From contig OX419755.1 in assembly GCA_948567375.1 (NCBI GenBank), positions 19,670,517 to 19,734,516 on the forward strand: DNA of 64,000 bases. The letters run 5' to 3'. The stretch is from Lunularia cruciata. Its lineage: Eukaryota; Streptophyta; Marchantiopsida; Lunulariales; Lunulariaceae. Shown here one piece after another: positions 1 to 64,000 of this stretch. The first letter of the stretch is position 1. Each line of letters begins with the position of its first letter. Below the pieces are notes generated by a model. It had not been told where the DNA came from. It saw nothing but the letters and a program-made list of their open reading frames with translations, and ran no database searches. Both the position numbers and the translations under genes were made by a program.

Positions 1-1420
1 GTGATCATAATTACGTGCTTTCAGTGGAACATAGCTCATTTTCACTACACCTAGACCAGGTAAAGCCCGATCTAAACTGTAGCTGACCCTCTGAAGAACT
101 CCAGCGTAACACAGGTGCAGGCCATATTTTGCCTCTTGTCACTACTATCCACCCTTCACACCTCACTTTGTACAAAATCTCTATATCTTCGGGTATCTCG
201 AATTGCAGTAACTGTTATCGAAGCCACATAATCGCTTGCAGGAGTGTAAATTTCTCACCAAGGTCCTGCTTCTCCTAAGAAAGATCTTGCTAAACGATAT
301 TTGCCGGGAGTGATGAAGTGCAGGAAGGGCCACGCCTTACAGGCTCTCCTATAATGACTTCTAGAGTTGATAGTTGATCTCTAGATGCTATTCGCAAACC
401 AATACTCTAAATGCTCCTGGATAGTATACCTGGCCTGGTGTTGTCGTGTGAGAACACTTTCCATTCCGCGCTATGTACAGTTCACAGGATGAGATCACAA
501 TAGGTAGCAACCATGCCGCGCCACATACATCTAAAAGAAAGAACCTTAAGACGGCCCGAATCCAATCCAGATTACTTTGTCGGTTGTTCCACATTCGAAA
601 TGGACATGAGTCTTCGACGAGTATCATCGTCGTTATCGACAGGCGAGGCCGCCTTCGCAGCCGTTCCGTTAGGAACTACGGACGTCGGCACAGCCTGGGA
701 AATAGCCATCAGACGCGATCGAGCATCCTCGGCCTGTGTCGGCTCTGGAGTGGATTGTGCAACGCCGTTCTTCGGTTGCGGTGTCTCTTGGCAAGACTCC
801 ATAGCTCTTGTTCAAAGTGGACGAATAGACCTCTACTTGTTCTCTCTTTTCTTCAATCCGGTACTCTAGCGCGCAACTCAGGATTTGATTTCTTCGCGCA
901 CCTAAGTACTTCGAGATGCCGACGTCGAAACTGGTCCCAATCCCACCAGTCCTCAACGCAGAGAACTTGAATTGCCAAATAACCGATATTTGAAGCTACG
1001 ATTCGATCTTTCGCTCTTTCAAGCGTGTTCCTGATAAACAACTCACTCGGAATCTTCAAATCTCAAACCTCACCTAAACTGTTTAACCTGTAGAGGCGGA
1101 GATGACAGGAATACGAAGGGTTTACTTACTTGCCCCACCAACAATGCTATCCACGAACTCTCTGACTGGATTAAGATCGCCACGACTTGCCGTACATAAC
1201 AATTCTCCACACGATAATATAGTTGGAGAGTAGACACGAGATTGTATAGTACAGTAGTGCCCAAGTCAACTGACAGTGCCTCGTCTCCTCCCCTGCGAAC
1301 GCGTTTCACAGCGCTGAGAAACCTGCTGGATAATCTACACCGGCTATTGGAAAAGTCCTTGTTTCTAATTGCGGGATACTTGCCCGCTTGACCATACTTA
1401 CTCGTGTGAGATGGTACTTA
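1..1420 (-). other. Gene-like island, unidentified exons
   Basis: This stretch has balanced base composition compared with the AT-rich DNA that follows. On the minus strand there are adjoining open stretches at 853-1,059, 669-956 and 572-802. The last contains an acidic run (DNDDD) and two related motifs, RLMAIS and RLMSIS, about 30 residues apart. The first contains a WWDWDQF tryptophan cluster. The pieces lie in different frames, so they would need introns or frameshifts to join. I do not recognise a protein family. It could be the end of a gene lying mostly outside the window, or an old pseudogene. Confidence 0.3.
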
Positions 1421-1720
1421 ATATTAGTAAATGCAATAGATTATAGCTAGCCTAGATTAGGGGTATTTAAATTATGTCCGAGATAATAATAATTTAATTA
1501 AAATATAATTTTTATGTAAATTAAAAATTTAAGACAAATATAACCACTGCATTAATCTAACAATTCGATCTAGTAAAATAAAGTATTTTGACAAATAATA
1601 TAATATAAATCCTTAAAAATCGAAGCTAGTGAAAATTGATGATTTATATCATTCATACCCAAAAGTAAAATTATGACATCCACAATACCATTGAGATAAT
1701 AATATGTAAAATTTCACTAA
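1421..1720. other. AT-rich spacer, nothing recognised
   Basis: Very AT-rich DNA with no open frame or repeat that I can identify. It separates the two gene-like islands. Confidence 0.5.
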
Positions 1721-2083
1721 TTGCTCTTATATTATCCAATCGAGTCAGATAAACCAAACGACAAACACGTGAAGCGACCCCACCTCCTGGTGTCGCGCTC
1801 TGGATGCCTTCTTACAGATTCCCTACGTCTCTCTCTTCAAACTGCCTGCCAAAAGGCAACTCGTAACACGAGGATTCCTGTAACGAACCCTTCGTCTTTC
1901 CTCGACGGAATTCTCCCCGCCCTCCTGCCAAGAGTCCCTGTCACCACCGAACCCTAACCCTAAAGATCACCTCCCGGCGACCGTCTCTGTTTCCGACCAT
2001 TTTCTCTACTAATTGCCTTTACCCATCTGTCCCCTCTTTTGTTTCGGTCCCAAACATCGTATTGCACCGTGGTGTTTTACAAG
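1721..2083 (+). promoter_or_regulatory. Candidate 5' exon with splice donor
   Basis: A C-rich, relatively GC-rich block ending in AAG|GTAAGC at 2,081-2,089, which matches a plant 5' splice donor. The C-rich composition and the lack of a convincing long frame fit a 5' untranslated first exon of a plus-strand gene whose intron would start at 2,084. The following DNA is AT-rich and carries a pogo transposon. No downstream exon was identified, so this is a weak inference. It contains a short ACCCTAACCCTAAA stretch, too short to be telomeric. Confidence 0.3.
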
Positions 2084-2593
2084 GTAAGCATGGAATATGC
2101 CTTTTATTATTCCTTCTTGGAGAGGAATCAAAAGGAACTGATATTCTCAGTGGTGGGAATTGAAATTTTCACATCTATTTTATGATATTTTCTATAATTC
2201 TGAGTTTCTCGTCAAGTTGGAGAGTTCTAAATTAGCATATGGTTTCTATCCCCCAAATTTGGCTGTCAATTCCCAAGCGTCATGTGGAAGTACGCGGTTA
2301 GCTCGAAAGAGGTGCTATGGAACTCATTTAGTAAGTAAGTTACTAAAATTAGAAATGGAACTAAAACTTGCTAATTAGGTTGAAATTGATAAAACAAAAA
2401 ATTACTTCAAGCACACTTCCTTCACTCGGTGTTGGGCCATTTGCTTTTGTCTAAATTTTCTCCGTAACATTGGGGTATGAAATTACCAATAATTCTGTAG
2501 ACTTTCATAGAGTTTAATTTCTCCTTTCCTCATTGTTCACAAGTTGAATGCACTAGTTGGCAAACAAATAAGGGCCAATTGTGAACCAACCCT

Positions 2594-2812
2594 GCCCATA
2601 GGTAGTCTAGAATGAAACAAGATTGTAATTGAAATTTCAAAAAATAAATTTGAGTTGAATGCACATTCACGACCAAACAAAGGTAAATACAGCGTACACA
2701 CAATGATGCGAATCAATCGTGTTGTAGGCAGTCCTGAATGAAAGAAGTCAATACATTGAAATTTCAAAATCTAAATTTGAGCTGAATACGTATTCACAAC
2801 CAAGCAAAGGTA
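2594..2812 (+). repeat. Two-unit direct repeat (~95 bp)
   Basis: Two diverged units, 2,594-2,686 and 2,719-2,812, share a common order of words, including GAAATTTCAAA, AAATTTGAG, TGAAT and CAAAGGTA. The second unit ends exactly at the left edge of the pogo transposon. The rest of 2,084-2,593 holds nothing recognised. Confidence 0.55.
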
Positions 2813-5316
2813 CAGAGTAAAACCTCCCAATAGTGACATACATCTGCACTGCAGATGGATGTCACTATTGAGAGGTTGTCACTAATAAGAGGAAAGTGCA
2901 CATCCTGTTTCCCGTTTCCCGTTTGAGTCTTGACGTTCTTGAACATTTTGCAACTATGGTGCACAACCTACACACCTTTTTCCCACTCTCTCTATTTTTC
3001 CTTTCAATTACACTATGATTGGTGTAGGACCTACAAAATATTGTTGTATTCTATTATCTACAAGCATGCGCAACCTCTTTCCCACTTGAGTTCTTGAGTC
3101 CTTACATTCTTGAACATTCTGCAACTTGGGTGCCCAACCTACACACCTTTTTCCCACTCTCGCTATTTCTCCTTCTGATAGCACGGTGATTGGTGTTGGG
3201 GCTATAGACTATATTGTTGTATCTGATTATCTACACGCATGTAGTTCAATGTCAAGAAGCGTAGGTGTTTGGACGTGATGATGAAGTTGGAGGTTATCAA
3301 TTTTCTCAGTCAACCTAGAGCCACCCATGAACAAGTGGCATCACATTTTGTAGTGGCATGTCTGACTGTGACCGAAATCTGGAAAGAGAGGGAACTCATT
3401 AAGCAGGTGGCATTTGATTTGAATCAATTTGGGTTGAAAATAGTTTTGACATCAACTCAAGTGCAGCTTCTTCTCGACATGGTGCATCAATGGCATATGC
3501 ACGTTGAGATTGATGCACCCATACTAAATGTGACTGGCAAGGTGCTTAAGAACAAGGCTCTATGTTTTTAGAGACAAGATCTTGTAGGACTTCACCAAAT
3601 GTTTGAAACCATCAGATGCAATTGCTCTATAGGCATTTTTTGCCTCCAATGGATGGCTTGAGAAGTATCTGAATTGCATCTCCACAACTAGCAAGAAGAA
3701 GTATGGAGAACACAACAACCTCAATCTGATGCAAGTCAAGAAGAGTTTGCATGAAATTCACAAAATGTTGAATGATGTCTCTCTTGGATGCATTATCAAC
3801 ATTGATGAGTCAGCTCTACAACATTGCACCACATCATCAAGATCATTCTACACAGTCAATATGGAAGGTTGTGGTATCAAGCGTAGCAAAGAACAAATCA
3901 CAATGACTCTCAAAGTTAGCGATGTCTCAAGCAAAACGTTTTGCACTCAAGTTATTGCAAAGAGCGCACGTCCATGCACTTTGAAGAGTATTCCTGATAT
4001 AAGTAAGGCGTTTGGTATTATTTATGACCACCAAGCTAAAGCTTAGCAAGACACGTCCTCATATATGTGCTTGCTGCACACATACAACAAAATTGCCAAG
4101 CAACTCAACATCTTCTATATCCTCCAGGACAATTGTTCATCACATGTTTATGTAGCTAATTTTTTTGATCCAACGGGCTCACAAGAAACGGGTTCAAGTA
4201 TTAGAACATACACATCATTTTTTCCCACCCAATGCTACCAATGATTATCAACCTCCTGATCAAGGCATCATTTGCTCTTTCAAAGCATGCTTTTGATGTG
4301 CCCAATTGAACCATCTTCTTTTTGAGTATGAAATTTGGCAAACTAGTGAACGTGCACCCGCTTCTCAATTTTTGATCAACAACCATATGCACTTGTGCAA
4401 TGTGCTTAGTTGGGTCAAATCAGCATCAGACGGATCAAAGAGAACACTGTTTGATGGTGTTTTGTCAAAGAAAATTGTCTCCCCATCGTTACAAATGTCA
4501 TCGCCAATCAACATAGAGATTGCTTTGCTCCTAGCTCTAATCAAGCTATCGATGATTTAGTGATACTGCTGAGAGAAATTTGATTGGAGGAATCTCTCTC
4601 AACATCATTGGGTCTTGATGACAAAGATTTTGAACAAGTTGTTGAAGAACTCATTGAAATGGATGCGCTTGATGCTATTGGTGATGATGAGGTTGACAAT
4701 GATAACATTGTCAAGTCTGTTCTTGAACAACATAACCTAATGCAGAATTCCAGAAATATTGATGATGATGATGTTGAATAGATCCCACTTTTGATAGGCA
4801 TTGAGCAAGCAAATTGAGCCATCACGGATTTAATCAATCTTTCTCTCTCTCTCGACTCATTGCTATCATCGGAACTTCAAAGCAACTTCAGAAAGCTTGT
4901 TGGACATTGATTCATCAATAGAAAGTTGAGAAAAATAGGTTGTTGAAACAATCCGCGTTATCAATGTGTTTTACCTTGGTCTAACAAGGATAACCTTAGT
5001 CAATGGAGAGAACTATTGGGATTTGAAGTTTAATATAGATGCCACAATTATCTGTATTCCATTTTCCACTTTCACACAACCCATAAAAGCACTTTTTAAA
5101 GATAGGATACAGATACAGATATAGATAGGATATTTCCTCCATATTTACACTATAGAACTATCACTATTGACACCATCATGTCACTATTGCCCAATTGTGA
5201 TGTATTGTTATTATTGGGCAAAGTTATCGGTTCTAGACTAATTGTTCTAGGGTTCTTGTTCACTAATGAGAGGATGTTACTCATACGAGGTGGAATTATT
5301 GGGAGGTTTTACTCTA
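2813..5316 (+). mobile_element. pogo/Tigger-type DNA transposon
   Basis: The element is bounded by terminal inverted repeats: CAGAGTAAAACCTCCCAATA at the left and the reverse complement of TAGAGTAAAACCTCCCAATA at the right, identical except for the first base. TA dinucleotides flank both ends (2,811-2,812 and 5,317-5,318), the target duplication of the Tc1/mariner superfamily. Inside is a decayed plus-strand DDE transposase. The 2.5-kb length is usual for an autonomous pogo/Tigger element. The transposase is broken, so this copy could move only with help from elsewhere. Confidence 0.85.
3251..4780 (+). pseudogene. pogo-like DDE transposase, broken
   Basis: The N-terminal part (3,269-3,571) has the CENP-B/pogo helix-turn-helix signature, with KLEVINFL followed by a TVTEIWK segment. 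The catalytic core follows: NIDESAL (first Asp, near 3,800), SKEQITMTL, the second Asp in LQDNCSSH (near 4,130) and the third in QPPDQGI (near 4,255). This order and wording fit the DDE_1 superfamily. Damage includes a TAG at 4,044-4,046, where the family usually has Trp, several frameshifts, and an acidic C-terminal tail in another frame (4,584-4,781). Not translatable as one protein. Confidence 0.85.
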
Positions 5317-5318
5317 TA

Positions 5319-6739
5319 ATCAAAAAATAACTTCAAAGTAAAACAAAATCTACCCTTGAAAGACTCAAAGTATTTTGTTGATCCATTGCCTTTCTAGATG
5401 ATGAAGTCATGGCCAACAAAAAATTAGTACGTGGAGTTGACTCAGTTGGCTAATTAGTACCTTGGATTTCCACTCACCTTGGTGTGACATGGCAAATGCT
5501 ATGGATGGTTGTTGGCACCTATTACGTTTGCTAACAAGGTAAGTTGACAACATGTACAACAAATGAAAGAAATCTCAAGTGAGTTCTATTTGTTCACGAT
5601 CGTATTACATATGATGACTAGTACTCTTGTTGTCATGAAACTTAATAGAAGTTCTTATCTAGGTTTTCCCAAGAGCATAAACTAACTTAACACTCTAATC
5701 TTGTTGTTTTGTAGCTCAATATATTCTTGTCATGTTTGCCTTTTCGCAAACCAAGTACTATTGCTTGACATTCTAATCTTGCTTTTCTATACATTTGGTA
5801 GGGCATTATTTGTAGCATTTTTGCCTTCACTATCAGGTCTTAATACATTAGAATCAATGGGTAGCAGGGATGTTTTGTTTCTTCATAATTAAAATTTGGT
5901 TCTAAAGAGAATATATACATCTAGTTTTCAAATTTTGATAGAATTGAATAGCCTTTAAAGATGATGTTTGGAATGCATTAATGAGTAAGTGCTTATGGCT
6001 TATCTTGATACGTGGACCTTCAACTTCTTAAGGTTTGAGAAACCTCTTGCTGAATTTAACTTGAAAAATTGTAAAATTTATACATTGACTATTGTACATA
6101 AATTACATATGACTTGTTTATAAGTTTCTCTAGTACTTAAGTACCTTACTCGTTACCTCATTCATCTTAGTTATTGCTCTGTAAGCATTAAGACAAGCAC
6201 AATTCACTTTCAACGGGTCTTCATTTACATCATATACCAAGTTAGTTGCCATCACATCCCAAATGTATAAAGATATGTTATAGGATTATCCTTTAATTTG
6301 TAGTGCACAAAACTTGGTGGTTTCCATAGAAACCCTAGTTAGGTGCTCATTAGCATATAAGAGTTAAATATAGGTCATAAAGTACAAAAGGATTCTACTT
6401 GGTTGTGTTTTCTTGGTTCTTGGTTTTCTTGGTCTTGTACACATGGAAAACCAAGTGTACACACTTGGTTTGTGTTTTGCATATCCTTGTTTCCTCATTG
6501 ACTTGAAATCATTATCACTTGGATGATGATACAAAGCTTTGACAATGAAAGATGTGGAAAATATAACCATTAATGTGAATCCTTTCTAGTTACTCTATGT
6601 ATATGCATCCAATCTTGCATTATAGTTTGTCAAGTCCTCAATATATGATCCTCATATCACACTCCACAACTATTATCATGTCATTATCACCTTTAGCACT
6701 TAAAGACAAGTCTATTTGAACCTCATCTCATACAATGCT
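5319..6739. other. Unassigned AT-rich DNA
   Basis: No recognisable coding or repeat family was seen. Short open stretches (for example 5,701-5,892 plus and 6,364-6,570 minus) look like chance frames. Confidence 0.4.
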
Positions 6740-8100
6740 CCCTCCGCTAGCAAGCTTCAATTCATCCTTAGAACTCTTCATTCAAGAAACCAAGGATTGG
6801 GCCATGGATTAGTGCTAAGTCATAATGGAAAGCAAGTCAAACAAAAAGACCATTTACTCCAAATGTGACTATGGAGGCACTTACTACCACCAACTTGACA
6901 TGACAATTGAAAACAAAAGATTAGCATACGGCTTGGCAAATGCCTATTCCAAGTTGTTATCCAAGAAGGATTGAAGCATATAAGCTAAAAATCACCAATC
7001 TTTGATACAATCATCCCTCTTTTTATGACATATCTGACCACCCCATAGCTAGATGTTTCAATGCAAAAGCTACCAAAAAGGTTAGGACGTTAGTTATAGG
7101 GACATATCCTTGTCAAATTTCAAAAGCTCTTTAACAAGCATAAACTTCTATTACTCTTGGCACTCCAAGGGATATTTATAACAAAAAGGGCAAATATCCA
7201 TAGAGAAGTTTTGGGTGGGATGAAGTCCTATCCAAAGTTTCTCTACAGGAGATGACATCCATCCAATCCCTGGACTAAGGGACTAAAAAGAGTGGAAATA
7301 GTCAAACCAACTTGCTGATGTGGGTAATATGACCCATCTCTTTTTCCCAAAAAATATTCTATTACTCTAGTGGCAGTGTGGCCACATGTTCCTAATGAAT
7401 TGTACATACCACACAAATTAATTCAATCCTCTCTTATTGAACATTGTTGAAGTAATGGCAACAAGTAAGACTTTCCTTGTTGGATTTGCATTCTTGCAGA
7501 AGGAAGAGTGGAGGGATTACCTTTAGGCATTGGCAAAACTTTTGGGACCTTTTTTGGCTTGCGCAGCCTTTGGTCACCATTGTCACCAAAGCCTTTGGTG
7601 ATGGTGGTGATGAAAATGGAGTTAGGACTGATGGGTGCACAAGACAATGTGTTCTCAACCACAAACCATCTCATTTTCTTTTGGTGCATTTTGAAGAATG
7701 TCTTGTCCAATTTTATTAGTCACTTTGATGAAAATGAGGGTTCAACAAGTTTTTGAGAAGTGGAATGTGATAGGACTACTCCATCAATTAACAAGTTTGT
7801 TGATAATTGTGCATCTCTCCAAAGCCAATTGGAGCATCACCCAAAGATAGTGGAGTATTTGAAGCAAACATTGCTACTATTGAAAGACCATTTTGCCTAT
7901 GCATGGACAAACAAGGTCCTCCATCTCAGATCCTATTCCACATCCAAAGTGGAGGGTGCTCATGCATTGCTCAAGAAGTTTCTCTATGTCTCAACTAGTG
8001 ATTTTTGTGAGGTAGTCAAAATGCATTGGGATGATAATTCAACATCATCAAACCACATTGCAAGCATCATTCTCATCAGAGCACTTCCACATATTTGATT
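6740..8100 (+). pseudogene. MULE / FAR1-like transposase relic
   Basis: Conceptual reading across frames gives the usual domain order of plant Mutator-like transposases. There is an N-terminal FAR1-type zinc-binding stretch (ESKSNKK then KCDYGG, near 6,830-6,880). The MULE core follows (THLFF, then MNCTYHTN, GFAFLQKEE, STTNHL, NVL; near 7,330-7,710). Last is the segment AWTNKVLHL with SKVEGAHALLKKFL (near 7,900-7,985). Breaks include a TAG in place of Trp in the motif DYLWAL (near 7,522) and frameshifts near 7,560 and 7,750. Terminal inverted repeats were not found, so the element's limits are unknown. Confidence 0.75.
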
Positions 8101-8214
8101 CTCTTGGAATCCCTTTTTTTGGAAGATGTGATTGGACAAGTCTCATGATTTGGTTTGAGCACCCCAACTCATTGCACAATGTTTTGAGGATAGGAGAACC
8201 CCAAATGAAACATA

Positions 8215-8749
8215 TGACTTCATCCCTCAATACTCCAATGCCCCAAAGGAGCACCTTGTCTTTAGTATATAGCAAAGAGGATGCATTCAAAGGTAGCTCC
8301 ACCCTTGGATCAGATACATGGATTGATGATATGTCAACCAGCTCCACCCTTAGATTAGTTGCATGGATTGGTGACATGTTGATCCTTGTCCTATCTGGTT
8401 GGTCAATCAAGTTTGACCAAAGAGAATCTTTGGGAATATTCTTGTAGGAAGCTCAGAACAACATAAGTGAGGTACCATTAGAAATCAAGCTCTTGGTGAG
8501 ACAAACAAGGAAGGAAGAATGCAAACACCTTTTTTCTTTGTAGGGAGAGAACTTTTCATTTTTGAGACCTAATTCATCCATTTAGGCCTCCAAAATTGGC
8601 TTTGATGTTTTTGGAGTGCTTTATTTGTCAAAGTACTTGATTGGTGTCATCTCTATCTGATCTACTTATATCATCATATATAAGATCCTTCTAGATATTA
8701 CCAAGCCAATTTCCACCTCTAGATAATATATTTAACTAATGGTGTTACA
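8215..8749 (-). repeat. LTR-like repeat family 2, copy a
   Basis: A member of a family whose sense strand starts TGTAATACC and continues with a TTATCTAGAGGTG-like segment. This copy reads on the minus strand, starting at 8,749. Other copies are at 25,180-25,862, 27,538-28,302 and 50,882-51,480. The TG start and recurrent full-length occurrence fit a solo LTR. It interrupts the 3' end of the MULE relic. Confidence 0.65.
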
Positions 8750-9315
8750 TAGAATTGTCATCCCACCTTCTAGTTCTAATAGCCAAGTTGAATGTATTTG
8801 ATGCCATCAAAATCAAGTATGGGTGACTTTATCATCATAAACCAGCAATATTGAAGACTTGATTATGGGATCTTCTTTAGGAGGAGCTACATGATATCAA
8901 GAATCTAGTGGCTATGGTTACAAAAGGCAACCCTTGGACATCTAAAGTCTTTTGCAACAAAAGACAAGTCCTCCTATGAAGTCTTAGAGCTTCCTCCTAA
9001 ATGGCAGGATTATGAGTACCACAAGGCCCATCATGATATCCAAACATGCAAAGATAAAGAACCCAAAAGTGACAAACCTTTGTCAAAGGTTGATGACATT
9101 GCATCTAGTCCATTAGCTTGTTGGATGGAGTCCAAGATAAATGTTAAGAGAGATTGCAATTATGATTTTTGAAGGGTGGCTTTGGCGCTCAAAAATGATA
9201 AAGATGGATGACCTCAAATCTGGCAAGAGATGGAAGCTACCTTCCAATATAGAACCAAGTCTATTTCCAATCCTTGTTTGGACTAGGTGGGCTAAGAAGG
9301 CAAACAAGTCACCTT
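8750..9315. other. Spacer, nothing recognised
   Basis: Lies between the family-2 repeat and the right terminus of the old methyltransferase element. No coding similarity seen. Confidence 0.4.
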
Positions 9316-9572
9316 TGTCAAGCACACATACATCACTATCAACAACATACACTATAGAAGCACAACTCATACAAAAGTCATAAATGAACTCTAAATTGCC
9401 ACAATCACCTTGCTAGTTGGTGGTTAGATCCCTCTAAATCCATATAGCCATCTACTCCAAGTATGTGATATACCCCATGGTGGGCATAGATCAAGAAGCC
9501 GAGTGCTATCAAGCCCCATTATTGGTCTCTTATTTGCATTCTATATCACACAAGGAGTGAACTAGCTATAGG

Positions 9573-11640
9573 TCAAGTACATTGAGGATGGAATCACTAC
9601 CATTGAGGATTCACCTTGAGGAGGGGAGTCAAATATATCATATGTCATCTTGTTTAATAGCTATCACACACCAACATAGTAGCAACTCCACCAAAACAGC
9701 CATAAGCTTGTACAACTACTAAGCTTGGATCCATATGTCATCAATGTCTTGGAGGTGGCATGGTACATAATTGCACAAATGATCCTTCCAAACAACACCA
9801 TCATGTCCTTCCAGTATGAGGATTTTGGAAGGCAAAACTTCATGCACTCTCAAATAGTGCAGCTTGTAGTCATATCAAGTGTTGTTGATGCAATATGCTA
9901 TAGATATATATAATCACTTGGATGAAATTGATGGATTGAGGTTCTATAGCTTCCATTCAAATAGTAACATAGTGTAAGGTATCCCTATGTTGATCAATCA
10001 CTAATTTTTCAAAGGCCATTGGCATCACTCTCCAAAAGATCTTTGCATGTTGAGAACATGTGTTCATCTATATGTTTGAATCATCCAAGTCTAACAATAC
10101 AATAATAGTGCAACAAATACAGGTAAATTCAAACCTCATCTATAAAGTAGAAAGTTAGGAGAAAATGATGCTAAGGAGAGTTGCTAGCTAACCAGTAACC
10201 CATGGTCAACTATGGTAACTAACCTCCCAAGTGGTCTTTCTACAATACTTATGCAATTTTCTCTTCACCATCTAAATTGTAAAACCCATTGGTGCATGTA
10301 TATTTTATTATGATATTTAGTTTGGTATTGCAAGTAGTTCAGAGATATTATTCATATAGAGTTAAAGCAATTTTCTATATTAGCCATGATTAGCTATAAT
10401 TAATCATAGCCAACATAGAGGTGACTTTACTTTGGAAGAAGGTAAAAGAGTGAGAACCATTATTTTGGATTCTAGTGTATTGACTTGGTATTATTCCTAG
10501 GTGTTTGGATTTACAAAAAAAATTATAAACTCTTGGACCCACAACCCTATTTGGTTTAGATTCTTCTATACTCCAAGGATAGCCTATATGGAGGAATCTT
10601 TGACTTAGTAGTTGGATGAACATAAGACCAAATGCTTAGGGAATTATTCCCATGAGCTTGGATATTCCTTTAGACTTTAGACTTTATATATCTTTTTTCC
10701 TAGTAACTTGGTTACTATAGTAATTAGTATCTTTGGTGTATAACTATTTCACAAATGTATAAACTAGAGACAAGGAGGTACTCATCACTTTTCACTCAAC
10801 AACTATCTCTCTCTCTCTCATTGAGTTCTCAAGTGAGCAATGGCTTGAGTCTTGGAAATGCCTTGGAGTTTTAGCCTTAGAGGATTATGATGGAGTTGGG
10901 GTTCCTTGCCTTCTTAGTCCATGGTGTACTACCTTAATAAACATTAGAGGTTCATCTTGAATGATAAACAAGCTTGCTCATAGAACCATTGTTGTTACTA
11001 AGTTATTTTCCTCAAGGTGATTGATGGAGATAGTGTAGTGATCAATCAAGTCTTTGTCACACAAGGCTTTGCACACAAGACGTGAAACTCTCCCAAGAAT
11101 TATGTAACTTTATTCATCAAGACGTCTGCTGATGTACCAAAATGACTAAGAACCCAATCCAAGAACAAGTAAGCTATTCTTTCATTGGACTTGTTAGGAA
11201 GTGGCACCAACAACCAAAATATATCGATGATATCTCACTATCAATGGAGTATGGCATATGAGCATTAAATGAGGCTCTAAGTTGATCAGAAACCACACAT
11301 CTTACAACAAGCTACTATACATTGGTCTGTATACCATGCCACCAATAATAACTTTGGAATAAACTATATCTTCAACTCCAAAATGTCCTAGCTCCTCATG
11401 AGCATGGCATACCAATTATGGTCTCTAAGATGGAAGGAGAAATACTCACACTCTACCATCCTCCCATTCACAAAGAAGATGGTTGCACTCTAATCTAAAT
11501 TGCTTGGCTTGTTGAAGAACACAATCTTTCTCCTTGGCACCAATTTTACCACCAATACAAAGATTGTTCATCATTAAGATATCATCATGAATGTTTTGAT
11601 GATCTATACTAATATCTCCATCTTATGGATCTAAGATCTC
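9573..11640 (-). pseudogene. Integrase and PHD finger of old gypsy copy
   Basis: The minus strand from about 11,640 down to 9,573 matches the 41,030-42,513 part of the main element: linker, HHCC zinc region, catalytic core, C-terminal domain and PHD-like finger. It is interrupted by the repeat at 10,279-10,946. The terminal TGA aligns with the main copy's stop. At 9,661-9,672 the third zinc ligand of the PHD finger is still a cysteine codon (TGT), whereas the main copy has TAT. Multiple stops and indels make it non-functional. Confidence 0.8.
10279..10946 (+). repeat. 0.68-kb repeat, copy 1 (plus orientation)
   Basis: Begins TGTAAAACCCATTGGTGCA and is similar over its length to the copies at 11,783-12,461 and 20,749-21,441, which read on the minus strand. 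TG start and uniform size suggest solo LTRs. It splits the integrase of the old gypsy copy just after the catalytic core. No coding content recognised. Confidence 0.7.
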
Positions 11641-11782
11641 AACAACTCATGGCCCCAAGTACTAGAGTCCCCAATCGTAGAGCAAAAAACTCCCTTTCCT
11701 TGGGCTGCAAGCTCCACATGTCATCTAGATACTTCTCAAGTAGACATTTGAGGTGGCCTATCTCTCACTCAAGATCAATATT

Positions 11783-12461
11783 TGATGGTTATTAGGGTAG
11801 TACACCATGAAGTAAGAAGGCAAAGAACCAAAAGTCCATCACACTCCTCCAAGACTAGACCTCCAATGCACCTTCAACTCTCAAGGCATTACTCACTAGG
11901 GAATTCAATGAGAGAGAGATGGTTGCAAATGAAAAAATGATGAGTACCTCCTCACCCCTAGCTTAAATACTTGTGAAAAAGTTACACACCAAAATTATGG
12001 ATGAGGGCATTACTTTGGTAAATATTACCAAAGTAACTCAAGTTACTAGGCTAAAAGTCATATTAAATCAAAAGTTTAAAAGAATATCCATACACATGAG
12101 AATAATCCTAGGAATAAGTGGTCTTATCCTCACTAAATCTAGGATTCTTTCACCTGAGCTATCTTGGACTATAGAAAAAACTGCACAAACAAGGCTTGTG
12201 GGTCCAAGAGTTCTCAACTCTTTCCTCAAAACCAATTAACTAAGAATAATACCAAATCAATACACTAAAAGACAAAATAATGATGCTTACTCTTCTCTTT
12301 TCCTCTAAAATAGGGTCACCTTTATCTTAGCTATGACGGACTCTAACTAATCAAGATTAATGTAGAAGCTTGGCTAAAATCCATATAGGTTTATTTCTCA
12401 ACTACTTGCAATGCCAAAATTAATATCCCTAGAGACAATACATGCACTAATAGGTATTAAA
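11783..12461 (-). repeat. 0.68-kb repeat, copy 2
   Basis: Minus-orientation member of the 0.68-kb family. It lies in the old gypsy copy between sequence matching position about 39,275 of the main element and its continuation, so it was inserted just after the methyltransferase domain. The terminal dinucleotide is mutated (TTTAATACC instead of TGTAA-type). Confidence 0.7.
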
Positions 12462-14045
12462 GACCAAGGATATAACCCAAGTAGACCATTCTCACTTAGG
12501 TGTACCTTAAGTAGATTGCTCTTACTAGTAGTCCTTGGCTATCTTCCAATAATACCATGCACATTTGGTTCTAACATGTGACTAAATTGTCTTGATAGGC
12601 ATAAATCTCACAAGTGTTAGAGTGGTGATGCCTATCAAGTGCATCCTACATTGTGTAGCGAATCCAAGGCTCACAATCCATATCAAATAGTTAAAGTCCA
12701 TAGCATGACCTAGCACTTGATGCTTATATGCCTTTGACGCTATTAAAATGATGGTAATAGTGGTATGGAAACCCATTGCTCACTCCCTCTCTCTCATTGA
12801 CATTGGGCTCCACCAACTACTATAACTATGAGTACCAAACAAGTCCAAGACCTCTCTCTCAAAAGGCATGGGAACCTAGAAATCTCATGAGTGTTGGTTA
12901 AGCAACTCTAGGCGGCCCAAAAAGGTTCACTACTACTATAGATGAACTATCAGCCACTACCATTATTTGAAACTGTCACCCAACATCAAAGATACCATTG
13001 ACAATAAGGTGGGATAGTTGTTGAATCCCATCATAGGCACATTGTAAAACCTCTCTAGGTAAGAGGTTACCAAAGACAAAGATGATGAGCCTACAATCCA
13101 ACTTTGGCTGCATCTAACAACATGGTAGGTCCCATCCAAGAATAGACCTAGTATGTACTCACCACTATCTTTGCACAAGAATCACCCATCCAAGAAACAG
13201 TCTCCAAAATCTAGGCTGGAAAAATGACTTGATGAACTTGGAGATGTCATAGTATATATAATATCTCCCAAAACACACCAAAAAATAGGGATTATGTAGA
13301 CCTTGACCTTGGCCAATGAGTATGTCCTTGACATGGCTAGCCAAAAATCACTAAATGAATGGGACCATATATAATATGGTCTTATGCCCCTAGTAAAGAA
13401 ATGTATGTTGGGAGGATCTTTTGGCAACCCTTTATTGTTGACATTGGTAATAACTCATAATATTGATAAGCAAAGTGTGCCATATGATGTAGAGAGACTT
13501 TCTTAGTAGTCTCATCTCTCTCCACATACAAGTACCTTTGAAGAATGCATATGCCTACCTACCTATAGTACTGCAACAAATCTAGTGATGACCCCCCAAA
13601 CAACTCTAATAATTATATTTCCTTTGTTGGATAATGCCAAGCAATAAATGTAGTATCTAAAGGTGATAAAGTAATCAACTTTGGAGGTTGATCTTCAAAT
13701 TGGTCTCCTTGTAGTACAAAGGCTTTACTCCAATCCTTCTATACTAATTGATCCGCATGATGCTTCAACTCCTTATCAAAACTCCATCATGAAATATCCA
13801 AAGTGGATGGAACAACCTCACTTGTACTCCAAATCTAAGCAATCTCCTTTGGTACAAGGGTATCCTTTGCATGGGCGTTCCTCTTGACTAACTCTCTAGG
13901 CCAAATAATAGAACCAGTAAAAGCTAAGACTGGTGCTATGGTCCTTGATTGTAGTGAGCCAAGACTACCACTACTAAAGTGTACTGGTAGGCAACATACA
14001 TGTGCCTCACCTAATTGCCAACCTAGCCTACAAGAAGTTGTCTCC
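12462..14045 (-). pseudogene. DNMT3-type methyltransferase, old gypsy copy
   Basis: Reads on the minus strand and aligns with 37,690-39,275 of the main element. Recognisable parts include the C-terminal target-recognition end (RQ/HQVLGHAMDFNYL, near 12,700), the IX-like segment near 12,780, and the region around catalytic motif IV near 13,330. There the codon after Pro-Cys is still glutamine (CAA, complement of 13,328-13,330), while the main copy has TAG. A TAG aligned with the main copy's stop at 38,914 is at 12,817-12,819. Numerous other stops. The copia element begins at 14,046, inside the protease-to-methyltransferase linker. Confidence 0.8.
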
Positions 14046-14046
14046 T

Positions 14047-14297
14047 ATAAGAACGTGAGTAGTATGTAAGGGTCAAATGATTTAACTAGTGATAATCCCA
14101 AAACTGGGATTATATAAGTACATGAGCATACTCAAGAGCACACCATTTGCATCTATAGTGTTAAACATGTAACTCATTGTCAAATGTGTAACTCATGTGC
14201 TCTTAACTTAACTCTAAGATTGTTCACATGTAATTCATGTGAATAGTAGTCATGTGTGAAGAATGATCTAACACAACATTACATTATAGTTCTAACA
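14047..14297 (-). repeat. copia 3' LTR
   Basis: Begins (minus strand) TGTTAGAAC and ends CTTATA, a decayed CA end. Similar to 18,976-19,295 but shorter, lacking some copies of the short CATGTGAATAGTAGT-type repeats. Confidence 0.85.
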
Positions 14298-14304
14298 CTC
14301 CCTC

Positions 14305-14640
14305 TTAATGGACATTTTGTAATTTTCTATTATCTATAACTTCTAGTGCATGACAAAACCTTGTATGGAGTTCTCTAGTCAATCCCTTAGTAAAAATATT
14401 GGCAGTATTATCTTTGGTGCCCACCCATGAAATAGAGATCTCCTTGTCTTCCACCTTTTCTCTGAGAAAGTGGAATCTGATGTCTATGTGCTTTATCTTC
14501 TCATGTTGCTTTGTTGGAGTAACAAGATCAATTTTGTTGTTGCTGTCATAGTACATCTTCATTGTTTCTCCAAGAAAACCCAGGTCACTTAACAAGTGCT
14601 TGAGCCATACTACTTCAGTTGCTACCTTTGACAAGGCCAT
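14305..14640 (-). pseudogene. copia RNase H
   Basis: The minus-strand frame contains the end of a copia RNase H domain. It starts in MALSKVATEVVWLKHLL, the usual EYMAL...E.IWL region, then has MYYDSNN (the family's CDNQSA position), KHIDIRFHFLRE and the DIFTKGL-like C-terminus (NIFTKGLTREL). The upstream part continues in another frame, so the polyprotein is broken. The sequence ends just before the purine tract and 3' LTR, the normal location. Confidence 0.85.
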
Positions 14641-14820
14641 GTATTCAGCTTCAATGCTGGATAAAGAGACAGAAGCTTGCCTTTTGCTTGACCAATAGAC
14701 AGCTGCATTACAGAAGATAAAGCAATATCCTCCTATAGATCATCTTGTGTCTTGATCTCCTCCCCAATCTAAGTTGGAGTACCCATGAATGGGAGTACTA
14801 GATGCATTGTAAGTTAGGCC

Positions 14821-15956
14821 CTATGATAGTGTACCTTGAATATACCAAAAGATCCTTTTGACAGCCTTCCAATGGTTCAGGCCAGGATTTGCCATATACT
14901 TGGCAACTGAACTGATAGCATAAGCCAGATCAGGCCTAGTGCTGACCATGGCCCACATCAAATTCCCCACTGCAGATTGGTAAGGTACTATTTTCATATA
15001 TTCTCTCTCTTGATCAGTTTTGGGACAATCTTGAAGACTTAATCTCACTCCTGACTCTATAGGATTGTAAACAGGTTTACAGTCTTGCATATGAAAACAA
15101 GTAAGAATCTCTCTTAAATATCTCTCTTGAGATAGACTGATCTTTCTTTGTTTTTTGTCTCTTGTGACTTGCAACAAAAGACAATGACTAATCTCTCCTA
15201 GATCAGTCATCTCAAAACCCTGTTTAAGAGACTCCTTGACATAGAGGAGAAGAGAAAGGTTGTTGCTGGCAAGGATGCAGTCATCTACATAAAGAGGTAA
15301 CATGACAAAATGAGAACCGGAATGGAAGATAAGAGATTAGAATCAGCTCTAGAGCGCTGAAATCCCAAACCTAGTAAAAACTGATTAAACTTGTGATACC
15401 ACCGTTGGGCAGACCATTTGAGACCATACAAAGCCTTGTAGAGCTGTAAAATCAATTGCCCTTGTTTAGTGGCTTGTTGCTGATTGTGCTGGTCAGGATT
15501 CAGCAAGCCAAGAGGAATGTGCATGTAGATTTTCTCAGTCAATGTGCCATTCAAAAAATTTGTTTTGACATCAAGAGCATGCACTTCCAAATCATTCTGA
15601 GCTGAGTAAGCAAGCAGCACGTAAATTGTTGTCAATTTGACAACAAGAGAGTAGGTCTTTGTGTAGTCAATACCTAGAACTTGAGAGAAACCACAAGCAA
15701 CAAGTCAAGCCTTGTACCTTTGGATCAAGCCTTGTGCATTGTAATTCCTCTTAAAAATCCACTTACATGTGACTACCTTGCGACCTGTTGGTAACTCAGT
15801 GATGACCCATGTTTGATTGTTCTCCATGGACTGAAGCTTATCTTGAATAGCCCCAAACCATTTACTGGAATCAGGTCCAGCAATAGTAGCTTCATAAGTG
15901 TTGGGATTAGGGTCAGATGCAGGGTAATGCACGCTTAGTGCATTAGCAAACTCCAA
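14821..15956 (-). pseudogene. copia reverse transcriptase
   Basis: Three neighbouring minus-strand frames together give a copia RT. W(F)GAIQDKLQSMENNQTW and CKWIFKRNY come at the N-terminus (15,705-15,956). DVKTNFLNG and LYKALYGLKWSAQRW follow (15,285-15,635). The catalytic box YVDD is next, with SLKQGFEMTDLG (14,821-15,303). A stop near 15,710 and a frameshift around 15,290 separate them. In DVKTNFLNG the usual Ala after Lys-Thr is Asn. Non-functional. Confidence 0.9.
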
Positions 15957-16699
15957 CAGTGCATCATATTTTTGAATTAAAGTGCATGTGAATTAAAGTG
16001 GTGCCTTGACTTACAAAAGGTGCTTGGACAGCGTCTGGAGAATGTAGAGGTTTTGGCCTCCTAGTGTAAACAATTGTAGAGGATCCTAAGGACCTGTGGG
16101 GAGTGCCAGAACTAGAAGGTAAGGATTGTAGTGAAGAAGGTATTGTAGAAGGAATTGTTGGAGTTGTAAGATTGTGGAGAGGAGGTGACTAAGTAGGAGT
16201 TCGTGTGGATGGACTGTGGGTAGACTGAGAACTAGAAGCAGGAGAGGGAATGAAAATTGTCAAATCACAGATGAAATCTAGTTGAACATCCTGAGGGTCA
16301 GAACACTATTTATATTCATGAGCATAGGTATGTTCCTGAAACTGAACATCTCTTGACAAAAAAATGGAGATATCATATATTTTATGTAGTCTATAAGCTT
16401 TACTATCCTGATCATAACCAAGGAAGATACACTGGAAGACTCAAAATTGAGTTAAGATCTGGAAGAAGATGGAACATGTGCATAAGCAATGCAACCACAA
16501 ATGCAAAGTAAGGATAGATTATGTTTATAACCAAACCAGAGTTGGAAGGGTGTGACTTTGGAGGAGATAGCTTTGGTATGACTTTGATTTTGCAGAAAGT
16601 TGGCAGTGTAGTGCCTCTCCCCAGTAAGTCTTGGGGAGTCCAGTCACAAATAACATAGTGTGGACTGCTTCCACCAATATTTAATTCTTTCTCTCAGCA

Positions 16700-17481
16700 A
16701 CACCATTTTGTTGAGGAGTATATGGAGTGTTGAATTGGCGCATGATACCTTTTCCTTTGCAGAAAAGATGAAAATCTGCAAATTTGTATCCACCACCATT
16801 GTTTAAGCGCAACACCTAGACCTTCTGATTGAGTTGAGTCTCTGCATAGGTCACATATTCTTGAAAACAAGTAAAAACTTCATGTTTGAACTTGAGTAGA
16901 TACAAGAATGTGTACCTTGTATAATCATCAATGAAGGTCACAAAGTATCTGTAACCAGTGTAGGTAGCAGAAGAGATGGGACCAAAAACATCAAAATGGA
17001 TGAGAGCCAATGGAAAGTGGCTCTAATAGCTCCTTCTTGAGGCAAGCAAAATTCAATTTTGCTTGCCATGAAGACAAGGTGAGCAAACATGAAACAAATT
17101 AGAATGGATACAATCCATCCCAGCAACCAAATCTTTGTCCTGTAGAAGTTGACGTTGATTCTTGTTGATGTGCCCAAGTCATCGATGCCATAGGGAAGTA
17201 ATAGCAGAAGATGTATCCTTGGTTGGAATAGAGATTGCAGCAGCTTGAGATGGTTGAGACTGAGTTGATGTAGAGACTACAATATCTTGAGGTTGCTCAA
17301 TGGACTCTCCCAGAAGCCAAAAGTTATCCAGTCTAGGACAAAATGCAATCAGATTCTGTAGATCATCATAAAGGAAAATGCTAGTTTCCTTTAACTGAAA
17401 TGATCCATGTGACTTACTCAACTGAAGTACTGAATAGAGATTCTTGTTCAACAAAGGAACATGTAGAACATCTTCTAGCAT
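16700..17481 (-). pseudogene. copia GAG-pre-integrase and integrase
   Basis: The minus strand gives a GAG-pre-integrase segment with LEDVLHVPLLNKNL and LWHR (17,179-17,481). The integrase core follows: HFDVFGPI (first Asp), YFVTFIDDYTR, then in another frame a region corresponding to the second Asp that reads LNNGGGY, where the family has an S/D-R/N-GGEY pattern, and a TPQQNG-type end. The second catalytic Asp therefore appears replaced by Asn (a G-to-A change) in addition to frameshifts. Confidence 0.85.
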
Positions 17482-17490
17482 GTAGGACTT

Positions 17491-18725
17491 CTATAAACAA
17501 GCAAGCTTAACTGAAACTGTCCCATGCCCTAGAATAGCAATGTTGGAAGCATCAGCCAAGTAAACTTGTCTAGGTGGTGAGTATGCTTCATAGACCAAGA
17601 AACAAGTTTGTTGGTAGGTCATGTGCTGAGAAGTAGCAATGTCAATGTACCATCTCTTTTCCTGAGTGACTGAAGGAAGAACATCAACATCGTACAAAGA
17701 GAGGTGAGTTGTAGAAGCATTGGAGTGATGTTGTTCCTTGCCTCCTTTCTTCCTTGCATCAGCAATGTGCTTGCTACAATCTTTGATGTGATGTCCTTTC
17801 TTTGAGCAATAGTGATAGATGTTAGAAGGTCTGAAGGAATTTTCTCCAGAAGATGGAGAGAAATAACTCTGATTTTGATCGGAAGGTTTGCTTAAAGAGT
17901 TTTGACCAAGGGAAGGATGCTGACCAGAAAATCTGCTGAAAGAGGTCTGACCAGAAGGTCTGTTGAAAGAGTTTTGGCCAGAAAAACCATGAGATTCATT
18001 CTTCCAGCTCCCCTTGCCTTTACCTTTGTTTCTGTAAGAAGATGTAGAGCCTTGTGTGATTGCTAGAGCAGCTGTTTGCTCAACAAGACCTTCATACTTC
18101 ATACTGATCTCTTCTTGAAGAAGAAGAGCAATGACATCAGAGAGATGTAGTGCCTTTTGTGTTTGCAATGATTGCAAAAAATACTTAAAACTAGAAGGCA
18201 TAGATCTCATAAATGGAGCTTAGCCTGCTGGTGATCGATTGGGTTGTTCACCGCAACTAATTGGGTGAGGACTCCTTGAAAATTGGTAATGTGCTTTGCT
18301 ACACTGGTACTTTCACACATCTTCAAATTCATCAAAGTGTCCAATAGGTACATGATTGTGACATCATCAATACCTTTGTACATGGTTGTTAAATCCATCC
18401 ATGCATCACTTGCCAACATGTGCCTGCTGATGGTAGGAACAAACTTAGGAGCTAATGTTGAATTGATTGCTTCAAGAGCAACAAGATTCCTATGCTTCCA
18501 ATCAGGTAGAGTAGCAGCTGAGGTGGGCTTAACTTCAGTACAATCAACAATTGTAAAAACTGAAGCCACCTTCAATTTGAGTGCAAGACATTTTTTCCAA
18601 GATTGGAAATAATTGCCATTGAATTTGACAAAAGTTGAGTCAAATCGTATGGTTGCACCAGCAAGAGCAGGACCAAGAGCACCAACACCAACAGTAGCAG
18701 CAACAAACATGATGATTTGATGCAC
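17491..18725 (-). pseudogene. copia gag and zinc knuckle
   Basis: Two overlapping frames. 18,207-18,725 has the UBN2-type gag fold region (FNGNYFQSWKK, then LDTLMNLKM and HITNF). 17,491-18,210 has a Ser/Gln/Asn-rich linker of FSGQ-like repeats and a CCHC knuckle whose first Cys is Tyr (YHYCSKKGHHIKDC). The start of the copia protease region follows (WYIDIATSQHMT, where the catalytic Asp-Ser-Gly position reads DIATS). The -1 shift at about 18,207 breaks the frame. Confidence 0.85.
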
Positions 18726-18959
18726 AGAGGATAGTGGAGAATTTCTCTCCCAAAACCCAGACTAACAGAGGAGGCTAAAAGAGGATATAAGAGAATATTC
18801 TCTCCTAAAACCCAGAGAAAGAGACACTCTTCAAAGGAGGAACAAGGGACTCTTGTTTTTCTAGATACACTAGTGTGTAAAACTTAGGCCTCTCAGAATT
18901 TCAAAATTTGTGTGTGTACTAAGGCATCCCCTAGCTGCTAAAAGGAATTCTGAAACTTA

Positions 18960-18973
18960 GAGCTTTGATACCA
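18960..18973 (-). promoter_or_regulatory. copia primer-binding site
   Basis: TGGTATCAAAGCTC on the minus strand, directly downstream of the 5' LTR. One mismatch from the initiator-Met tRNA complement common in plant copia elements. Confidence 0.85.
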
Positions 18974-18975
18974 CG

Positions 18976-19295
18976 TGAGAAAGTGAGTAGTATGTAAGGG
19001 TCAAATGATTTAACTAGTGATAATCCCAGAACTAGGATTATATAAGTATATGAGCACACTCAAGAGCACACCATTTGCATCTATAGTGTTAAACATGTAA
19101 CTCTTTGTCAAACGTGTAACTCATTGTCAAAAGTGTAACTCATGTGCTCTTTACTTAACTCTAAGGTGTTCACATGTAATTCATGTGAACAGTAGCATGT
19201 GAATGGTAGTCACATGAAACAGTAGTCATGTGAATAATAGTCAGTAGTTACACATGAATAGTGATCCAACACAATGTTACATTACACTTCTAACA
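18976..19295 (-). repeat. copia 5' LTR
   Basis: Minus strand, from TGTTAGAAG at 19,295 to TTTCTCA at 18,976. Contains several CATGTGAAT and GTAACTCAT-type direct repeats. It is longer than the 3' LTR through different numbers of these repeats. Confidence 0.87.
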
Positions 19296-19300
19296 TCTCC

Positions 19301-20748
19301 TTCCAATAGTCAATTGTTAAAACCCATGGTGTATAACACTATTCACCTACTAGCAAATCAAATGACTCTTTTATTGTTGCAATGGCTTGATCTCTCATCA
19401 TAGAACCATCAATATATGAATGGGTTCAATCTTGACAATGAGCTCCCCACATGTGATATACTATGTAGAACCACTCCATAGAGATGGATGGATTTGAAAT
19501 GAACACCTCTCCATCTGTCTTTAATAGCCCAAGATAGGGTACTATAGCCTTCCTCAACATAAGGAGCTATGCATCATAGTCTAATAAGACCTTATGTGGT
19601 GTATAGACCTTCCTTGAAAGTCCCACCAAATGGAAAATTTCACTATGGTTGTCCAAAAAGACAACTCTAGGTGTGAATGTATCTACCTTAAATGCATATC
19701 TAGTTGGTAACACCTAGTAGTTGTGGTTGCCACAAGTCATAAGTAACCAAAAACTCCATGCTCTTCAACCAAGTTGGCTCCACCATCAACCACCTCTTTT
19801 CTAGCAACAAGAACCACATCATCTCTACTCTCACAAAATGTGGTAGCCAATCAAAACATTAGAGCTAGGTCAACTTTCAATGTAAACATATCATTGGTTG
19901 AGAACAAAGAGGAGCACATAATAAATTGAGTTACCCCTAACATCATGCTAGACTTAATCTATGGAGTAGCAAGTGACTTCCTAACATCTAGTCCATCATG
20001 CACTCCATCACTTCCTACCATGCTTGCATTAGGACATCATGGAACCAAAGATATTTTCTATAGTGATTCAAAGAGTGTGAAAGACCAAGGAAGTTTAACA
20101 TGTCTAACAACCTCTCTTTTTTGCAAGTCCAATTCTAGCTTTGGAGTACATACTACACTCCTAGTCACTATGGTGGATGTATCTACTTATGTTGATCTGC
20201 ACATGAAATCTCAACAACAAAAACATCTCTATCACCAACATAAGAGTTGGAAGCCTTAACACATGAATTTGATCTCCTTTAAGCTATAGCCATGCTAGCC
20301 AATCTTCACTCCAATTTCCCTATACAAGTAGGCATTGTTGTATCAAAAGCAAGAGCATGTAATGGCCCTTATTAGGTGTAGGTACTTTACCACCCTATCT
20401 TCCATAACTTGGGCTCATCCACCACCTACCATAGCAACCCTACCATTCCATAATTTTGGGTGGAGATCAAAGCATCAGTCACTAGTATGACCAAATCCCT
20501 GGCAATGGTCACACTATCTTTGATTTGGTTGTGGTTCTCTAGAGGTATCATTCTCACTACCTTGGGTGCACTCTCTCTTGTGGTGAAGTCCACCACAAGT
20601 CCAACAAGCAACACCACCATCCATTGGCTTTTGCTAACCAAAAAGAGAGTAATGAGCTAGGTGCACTATGCCCTCCACTTATTCCATAAGATCAGCTTTA
20701 TCTACTATGCCTTGTGAGCCAACATATCTCTCATTGAAGATGAACCCT
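19301..20748 (-). pseudogene. gag C-terminus and protease, old gypsy copy
   Basis: The minus strand matches 36,170-37,700 of the main element: the zinc-knuckle region near 20,600, the coiled-coil and linker (about 20,300-19,950), and the protease region toward 19,301, where the copia insertion begins. Many stops. Upstream gag sequence is replaced by the 0.68-kb repeat at 20,749. Confidence 0.8.
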
Positions 20749-21441
20749 TGATGGTTATTAAGGTAACGTACCATGGACCAAGAAGGCAAAGAACTCCAAC
20801 TCCATCACTCTCTTCCAAGGCACCTCCAAGATTCAAGTTTTTGCTCACTAGAAAACTCAATAAGAGAGAGAGATAGTAGTAAATGAAAGGATGATGAGTA
20901 CCTTCTCACCCTTATTTTATATATTTGTGAAATAGTAACACACTAAAACTACTAATTACCATAGTAACTCAAGTCACTATGCAAAAACTCATATAAAATC
21001 AAAATTCTAAAGGAATATCCAAACTCATGGGTTAAGCATGTAGTCTTATCTTGATCCAACAACTAAGTCAAGGATTCATTCACATGGGCTATCTTGGAAA
21101 TATATAAAAATCCCAACCAAAAAAGATTCATTCACATGGGATATCTTTGGAATATAAATTGTGGACCAAAAAGACTTGTGGACCCAAGAGTTCTAAACTC
21201 TTTTTGTAAAACAAAACATCTAGGAATAATACCAAGTCAATACACTAGAATCCAAAACAATGGTGCTCACTCTTTCTCCTTTCTTTAAAGTAGAACTACC
21301 TTTATCTTGGCTGTGATTAACTCTAGCTAATCATGATTCAATATAGAAGCTTGGTTTAATTCCATATAAACAATATCTTTGACTAATTACAATGCTAAAC
21401 TAAATATCCCAATTAAACATAGTGCACCAATGGGTGTTACA
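20749..21441 (-). repeat. 0.68-kb repeat, copy 3
   Basis: Minus-orientation member starting TGTAACACCCATTGGTGCA at 21,441 and ending ACCATCA at 20,749. Its 3' end abuts gag-derived sequence equivalent to about 36,170 in the main element. Direct repeat of 11,783-12,461 and inverted relative to 10,279-10,946. Confidence 0.7.
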
Positions 21442-21801
21442 TTTATCCTTGGACTAAGATTTCACTTTGTCCTTGGAGTGAAGTTCCCTTTACTTTCTAT
21501 ATTAGAACTTCAACTTATTATGGTTAATCCTAGCAACTCCTTGAGATCATAGGTGTAATTGCTCCCACACCTTCTACACTATGGAAGGTCCAAAGTACTT
21601 AAACAAGAACTTCTTTGCACCCTTTTCTATCAAAAAAAATCCAAAAAAAATCCAAAAAAAATTACCAATCACCTTCCTTGAAAGGCTCTACATTCTTCTT
21701 TATTTTCCTCTTATCATAGATCTCCTTTTTTTTCCTTGGGCTCATTCCACTCAAATCATAGCAACTGCTCTTGCCTCCTCCCATTCCATGAGTTGATCCT
21801 T
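21442..21801. other. Short spacer with A-rich runs
   Basis: No clear assignment. It contains an AAAAAAATCC-type run near 21,636-21,665 and a poly-T stretch near 21,725. Confidence 0.35.
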
Positions 21802-22272
21802 TGTAGAAGTCCAAGACCGAGGAGAGAAATAGGAGAATGGAAGATCACAGTGAGACACTTGAATGTGGGTAAACTCCAAATGCCTAGCACGAGCTTTGGC
21901 TCTTTTATTTATGGGTAGCATACAAGGCCCTTGAGAAGCTTCTCAAGAAGCTTCCTTGAACCACTTTCTTGGAATGTAAGCCAAGTTAACTTGGAAGCTT
22001 CTCAAGAAGCTTCCTTGAGCCACTTTCTTGGAGTGCAAGCCAAGTTAACTTGGAAGCTTCTCAAGAAACTTCCTTGTTGAAGCCGCCTACTTGGCGTGCA
22101 AGCTAAGCTGGTTGGAAGCTTCTAGAAACTACCTACTTAGGATGTAAGCTAAGCTAGTGGGAAGCTCCCCAAGAAGCTTCCTGGATACTTTTAGAATATT
22201 TAAGGCTAATTTGGCCTATTCATCAATTTGTTAACCTTGACTAACTTTGTCGCTAAACTCCATATTGTTACA
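21802..22272 (-). repeat. LTR of heat-element gypsy family (3' LTR)
   Basis: Minus orientation, beginning TGTAACAATATGGAG at 22,272. Homologous to the LTR at 61,106-61,526. It carries about four tandem units of about 60 bp, each centred on the palindrome-like GAAGCTTCTCAAGAAGCTTC, and a TATA-like CATAAATA near 21,905. It follows the integrase of the adjoining pol directly, so it is read as the 3' LTR. Its heat-element motifs are partly eroded by C-to-T changes compared with the other copy. Confidence 0.8.
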
Positions 22273-24600
22273 TCCTTCCTTGACTTTTCTACATCACCTC
22301 CTTGTACCTTCTTCAATTTCTTATGAATGCTTTGAAAAGTAAGAAGATCAAAGTGAATAGATAAAGTAGATTCAATACTATGTACCAAATGAAATAGGGA
22401 GTATCCAATGGATTTCTTCATACTTTTCCTATACTCCCATAGAATTGCATGAATCATCTTGTCTTGATGATGTTTATCCCTCTCTATTTTTTCATCTTTG
22501 GCCAATCTCATCCATAAGGTTTGATTGGTTCTCTCTACCAAGCTATTGGAGTTTGTCTTATAGGATGTGGTCACTTTATGTATGATGGAGAAATTTTGTA
22601 GCATAGTTATAGATGCTCTATGTAAATTCTCCTCTTCTCTCTAAAACCAACTCCAAAGGGTAACCAAACGTAGTGATAATGCACTCATAAAGAAATCTAT
22701 CAACTTCATCTTCATTCTTATCTCTCAATGGTCTAGCTTTAATCCACTTGGTAAGGTTGTTAGTAAATATCATAATCTACCAATTTTTCCTTGGGAGTCT
22801 ATTGAGAAGACATACAAAGTTGATTCTCCACTTTCTTAAAGGTCCTAGCAATAGAATTGATTAAAGAGGTAGAGTGGAGGTAGAATTTCTAGCAAAAGCT
22901 TTACAAACATTACAAGTAATACAATAATCATGACAATCCTTAAAAGTCCCCCTCCAATGGTAATTTGCATCTAGAATCTCAAAAGAAATTAATTTTCTTG
23001 CAAAGTGACCTTCACATAATAAACCATCATGAAACTCCTTCATGAGTTAGATAGACTCCTCTTTACCCATTTCTCATCAAAGTAGACCATCTACTCCTTG
23101 GTGGAAAAGAATCTCTTCTACCATTGTGTAAGATCTTGCTACAAGGGCCTTCCTCTCCCTACCATGCATCTTACTTTAGATAGTTACCTCTTCTAACAAG
23201 TCCACAATCTCCTTGTATTGTATTGTAACTTCTTGAGTGATTAAGATGTTCATGAGCTCCTCATCTAGGAAGTAATCATCCACAAGCTCAACTCTTTCAT
23301 GATCATAGGCCTAGATGAAAAATCAGCATTTTTATATTGTTCCTTTGGCCTATCCTCAATGATTCAATCTTACTCAAATAAGAGTATTATCCATCTTGCT
23401 AGCCTTCTTTCCATATTAAGCTTGTTGAATATGTACTTCAAAACTTGTGAATTGTGACAATGGAAGCCTTCATTGAATCAAGTAGTATCAAAACCAAAAA
23501 TAACTACCAATCTTTTCCTTTTTGTGACTAAATAGTTTCTCTCTACTAAGACCATTTGTTTATTAGGATAAGCTATTGGATGAGCATGTACATCTTGGTC
23601 TAATTGACGAAGGTTTCATCCTATATAGATAAAGAATGAAAGTCTTACTCTAATCAAGTTTAGCAAGAATTGGAGCCATAATAATGGATATCTTGAGCTC
23701 CTTGAAAGCTTTGAGAACCTCCTTGTCCTCTAAATCACCATGTATTCTACATTCTTCAATGCGTAAGACTTGTTTGAAAATGAGAAGATGAATCTTCTAT
23801 AGTATCAAACCATCTCCAAAAATTGGCATAAATTTGTCAAGCTTGAAGGGAATGGAAGCTTTGAGATATTCCTCACCATTTCAAGATCCATTCCTATTCC
23901 ATCCTTGTAAATGTTATGCCCTAAAAATAGACATTATTCACAACCGAATATGCACTCTTCCAGGTTGAGTGATTCATTTACTTCATCTTAGTATTGCAAG
24001 ACCTTGATTAGATGCTCAAAGTGTTCACCTTTTCTCTCATAGATACAAAAGTCATTAAGGAAATCTCTCCAAAATTCCCAAATGAAAAGTTTAAATACCT
24101 GACATGAATTTTTGAAATGTTGTTGGAGCATTACAAAGTCCAAAAGACATGGCACTAAAATCATAAGTCCCCAAAGGTGTAGTGAAGGTTGTGAGTTGTT
24201 GATGTGCAATCTTGATTTGGATATAACCATTATAACCATCTTCAAAACTATACCCCTCTTAAATAGCAACCTAGTCCAAGATCTCATCAATGAATGGTAA
24301 AAGGTAATAGTCCTTCTTAGTAGCAATGTTAAGTTTCTTGCAATCCATACATACCCAAAGCTTACCATTCTTCCTTTTCTCAATCACAACTGGAGATACC
24401 TATCCACCACTCTTATTGATACTAGAGCCTTCTTCTTTGCTTTCTTGTTTCTCTTGCTCTTTGTATAGCTCAAACCACCTCTAAGTTCTTTTATCAAGAT
24501 AGGATTCAAAGTACTAAGTTGGCACACTATGATATTGGCTTTGTGATTACCAACATCCTCTAACATATTATAACCTTACTTTTGCTTTGAGATCAAGAAA
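22273..24600 (-). pseudogene. gypsy pol: RT and integrase, decayed
   Basis: The minus strand runs RT then integrase. RT contains a CMDCKKLN-like segment and a GLCNAPTTFQ-like segment in shifted frames (24,400-24,100), then DFCIYERKGEHFEHL (near 24,020), the region after the catalytic box. Integrase has the zinc region (GHFARK...YHWRG...CITCNVCK, 22,861-23,043) and the end of the core (YKTNSNSLVERTNQTL, 22,520-22,580), where the catalytic Glu is retained. Frameshifts and stops are frequent. This is a different gypsy family from the methyltransferase element; its 3' LTR is 21,802-22,272. Confidence 0.82.
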
Positions 24601-25179
24601 TCATCCATCCATTCTCAACTTCTTCCATTGAACCTTTTTTGATGATGGTATTGAAGTGGTAGTGCAAGTACTCCTTTTGAGGATTGGACTATCCTTGCTA
24701 GAAGTGAATCCTTGAGAACAAAGTGTATCCTTTGTAAAATGATCTCTCTTCTTCTCTTGAGCCAAAAGGTTCAAGTTAAGACCTCTAGAATTTTAGCATT
24801 TTCCCTTCCATATTTGCTTTCAACCATATCTATGGATACTATCCCCTTACCTCTAGTTAGACTAGGAGCTACTTGGGCTTCACCACCTTTTTTCTTCCCT
24901 CTATTTGATCTCATAACCCTTTCCTTGATGGTAAATGGAATTTGGGCAATTCCTTTAGATGTGACCTCTACCTCCACAACCAAAATAATTTATATCATTG
25001 AAATTGTTGGTTTTGACCTCCTTCATATAGATAGTCCCCGTAATCCATTAGCCCTCTCCCAAAATTTTGGTCCATCTCTCCCTTCTCCCATAGTTGTGCT
25101 ACATTGATCTTGAGATCTACAAGTTGTTCCATGATGGTTGAAGTGGATCGTTAAGTGAAGGTATAATAACCAGAGCAAC

Positions 25180-25862
25180 AACTTTGTGGTGCACCTCTTG
25201 CCACCATACAATTACAGGCTCTACCATACTTGTAGACTTGTGGAAAATGCACAACTTCCTTCACCATCAAATCATTCTCCTCTTTAATACTACATGGACA
25301 AGAGAACTTTCTAATAAAGAAACAAGAGAGAAACACAAGCTTCACACTAACTACTTTGATGCTCCAAAGGAACACCTTCTCTTTATTATATAGCAAAGAA
25401 AATCCCCTCAAAGGAAGCTCCATCCTTGGATCAAATACCTAGATTGGTGACATATCAGCAAGCTCTTCCTTTAGACTAGTTGCCTGGATGGGTGACATTT
25501 GGTCCTTGTCATATCTGGTTGGTCAAATAGGTTTGACCAAAAAGAATCTTTAGAGATTTTTTATGTAGGAATCTTGAAATCACATGGATGAGGTACCATA
25601 AGAAAGCTTGTGATGAGACAAATCTGGTGTAAGCAAAGGCCAACTTCTCCTCTATTGGGAGGAATGTGCATATTTTTAGTCCTAATTCATCCGTTTAGGC
25701 CTCCAAGTTTTCAAGCTTTTCTTGGTTCCTACCCTATTAGTACAAGTACTCTTTTGGTGATACCTCTATCTAATCTACTAATTCCATCATATATAATATT
25801 CTCCTAGATGTTACCGGACTAATTTTCACCTCTAGATAATATGTCTAGCTATTGGTATTACA
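25180..25862 (-). repeat. LTR-like repeat family 2, copy b
   Basis: Minus orientation, starting TGTAATACCAATAGCTAGA at 25,862. It is inserted between gag (25,900-26,450) and pol (22,273-24,600) of the gypsy relic. Inverted relative to copy c at 27,538. Confidence 0.7.
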
Positions 25863-25899
25863 TCATCCTCTTCCAAACTCTTCTCCATAGAAATTGCAA

Positions 25900-26450
25900 T
25901 CTTGATAGCTCCTACCTTGGAAGAAAGTTTCTCATATTTCACTTTGCTTCAAATTTGTGGGTTTAATCTTCTCACAATATTCTTGGTAAGCATAGCTCCC
26001 ATCCCAATCATAGTGATCTCTACATCATTCTCACTCTTTCTCAACTTTGTGTGGAATAAGGACTCTAACTTCTCTACTCTTTCTGCATATGTTCTCATTT
26101 TCTTTGCATCTCCTTGCTTGGGAAAGGTAACCTCACTCATCAATCTCTCATAACTTTCATTCAGGAGAAATTTCTTAATAAGTATAGTAGTCAAGCTCTC
26201 CCAAGACTCCTCTTGGTCATCTCTCCTCTCTTTATACTTGTATATAGACTCTCACCATGTAAGAGTAACATTCTCAAAGAAATCAAGTAATAATGAGACC
26301 CACTCTTTCTTCTTCCTCTCATTATTACCTATGCAAGATTTCTTGAAGTCTTTCATAAAAGCTTCCACATCTTCTTTATCCTTGCCAGAGTAAACCAAAA
26401 CTTTCTCCATCTTAGCTTCTCAATACTTTTATCCTCTCTCTATTTTTTAC
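25900..26450 (-). pseudogene. gypsy gag fragment
   Basis: The minus-strand reading contains a retrotransposon gag region: VYSGKDKEDVEAFM and a W-rich segment near 26,400-26,280, then FLLNESYERLMSEV and RMRTYAERVEKLESLF-like wording (25,949-26,194). It precedes the pol relic in the expected order. A stop near 26,255 breaks the frame. Confidence 0.65.
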
Positions 26451-26639
26451 TTTTGTCTCTCATCTTATGACTAATAGAATACAAATATAATTAATACCAT
26501 TTGAGAGTATTCAACCATAAGGAACACAAAAGGTTCAAATTGCTCTAAAATTTCCATTGCATAATCAAATCCTTCAGTGCATTTTCATCAAACCCTCATG
26601 GATAGTTTATACATAAGTTGAAAAATTACCTCCTTCACT

Positions 26640-26960
26640 AATCTTGAGAACTAGTTGATGAAAGTGGCAGTTTCTCTATAGTACTCTCCATGATATTTCA
26701 CCAATGTCTCCAACAATGTTCTTGCTACTCTACAATCATAGCTCTTTGGAAGTCCTTCTACTCCACATGCCTCAAACAACTCCTTGGTCCTAGATCTCCT
26801 TCCCTTCTTCCCCCCCAATCTTGGTGAAGAAGGTCCAACATGCAATCCCAAGTCAAGTAAAGCTCTCCTTTCTCTCAATCTTTTTCTCTCAAAACTCAAT
26901 AAACATTAACTTGCCTTGTATCCCTTCTCTCCACATAAGAAGCACTTAGAATCACTATTT
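26640..26960 (-). pseudogene. Zinc-knuckle fragment of a retroelement
   Basis: The minus strand near 26,940 gives CFLCGEKGYKAS-stop-C, a CCHC knuckle with the His replaced by Tyr and a stop before the last Cys. A basic stretch (FERKRLRERRALLDLG) and a region resembling the start of a protease follow down to 26,651. It probably belongs to another retroelement piece, since a knuckle upstream of gag would be out of order for the neighbouring relic. Confidence 0.45.
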
Positions 26961-27537
26961 CTTCCAAACGTTGAAGGTCTTTCAATCTTCTTAATATTTT
27001 CTTCAAATTCTAATCTAAAATCCCCTTTCTTCAAATCAACCAATCCTATCTCTTTAACCCTTGAGAAACCTTACATAACCTCAACTTCACTCTTGATGAC
27101 CTTTTATGCTTACAAAATGACTATGAACACATAAACATGCTTTTGGTTATTCTCATGCTCCTCATGCATGAGAATTCATCTCTCCAAAAATAATCCCTCC
27201 TCACAATGTCAATCTATTCTCCCAAATTACCAACTAGTGCACCTCCACTATATGGACTAATGCTACTAGAGCTAGAGTTTGTGGATATTGTCAATTTACC
27301 TTTAGAAATTGAGCCTAAAGTGATAGAGATGTAGTTTTGGAATACCAATTTTATCTTTATAGCTCAATCTTCTCCAAATAAACTCTCTTGAACTCATGTC
27401 ATCCATAGCAGATCTCCTAAGTGTTAAAAAAACCTCATCCATGCCATGAAAGGTGTGAATAAAGTTGGGTTCCACATCTATTGTAGATCACATCAACTAT
27501 CAAAACTTGCGGATGAGATCATCCAAATCAATGGTAT
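26961..27537. other. Unassigned AT-rich DNA
   Basis: No feature recognised. Confidence 0.35.
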
Positions 27538-28302
27538 TGTAATACCAATAACTAGATAGATGATCTAAAAATGAAAGTTGGTTTGGTAACATCTAGAGGA
27601 TGTTATACATGATAGACTAAGTAGATAAGCTAGAGGTATCACCAAAAGAGTACTTCTGCTAATATACCAAAAACCAAAACATGCTTGGAAACTTTAGAAT
27701 CAATAGTTAGGCATATGATCTAAAGGTGAAACTTGGGGAGGTAGCATCTCGAAGGATTTTACACATGATGGAGAACGTAGATTAGATAGAGGTATCACCA
27801 AAATAGCACTTCTACTAATAGAGCAGAAGCCAAAATAGGCCTTAAAACTTCAAAGGCAATTTTGGAGGCCTAAACGGATGAATTAGGCCTTGAAAATGTC
27901 AAGATTCCCTTCCTCCCAATGGAGGAAAAGCTGGCCTTCCCTTCTTCTAATTTGTCTCACTGAGAGCTTTCCAATTTTACCTCACCCATGTGATTGTGAG
28001 ATTCTTACAAGAAGATTCCCTAAAATATTCCCTCCAATCAAAGCCTATTTGACCAACCAGATGGGACCGGGACCAACATGTCACCCATCCAAGCAAGTAA
28101 TTTAAGGGTGGAGCTGACAGGTCACTGATCTACATACCTAATCCTATGGTGGAGCTTCCTTGGAGGAGATCCTCATTGGCTATATAATAAAGAGAAGTTG
28201 CTCCTTTGGGGCATCGTAGGATTGAGTGTGAAATCTGTGTAATATGTGTTCTCTCTTGTATCTCTCTTGTAGAGTTCTCTTGTCCTTGAATTATTACAAG
28301 TA
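27538..28302 (+). repeat. LTR-like repeat family 2, copy c
   Basis: Starts TGTAATACCAATAACTAGA. Its first about 130 bp are present twice in tandem (about 27,550-27,690 and 27,700-27,835), both containing GGTATCACCAAAA and CTTCTGCTAAT-like words. Its right end touches the gag fragment of the methyltransferase gypsy family at about 28,303. Confidence 0.68.
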
Positions 28303-29180
28303 CCCATCATACCATAGTAGCACTTGGGGCTTTTGGAGACCATATGAATCTTTTCCACATCAGAAAACAATGGTGCAAACGCACTATATGCACTCTCAAC
28401 TAAATAAGCTCTTGTGTTAGACTCCAAATCAAATCAATCTCCTCCTTCATTATGACTTGAGATATGGATTCATACCTAGCACCACTTTAAGTAAACCCAC
28501 TATGTTCTATAGCAAGATCTCTTCTAGAATTCCCAAAGAACTCCTTCTTAATGATGTATCCCAAATCACAACCATAACCACCAAGTACCACCACCAACTA
28601 AAAACCACCCATTAATTTAAGTCTAAATATCTAAACTACACTTGAAGAAAGAGAAACCTATAACCTAACATCACAACATGCACTCTCATGGTCTACATGT
28701 CATCACTTCTTACCTCAATAGAGAGAAACATAGATAGTTTGATTGATCATCACTCAAACCTCACTACCAAAAGCACACAATAGCACTAACACTCTCAATA
28801 TCAAGGCACCTCACACAAAGATGGTGCACAAAAAAAAAAAGAATATAGGAGTTCCAATCATAAGAAATCTCAATGATAACCCTTCATTTCACAAATCAAA
28901 ATGGATTGACTCTATTACCATTTGGCATTTGACATAATAGGAATGTCAATCTACTCCTATGCTACCAAGATCACCAAGAATGGAATCAAACATCCTCTCT
29001 TAGCTAAAACTACATGGCTATAGTCCACCAATCTTTAGGACAACAAGTGCAAGTGGACTAGTTGGCAAGAGCACCTATCTACAAACTAAATATCCAAGGT
29101 TCAAAATTATTACACACAATCTTGAAGGGTGGGCTGATTTTGCCAAAAAATTACCAAAAACTCAACTAATTGGGTAGACT
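28303..29180 (-). mobile_element. 5' fragment of methyltransferase gypsy (gag start and leader)
   Basis: The minus strand matches the main element from about 35,440 back to about 34,530: the first gag residues (ESNTRAYLVESAYSAF aligns with the ELEFDTGADSVESALG segment), the leader, and the primer-site-like region. The match around 28,905 corresponds to 34,787-34,800 of the main copy. Transitions are abundant. It continues rightwards into a tandem array made from the next leader segment. Confidence 0.8.
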
Positions 29181-30334
29181 CACATCAACAAGTTGGCTTG
29201 TTGGCCCTTCTAGGCCTTTGTAGTCTCTTTAGCCCATAGCTTTATGCCTCAAAAGTTCTAAATAAACTGATAAACTAGCTAGCCTTGCATCAACAAGTTT
29301 GCTTGTTTGCCTAGAACTCAAAACCTCTAAATAAATTGATAAATAGGCTAGCCTTACATCAAAAATTTGGCTTGTTGGCCTAGAACTCAAAACCTCTAAA
29401 TAAATTGATAAACTAGCTAGCCTTACATCAACAAGTTGGCTTGATAAACTTATAAACTAGCTAGCCTCACATCAACAAGTTGGCTTGTTGGCCTATAACG
29501 CAAAACCTCTAAATAAACTGATAAATTAGCTAGCCTCACATCAACAAGTTGGCTTGTTGGCCTAGGACTCAAAACCTCTAAATAAATTGATAAAATGGCT
29601 AGCCTCACATCACAAGTTGGCTTGTTGGCCCTTCTAGGCCTTTGTAGTGTCTCTAGCCCAGACTATGCCTCAAAGCCTCTGAATAAATTGATAAATTGGC
29701 TAGCCTCACATTAACCTTTTTAGTCTCTCTAGCCCATAGCCATATGCCCCAAAACCTTTAAATTAACTAGCTAGCCTCACATCAACCTTTGAAGTCTTTC
29801 TAGCTCATAGCCATGTACCTCAAAACCTCTAAATAAATTGACAAGTGGCTAGCCTCACATCAAATTTTTTAGTCTCTCCACCCCATAACCCTATACCTTA
29901 AAAACTCTAAATAAATTGATAAAGTAGTTGGTTTTTTGGCCACTCCAAGCCTTTGTAATCTCTCTATCCTATGCCTTAAAGCCTATAAATAAACTAATAA
30001 ATGGCTAGCCCTCTCATCAACAACTTGTTGGCCCTTCTATGCTTTTTTAGTCTCTAGCTCACATCTCTATGCTCAAACCTTCTAAATAAATTGATAAATT
30101 GGCCAGTCTCATATCAACAAGTTGGCTTGTTGGCCCTTCTAGGCCTTTGTAGTCTCTCTAGCTCACAACTCAATGCCTCAAAGCCTCTAAATAAATTGAT
30201 AAATTTGCTAACCTCACATCAACCTTTGTAGTTTCTCTAGCCCACAGCCTTATACCTCAAGACCTTTAACAAAACTGATAAACTGGCTAGCTTCACATTA
30301 ACAAGTTGGCTTGTTGGCCCTTCTAAGCCTTTGT

Positions 30335-30335
<1 letters not shown>
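29180..30335 (-). repeat. Satellite-like array derived from gypsy leader
   Basis: About 13 tandem units, alternating between roughly 70-85 bp and 110-135 bp. Units are built from CTAGCCTCACATCAACAAG, TTGGCTTGTTGGCC, CTTCTAGGCCTTTGTAG, TAGCCCATAGCC and CTCTAAATAAATTGATAAA. The reverse complement of one unit occurs once in the leader of the main gypsy element at about 34,424-34,530. The array sits exactly where the minus-strand leader fragment would reach that segment, so it is an in-place tandem amplification of transposon leader DNA. Confidence 0.8.

Positions 30336-30381
<46 letters not shown>
30336..30381. repeat. (TC)n microsatellite
   Basis: An uninterrupted run of about 22 TC dinucleotides. 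It starts from the TCTCTCTAG word of the array unit, so it probably grew from the last satellite unit. Confidence 0.95.
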
Positions 30382-30384
<3 letters not shown>

Positions 30385-33190
30385 CAAAGTTTTCTATTGT
30401 CATCTGACCATTTTGGAGTAAATTAAAGTCCATCCTAGCTCCCATTTTCTACATACAAGGCATACCAATGTTCACCTTAAGTGAGGTATCTATATTCTCA
30501 TACCATGGCAAGCACTATCTTTGATGGCATCATAGGTAATTATCTTCTATCTTCCAAAAGGACATTGAGAACACCTTTTGCATCTAGTGTAATACCACAC
30601 TCATAAGTGAATAATGAAGATGCAAATGGATGGACTAAACTAAGGCAAAATCTCATAGTTGTAGAAAAAGTAGCTGGTACAAGTCAAAAGGCACTAATGC
30701 ACAAATAAGCTATGATCCAAGAGCTTGCATTCTTGTCAAAGCAAGAGAAAAGTTTTGCCTTAGTAGCACAAGGAATAGTTGATTTAACTTAGAAAGAATA
30801 TAATGTTTATTAACATTGTTGATCCATCAAGGAAGACAACAACAATCTAGCCTAATTAAAATGCAAGGAAGCAAGGAATGAAATGCTTTCTTGTGCCAAT
30901 AAGGATAACTCATCTCATGTATGTTGCAATAGCACATGGAGAAAAAATCATTTCTCTTCTATCTTGATCACATAATTCTCTAAGACTAGCCTATCAACAA
31001 CCACCAAACATGAGGAAAGAAAAGATGCTAAGAGAGCACAGCTACCCAATAACACTACAAGTGCCATCTCCTCTATATATAGTAGGCCTATCTACATGGA
31101 TTGGTAGAGATATCTTTTACTTGCAAAATCCCTTATCATACACTCAAAGGTCCTTGGTCCAATGATATCACCCAAGACTCCCATAATTCTCTTATTAAAA
31201 GCTGTCAAACATGATAAGAGTAGAGAGAACCATGCAAAGTAGGTAAGTCAATCAATATGCAATACTAGAAGAGACTATACCAAATGCCACTTATGGATCT
31301 CCTAATAAACAAAGATCATATGCATTAAGAATATCTTCTACAAGGCTAATAATTAAAAAGTGTGTGACACAATCCTTGGATCCTATTGACACTCCAAGAA
31401 TACATAGGTCATTTGAAGATGTGAACACTCCATTGGAAGCTAGAAGTGAGGAGGGATACCTACAGAGGACCATGTTCTACACTTTGACACCTTCATTTTC
31501 AACCCTACAAGATGAATCTTGATAGTCAAGTGGTCAAAGGCCTACCTTATCTGATCTATATGGCACATGATGTGAGTATCATCTACCAAACTGATGTGAA
31601 CTAAGGTTTTATGGGAAATGAGAAAAATGCTAAAGAACAATGGTAGACTAACAAGATGCAAGAAGACCTCAATAGTAATTGTTCAATGACTCCTATTTCC
31701 TTCTTTATCACAAGAAGTAAACTAGCACCTAGTACTTGACTATTGGATGTAGGAATATCTCTCCTTGTTATTGTTGTAGCCACTTTGAACAACTTGGTAA
31801 AATCACTAAAGGGATCATTTACCTAGAAGCCATCTCTAAGATGCTCATAAAACATCCTTGACATGCCTCTTGAGGAGAAGCATGAGGATTATGTCTAGTG
31901 CATGTGCAAAAAAATCTATCAAGACATAAAGGCTCCTTATGTTTATACACTAAGATCTCTGATGGCACTCTATCTCTTGCCAAACGATGTAACAAATGTG
32001 AAGATGAGATAACCTCATCAATGGATCTATCCATATACAAAGGATATAAAGCTTGTGCTACTCTGTTATCCTCTCTACATTGATGCAATATCCTGCCACC
32101 ATTGTAATCAAGTGGAATCTATAGTATCTTGGGGCTGAACATATTTCTTATAATGTGCAACCCAAATAGATGTTTTGTATCTTTTAGCCCAATCACTATA
32201 GCAACCGCCTCTTTTTGCTATACATATCTCTCTCTAGTATAACAAAGATATCATTGTGTGAGTAAGAGGAATGAAAACCATGCCAACTCATCCAAGGAAT
32301 CACGTGCTAGTTGACAAAGTGGTAAGCAAAAGACCTATCTAGCCTCATCATGGACTACACAGAGAAGTCTATGGAATATGCATATACATGGAAAACTTGC
32401 CTCAAATAGCCTGAAATGCAACCCACTTGAGATGCTAACCACTTCCACAACTTGATCGATATTCTTTGAATAGTCAACAAAGGGATGAATGTAGCATGTA
32501 TAATCTTGAGTGTCAATGATATCTATGTGGTTGCTCGGCTCATATGAGCATCCCAAATGGTCCAATCATAGTCCTTGTATATCGTTCTCACATGTGTCTT
32601 CATCTCTTCCAAGGTAAAATATCTATGACACACTTGAATGGTCTATCATAAGGCACTCTAGACCACTCCACATGTGGAAGTGAAACCATAGCTAGCACAA
32701 GAGTAAAGATAGTAAGATGGGATTTTCCTTCTTGTATCTCTCCATACTTGCAAAACAACAATCCACTCACATCCCACTTCACAAGAGTAAATACTAACTC
32801 TAAAACCTCTAAATTTTATATGCCTCCATAACTTCTAATTCATATCTTCATAGTTTTCAGACTAAGGTCCAATGGAACTAAAACATGAAAACCAAGAGAA
32901 GTGGAAATTCTTAACCCCATTTCTCTCATATTGAAGTAATAACTCCAAAACGTACAAGTCCAAATTTTCTCATATACTTCTACTTAATTCTCCATAGCCT
33001 TCAAATTTGGTACCAATGGAATTAAAATTGAGAAACAAAGAGAATTACCTATTCATTTGTGTACTATATGCTAGTGTACTCTTAAAAATTCCAAAATTTC
33101 TCTTATCCTTCATTTCTTCTCTCTTATTGCCACCCCCATTCCATCCAAGTGTGTAGTGATGGTTCATCTTTAAGGTGAAGATGAATTTTT
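30382..33190 (-). pseudogene. Non-LTR retrotransposon reverse transcriptase relic
   Basis: On the minus strand near 31,576-31,588 the reading SLVDDTHIM fits the catalytic (Y/A)DD box of non-LTR reverse transcriptases. Downstream, 31,291-31,473 reads LCILGVSIGSKDCV and LLGDP-stop-VAFGI, a pattern I know from plant and algal LINE/R2-like RT proteins. The stop in that motif is TAA at a position usually Gln. Upstream minus-strand pieces (31,819-32,088; 32,335-32,565; 32,600-32,782) may be the N-terminal part but are not recognised. Ends, poly-A and target duplication were not identified. Confidence 0.55.
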
Positions 33191-33194
33191 CTGT

Positions 33195-33408
33195 TTTATT
33201 ATTTTTAATAGGCACATCCTTGAGACATAGGTGATGGAGTTGGAAGTGGGATCCTTTCTTCTCCATATATTATTATAGCAAAGAAGAGACAGTTTATCTT
33301 GGAGGAAGTAGAGGATAATAGTTTTTCAATATAATGATTGTTAATAGGTACATCTCCTAGAGACACATGTCATGGGGTGAAACTAGATGATTTCTTCTCC
33401 ATGTATTA
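33195..33408 (+). repeat. Locally duplicated host DNA (left half)
   Basis: An approximately 130-bp unit (about 33,200-33,325) recurs from about 33,326 on, is interrupted at 33,408 by the main gypsy element, and resumes at 43,345. Shared words include TTCTTCTCCAT, ATTATTAT, AAGAGACA and AGTAGAGGAT. The intact unit shows what the empty insertion site looked like. Confidence 0.75.
33405..33408 (+). repeat. Target-site duplication, left
   Basis: ATTA immediately before TGTCACGCC. The partner is at 43,345-43,348. The related uninterrupted unit near 33,265-33,275 supports the junction. Confidence 0.75.
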
Positions 33409-33857
33409 TGTCACGCCATTTGTAGTTCCGCATCTAGATGCTCGGACACTGGAGTTCCAATGATGGTAGTTAGAGTTATTCTAGCTGTTTCTCAAGGACT
33501 ACTTTCCGACGGTTAGATTTTGTGTTCGGGGTACTGACTTCACGGTGGGGCCCACCATCACTTTGCACCGTTTGCACCGTCGAGTGTGCCGTCAACGGGA
33601 CCGTTAGGGTTTCAGGGCTAGCTCGAGTCCAGGGGGTATAGTTTCAAAGTGAGCTCCAGAGAGCTCACTTCTCTGATGTTGAGCCTTCGAGTTCCTGGCT
33701 ATGGTGGACAGAGGCCGGCGAGCGTCACCTGGATTCTCTATGCTTGAGTGGGTGTGGCTTGACTGTAATCAGTGCCCAGTTGTTGGCAGTTTATAGAGTG
33801 ACAGATCAAGTACTGATCTGAGTTGAGTTGAGTTGAGAATGTTAAGCAATCTGATTA
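33409..33857 (+). repeat. Terminal segment B, left copy
   Basis: Starts TGTCACGCC. It matches 42,790-43,238 over 449 bp with five differences, all G/C in the right copy and A/T here, three at CG and two at CHG sites. It contains GGGCCCACC and a repeated GAGTT motif near its end. Confidence 0.92.
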
Positions 33858-35112
33858 CATCAGAGAAGTGAAGTCAGGGGGAAATCGGGTGCAGGAACGT
33901 TGAGTGTTGGTGGTATCTCCAAAGCTTGGTGGATCGTGGTAGCTTGATTCAGGTTCTGTGTTTCCCTAGTGTGCAGAAGCTCGTGTAGTTGATGCAAATT
34001 TGGCAGTTAGGCGGACGGTGTGCGGAAGCGCTGGCCAAATTTCGAGCAAAGAAGGAGCAATTTTCAAGCAATGTTGTGATTTTGAGCTCAAGAGGTGAAG
34101 GCAGGACCAATTTGCTGCGAGTTGGGCTCAGAAAGTGAAATTGAAGGTGGAGTTGGAAAGCTCTTCTCATGAAATTGTGATTTGGAAAAACCCGTTTTGT
34201 CAATTTGGCTCGAGTGGAAAGTTAGCGGGGGATTTGGCGGACATCCATCTTTAGGGTTTACGTCAGATTTTACGTCAGATTTACGTCAGATTTTGGGCCA
34301 GAATTGGAGGAGTTTTGCTGTTTGGCCAGATTTGGAGAAGTTTCGCTAGTTTGGAGGAGTTTCGCAGATTTGGAGAAGGTTCGAAGTGGCAACAAGAAAG
34401 GCCTCATTTGGCTGAATTTCGAGGTTTCGAGGTTTTGAGGCATAGGGCTGTGGGCTATGAGAGGCTACGAAGGCCTAGAAGGGCCAGAAGAGCCAGCAAG
34501 CCAGCTTGCTGGCGTGAGGCTAGCTAGTTTAGTGTAGATCTTGGTCATTGGTTGGCAAAATCTGCCTTTCTTGCTAGATTGTGCGCAACAGGGTTTGACC
34601 CCTAGATCTCTTGTTCCTAGACTGGTGCCCTAGCCAACTGGTCCACCCTCACTTGTTGTCATAGTGACTGTGCCACTGTTATCTATACACATGTAGCTTT
34701 GGCTAGGAGAGGCAGTTTGATCCCATTCTTGGTGATCCTGGTAGCTTAGGACTTAGATACGAACTACTCTTATGTCAAATGCCAAATGGTGGCAGAGTCA
34801 GTCCCGTGTTGTGTTATGAGATGGAGGGTTTTCGTTTAGATTTCTTGTGATTGGATCCCCTCCATTCTCTGCTTCCTGTTTGTGCACCACGTTTGTGTGA
34901 GGTGCCTTGACTTTTGAGCGTTGGTGCTCTGGTGTGCTCTCGGTGGTGAGGCTAGAGTGATGACCAGTCAGACTACCTTTGTTTCTCTCCGGTGAGGCAG
35001 GAAGTGATGACCTGCAGACCGTGAGAGTGCGTGTTATGATGGCAGGTTACAGGTTGCCCCTCCCCTAGTGTAGTTATCTCGGTTAGAGTTACATTAGTGG
35101 GTGGTGTTTTAG
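33858..35112 (+). other. Gypsy leader region
   Basis: Runs from segment B to the open frame. It contains three closely spaced ACGTCAGATTT repeats (34,258-34,298), a single copy of the satellite unit (34,424-34,530), and a sequence resembling a tRNA primer site, TGGTGGCAGAGTC, at 34,787-34,799 (10 of 12 positions like the initiator-Met type). No long reading frame of clear meaning; 34,315-34,527 is open but arginine-rich and overlaps the satellite-forming segment. Confidence 0.7.
34787..34799 (+). promoter_or_regulatory. Possible primer-binding site
   Basis: TGGTGGCAGAGTC resembles TGGTATCAGAGC used by many plant LTR elements, with two internal mismatches. It lies 1.38 kb from the left terminus, far from the end of the repeated segment B, so its role is uncertain. 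The aligned site in the minus copy (about 28,905) reads TGGTAATAGAGTC. Confidence 0.4.
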
Positions 35113-37416
35113 TTGGTGTTGGCACGCGGTGGTGTTGGCACTTGGTGGGGCACTTGCGGTTGCGACTTGCTGTTGCAGTTGGTGGTTCGGGTTTGTTGGT
35201 GTGGTTACTTTGTCACGACGGAGTTCTTTGGAGATTCCAGAGGAGTTAGCCCTGCAGTACGCAGTGGGTTTACTCGGAGTGGTGCTCGGTATCAGCCTGT
35301 ATCTCAGGTCCCAGTGAGGGAGGAGATTGACTCTGAGTTGGAGTTCGACACAGGAGCTGATTCAGTTGAGAGTGCACTTGGTGTGTCCGCACCGTTGTTG
35401 TGGGACATGGACGAGATTTATGGGGCCTCCAAAGGCCCTAGGCGTTACTCTGGTACAGTGGGTACCATTGAGTTGGATGACTTCATCCAGGAGTTTGATA
35501 GTTGGTGTGATCTGCAGCAGATGCGGAACCCGACTTTGTTCACACCCTTCATGGCATGGAAGGGGTTGTTTCAGCACTTGGAGGGTCCACCGATGGACGA
35601 CTACCATGAGTTCAGGAGAGTTCATTTGGAGGAGATTGAGTTATGGAGACAGTATTGGTCTCCACACTATGTCTCCATCACTTCAGGTTCGGTGGCCAGG
35701 AGTAGGTCGGCTGTACCTACGAGTTCTAGCTCGAGTAGTGTTGGTGGAGCTAGTGGAGGTGCACTAGCTGGAGATAGTGCTACTACGAGTGGAGGTACCG
35801 CTGCAGGAGGTGGTGTGGTACCGGGGTTTAACCCCATGGTTGAGTTCTTCCTATGTTTGAGGCAGAACTACCAGGGAGTGCGGACTGACAAGCTGAGGAG
35901 CTTGCAGGAGTTCCAGCGGAAGGCTGGAGAGAGCCTACGCGAGGCATACACTCGCATGAGGCGGCTGATCAGTTTCACTCAGGGAGTTACTGAGGCCCAG
36001 GCAGTCCAGTTTTGGTATGGGATACTGGACAGGGAGTTGCGACGTAGAGTTCGTGATGCTACGTTGTTGCAGGCTACTTTGCCCACTTTGGCAGTAGTCT
36101 TTGGTTTGGCTGAGCGTATTGAGCTCAACATGGTGGAGGAGAGAGTGGTGACATCTGGATTTGGTAGAGAGACCTCATCCACGGTTGTGACTTCTTCTAG
36201 AGTGCAGCAGAGTGCACCACGCCCAGTTGGTTTTCGAGGACATGGTGGACAGCCCAGATCCTATGGAGCGAGTGGAGGGCCTAGTGGAGTTAGACCCTTA
36301 CCCTCATTTTCGGGGCAGCAGCAGCCAGTGAGTGGTGGTGTTGCTTGTTGGACTTGTGGTGGACCTCACCATAGGAGAGAGTGTACTCAGGGCAGCGGAC
36401 CTGATACCTCTGGTGCATCACAGCCAGCACAGAGGCAGTGTGAGCACTGCCATAGATTTGGTCATACTAGTGACCGGTGTTTTGACCTACACCCGGAGTT
36501 ACGGAGTGGTAGGGCTGCTATGGCAGGTAGTAGAGGAGCTCCAGTTCATGGAGGACGAGGTGGTAGAGGTGGTGGTAGAGGATCTACACCTAGTAGGGAT
36601 GCAGTACCTGCCCTTACTTCTGACACAGCTATGGCTACTCGGATTGAGCAGTTGGAGCAGAGATTGGCTAGTATGGCTATTGCTCATAGGAGATCAGATT
36701 CGGGTGCTGAGGCTTCCACCTCATATGCTGGTGATAGAGATGCTTTGGACTTCATGTGCGGAGCAGCACAGGTGGATGCATCTGCAGCAGTGACTAGGAG
36801 TGCAGTACGTGCTCCAGAGCCTAGAGGAGCATCAGTGGAGTTGGACCCACAGAGAGGAGAGGTTGGGAGACAGGTCAGACTTCCCCAATCTTTCACGTTA
36901 TCTGAGGCATTGCAGATGACATCCATGGTTCCTAGACGTCCCAGTGCAGGTGTGGTAGGTGGTGATGGAGTACTTGATGGAGTACCTGCTAGTCAGCCAC
37001 CTGCTACTACACAGATTGAGTCTAGCATGATGTTGGGGGCGGCTCAGCTGATTATGCGGCATCCTTTATTTTCAGCCAGTGACATGTTTACATTGGGAGT
37101 GGACCCAGCCCCAGTGTTCCGGTTGGCTGCCACGTTGTGTGAGAGTAGGGATGGTGCAGTTCCTACTACTAGAGCAAAGGTGGTTGGTAGTGGAGCTGAC
37201 TTGGTTGAGGAGCATGGGATCCGTTCAGCGACCAGTGGTTTATGGCAGGCAGCAGCGGCTAGACTGGAGGAGTTGCCAGCTAGACCGGCCTTTGAGAGAG
37301 CGCGGTTTACACCTGGTGTTGTCCTATTGGATAACCAGAGGGGGATCTTTCGTTTGGTAGGACCTTCAGGGAAGATCTATACACCACAGAGAGTCTTGTT
37401 AGACTCTGGTGCGTAG
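35113..37416 (+). CDS. gag with two zinc knuckles
   Basis: Structural polyprotein part that packages the element's RNA. Retrotransposon gag domain at residues about 236-345 (FNPMVEFFLCLRQ through AERIELNM). Two zinc knuckles: CWTCGGPHHRREC at about 411-423 (CX2CX4HX4C spacing with His pair) and CEHCHRFGHTSDRC at about 442-455. An Arg/Gly-rich stretch (GGRGGRGGGRG) follows, then a predicted short coiled coil (MATRIEQLEQRLASM, about 506-520). Gly/Ser-rich low-complexity stretches near 190-230. The frame ends in TAG directly after the protease active-site residues DSGA (37,402-37,413), so this is not a natural gag end but a mutation within the fused protease. Confidence 0.88.
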   Translation: MVLARGGVGTWWGTCGCDLLLQLVVRVCWCGYFVTTEFFGDSRGVSPAVRSGFTRSGARYQPVSQVPVREEIDSELEFDTGADSVESALGVSAPLLWDMDEIYGASKGPRRYSGTVGTIELDDFIQEFDSWCDLQQMRNPTLFTPFMAWKGLFQHLEGPPMDDYHEFRRVHLEEIELWRQYWSPHYVSITSGSVARSRSAVPTSSSSSSVGGASGGALAGDSATTSGGTAAGGGVVPGFNPMVEFFLCLRQNYQGVRTDKLRSLQEFQRKAGESLREAYTRMRRLISFTQGVTEAQAVQFWYGILDRELRRRVRDATLLQATLPTLAVVFGLAERIELNMVEERVVTSGFGRETSSTVVTSSRVQQSAPRPVGFRGHGGQPRSYGASGGPSGVRPLPSFSGQQQPVSGGVACWTCGGPHHRRECTQGSGPDTSGASQPAQRQCEHCHRFGHTSDRCFDLHPELRSGRAAMAGSRGAPVHGGRGGRGGGRGSTPSRDAVPALTSDTAMATRIEQLEQRLASMAIAHRRSDSGAEASTSYAGDRDALDFMCGAAQVDASAAVTRSAVRAPEPRGASVELDPQRGEVGRQVRLPQSFTLSEALQMTSMVPRRPSAGVVGGDGVLDGVPASQPPATTQIESSMMLGAAQLIMRHPLFSASDMFTLGVDPAPVFRLAATLCESRDGAVPTTRAKVVGSGADLVEEHGIRSATSGLWQAAAARLEELPARPAFERARFTPGVVLLDNQRGIFRLVGPSGKIYTPQRVLLDSGA

Positions 37417-37986
37417 CCCCTTATGTTGGGGAAGGCTGCAGTTGTTGGTCTGGAGTTACGGAAGACCGATGTGGAGAGGTGTCCATTTCAGATCCAGACA
37501 TCTCTTGGTGGTGGTTCGACACAGTACATCACACGTGGAGAGCTTGTTGTCCAGGTTCAGCCTGGTCATCCGACTGATAGCTCGGTGGTGAGAGCTCAGG
37601 CTATTGCGACGATAGCTGAGTCCTATGATGTGCTAGTTGGGGGAGCAGTGTTATACCCTATGGGTTTCAGTATTGACTATTGGGAGGAGACAGCCTCTTA
37701 TAGACCTGGTTGGCAGTCTGGTGAGGGACGGGTATGTCGCCTACCAGTACGCTTCAGTAGTGGCAGTCTTGGCTCACTACAGTCCGGGACCATGGCAGCA
37801 TCAGTTTTGGCTTTCAGCGGTGCAGTTACTTGGCCTGGTGACTTGTTGGAGGGGAACGCCCATGCAGAGGATACTCCAATACCAGAGGAGATCACTCGGC
37901 TATGGAGTACGAGTGGGATTGTTCCATCCACCTTGGATGTTCCATTGTGGAGTTCAGAGGAGGCATTGCAGCAGCATGCAGATTAG
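37375..37986 (+). pseudogene. Retroviral-type aspartic protease and linker
   Basis: The active site VLLDSGA is followed, after the TAG at 37,414-37,416, by PLMLGKAAVVGLEL, the standard continuation of Ty3-type aspartic proteases; the codon between them is Gln-type (CAA) in the copy at 62,340. A hydrophobic VLVGGAVLYPMGF segment near 37,630-37,670 fits the flap-to-C-terminal ILG-like region. The linker runs to stops at 37,984 and 37,996. The protease would cut the polyprotein into its parts. It is broken here by the stop at the active site. Confidence 0.8.
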
Positions 37987-38064
37987 TTGGTGCAGTAGGC
38001 TTGGAGTGGAGCCTTCGTACCATCAGGGGATGAGTGTGAGGATGAGCCTCCAGAGGCGATTGCT

Positions 38065-39075
38065 TTGACACCTCTGGATACCACACTCATTGCTTGGCAG
38101 TATCCAATAGAGGGGATATGCCTATTGGAGTTGTTTGGTGGGATCAGCACCGGACTAGCTGCGGTATTACAGGCGGGTATCCGAGTACAGAGGTACTTGT
38201 ATGTAGAGAGAGATGAGACTGCTAGGCGAGTCTCTCTACATCATGTGGCACACTTGGCCTATCGGTATCCGGAGTTATTACCGATGTCAGCAGTCAGAGG
38301 TTACCAGAAGGCCTTACCAGGAGACATTTCCTTACTGGGGGCGCATGACCTAGAGAGACATGGGCCTGTTCACTTGGTGATTTCTGGATGGCCATGTTAG
38401 GGACATACACGTGCGGGCCGCGGTTTGGGTCTTTAGGATCCTCGTTCTGGTGTGTTTTGGGAGATGTTACGGATACTACGACATCTCCAGGTTCATCAGT
38501 CTGTTTCTCCAGCTTACCTTTTGGAGAACGTTCCATTGATGGGTGATTCTCGCACTAGAGTGGTGGCGAGTACACATCAGGTCCATTCATGGATGGGACC
38601 TGCTGTATTGTTAGATGCAGCCAGAGTGGGATCACGGGCTCATCGTCTTCGTCTTTGGTGGACAAACCTCTTACCCAGAGAGGTTCTACAGCGTGCTTAT
38701 GATGGGATTCAGCGACTGGACCACATTCTTGTTGATGATATCTTGGATGTTGGGCGTCAGTCTCAGACAGTGGTAGTGGCTGATAGGTCACCCATGGCAG
38801 TGGTGAACCTAGTTGGACAGCCTAGAGCTGCATTTCCCACACTCATGAGTTTCCCAGGCTCTCATGCTTTTCGAGAGGGAGGACCTGGACTTGTTTGGGA
38901 CTCACAGTTACAGTAGTTGGTGGAGCCCAATGCTGATGAGAGAGAGCGGGCGATGGGTTTTCGCACCGGTATTACCGCTGTTCCAGTAGTGTCAGAGCCA
39001 TCCAGGCGTCAGGTGTTAGGTCAGGCTATGGACCTGAACTATTTGACCTGGATTGTGAGCCTTGGTTTGGCAGAG
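38065..39075 (+). pseudogene. DNMT3-type cytosine-5 DNA methyltransferase domain
   Basis: Contains the C5-methyltransferase motifs in canonical order. Motif I is LLELFGGISTGLAAVL (38,119-38,166, AdoMet binding), with the acidic motif II in YVERDE. Motif IV is SGWPC (catalytic Cys at 38,395-38,397). Motif VI is ENV (38,524-38,532). Motif VIII is DAARVGSRAHRLRLWW (38,614-38,661). A motif IX-like segment is ERERAMGF (about 38,938-38,961) and motif X is RRQVLGQAMDLNYLTWI (39,004-39,054). The FGGISTG wording, AHR box and RERAMGF...LGQ end resemble DNMT3. The order is not the permuted one of plant DRM enzymes. Stops at 38,398 (next to the catalytic Cys), 38,434 and 38,914 disable it. No N-terminal PWWP or ADD domain seen nearby. 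Confidence 0.9.
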
Positions 39076-39507
39076 CAGCGTAGGATGCGCTTGATAGGCA
39101 TCACCACTCGGACACTTGTGAGCCCTGTGCCTATCGAGACGATTCAGGCACATGCTGGGGGCGATGGACCGAGTGGACATGGTATTCTTGGGACACATCC
39201 AGTAGCTACTAGGGAGAGTGGTCTACTTGGAGTCCATCCAGGTGAGCGTGGGCTACTTGGATTACACCCTTGGTCCACATGGGATGCAGCCAGAGGACGT
39301 ATGGAGCTTGCAGCCAGAGTGGAGGGAGTTTTTCACACAGAGGTTGGGACCTCTAGTGGTCGGGAGCATGACACCATTGCTCCCAAGGGCCCAGTATAGC
39401 AGCCAGTCAGTACGTCTTCCACTCCTACTACAGTTACAGAGGATACTTGGGAGCCAGATCTTGGACCCAAGCTTACTGGAGAGGAAAGACGGAGGGTTTG
39501 GAGGTTC
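39076..39507 (+). other. Linker between methyltransferase and RT
   Basis: Gly/His-rich in-frame stretch with two imperfect repeats (LLGVHPGERG and LLGLHPWST), then a Ser/Thr/Pro-rich segment after the TAG at 39,397. No known domain recognised. Part of it (to about 39,370) is preserved in the old minus copy, where the RT deletion begins. Confidence 0.6.
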
Positions 39508-41211
39508 TTGAGGAGTCACATGAGTTGTTTTGCCTTCAGTATGAAGGATTTGGGTGCTCTGAAGGGACCTGGTATACGGATTGAGCTGACTAGCGACACA
39601 CCTGTTTTCCGACATCCTTATCGATATAGTGAGATGGAGAGGACATTGATTCAGAGCCGGAGTAGTGACCTTTTTGAGGCTGGTTTGGTGGAGATTTCAC
39701 ATGGAGAGTATGCATCAGCGACAATGATGCCAGCCAAGAAGGATATGCATGGCAACTATACAGATAGGCGGATGTGTGGAGATTACCGTCCTATCAACCG
39801 ACAGACCAGGGCTGATCGGTATGCCATGCCTACACCGGAGGAGATTTTTGATGCGATTGGGCATGCAAAGGTCTTCAGTACTTTGGATCTTCGAGCGGGA
39901 TATCATCAGTTGCCGATCAGGGAGGAAGATAAGTCCAAGACAACATTTTGGGCTATTGATCCTCACGGCAAGGATGTGTTATATCAGTGGAGATTCTTAC
40001 CATTTGGGTTGAAGAATGCTCCTGCTGAGTTCCAGAGGGTCATGGATAGGATCCTAGCTGGACTGGATTTTGCTCGGTGCTATATTGATGACATTTTGGT
40101 GTATAGCACTACTGTGGAGGAGCATGAGAGACAGTTGTTGGAGGTGTTTGAGAGGTTGAGATCTCATGGACTCAAATTACATCCTGGGAAGTGTAGGTTC
40201 TTCCATGAGCAGGTTGAATATTTGGGTCACACTATCTACCCCGGAGGACTTGGTGTTCAGCAGACCAAGGTGGAGGCTATTGCACGTATTCCTCGGCCTA
40301 CGGATGTGAGCAGAGTGCGAGCATTCCTTGGGTTGGCAAACTTCTATCGCCGCTATGTTAGAGGATTTAGTGCCATTGCCAAGGCCTTGACGAAGCTGAC
40401 CAAGCTTACACAGGAGTGGTGTTGGGGAGATGAGCAGGAGAGAGCTTTTGTAGAGCTCAAGGAGAGGTTGACATCTGCTCCTATTTTGAGGAGACCGATC
40501 AGGGGACGACCATTTCAGGTTCACACTGATTGGAGTATGTTGGGGCTTGGAGCGGTGCTCACCCAACATGATGATGAGGAGAAGGAGTTTGTGGTGGCCT
40601 ATGCTAGTCGCTCTAACAATTCAGCGGAGGCGAAGTATAGTTCATATGAGGGAGAGTGCTTGGCAGCAGTTTGGGCAGTAGCACATTTCCGATGTTACCT
40701 ATTTGGTAACCCCTTCACTCTCATCACTGATCATCAGCCGCTGAAGTGGTTGATGGAGTCCGACAAGCTTTCAAGGAAGCTTGCACGATGGGCTCTGATT
40801 TTACAGGAGTATGATTTCACGGTTGTTCACAGACCTGGAGTGGTGAACCGTGATGCAGATGGGTTGAGTAGAAACCCATGTCCCAGCCAGCAGGATCAGA
40901 CCGGAGCACGTTGGCATGGTGAGACAGATGAGGAGATGGTGCCAGGTTGGCATGCATCAGCCTTTCTGTGTATATTTGCAGAGACATTGGTGGTATCTCT
41001 CTCAACGCATACAGGAGGAGTTATTGAGGTCACAGATCCAGAGAGTGAAGATATTGGTACAGTTCAGCGAGACATTCATGATGATGTCTTAGTGATGGAC
41101 TATCTTCGCACTGGTGTTGTGGGTGGCACAGTCGGGGCCAAGGAGAGAGACCGTGTTCTTCAGCGAGCCAGACGGTTCAGATTGGAGGGTAGACACCTTT
41201 TGCGTGTATGA
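39508..41211 (+). CDS. Ty3/gypsy reverse transcriptase and RNase H
   Basis: RT copies the element RNA and RNase H removes the template. Signatures: CGDYRPIN with KVFSTLDLRAGYHQ (39,777-39,909), FLPFGLKNAPAEFQRVMD (39,997-40,050), catalytic box YIDDILVYS (40,081-40,107), FLGLANFYRRYV (40,324-40,359). RNase H keeps its acidic residues: VHTDWS, YEGECLAAVWAVAHF and LITDHQPLKWL (40,519-40,755). This portion has no premature stop until TGA at 41,209 (CGA-type in context), just before the integrase zinc domain. It is the best-preserved part of the polyprotein. The open frame begins after the TAG at 39,397 and a preceding linker. Confidence 0.93.
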   Translation: MRSHMSCFAFSMKDLGALKGPGIRIELTSDTPVFRHPYRYSEMERTLIQSRSSDLFEAGLVEISHGEYASATMMPAKKDMHGNYTDRRMCGDYRPINRQTRADRYAMPTPEEIFDAIGHAKVFSTLDLRAGYHQLPIREEDKSKTTFWAIDPHGKDVLYQWRFLPFGLKNAPAEFQRVMDRILAGLDFARCYIDDILVYSTTVEEHERQLLEVFERLRSHGLKLHPGKCRFFHEQVEYLGHTIYPGGLGVQQTKVEAIARIPRPTDVSRVRAFLGLANFYRRYVRGFSAIAKALTKLTKLTQEWCWGDEQERAFVELKERLTSAPILRRPIRGRPFQVHTDWSMLGLGAVLTQHDDEEKEFVVAYASRSNNSAEAKYSSYEGECLAAVWAVAHFRCYLFGNPFTLITDHQPLKWLMESDKLSRKLARWALILQEYDFTVVHRPGVVNRDADGLSRNPCPSQQDQTGARWHGETDEEMVPGWHASAFLCIFAETLVVSLSTHTGGVIEVTDPESEDIGTVQRDIHDDVLVMDYLRTGVVGGTVGAKERDRVLQRARRFRLEGRHLLRV

Positions 41212-41223
41212 GAGGATGGTAGA

Positions 41224-42513
41224 GTGCGAGTAGTACCACTTCTATCACAGAGACCACAGTTGGTCCGTCATGCTCATGAGGAGCTAGGACATTTTGGAGT
41301 AAAGCGTACATATAGCTTACTCCAGAGTCATTATTGGTGGCGCGGTATGCAGACCGAGGTACAGCAGTTTGTTGCCAGATGTGTGGTTTGTGACCGAGTT
41401 AGAGCATCATTCAATGCTCCTACGCCACAGTTACACCCATTACCTATCATGGGATTGGGTTACCGTTGGAGTTTGGACTTCACCGGACCTTTACCGCTGA
41501 CTGTGAGACATCATCGGTATGTTTTGGTGATGGTGGAGCACTTCTCCAAGTGGATTGAGTTGGTGGCACTTCCTGACAAGTCTAGTGAAGGGACAGCTTA
41601 CTCGTTCCTGGATCGAGTTCTTAGTCATTTTGGTGCACCAGCTGAGGTTTTGACTGATCAGGGTACAGAGTTCTTGGGAGAGTTTCAGGTCTTGTGTGAC
41701 AAGGCTTTGATTGATCATCGTACTACATCCCGAGATCACCCTGAGGCAGATGGCTTAGCAAAGAGAGTGGTTCAGACGGTGAAGAGAGGATTGCAAAAGT
41801 ATGGTTTGCAGAGAGGCCACTTGGGAGATTGGGATCTCCAGTTACCTTGGTTGGCCATGGGCTATCGGTTCAGCCGGCAAGCCTCCTTAGCATCCTTCTC
41901 TCCATACTTTCTACTCTATGGACGAGATCCAGATTTACTTGCAGCCATTCGTCGAGATGCTACTGTAGTTTTGGACTTGGATGACCCTGATGTATGGATG
42001 AGCGCATGTTCTCAGCGGGCAGAGATCTTTCGGAGAGTGATGCCGATGGCCTTCGAGAACTTGGCGATTGCTCAGCATAGAGATACTTTACGCTATGCTA
42101 CCATTCGAGGAGGAGGTTATAGACCCTCAATCCGTCGATTTCATCCAGGCGACTATGTATATCTACAGCAGACAGCACCGACGACACTTGATGTTTCTAC
42201 AGGCCGCACTATCTTGAGAGTGCGCGAGGTTTTGCCATCTGGAGTCCTTGTGTTAGAAGGACGTGATGGTGTTGTTTGGAAGGATCATGTGCGCAATTGT
42301 GCGCCATGCCACCTCCCAAACATTGATGGTACTATGGACCCAAGCTTGGCACTTGTACGTGCAGGCTTGAGGTGTATGTTATGTGGCTCTTCTGGTGGAG
42401 CTGCTACTATGTTAGTGTATGATAGATGTTCGAGAGGATGGCATATGGCATGTATGACTCCTCCCCTCACGGTGGTTCCTCAGGGACAGTGGTTATGTCC
42501 TAGATGTACTTGA
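41224..42513 (+). CDS. Integrase with C-terminal PHD-like zinc finger
   Basis: The integrase inserts the element copy. HHCC zinc domain: HAHEELGHFG then CVVCDR (41,269-41,397). Core: LDFTGPL (first Asp, near 41,479) and LTDQGTEF (second Asp, near 41,659). At the position of the third acidic residue (Glu in GQAERVN of relatives) this copy reads GLAKRVV, Lys at 41,761-41,763, so the DDE triad is lost. After a C-terminal domain comes a PHD-like finger, 42,373-42,507: CMLC, then YDRC, GWHMAC, WLCPRC. The third ligand is Tyr (TAT, 42,418-42,420); the old copy has Cys there. The finger sits where chromoviruses carry a chromodomain. Confidence 0.88.
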   Translation: MRVVPLLSQRPQLVRHAHEELGHFGVKRTYSLLQSHYWWRGMQTEVQQFVARCVVCDRVRASFNAPTPQLHPLPIMGLGYRWSLDFTGPLPLTVRHHRYVLVMVEHFSKWIELVALPDKSSEGTAYSFLDRVLSHFGAPAEVLTDQGTEFLGEFQVLCDKALIDHRTTSRDHPEADGLAKRVVQTVKRGLQKYGLQRGHLGDWDLQLPWLAMGYRFSRQASLASFSPYFLLYGRDPDLLAAIRRDATVVLDLDDPDVWMSACSQRAEIFRRVMPMAFENLAIAQHRDTLRYATIRGGGYRPSIRRFHPGDYVYLQQTAPTTLDVSTGRTILRVREVLPSGVLVLEGRDGVVWKDHVRNCAPCHLPNIDGTMDPSLALVRAGLRCMLCGSSGGAATMLVYDRCSRGWHMACMTPPLTVVPQGQWLCPRCT

Positions 42514-42670
42514 CCTATAGCTAGTTCATTCTTTATATGGTATAGATTGCAGACAGGCGACTAACGATGGGGCTCCATAGCACCCGGCCTCCTGATCTTT
42601 GCCCATTAGAGGGTATACCATATACTTAGAGTAGATGGCTATCTGGAGTTAGAGGGACCTAACCACCAGC

Positions 42671-42681
42671 TAGGGGGGCGA
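42671..42681 (+). promoter_or_regulatory. Polypurine tract
   Basis: TAGGGGGGCGA immediately before segment A (TTGTGGCAC). In LTR elements such a tract primes plus-strand synthesis and abuts the 3' LTR. Confidence 0.65.
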
Positions 42682-42787
42682 TTGTGGCACTTTAGAGTCT
42701 ATGTATGACTTATGTGTGAGTTGTGCTTTTATAGTGTATGATGTTGACAGCGATGTATGTTGTGTAGCGATGTATATACGCACGACA
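42682..42787 (+). repeat. Terminal segment A, inner copy
   Basis: 106 bp from TTGTGGCAC to CGCACGACA, with one difference from 43,239-43,344 (a G/A at a CG site). It follows the purine tract and is joined to the second segment B by a GC dinucleotide. Confidence 0.92.
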
Positions 42788-42789
42788 GC

Positions 42790-43238
42790 TGTCACGCCAT
42801 TTGTAGTTCCGCATCTAGATGCTCGGACACTGGAGTTCCAGTGATGGTAGTTAGAGTTATTCTAGCTGTTTCTCAAGGACTACTTTCCGACGGTTAGATT
42901 TCGTGTTCGGGGTACTGACTTCACGGTGGGGCCCACCGTCACTTTGCACCGTTTGCACCGTCGAGTGTGCCGTCAGCGGGACCGTTAGGGTTTCAGGGCT
43001 AGCTCGAGTCCAGGGGGTATAGTTTCGAAGTGAGCTCCAGAGAGCTCACTTCTCTGATGTTGAGCCTTCGAGTTCCTGGCTATGGTGGACAGAGGCCGGC
43101 GAGCGTCACCTGGATTCTCTATGCTTGAGTGGGTGTGGCTTGACTGTAATCAGTGCCCAGTTGTTGGCAGTTTATAGAGTGACAGATCAAGTACTGATCT
43201 GAGTTGAGTTGAGTTGAGAATGTTAAGCAATCTGATTA
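42790..43238 (+). repeat. Terminal segment B, right copy
   Basis: TGTCACGCC start, 449 bp, direct repeat of 33,409-33,857. The left copy has A or T at all five differences, so this copy is the less eroded one. Confidence 0.92.
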
Positions 43239-43344
43239 TTGTGGCACTTTAGAGTCTATGTATGACTTATGTGTGAGTTGTGCTTTTATAGTGTATGATG
43301 TTGACAGCGATGTATGTTGTGTAGCAATGTATATACGCACGACA
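43239..43344 (+). repeat. Terminal segment A, outer copy
   Basis: Second copy of the 106-bp segment, ending CGCACGACA directly at the right ATTA target duplication (43,345-43,348). Confidence 0.92.
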
Positions 43345-43430
43345 ATTATTATGGTAAAAAAGAGACAATTTGTCTTTGAGGCCATTTGGCTTTGAAGTAG
43401 AGGATTGTCTTCCATCCTTTATCTTTTAAC
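43345..43430 (+). repeat. Host DNA resumed after insertion
   Basis: Starts with the ATTA duplication and continues the locally duplicated unit interrupted at 33,408 (words AAGAGACAA and AGTAGAGGAT). Confidence 0.7.
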
Positions 43431-43496
43431 TTTGATTAGAAATTTTGGGTCTTCCCTGACTGACTTGCTTCCTTGATGGACTTGATATAAAGTTGG

Positions 43497-43680
43497 CTTT
43501 ATATTCTCTTCTAATATATCCATCCATTTCTTGTATCATTAAAATATACTTTATACTTCTACTCTTTTCTTCTAATGGATTCATCCATTTTTGGTACTAT
43601 TAAAATATATCTTTATAGTATACTTTATATTCTCTTTTAATGGATCCATCCATTCTTTGTACTATTAATATATCTCTTTG
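43497..43680 (+). repeat. Three-unit tandem repeat (~60-70 bp)
   Basis: Units share TTATATTCTCTT, CTAATGGATCCATCCATT and TACTATTAAAATAT with small differences. No function inferred. Confidence 0.75.
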
Positions 43681-44214
43681 TTTTGGCTTTAGCATAAGTA
43701 CCTGGTCTTAGATCTTAATTCAACTTCGCATTAAAGCGTTCTGACTCACACTCACACTAGTTACTTTCTCATGAGTGATGAGTTTATTCTTAAGTTTGGT
43801 CTCTTAATCTTGCATCTTTGTTATTCTCACCTGTGAAGGTGGTATTACCTCATGAAACAATGATACATCTAACCTTTTGCATTTATACAAGATAGATATT
43901 AATTAATGGAGCAAGATACATATGACCTGCTGCATTTGTAGAATTGTGTCTTGTTGCACTTTTAGAATATAAGAGATTGCTACAAACAGTGCTATTAAAG
44001 ATATGAATTTTGCGGTAGCATAAGTGAATGTATCTTTCTTAAGGAAAGAGATTTGGTTTGTATCGGAAGCAACATGGTTAAGGCAGACTTGTATATTTCC
44101 GTTAACTCAAAGCAAAGCTGTTAAAGTGTATATCTTCTCTTTGTTTGCATCATGGTGCACTGTGAAAACTTCCATTTCTTTAATTACACGAGATGTCAAG
44201 CCCAATAGTCAGAC

Positions 44215-44475
44215 TTGAAATCTCTATGTGGTGTGATGGTATACTTAGAAAGTAAATCTCACATACATATACAACGTAATGAATTAGAGAACCCGTTGTA
44301 AACAACCCGATTCCATATCCTCGTCTGACATGGAAATCTCTCAACCAAGGAATCTCTATGTGATGTGATGGTATAGTTTGAAATATATTCTAATATATAC
44401 AAATTACATAATGGAATACAGAACCTGTTGCGAACAACCCGGTTCCATACCATACCGGTCTGACATGGACTCACC
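44215..44475 (+). repeat. Two-unit tandem repeat (~125 bp)
   Basis: Units at about 44,218-44,333 and 44,348-44,470 share AATCTCTATGTG, TGTGATGGTATA, AACAACCCG, TTCCATA and GTCTGACATGG. The remainder of 43,681-44,214 holds nothing recognised. Confidence 0.7.
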
Positions 44476-44549
44476 CTCAAATACGACGGTAACGTAGTAA
44501 CGATCGTCAGAACAAATCAGAACAACGTCATGAGTCTATAAACACTACA

Positions 44550-47500
44550 AATCACATTAATAATGAAGAAGAGTTGTCATAGTAAGTTTGCGCAATAACA
44601 TCCACGTTTTCGTCAGTGTCCCGCTGTATACAGTGCCAGTATTTCTCAATCCGAGTTTCTGTTATTTTGCTCATGACTGTCAGATTTGTATTCCTTAGCC
44701 CATGAGTGGCAAGGCAACCTCGGTTCTTCTTGAGATTGGTTCCTAAGAAAATGAACTCTGCAGAATGACGGGTAGAGAGGCCAGTATTAGAAGTAGCCTT
44801 CCTTTGACAAGAAAATAAGAAGCATTCGTTATCTGATAAGTAGTACACACCGGAATGGGAAAAGAGGAAAACTCGGCATTCAGGTGGCAAGGTGGCATCT
44901 TCTCCCCACTCGTATTCCAACCAAATGAGTCCAGTAGTCGAAGATTTTGCCGACCAGAGATGCACAATTCAAGCTTTCCGGTGGAGGTCGTTGGCGCAAA
45001 ACTTTCACTTTCAGATCCTTCTCTGCAATTGCTAGTCGGATGCGGATTAGCTGTAAACAAAAGTATAATTCGAACGCAACACACACCTAAATGGACAGTC
45101 TCTCTGTACGTTTTCACGAAGTGTGCTGTTTCTGACGTTGTTGATGAAGTTTCCTGAAATAATATTGAATGATAACCATTGAGTTCTTTTGAACATCCTT
45201 AGTAGAATAACCCCAACCATGTCTACAAGGAGCCACAAGTTCCGTAAAATAACATTAAAATAGGACATACTGGAGCGACTTGCCTCCTGGTCATGAGAAG
45301 TGATATTATGATAAAAATCAAGGTCGTCCAGTAACAACTGATTTGATAAAGTGTGAACCACGTGTTCTGCCCTTCTCTTTGCCCAGAGCTACAAGAGGAG
45401 CATGCGTTTTCACGAACTAATACCGCTGTCTTTGAACATCAGTTGATTCTTCCTTGATAAGAGCTCTTGTTCAGCTCATCACCATACAATATCCCCAACT
45501 CAGTCCAAAGACTTCCGTCACAGCAAAACACGAAATCCAAGAAAGCTTCTTGAACGCGTTTGCTCAAGTTATTGTAACTAAACTCCCAGCTTCTTTGAAG
45601 ACGATCCTCCGGTTTATCTTCTACCGAACTCCATTCTGTGTTGCTTGTATTGCCGCGTCCCAGGTTGTTTTCCACTTGATCTTCGGGTCCCTGGCCCAAA
45701 TTGTTGGCATTTACACTTGAACCAACACCTTCTAAAACCAACGGGAAGGCTCTAGAACTCTCTGCACTTCATCCGGCGTGATTGGTGTACCAGGAGAAAA
45801 TCCAGTCCCTTCAAAACCGAAAAACGTGCTTATAGATAAATATTCTTGCCGCTGAGGCATTGAGCTCCTTCATTACACACAGCTCCACATCCGGGAATCC
45901 CATTCGATGCAGCTTCACCCATATCTTTGAGAATCTAGTTGCATAGCAGACAACTCCCTTGAGCAAACGTTTTGCCTATATCATCAGGAAGAAGAGCCTT
46001 TTTTCATCATCGTCCTTACTGTTGTCGACAAAGAGGAGAAAAAGGACTCTTTACTCGTTTCTTTTCCTTCAAAGTTTTATTAAGTAGTGCTTTGTACTGG
46101 AAAGGATCGTTCGTAGTGGTGGATGATATGACATCTAACATTTGCTCTTGCAACTTCCCAATCGGCTTGCGAGCCTTTCAGACAATGCCTCTATCGAGGG
46201 AGCATCACAAATGTTTGTGGAGACCACCTTCCATTTCAAGGTTCTTACTTAAGAAAAACGCAAGAGTAGATTTTCCTATCCGTCCCATTCCATGTAAGAC
46301 CACCGCACTTGTTCCAGCACCTACTCCCTGCTGACGTGAAAACTCACGCATGATGTCGTCAATCGGTTCTCCAATCCAACAGCAAAAACGACTAAAACAT
46401 ATAAGCACCTCGAGTTTGTTCTTAAGCTGGGTACATTCGGAGGGAAAACTGTAAGCGATACTATGAAGCGTCACTTGAGTGGAACCAAGATAGACGCAAT
46501 TGACAGGTGAATTCAGAAACCCGACTCACAAGGATCGCTATCTTTCTTCGCTTTCAGCTCCTTCAGATTTGATGCTGCTGTAAACTCCAGCGGCGATTGC
46601 ATGAAGAAACCGAACGCGGATGACTTCTCACAACTTGGGTTGTTTACATGAAGAAACAAAAAGCGATGACATCTTATAACTTGGTTTGTTTACAATTTTG
46701 ATGGTCTCCTCAACCATAAGAAACGTATCAGTGTCATAATTCATCGCATCTTCCGTGACACGGATATACTACTCCAATCACAAAATCACCAACCACCAGA
46801 TCTTTATCAGTGATGACTGGTGTTAGGCGTTTACCAACAAGCAGACGACAAAGCAATTAAACTGGTTTCTTGTCTCACCTCTTGGTCTTTACTTGCTGGT
46901 GCTATTCCTCTGGTCTTCCACCATTTTTTCCTCCGTTACTGAATTGTTGTTTGTTTCCGCTGTTTGTGGACTGAAAACCTTCCAGTTTGATACAAGTTCG
47001 CCCTTGTTTTGCGAACTTCACCATCCTAAGCAAACCTTTATGGGGTGGTGTTCCAGATTATAACACTCCCTTCAAATTTTCCAGAAACGCTATGAACTTC
47101 ACTCCTTTACACGAATCCGTCGACAGGGACACCAGATTTCTGCTTTTCCTTCCCCTTGTACAAAGATATGTTGTACTGAAGATACTGGCACAATCTTTTG
47201 ATACCTATGCAGCCAACTTTATGCCCGATCAATGACAGTGGATAACCCTTCTGCCCAATATTTCCACTCTCAATTGAACTCCATGATAAGATTTCTGACA
47301 TTGTCCCCATTCTAAACATGCCATGATCCCCTTCTACACGGTACTTGACGCTTGAATGCATGAGTAAATGCGTGATTTTGAGAAATTCTCCAATTTGGGA
47401 ATCCATGTTGCTGGCCATAGTTCACCATTAGTCATCCACGCCATCTTGTACATCTCCTTGTCGTCTCCTTTAAATACTCCGTGAAAGAAGACAAGCTCTG

Positions 47501-47560
47501 TGCCTAGTTCTTCCTCTCCTTGTCAGTCTTGTACATGAGGTACACCGCTGCATCCAACAA
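44550..47560 (-). pseudogene. Alpha/beta-hydrolase-NB-ARC (HNL-type) resistance-like pseudogene
   Basis: Minus strand. Hydrolase part: ELVFFHGVFKG (near 47,490), ELWPATWIPKLENFSKSRI (near 47,400), GQKGYPLSLIGHKVGC (near 47,210, the GHSxG elbow with Lys in place of the Ser nucleophile), KFEGSVIIWNTTP (near 47,060). NB-ARC part: P-loop HGMGRIGKST (near 46,290), a kinase-2-like LFVDNSKDDD (near 46,020), a GLPL-like PLVLEGVGS and a SYNNLSKRVQEAFLDF motif (45,560-45,610). This domain pair is the HNL class of non-flowering plants. Frameshifts (near 47,345) and stops throughout show decay, though some breaks might be introns. No clear LRRs; 44,552-44,965 is open but unrecognised. Confidence 0.75.
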
Positions 47561-48700
47561 ACAAAAGTGGAAACTTAAATTTCACGATTGCGCTTTTTAG
47601 GACGATTAACCATACTAGGGGTTCTCAAATAATAGTCGGAAAGTGCTGCAAGAATGAGCAGCTTGGATACCCTTGGGCTAACATCCAGCTCTAGATCTTC
47701 TACTTTCATGAATTCCAGATGTCTATCAGACCCTATTGACGGAGCTAGTCAAAATATTGGAAGAGAGTGTCTTCAATGGAACAAGACAGCTTAGTTCAAA
47801 ACGAAGAGGACTTAACTTCCTCATAAACACTATATCTCTGTACCGTATAATCCATAACGAAGTCGAACGGTCGGGGAATGAGTTTGACCTGAGTCATGAT
47901 GCACAAGCTTCTGGTGCTCTTCGCTGCCTTCCTAATCCCACGTTCTAAACCTGCGGATGCGCTTCAATGCGGACGACTATGATAAGTTCTCTCGACAAAA
48001 CGAAGATCGCCTCATTGACGCCTAAGAGACGGATGTTGCGGGCTTCCCCTAATGTACTGCATACTTCTTGACCTAGAGACATATCTCAGGCTTCCCACTT
48101 TCACCCAGACAGTCCTTCAAGGAGGAAGCAGATCCCATGAGAGGGCGACGGTCGCCATCGGACAAATTTGCCACCCCGCGTCCAAGTCTCAGCAAGTAGC
48201 AGACCTCCATAGCTTTTCACAAATGCTTTCATTGTCCGTTAATTACAGTGACCACTCAAAGTTGATAATCGATCCAGAATCAAATGGGAAACTCAGCCAT
48301 TTGCTGATCAAATTTTGAACTTCAGTGTGTTCAAACAACCGAGTTCACTCACGAGTAAAGCAAACGGAGGTTTAATCTCCCCTCATCCAAATCTCGCTCC
48401 TCCTGGACATTGCGTGGTAGTCAGATAGAGAAGAAGTGAATCATTCTACGTTATTCAGCAACAAGCGAACGACAGAAATTGATTCGCGTCGCACTCATCA
48501 GAAGTCGAGAAAAGGGAACTGTCCTCACGGGGTGTAAATCCAGAACAAAGATTTGGTAGTCCTGTCGTACTTTCGACACTTACCTGCAACCTCATTGCTT
48601 GAGGATGCAACCGGGAGATTGCTACTGCGATTCCATGTTCATGAACTGCAGTAGTTTGCTCCATGAACTACAGTATATTGCTGCTCTGCCCTTGCTGTCT
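47561..48700 (-). other. Gene-like DNA upstream of HNL pseudogene
   Basis: Balanced base composition continues to about 48,700. Open minus-strand pieces such as 48,455-48,664 (starting MEQTTAVHEHG) and others in shifted frames might be 5' exons of the HNL gene or its leader. No domain recognised. Confidence 0.3.
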
Positions 48701-50881
48701 ACAATACACAATTAAATGAATATAGAGAATCTACAATGCACCATTAAATAAAATAGAGAATACTTAACGTTAAACTATATTGACATCGCTATATATCATA
48801 TGTCAAAAATTAGTTATAATCTATAAAAGGGAGATATTTCTCCCTTCTTTCACTTCTAAATTTATTGCTGTTTCCTACTGGTCTACGATCCAAATTTATC
48901 AACTTGGTTGACTATACTATAGGCTTCTTCCATCTGGTGGTGGCTTCAAATCCGCAACTTATTAGAACAAGTATTTATCCTATATGTTTGCTTCTCATCT
49001 TTACAAGTATGAACTTTACCTTAGAAAGTGGACAATAATAAGTAAAGAGGCATTAAGCTCACTCATTTCATGATCACTTAGTCTAATGCCACTTCTAGTT
49101 ATCCAGTAAATAACGTTACGTTTAATTATATTGTCCTGAACCATGGAGATAATAAGGAATAAGGTTCATAAAGATTTAATTTTGTTATCTTACGCAAAGA
49201 CAAGACAAAATGGATATTTAAATTTAGCAATGTCAATTAATAATCAAGAATATTATGCAATAAAAATAATTTACTAAACTAAAATCTTATGCAGTGAGAT
49301 GAACAAGAAATCTATCATCAAGATATTTTCTTGAATGATATACTTCTACTTCTATGATGATGGCCAAGAGTCCATTTCAAGAAGTTAATATCATTACCTT
49401 GTCCTTTCAATTTATTCATAACATAGGCACTAACTTAATTTACCTCTTTGTGGTAGAAGTCAACTTGAACAGAAGTATACATTTAAAGTCATGGTGGGTA
49501 TATATAACTTTTCACTTTTCAACAATTAACTCTCCAATAAGAGAATTATATTTGATTAAAAACTTATGCTATAGATTTGCAAATGAGAGAGAGGATGACC
49601 ACATAGAAAAGATGAAGGATGGAAAGACCCCATCAAGCCGTACAAGAGAGAGATGAAAAGGTAAAATGGGGGTAAGCTCCAATAGAGTCTATATGAGAAA
49701 TATGCCCCACTACACCTAAAATATCCGAGCTATGCAAGTTGTGTGGTCTAAAAACAACTGGAGCATCCAAAGAAGCATCACCTAGTGTGATTGCTCTCCT
49801 ATGGATTGCACCAGCCACTACACTCTATAGAGCAATGTACACACACTGTCTAAAATATGCTACAATAATACTGCAATAATGCAACTCCGCCAGATTTATC
49901 TCTAACTAGTCGTGTTTAACTTAAGAGAGCCTAACAAGGGTTATAAAGGCTACCTTAGGGTCAATTGGTGGTGCTAAGGGTGTTTAAGCCTACAAAATTT
50001 GAAGTCACGTATGTTACCAATTTAAATTTAAAGGATAAAGTTGGATTTGAAAAAATAGTAAACAAAGTAATTGATTACTTCCAACTAGATAAAAGATGAT
50101 TTACTCTCTTCACCCAAGTCTATAGAATAGGTTCTATAATATGCAATACTCTATACTATAACAAGTATGGTAGTTCATTCAAGAAAATCCTATATAAGAG
50201 AACCAATTACAACCTACTATAACTAAAGCTTGTCAACCTTGCCAAGAATGTCTTGAAATTTGAGTATATGTTAGAATTAAAATTTACAAAACTAAAATTG
50301 TACTCAATTTCAATTGATTCTTTGTCTTTTTTTTGTTAAACTCAATAAATAAACTGCAAAACTGCAATTTATTCAAATTGAAACAATTTTTTACCAGCTA
50401 ACTATATTAAAAAATTTCACCAAAATTTAGAAAAAATTCAGATAATTGTATAGAAAAATTTCAAATAATTTTATATTTATAGATCTCATTTAAAACTTTA
50501 GATATGAATTTTTTGCAAACGTAGCTTAGTAGTCTTAAGATCCTTATTTATTTATAATTTAAGTTATCATCTCTTGTATAAAAATAATGTTTTTCAAGAA
50601 TGGATAATAAGGTTAACATATTAGTGTAATATATAGAAGAAACATGTCTTATTCAAAACTTGAACATAAAGTATATATTATTTTAGTACATACAATAACT
50701 ATATTTGCATGAGAGAAAAGGATAGTATAAGTTAAGTTTAAATCTAGCCTTTTGTTTCTAAAAAAAGGTTACAATTTGGAATCTATAACTCTAAGTTTAT
50801 TTTATTTTATTTTCATCCTTGGAAATTTTGACTAATTTCAAATCTTCTTGAATCCAATTACACAACAAAAATTTTATCTAT
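48701..50881. other. AT-rich spacer, nothing recognised
   Basis: Very AT-rich. Short open stretches at 49,354-49,656 (plus) and 49,633-49,818 (minus) lack recognisable similarity. Confidence 0.45.
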
Positions 50882-51480
50882 TGTAATACCATTAGCTAGA
50901 TATATTATCTAGAGGTGGAAATTGGTTTGGTAAAATCTTTTGGGATGTTTTATACAATGGTCTAAGTATATCATGTAGAGGTTTCATCACAAGATTATTT
51001 CTATTAATAGGGCATGAAAATACCTTGAAAATTGTATGGCTTATTTTGGAGGTCTAAACAAATGAATTAGGCTTTAATAAACAAAAAATCCCCTCCTCCA
51101 AATGAAATGCCCTTGCCTTTTGGCCCTTTGTTTGTCTCATCAGGCACTTTTCAACACTACCTTATCCATATTATTTTGAGTTTCCTATAGTAAGATTCAC
51201 TAAATATTCCCTTTGGTCTAACTTCTTTGACCAACCAAATGGGACAAGGATCAACATGTCACCAATCCATGCAGCTAATCTAAGGGTGGAGCTTGTAGAC
51301 ATGTCACCAACCCATGTATTTGATCCAAGGGTGTAGCTTCTTTTTGAAGGGATCCTCCTTGTTATATAATAAAGACAGTGCTTCTTTGGGGCATTAGAGT
51401 ATTGAGGAATGAAACCTTGTGTTTCTGTTGTGTTTCTTTTCTTGTGTTTCTCTTGGGGTTTCTTTTGTTTTTTATAAACA
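50882..51480 (+). repeat. LTR-like repeat family 2, copy d
   Basis: Starts TGTAATACCATTAGCTAGA and runs through the conserved TTATCTAGAGGTGG segment to the TTCTTTGGGGCAT region shared by copies a-c. The most complete-looking plus-orientation member. Confidence 0.7.
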
Positions 51481-53099
51481 ATGTGTAATGCTAAAGTTGA
51501 GGCATATGAGTACTAGGAGGATTATTGTAGTTTCCAATATTGTAGGGACTTAATGTTTATCAAAATTAGGTAAAACAATAAGAATTGGTAGTTCTTGAGG
51601 ATATGCATTAGAAATGACTAGAAGATGAAAGAAAGTTTCACCATGGTCAATTCTTTATTATTTCTTATTTAACCTATTGGTTGGGATTGTTCCCAAAAGA
51701 ATGTAGTGTCACCCCAAGTGTTGTATTACAAAAAGTGAAATTGAAAATCACTTTTAATATAGATTCTTTCTTTGTTATTCATGAAGTTGATGACTCATTT
51801 GTCACAAAGTTCACTTTGCTTTAAAATTCACTCCATGCTAAAGGTACGACTAGCCAATAGTCATTAATGCTTAAACTTTGTTAACGCTTCAGACTTTGTT
51901 AGCATCACAACTATCATGAATGTACTAGATATTGTTAAAGCCACAAGTGTCATGCATAAGCCAACATTAATTCCTACTTCTTGAGTAGTTTCATCATGAA
52001 GATCTTAACACTTTGATGACTACAACTATAAAATTGCATAGTTCCCAAGAGGTACAACTTTGAGGGCATTATGGATTGATTGTATTGCCTAGCTTTTCAT
52101 TATTGGAATACTTCACAAAACTCTTGATCTTTCTTAACCACTAACTCCATTTTCTTGATCATTTAAAACCTAAAGATCCAACATCCAAATAGGTGCAAAT
52201 GATTCTCTTCACTCAAGCACTTGTGTTCCTACTTCAAGTTTCTTCACTAGTACTCAACCAAGCAAATAATCCATCATGTAGAATGTAAATAACACACAGG
52301 TCATAAAAACACAGAAAATCATAGAGGTCTTTGAGTAAAAAGATTTGTTTCTAAAACTTGATTTAATAGGTGAACAAAATGAACTTAATTTGCACTGCGC
52401 TAAAGCACTTTATTATATTCTTACTCTATTGCCAAAGAAATCCAATGGCTATGATCTATCAAAAATCTCTTAATTACATGTGCATCATTCATTGCAAATC
52501 TATTTGGTTATCTTTTCTTATCCTAATCTAACTTAATAAGGACCTGCCTAAGTAGCATGCTAGATCATCTCTCCATTTTTATCTTCTCTTTCTAATTGAC
52601 CATTGGTTGATTATCACAAAAGCTTTGGCTATAAAATTGACCAATCCCAAAAATTGTCATGAGTTTGTAATATACAATTACAAAGATCTTCAGCTTTAAA
52701 AGTTTCATCTTTGACCTAATAGGATGATGATCATTCTAAATTTAGACTATTTTACAATTTGTAATCTTATAAATCTTTACACTACCATGATGGACTACTT
52801 TTGCCTTTACACATCCTCATGAGTAGTTCCACTTTCCTCTTGTAATCTATGAACTCAAGGAGCATCATCTTCAGCATATCTTTGAACTTTTGGTTTGTGT
52901 GCCTCTTAAGCTAAATGAATATGTGTGCAAGTTGTTTGTTGTTGTAAACCTATACCTCCAACACATGAGTTTGGATCTTTAGGTCATGTATTTTAACTCA
53001 ATGAGAGAGGGTCTTTGCTAGTTTCTACCCCGTAGACATCCATCAAATATATTTCTGAAACCCCCTAATGAATGTACAAAAAGTTGTATTTGGGTTTAC

Positions 53100-54650
53100 C
53101 CTATTTGCGAGTTCCTCCGAAGTGAGGTCCATTAGCCTAGAAATTTAGGTGTGGTTGTCAAAGTGAAGAACAAACTCTGTTCTTCCACTTCCCTCTCCTT
53201 GGGTCTAACTTCATTGTGTTACCTTGCTTTTGGTGCCTTCAATTGCACTTCAACAAGTGGTAAGTCTTTAGGAATTGGCTCCAAGTGAGAGTGCTTCTTT
53301 GGAACTTTCAACACATGCACTTCTTGGTCTCTATCTCCTTCATCTTCTTCTAACAATGCATGAACTTCTTCTTCATTCTCTAACTTAGTTTCAGAAGCCC
53401 TCTCATTTTTCCCATTTCTTCTTTGAATTCAACCAATACTTCTTCCTTTGTTTCTTTTGCCTCTTCCTCTTCATTGGATTCTATGATGGTGATCAGTTTT
53501 TGCTTCTTGGCAATCAATCTTAGAGGTTCCATCTTGGTAAGTTAGTAGGATTGCCTTGTTCTCTTCCCTCCAGATCTCTTGGGTGCCTTGTACTTGCCAC
53601 TCTTTGCACATAGACCATCCCTATGTTGCACTTTCTTCATCTCTTTCATACCCTCTACATCCAACATTATGCAGTAAAGAATATGATAATAGTGATATGG
53701 AAACATGCCCTTCTCTTTGTTTTCCAATAAGTTCATACTAATATACAAGTGAATCAAGAATGGAATATTGTAATAGGATTTGGGTTTGTAAAAGGTTGTG
53801 AAGAATTGGGTCAGATATTGAGTGAAAATATTTGCCCAATTTATAGAAGTTCCTAAGAAAACATGTTCAAAGAAGGTCATTATGGCATATGAGAGGTAAG
53901 TTGTTCAAAGAGGTTTGAAGATCTTCATTAAAGCTCCTACAAGAGCTATGTGTGCAAGGTCCTTGTAGTTTTGTACATTCCATCCACTAAACGATTCCTC
54001 TTGGCAACAAAGGAGTAATCAATCTAGTCTTGCATGGGTTGGCTCAATGTTCCAAAAACTTTTTGCTATTGTGATACCAAACTTGGGCCCAACATCCTTC
54101 CTCAACACTTGTCTCCAATGGACCTTTGTCCATGACTTAAATTTGCCCAAATTTGGCATGGAAATAATCACTTCATCCCTTTGATCTTGATACCTATGGG
54201 TCTCAAAATATATTCCTAATTCTAAAGGAAGAAGGTCAAATTGAATTTCTTGATCATCACTCTTTGCACCTGCATCTCATAAGGGTTGATGGAGGGTTTC
54301 TTCAAGTTGAGGGACCTTTTCTTTGGTAGGTTCACCATCCTTTCTAAGTCACTTAGTTCTCTATGCTCACTAAATATACTCAATTCACAAAGAGATTTGT
54401 ACTCTCTTCTTAAAATTTCACTCATATTTCTTGGGATCCTAAATTCTTCAATGATCATTGAAGATGGAGCTTCTTTCAAATGAATGACTTCAACACATAG
54501 CTTTTGTACTGCCTCATTAACTAGGGTATCAAAATGGTCTTGATTGTTAAGATATTTTATCTTCCTACTCATAAAAATTCTTGATTTGAAGCCTATCCTT
54601 GGTCATGAGAATTGAACACCCATCTGAATCTTGAATGAGATTTCCATGAT
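53100..54650 (-). pseudogene. Unrecognised decayed protein gene, probably TE-linked
   Basis: Minus-strand frames connect into a long region. A charged N-terminal part (54,222-54,572, with IIEEFRIPRNMSEILRREY) is followed in another frame by a run from about 54,240 to 53,540 with only one stop, containing SWTKVHWRQVLRKD and then MTFFEHVFLGTSINWANIF. A Lys/Glu-rich tail follows below 53,540. I cannot name the family. Its isolation in repeat-rich DNA suggests a transposon-encoded protein. 51,481-53,099 holds nothing recognised. Confidence 0.4.
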
Positions 54651-57600
54651 TGTTTGTTATGGCGGTGGTACTTGATTCCATCAAGAAAGTACATTTGGTC
54701 AAAATTCACAATCTCATTGATTCAAAAGATCTATGAACTTGGTCTTTCCTCACTCTAAGTGAATGGTTACTCCCTCCAAGTGACCAAGATATTTGGAGTG
54801 ATACTATTATTGCAAATGATTGATACTCCACTCCCTTAGAAAGAGGCTTCCATGTGTCACTTGTAATGAAGCTTCCACTCATCACTCAAAGTAAGATTCC
54901 ACTTGTTCCAACATATGACTCCTTTATGCAAATTTCTCCTACCATAGGGGGTTTTTTCCCCACCCAAATAACCTTATTTACTTCTACTTGTCTTTACCTT
55001 TCTATCTACAAAATAAAGGGAAAGGACCAAAAACAAAAAATTCCAAAAATTAGGGTATCACATCATTTTTTAAACAGTTTGGCCTAGTTTATTAGCCACT
55101 CCTTGTGAAGGTTTTAGAAGAAAATTCTTTGCTTTTCTGAAAAATGTGGTGCACTTACTCTTGAACATCTTCATGATTGCTATTGCAGTAACTTCTTATG
55201 TCTCTCAATTCTCCACCTCTTCCTTGACTTCTTCTCCTTGGATAAGCCTTGATTTTCTTGAAGAGTTTACAATTTGGACAAGTCGACTAAGTATCTATTG
55301 TCATCTTATTCTAAGGATGATCAAATTTAGGTTTGAGCACCTTTTGCTCATTGCTTTGGACAATGCAAACAAATTCACTCTTGAAATTTCTAATCCAAGG
55401 TCAAATATTTTCTAATTTCTTGAACCACTACTAAGTCACTTGAATTCCATTTCTACAACACGAATCAGGTTTTTGCTATGGATGATCTTCTTTGGGTTAT
55501 TCCATAATCACCCCAGAAGTACTCTACCCCTTCTTGGCTAGAGAGTCATGTGCTTGCTCACGATCTCTTTATTCAAAGATACAATCTATCCAAACATCTG
55601 CTCACACAATCTCTCAACTCTCAACTCTTGATTCTTGCCAACAAAATTGATAATCTTTCTATAAAAAAAATTGCAAATTTATTGAGTTCCAAGAAGTTGT
55701 CACCTCAATGAGAGCCTCAAAATTATAGCTCAAGGCAAATCAGTTTAAAATTTGGCAAGTGCATCCTTGGTGAATAATTAGTATTTGTGAAAGCAAGATT
55801 TTTGACCACTTCAAATGGTCATTGATTCCTATACTTAGTCTAGGTGGCATATAAATCAAATCTCCAAAATTGGTTCAGTATCAAGTTGATGATGTTCCAA
55901 GCTGACAACATTTGAGATAGAATTCTCTCTTTATGACCTTCAACCTAAAGATCATAGATATTGAGGACTTATAATCACAAAGATTTTTAACCTCAAAATC
56001 ACAAGTGCCTTTGTCCTCATGGTCTTTGGATGTGGAAGAGCTATGGTGTTTTTCCTATGTCATCTTCTTTTCCTACTTTTTGGTTACCTTCTAGGCCATT
56101 GACAAGTTGTGCAATCTCTTGTTCTAGCCTTTTTACCTTTTCTAACCTTTGAATTATGAGATTACAAAAGAGAAAATGATGTGTTACCACAAAGATATTA
56201 CTATATGTATGATCGCAAGAAAAATATCATCTTATAGTATCTTGTAATCCTTCCACTAAGAAAAACAACATTGCAACGAAATTGAAATTATCGAAACTCC
56301 AATTCTTTCACTGAAATTGGTGGTTTATTATATTTTTCATTAAAAATTTAGATTTTCTTGCTTTTTCATAACCAATAAGATGATTTTTATGATATAAATT
56401 GGCAAAGGAAGCATTTGATGTGATTATTACCAAATCAACTAAATAATTTTTAACAATTTAATTATGCTCTTGATATTTAGGAGCACTCTATAAATTAAGA
56501 GAAGAATCATATTAAGATCTTATTGGATTAAAGGTATGATTGCAAAGGGTTTTTAATGATTATACTTTTCTTGATTTTCCAATTATGAAATAGAATGATC
56601 ATTATTCAAAATTAGGACATAAGGTAGGCAAGATATAAAGACCTACTTTGGCAACAAAACACTGCCAAAATTTAGATTGAATATCTCTCAATCCATGATT
56701 ATGCCATATGGATAAATCTTGACATTAGGAGCTATTATCCCTATGATGCACAAACCTGTTTAGTGTTTTTTCAATCATATTGATTTGATAACCACTAGTT
56801 GAATTGAGTAATACTAAGTTAGAGATATTCTAACTTAATAAGTATGGTCAAATAACAAGAAAGATCTAAATATAATCATTGACTCTTTATATAGGAGATG
56901 TCAAAACACTATTGGCTTGACAAAGTTAGTTGATCTTTGGTAATGGAGGAAGGTGAAGTTATATAGATGTAACATGAAATAGATTGTAAATTTTCATTTG
57001 AAAAATGTCTAAAACTCCAAATAATTTTGGTTGGTAGCTTCCAAATGGAGGTATTTAAGGCTAAAAACCCAATTGAAAGCTTATTGCCAAGATTCCTTTA
57101 TTGTGGTAAATTAAGTAAAGTAGTGATTTTCTAAGTTATCAAGAAACTTGTGGTTGTCAATTTGGTGAGTAAATAAGGAAGGGTTTACAAGAGGAAAGGT
57201 ATTCTTTCCTTAATGTGCTTTAAGTGTGGAGTGAATGAGTAGAATGAAACATTGTGAGTATTCATTATATTTGCTAAGATTAGAGTGAGTTTTTGTACTT
57301 AAGACTACTACTACTATGGTTATTGATCTTAGAGGGACCTTTAACTCTTAAAGATCCTTTTGTGAGAATGAAAGAAATATCTTCTATGTTTACATTGGTG
57401 AAGTATTCCTTAATAGAACATTTTGGAGAAGCTTTGGTATAAGAGTATCAATGGGTGATTTAGGAGTAAAGGAGATAATCAATGGATGAATAGACGACTT
57501 ACTTTCAATAATCTTCTATCTTTGATAAAGCTTAATACCAAAATTTTCTCCACATTTTTCTAGCACATAGTACATATCAATGTTCACTAGAGGGGTATTA

Positions 57601-60600
57601 AGTGTGAGATAAGCATAGAATTAATTCTATTTGCATAATAGACTAAAAATCTTATTCCTGGAGTTTTATCATTGGATTATGTTTCTTGTAAGCATTTCAT
57701 GATAATAGAGCTTAATAGTGGTTGAAAGTGTCTACATTCATATTTTAAAAAATCAATATAGTAACAAAGTAAAATCTACACATATGTCAAATTGGTCCAG
57801 GATCAAATAAATACTATATGAAATTGATTTCTAATTGGCAAAGTCTACAATACAAATTAATTTTTGAACCATTGCCATTCCCAAGCATTATTTATCAAAG
57901 AGTCAAAATCATTTCCAGACTTAAATATCAGGATTTAAATATTTATAGTATATTTAAATATTTTATATTTTGGAATAAATCTAAACTTTGAAATCTCTAC
58001 TTAAAATTGAATAGAACCATTTATATTTGCAAATCTTGAGTAATTTTGACAAATAAGGTAGTTTATTTCTTTGATCTTTCATCACCAATGTGAGTTGTGA
58101 ACAAAGAGTTCTTTGGGACTGCACAAGATTGGTGTTAACATTAAAAAATTTCCTAAGATAGTGGATAAAAGAATTACTACTACCAAACACTTTACAAATG
58201 AAAGATTTGGCAATAAAACTACATGGTTGTGGATTCTTGGTTGCTCAAATCATCAAAATGCATCCATTTTATGTAATCAAGAATTAAGCTACTATCAAGA
58301 AGTTGTAATCAAGAATTGAGCTATCATCTAAGCTAAGCTATAATCAAGATTCAAGGTTTTCTTATCATTACTTAGTATAATTCAACTATCAACATATTTC
58401 TTTTTTCCTTTATGACCATATTTTACTAAACTCAAGCAATCACTAGTCACATTTTACAAAAACCACAAGAAAAGCATAGTTCTTATCTATACCTTTTAAT
58501 AATGTATCAAATTTTATAACATGTTGTCTTGTTGTTCATACACTTCAATTATAAGGCACCTCAAGATATCATCAACATTGGCATGAAATGTCATCTCTAA
58601 ACTTAGAGTTTGGAACTTAAAACCTTGGATTCCAAGTTCCAAGCCACTAATAGGCTACTTAGTCATAACTATCTACATCATTTCCTTGGACATCATTAAA
58701 GCTTTATTTCTACCATGAGATAGTTTTGTGGGTCATTTTAAGGCAAGGCATTTTGGCCTCCTTAAGAACTGAAAAACCTTCAAGTGGAGTTTTAAGTAGT
58801 TTACTTCTTTTGTGTTTAGTCTAAGAAGTTTTTTAATATGGTAGAGAAAAAAAGCAAGTGTAACTTGAATTATTTAGTGCAAGAGAAGATTTGGTTTGAT
58901 TGGGTTTTATCATGATTTCCTAAGTATTTTGTTTCGTATAACATAGGAGTGACTATAGAAAATTGAGTTCTAAAAGCATAGGTTTATGGTATTTTCATGT
59001 TTTGATGTAGTTGATGGCATTTTTTATCTTTATTCAAAAGTTATTATTTATAAATATTACAAGATGATGGGTGGAGTTATGTTAAAGTTTGAAGAAAATT
59101 GAGAAAAGGTGATGCTAAAATGTAAAAGTTTTTTCATTGTTTGATTGCAAGAGGTAGAAGCATTGAAGATTTAGTTAGATTTTCTATACATTTATTTTAA
59201 TTGTACAAAGTGCTACCATATTTGTAAAGTTGATTGATTGATTATGTAATTGAGATGAAAGTGCTTTCTACTATGTATGGCAAAACTATTTGATGTGAAA
59301 ATTGAAAAGATCACTAGGAAATTAGACTTAAAGATGCCTAATGTTTGGAATTACAAGTTGAATTAGGTAAAATAATTCTTTATTTTACATGGGAATCACT
59401 ATAATAATGAAAATAGAGATCAAAATTGAGCAATAAAGGATTTAGAGTTGGTAAAAAGTAATAATAAAGTAGGTTATATTTGGCTATTTGAAAATCTTAA
59501 GCATAATGGGTATGGGTTAAAGAGAATTAAAATACCAAGAAGACCAACTTAATAGTATGAAATGCTAACTTTTTCCTTGTAGATTGTCAAAATTTGATGT
59601 GCCATCAAGATTGTATTTAAACAACTTTAATTAACTAGCAGACCAATAAGCAAGTTGTGGTGCATACATTTTTTCAAGATTTGTCTTTTTTTATTAATTT
59701 CACTCTTTTTTGTAAAGATATGGAATTATTATTTCTTGTTTAGGAAGGAAAACTTCTTAATTGAAGATTTGTTTGTTTATGCACAAGCATAAGAGAAACA
59801 AGTACAAAACCAAAGGTCATATGAAGGAAGAATGCTTAATTAGACAAGTCTTAAGGGTGGTCAAGGACAAAAAATACATGTTAATAGGAACTTTGTTTTT
59901 GAAGACCTTTGTACTCAAACACCTTTGACCCAAGCATTGTCACATGCAAAGGACTTTCATCAATTTGAATGCATTACCACTTGGACAAAAAACTACAATT
60001 GAAGACTATTTCTATTCAAGGGAGAAATTTCACATTCAACAAAGGCTTTGCATGTGTGACAACAACCAATAAGGGAATGTTTTGCATCTATGGAGAGTTA
60101 CCTCTTACCTACTAATCAATCAATGAATGCCAATGGTTCAAAGATGAGCACTAAAAATTTGAGGGCCTCTTAACTCAGTTTCACTTTTTGTATTCAATTT
60201 TAGTCAAGAGCCAAAGAAACATTTAGAAATTTCAATCTTTCATAGTTTTTTTTTGGCTTCATAGTTGTCCCAAATTTTGCCTTTTTGCTCCAACTTTCTC
60301 CTATGAACCCTTACCATCTTCAATAGGAAACTTGGTGTTTATACCAAAGTAGAGGAGAGTCCTTGAAGTTATCATGTCCCAATGATCAATAAGTGAGCAT
60401 TGTATTGTATGACAAAAGTTATCTAAGGAAAGCACTTTGATTTCTTGCTTTGTAATTGGGATTGAGCAATTTATCTAAAATTCAAGAGATAAGGCATCAA
60501 GTGAAGAGAGAGTCAAGAAACCTTTGGGGCAGTGTGTTTTTATAAAAGGAAGAAAACTAGAAAAATGTTATAGGCCCAAAGAATTTGCAGCCTAGAGCAA

Positions 60601-60633
60601 TGTCAATTGACACATAATACTTTAGACCAGATG
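54651..60633. other. Long AT-rich stretch, nothing assigned
   Basis: Six kilobases without a convincing gene. A minus-strand piece near 56,120 reads a short coiled-coil-like RLEKVKRLEQEIAQLV. Other open stretches (57,981-58,190; 58,113-58,319) look random. Confidence 0.4.
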
Positions 60634-60834
60634 CTACACCAAATTCTTTACTGTGCTTGGAAGATTCTTGCCCTCAAACACCTTGGGTTTTGGCAATTGA
60701 ATGCAATCTTCTCCATCTTGAACTGGCACTCTGTCTATCTGTTCTCGTCGTTGCTGGTCTTGTTCATCCAACAATCGAGTAAGATGCTTGATTTGTTGTT
60801 GCATTGCAAGGATAACATCCCGTATTGCCGCCAT
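60634..60834 (-). pseudogene. gypsy gag N-terminus
   Basis: Starts MAAIRDVILAMQQQIKHLTRLL (heptad-like) and continues to QLPKPKVFEGKNLPS, the usual entry to the retrotransposon gag domain. It then meets a stop and unrelated DNA at about 60,640. It lies downstream of a primer-binding site and 5' LTR on the same strand, so it is the beginning of a truncated copy of the heat-element gypsy family. Confidence 0.7.
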
Positions 60835-61090
60835 CGTTACTACTCTATTCCACTACCCTCAATTTACCTAGTTGATTAACATATAGATACAATGCGTCCA
60901 CCATTCTCCATAAGTTACAATTGGAAGTATCAAGGGTTCCTTTGACATGGTGATCATATGTAGAAAATCCTGCCCAAAGCGTGAGGTGATGAATTGTGTG
61001 AAACGATGCTTTGGTAATGTCTGGACATGAAAGTCCCAATGGTTTGGCAGAAGTGGATTTGGTGGTCCATAAATTCCATCCATCCCATTC

Positions 61091-61104
61091 CTGCTCTGAT
61101 ACCA
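61091..61104 (-). promoter_or_regulatory. Primer-binding site (initiator-Met type)
   Basis: Minus strand TGGTATCAGAGCAG, a perfect match to the plant consensus TGGTATCAGAGC, one base downstream of the 5' LTR. Confidence 0.92.
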
Positions 61105-61209
61105 ATGTAAAAGACCAAAACCGAGGAGAGAAATAGGAGAATGGAAGCTCACATTGGGACACTTGAATGAGGGAAAACTCCGAATGCCTAGCATGAGCTT
61201 TGGCTTTGG

Positions 61210-61217
61210 TATTTATA
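61210..61217 (-). promoter_or_regulatory. TATA box in LTR
   Basis: Minus strand TATAAATA. It lies downstream of the heat-element cluster and about 105 bp before the LTR end, placing the transcript start near 61,180. Confidence 0.7.
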
Positions 61218-61232
61218 GGTACATACAAGGCC

Positions 61233-61457
61233 CTTGAGAAGCTTCTCAAGAAGTTTCCTCAAGCCGCTTTAGAGTGCAAGCCAAGTTAACTAAGAAGCTT
61301 CTCAAGAAGCTTCCTTCTAGAAGCCGCCTACTTGGCGTGCAAGCTAAGCTAGTTGGAAGCTTCTAGAAGCTTCCTTCTAGAAGCTACTTACTTAAGGTGC
61401 AAGCTAAGCTAACCGGGAAGCTTCCCAAGAAGCTTCCTAGATACTTCCGGAATATTC
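61233..61457 (-). promoter_or_regulatory. Heat-shock-element array in LTR
   Basis: Alternating GAA/TTC units with 2-base spacing. GAAGCTTCTAGAAGCTTC at 61,356-61,373 has four perfect units, continued by TTCTAGAAG at 61,375-61,383. TTCCGGAATATTC at 61,445-61,457 has three perfect units. Similar, less regular clusters are at 61,233-61,258, 61,292-61,323 and 61,416-61,437. All lie upstream of the TATA box on the minus strand. Such arrays bind heat-shock factors in plants; binding here is inference. Confidence 0.7.
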
Positions 61458-61526
61458 TAGGCTAATTTGTCCTATGTCTACTTCGTGAGCCCAACTGACT
61501 TCATCGCTAAACTCCATATTGTTATA

Positions 61527-64000
61527 GGTGCAATACTTACCCTTACTTTTGATACAACCATGGCTACTTAGATTGAGCAATTGGAGTAGAGATTGGCTAG
61601 CATGGCCATAACATAGAAGAGATCATATTTGGATGCAAAGGCTTCCACCTCAGATGCTAGTGATAGAGACATCTTGGACTTCATGTGCGGAGCAGCACAG
61701 GTAGATACATCTGCCGTAGTGATAAGGAGTGTAGTACATGCTCCAAAGCCTAGAAGAGCATCAATGGAATTGGACCCATAGAGAGGAGAGGTTGGTAGAC
61801 AAGTCAGACTTCCCTAGTCTTTTATACTCTTTGGGGCACTATGGATGACATCTATGGCTCCTAGGCATCCTAATGCAAGTGTGGTAGGTGGTGATGGGGT
61901 GCATGATGGACTATCTATTCGTCAACCACCTAATTCTACATAGATTGAGTCTAGCACAATGTAACGGCAAGCTCAATTGATTATGCACTTTCCATTATTC
62001 TCAACCATTGACATGTTTACCTTGGGAGTTGACCTAGCTCCAGTGTTTTGGTTGGCTACCATGCTTTGTGAGAGTAGGGATGATGTGGTCCCTACTACTA
62101 GAGCAGAGGTGGTTGATAGTGGAGTTGACTTGGTTGAGGAACATGGGATCCACTCAACGACTAGTGGTTTATGGCAAGCATCAACGGCTAGATTGGAAGA
62201 TTTCCCAACTAGACCAGCTTTGAGCGAGCATGGTTTACACCTGAGATTGTCTTCTTGGATAACCAAAGGAGGATTTATTTGTTTGGTGGGACCTTTAGGG
62301 AAGGTCTATACACCATAAAGGGTCTTACTAGACTTTGGTGTGCAACTCCTTATGTTGGGGAAGGCTGCAATTGTTGGTCTAGAGTTAAGGAAGACCAATG
62401 TGGAGAGGTGTCCATTTCAAATCTAGATATCTCTAGGAAGTGGTACTACATAATACATCACATGTGGAGAGCTTGTTGTTCAGATTCAACCCGGTCATCT
62501 AACCAATAGCTTTGTGGTGAGAACTCAAGCCATTGCGACCGTAGTTGAGTCATTTGATGTGTTAGTTGGAGGAGTAGTGTTATATCCCATGGGTTTCAAT
62601 ATTGACTATTGGGAGGAGATAGCCTTCTATAGACCAGTTTGGTAGTCAATGAAGGACAGGTATATTACCTACCTATATGCTTGAGTAGTGGCAGTCTTGG
62701 GTCACTATAGTCAAAGACCATGGTGGCATCAATTCCAACATTTAGTGGTTTTGTTACTTGGCCTAGTGACTTGTTGGAGCGGAACGCCTATGTAGAGGAT
62801 ACTCCAATATTAGAGGAGAACACTCAGATTTGGAGTATGAGTGGGATTGTTTCTTCCACCTTGGATGTTCCATTGTGGAGTTCAGAGGAGGCATTGCAAT
62901 AGCATGCAGATCACTTTGTGCATTAGGCATGGAGTGGAGCCTTTGTACCACTAGGAGACCAGTGAGGATGAACCTCCAAAGTTGATTACCTTGACAACTC
63001 TAGATACCACACTCATTTCTTGGCAGTATCCAATAGAGGGAACATGTCTATTGGAATTGATTGATGGGATTAGCACTAGACTAGTTGTGGTACTACAGGC
63101 GGGTATATGAGTACAAAGGTGTTTGTATGTGCAAAGAGATGAGATTGCTAGGCAAGTCACTCTACATCATGTGGTACACTTGGCTTATCAGTATCTTGAG
63201 TTATTATTGATGTCAGCAATCAAGGGTTATAAAAAGACCCTTCCAGTAAACATTTCCTTGTTGGGGGTACAAGATCTAGAGAGACATAGTCCTATTCATT
63301 TGGTGATTTTTGGATAGCCATGTTAAGGACATACACATGTTTGTAGAGGATTGGGTCTTCAAGATCCCCAATTTGGTGTGTTTTGGGAGATGTTATGAAT
63401 GCTATGATATCTCCATGTTCATCAATTTGTTTCTCCAACTTACATTTGGGAGAACATCCCTTTGATAGGTGATTCTCACACCCAAGTGGTGCCGAATACA
63501 CACAAGTCCATTCTTGGATGGGACCTACCATGTTGTTAGATGTAGCCAAAATAGGATCATGGGCTCATCATCTCTGTCTTTAGTGGACAAAGCTCTTACC
63601 TAGAGAGGTTCTACAATGCACTTATGATGAGATTCAACAACTAGACCAGACCATTGTTGATGACATCTTGGATAGTGGGCGTTAGTCTTATAGGGTGGTA
63701 GTGGTTGATAGATCACTTATGGTAGTGGTGAACCTAGTTGGACAACCTAGAGCTACTTTTCCCACACTTATGAGCTTCCTAAACTCCTTTGCTTTTTGAG
63801 ATGGAGGTCTTGGATTTGTTTGGGACTCACAATTATAGTAGTTGGTGGGGTCGAATGCCAATGAGAGAGAGCAGATGATGGGGTTTTTGCACTAATATTA
63901 CCGTTGTTCCAAAAGTGTTAGAGGCATCTAAGCATCAAGTGTTAGGTCAAGCTATGGACCTGAATTGTTTGACCTAGATTGTGAGCCTTGGTTTAGCAAA
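61527..64000 (+). mobile_element. Third copy of methyltransferase gypsy, cut by window end
   Basis: The plus strand follows the main element from about 36,600 to 39,070: gag linker, protease (with Gln codon CAA just after the active-site region at about 62,343), linker and methyltransferase up to motif X. It is scattered with C-to-T and G-to-A changes and stops (for example TAA at 63,324-63,326 beside the catalytic Pro-Cys, TAG at 63,839-63,841). The right end is beyond the window. Confidence 0.87.
62990..64000 (+). pseudogene. DNMT3-type methyltransferase, third copy
   Basis: Matches 38,040-39,070. Traces of motif I are near 63,050-63,110 (LELIDGIST, with Gly replaced), and the motif IV Pro-Cys is at 63,318-63,323. 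The region equivalent to motif VI is near 63,450 (ENI instead of ENV) and the AHR-type motif VIII near 63,560 (HHLCL). The motif X start is near 63,935. Key residues are eroded and many stops are present, so it is not functional. Confidence 0.82.

Follow-up and report, generated by a model that had tools for sequence, protein, structure and literature searches.

Retrotransposons that carry a cytosine methyltransferase (MT) were published in 2018 from a charophyte alga and from dinoflagellates (de Mendoza et al., PMC5890265), much as the original prediction for the locus studied here had stated. The closest of them is KnitGypsy-Dnmt3, a Dnmt3 in Gypsy elements of Klebsormidium nitens, for which that paper reports purifying selection; expressed in yeast, the MT from this alga produced no methylation, a result that the authors call inconclusive. 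SymbioDIRS-Dnmt3 and SymbioLINE-Dnmt are also retrotransposons with a cytosine MT, but they are dinoflagellate elements of the DIRS and LINE classes rather than Gypsy; SymbioDIRS-Dnmt3 methylates CG de novo in yeast, and methylation of cDNA is discussed for DIRS elements (PMC5890265). A further paper, citing the 2018 work, mentions DNMT3s in retrotransposons that it terms LTR Copia and DIRS (PMC12344493).

The element described here, copy A, lies in a 64-kb window (the whole stretch of DNA analysed, 64,000 nucleotides) of Lunularia cruciata, for which a 580 Mb assembly and gypsy bursts have been reported (PMC9985172). Compared by published description, not by sequence, copy A is like KnitGypsy-Dnmt3 in joining a Gypsy-type pol to a non-permuted, intronless DNMT3-related MT, and the repeats of KnitGypsy-Dnmt3, DIRS-arranged with Gypsy domains according to the Fig. 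4 legend, may match the A-internal-B-A-B order found here (PMC5890265). Copy A differs in having a stop between MT and reverse transcriptase (RT), which the published description of KnitGypsy-Dnmt3 does not mention, and a PHD finger, a term absent from the main text on that element (PMC5890265). No Klebsormidium label occurs among the matches listed in our three protein searches (the best 120 of 233 in the third). A gypsy element with a Dnmt3 has been known since 2018; what we did not find in the literature is the readthrough layout, the abundance, the two MT positions and the wider range, and a search of titles and abstracts gave no paper on such a layout, on liverwort, moss or chlorophyte members, or on two MT positions. 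The present results extend retrotransposon DNMT3s from the charophytes and dinoflagellates found in print to liverworts, mosses and chlorophytes.

Layout of the Element

Copy A reads gag, protease, MT, RT, RNase H, integrase and PHD finger in one reading frame, with the following features.

33409..43344, + strand: Ty3/gypsy element, copy A, decayed
35113..39396, + strand: first frame, gag-protease-MT, 1,428 codons from stop to stop, broken in copy A by six private or rare TAG stops
36346..36480, + strand: two gag CCHC zinc knuckles, by motif reading
37396..37983, + strand: aspartic protease region, LLDSGA at 37396-37413; resembles the protease region of relatives
38065..39120, + strand: DNMT3-type C5 cytosine MT domain, motifs I-IV-VI-VIII-IX-X in order, catalytic Cys codon at 38395-38397
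39397..39405, + strand: family-wide TAG-CAG-CCA stop in a TMV-type readthrough context at the MT/RT boundary, from copy alignment and genomic k-mer counts
39508..41208, + strand: RT and RNase H (Pfam: RVT_1 39760-40236, RNase H 40507-40812)
41224..42510, + strand: integrase and C-terminal PHD finger (H2C2 41245-41406, core 41461-41742, PHD 42373-42507)

The RT, RNase H, integrase and PHD finger of copy A all exceed their Pfam cut-offs. The gag model stays below its own (15.1 vs 24.1 bits), though the two CCHC knuckles are present, and a Pfam scan of 37423-37986 alone, in the protease region, gave no match. The DSGA of the protease (within 37396-37413) and the YIDDI of RT (40081-40095) are both in the frame of the MT. 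Eight in-frame stops interrupt copy A from 37414 to 41209, and the third acidic residue of its integrase is Lys, where L053 and L056 have Glu. An open frame of 1,428 amino acids is seen repeatedly among genomic copies, the longest of the 150 scored reaching at most 1,448. The order protease-RT-RNase H-integrase, the DDE integrase domains and 4-bp target duplications place copy A with Ty3/gypsy elements. Rfam and tRNA scans of the window returned nothing informative.

Identity of the Methyltransferase Domain

The MT of copy A contains, unpermuted and in a single frame, the segments that we take to be motifs I (38128-38142), IV (GWPC, 38386-38397), VI (LENVP, 38521-38535), VIII (AHRLRLWW, 38638-38661) and IX/X (38932-39033), with the catalytic PC Cys, the ENV Glu and the RxR all present. 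When three open pieces of 38065-39399 were run separately against Pfam, no family was matched at E 0.1; read whole, with X at each stop, the stretch matches PF00145 at E 3e-6 (27.3 bits, cut-off 22). DNMT3A, DNMT3B and DNMT3C make up the best 29 of the 51 PDB sequences matched at E ≤1 (top E 1.9e-10), followed by HaeIII (E 0.0037) and DRM2 (E 0.025), with DNMT2-type tRNA methyltransferases at E 0.23-0.29. The profile search that had been proposed as a check, together with the DNMT3 matches in the PDB, thus bears out the original prediction of a DNMT3-type C5-MT with motifs I, IV, VI, VIII and X in canonical order, and on this sequence evidence it is near certain that the element encodes such an enzyme. 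The predicted region, 38065..39075, was right in its start and its domain but short at the other end, since the coding stretch with its tail runs from 38065 to 39396.

Plant DRM enzymes share DNMT3-related catalytic motifs with the retrotransposon MT (retro-MT). Their motif order is different, however: the DRM-type host genes of the same genome (L050, L054) have motif VI before motif I, so that a DRM identity can be rejected, as had been anticipated. Host L049 and L052 match DNMT3A in the unpermuted order; like animal DNMT3A/B they share motif order and closest sequence match with the retro-MT, but their matches fall in separate pieces, read as exons. The genome thus appears to have predicted DNMT3 and DRM genes of its own in addition to the element's enzyme. 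A phage origin of the MT was also considered and set aside, one MT piece having had no match in a phage collection.

Abundance of the Family

Family copies without the MT, named in the original prediction as the sign of a one-off insertion, did not turn up in the window. A whole-element DNA search of the 64 kb found two further copies, both carrying the MT after the protease, for three MT-bearing copies in all.

61529..64000, + strand: copy B, decayed and truncated at the edge of the window, with 82% DNA identity; MT from 63018
9326..29262, - strand: copy C, pieces 71-81% identical, separated by other sequence; MT at 13669-12461

Across the genome searched (565.8 Mb in 74 contigs), a 32-mer from the MT has 3,111 matches at up to 3 mismatches, and its reversed control has 0; in K. 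nitens, by comparison, DNMT-element copies are described as fewer than in Symbiodinium (PMC5890265). An MT piece gave 9,301 first-look genomic candidates, and the 150 that were scored show 95-99% identity. We fetched 40 copies from these 150 (about every fourth row plus two more), and every one of them aligns over both protease and MT; in 38 the match covers the full 4 kb as far as RNase H, L020 and L031 being shorter at 1,773 and 2,508 bases. These genomic copies were located via their MT, so that MT-less members of the family would escape the sample. The three copies in the window and the thousands of genomic matches are incompatible with a one-off insertion of the MT into a single element. 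The MT is a standing trait of a very abundant Ty3/gypsy family, one that is large and recently active and of which copy A is a decayed member.

Terminal Repeats and Integrated Form

33409..33857, + strand: repeat A1, left end, TGTCACGCC...GATTA; target duplication ATTA at 33405-33408 to its left; 5 differences in 448 from A2
42682..42787, + strand: repeat B1, directly after the purine-rich stretch GGGGGGCGA
42790..43238, + strand: repeat A2, direct repeat of A1
43239..43344, + strand: repeat B2, right end, followed by target duplication ATTA at 43345-43348

The gag (by its CCHC knuckles), integrase and terminal repeats that had been predicted around the MT are all present, but the repeats are not ordinary LTRs. 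In place of a plain LTR pair, the integrated form of copy A is A-internal-B-A-B, with a left A of 449 bp and a right B-A-B in which B is 106 bp. Ends were fetched for 8 of the 40 other copies. The right end is B-A-B in 7 of these 8, which rules out an integration accident in copy A, and each of the seven left ends that could be located begins with A (that of L047 was not found). In the seven copies read at both A1 and A2, copy A included, the two differ by 0.4-3.9% mismatches, with a further 12 gap positions in L014. Target duplications of 4 bp are exact in 7 of the 8 copies read at both ends, again with copy A, and L032 keeps 3 of 4 bases. These duplications and the retroviral-type integrase domains speak against a DIRS-like element; a tyrosine recombinase was looked for via Pfam on the open frames only. 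L011 (termini L061 and L062) has only one B at its end, with a target duplication that matches; it arose either by integration of a one-repeat circle or by recombination between B1 and B2.

With the purine-rich stretch immediately upstream of B1, the expected product of reverse transcription is BA-internal-BA. The integrated form is permuted relative to this product, as if a two-repeat circle had been opened at B|A, and the B|A junction, GACAGCTGTC, is a palindrome. No clear tRNA primer site was found after A1.

A Conserved Stop between Methyltransferase and Reverse Transcriptase

The TAG at 39397 is present in 40 of 41 aligned copies (copy A and the 40 fetched), the exception, L020, ending before the site; L053 and L056 have TAG at this position as well. 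Of 731 exact genomic matches to a 30-mer containing this stop, 726 have T at the variable base and 5 have another base. The other seven in-frame stops of copy A are each a stop in only 1-4 of the 41 copies, and codon 41209, for example, is TGG in 36. We therefore rejected the idea that all eight stops are readthrough codons: seven are private or rare decay, and that at 39397 alone is family-wide. The original prediction of an MT fused into a Ty3/gypsy polyprotein holds in that protease, MT and RT share one frame, but this stop parts MT from RT, which places the MT in the gag-protease frame.

A leaky stop context of TMV type follows the rule CAR-YYA. This motif follows the TAG in 39 of the 40 aligned TAG copies, mostly as CAGCCA, and the fortieth has a deletion there. 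The UAG region of TMV itself gave 32% readthrough in plants in a reporter study (PMC2754532). Folding of the 124 nt from the stop onward gave no stable RNA structure (z +0.72), and a structure aiding readthrough is thus discounted within that stretch. Among the 41 copies, 13 have no interruption of the frame between protease and TAG and 12 have none in the RT-RNase H frame beyond it; 6 are open in both. Since the TAG closes the gag-protease-MT frame, RT, RNase H, integrase and PHD finger probably need readthrough, and we consider it quite likely, from the sequence, that RT is made in this way. Stop suppression has a precedent among plant retroelements in SIRE1, a Ty1/copia element whose in-frame stop is read through between pol and an env-like frame (PMC2829016). 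As in TMV (PMC2754532), the stop in the present family is in frame with what follows; unlike that of SIRE1, it sits between MT and RT and would set their ratio.

Relatives were inspected for the same end point. Termination 88-114 residues past motif X is found in 13 of 29 (P0002 and P0034 from Calypogeia; P0083 from Sphagnum; P0105 and P0114 from Marchantia, P0114 being labelled partial; P0107, P0020, P0117-P0121 and P0123), and none of these 13 is one of the proteins with RT; this shared end point is supporting rather than decisive because a listed protein may also stop where its contig or its gene model does. P0003, P0005, P0024 and P0111 end earlier and P0124 later; the motif pattern used did not fit P0106, P0109 and P0112, whose tails resemble that of P0105. 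P0108, P0113, P0115, P0127, P0134, P0140, P0141 and P0145 continue from MT into RT.

Relatives and Trees

Three protein searches, each scoring only the 8,000 candidates that share most words, returned 102, 50 and 233 proteins (the best 120 of 233 listed in the third). Among the matches listed, the named sources of relatives are Marchantia, Riccia, Calypogeia, Sphagnum, Closterium, Haematococcus and a Chrzof1 identifier, read as Chromochloris, most of the remaining relatives being environmental or transcriptome records; the closest named MTs, again among the matches listed, are from Calypogeia (63-69%), Marchantia (up to 73%) and Sphagnum (71% over 60% of the query). The MT occupies two places. 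It precedes RT in Marchantia, Sphagnum fallax, Closterium and some environmental or transcriptome records, and it follows RT/RNase H and precedes integrase (chlorophyte type) in Haematococcus, the Chrzof1 protein and many environmental or transcriptome records. The domain order in 133 proteins is RT-MT-integrase in 81, MT-integrase in 34, MT-RT in 10, RT-MT in 4 and MT-RT-integrase in 4, proportions that mean little because the third search began from an RT-MT-integrase protein. Pfam scans of six long relatives gave RT-RNase H-MT-integrase-PHD in three and protease-MT-RT in P0140 (Closterium); P0145 and P0127 had no PF00145 match in the scan, and their MT was recognised by similarity to that of copy A. 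A PHD finger 3' of integrase is found in copy A (42373-42507), in three distant relatives with the MT elsewhere and, below the cut-off, in P0145; it is perhaps a chromatin-reading targeting module.

Trees were built from 39 MTs and 31 RTs picked by hand (23 of 85 with MT after RT, 6 of 14 with MT before RT, the window and a few more). The two trees agree, and both split by MT position: in the MT tree the after-RT group has support of 94/86 and the before-RT group 75/72, and in the RT tree the split has 97/99. The phylogeny proposed as a check, run with host DNMT3s, DNMT3A, DRMs and retro-MTs, sets the retro-MTs apart as a group of their own at 100/99, with only five references (two host DNMT3s, DNMT3A and two DRMs), each less than half filled. 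A fresh capture from a liverwort host DNMT3 was rejected: a clade of four liverwort retro-MTs, the window's included, with the two host DNMT3s and DNMT3A has a p-AU of 0.0019. These trees are most simply read as showing an MT and an element that came together long ago, the MT having moved once since, and the spread of the relatives suggests a single ancient partnership in green plants, not an isolated event in one alga; capture on two occasions from the same source, or exchange from one element to another, may also account for the pattern.

Selection and Catalytic Residues

An MT match is present in 256 relatives, of which 164 near full-length ones were used for residue counts. The catalytic Cys is kept in 161 of the 164, the ENV Glu in 163 and the RxR Args in 159 and 160, while a comparison position beside ENV varies freely among Ile, Leu and Val. 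In 74 of the 164 (P0130, P0133, P0139, P0140 and others) the Pro of motif IV is replaced by Glu (EC for PC), an unusual change adjoining the catalytic Cys.

The dN/dS comparison suggested in the original prediction gave a divided answer: for the MT it is 0.46 (0.33-0.63) between copies A and B and 0.42 (0.32-0.56) between A and C, but the values for A-L053 (0.45, 0.18-1.07) and A-L056 (0.87, 0.56-1.44) are not distinguishable from 1. The gag tail and protease, at 0.44 for both A-B and A-C, are like the MT, and integrase gives 0.56 for A-C. In the 41 copies, MT variants seen once comprise 115 non-synonymous or stop changes vs 58 synonymous, and those shared by at least 3 copies 18 vs 21 (one-sided p 0.015; variants in two copies were counted apart and unused). 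The same test gave p 0.004 for protease and 4e-6 for RT/RNase H, and it was not significant for the MT core alone (p 0.28) or for the MT C-to-T class alone (p 0.10). The ranking of copies by MT similarity may bias these tests, and MT codons are free of stops and gaps in only 20 of the 41 copies. These comparisons give moderate support to purifying selection on the MT in lineages that replicate.

C/T differences between copies occur at 0.043 in CG, 0.037 in CHG and 0.018 in CHH contexts, and changes of C to A or G at 0.010-0.012 in all three. Being commonest in CG and CHG, the C/T differences suggest that integrated copies are themselves methylated, by whichever enzyme.

Proposed Mechanism and Alternatives

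Our best explanation builds on what is observed (an MT domain and where it sits, a fixed TAG with the context around it, conservation of catalytic residues, tree agreement, abundance, repeats and target duplications) and adds what we infer: that readthrough occurs, that the MT is packaged, what its substrate is, and how element or host may benefit. The first frame would yield gag-protease-MT and end at a leaky UAG, and occasional readthrough would add RT-RNase H-integrase-PHD; because the MT lies in the first frame, before the leaky UAG, it would be made at gag-like levels, above RT. The MT would then be freed by the element's protease, packed into particles with the RNA and, most likely, methylate new double-stranded cDNA inside them. 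Insertions would arrive marked already, the host keeping the methylation up, and a presumably haploid host would be spared new copies that are expressed immediately, with a minority of expressed copies still spreading the family. As a whole, a leaky-UAG element with a particle-packed MT that methylates its own cDNA is the account toward which we lean, with some reserve; for the element's own cDNA as the main substrate we put the chances at even.

The conserved TAG could also be a plain terminator, with RT-integrase made by splicing, internal initiation or reinitiation, which would fit the lack of RNA structure after the stop and the Marchantia models: P0110 and P0116 join MT to RT across a spacer shorter than the window's, as though an intron had been predicted there, and MT runs into RT in P0108 and P0113 too. 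We regard this as unlikely, given that the downstream frame is the same frame, that the TAG stands in a TMV-type context, which has been assayed in plants (PMC2754532), and that the Closterium and environmental proteins P0134, P0140, P0141 and P0145 have MT and RT in one protein, some of these being gene models in which introns may have been predicted. The MT itself might be a passenger, or an enzymatically dead part with a structural or DNA-binding role; its frequent stops and gaps, with clean MT codons in fewer than half of the aligned copies, and the only moderate outcome of the selection tests lean that way, but retention of the catalytic Cys, ENV Glu and RxR Args in 97-99% of 164 relatives beside a position that varies makes such a role highly improbable.

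Where the enzyme acts is a separate matter. C5-MT folds can act on RNA, and methylation of the element's RNA or of a primer tRNA, as DNMT2-like enzymes do, is conceivable. De Mendoza et al. suggest RNA methylation for the LINE enzyme (PMC5890265). The closest matches of the present domain are to DNMT3, however, and with DNMT2-type tRNA methyltransferases reached only at the E values given above, an RNA substrate is most unlikely. That the enzyme works in trans, its target being the host genome or other elements, as in a disturbance of host silencing, strikes us as improbable: a first-frame MT could be plentiful and would not be tied to RT, and effects on host genomes are discussed for dinoflagellates (de Mendoza et al., PMC5890265), but an MT carried next to protease and gag would favour packaging into particles, and the CG/CHG bias of the C/T differences suggests methylation of the copies themselves, by whichever enzyme.

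Methylation of the element's own cDNA can be joined to the other findings in a wider reading, offered tentatively and with more doubt than belief: one ancient gypsy lineage would have taken up a DNMT3 early in green plants and kept it with the PHD finger as a chromatin-writing and -reading module, in two places of the polyprotein; a circular two-repeat intermediate would integrate via the palindromic junction; and in land plants the leaky stop would keep the MT far above the polymerase, with insertions pre-methylated. The family makes testable the question of why a transposon would carry the kind of enzyme that silences transposons. With thousands of copies in one genome, a possible translational switch for the balance of MT and RT, and family relatives known from both Marchantia and Sphagnum, such tests could be made in tractable plants.

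Other Sequences in the Window

A Ty1/copia element (RVT_2, Pol_BBD and copia gag) lies at 14305-18761 on the - strand, between pieces of copy C. At 23310-24354 on the - strand there are fragments of another gypsy-like RT, a distant relative with 25-34% identity to the element's RT. Repeats spaced by 69 bp at 29193-29681, with relatives near 30070-30348, match the 5' untranslated part of the element (copy C).
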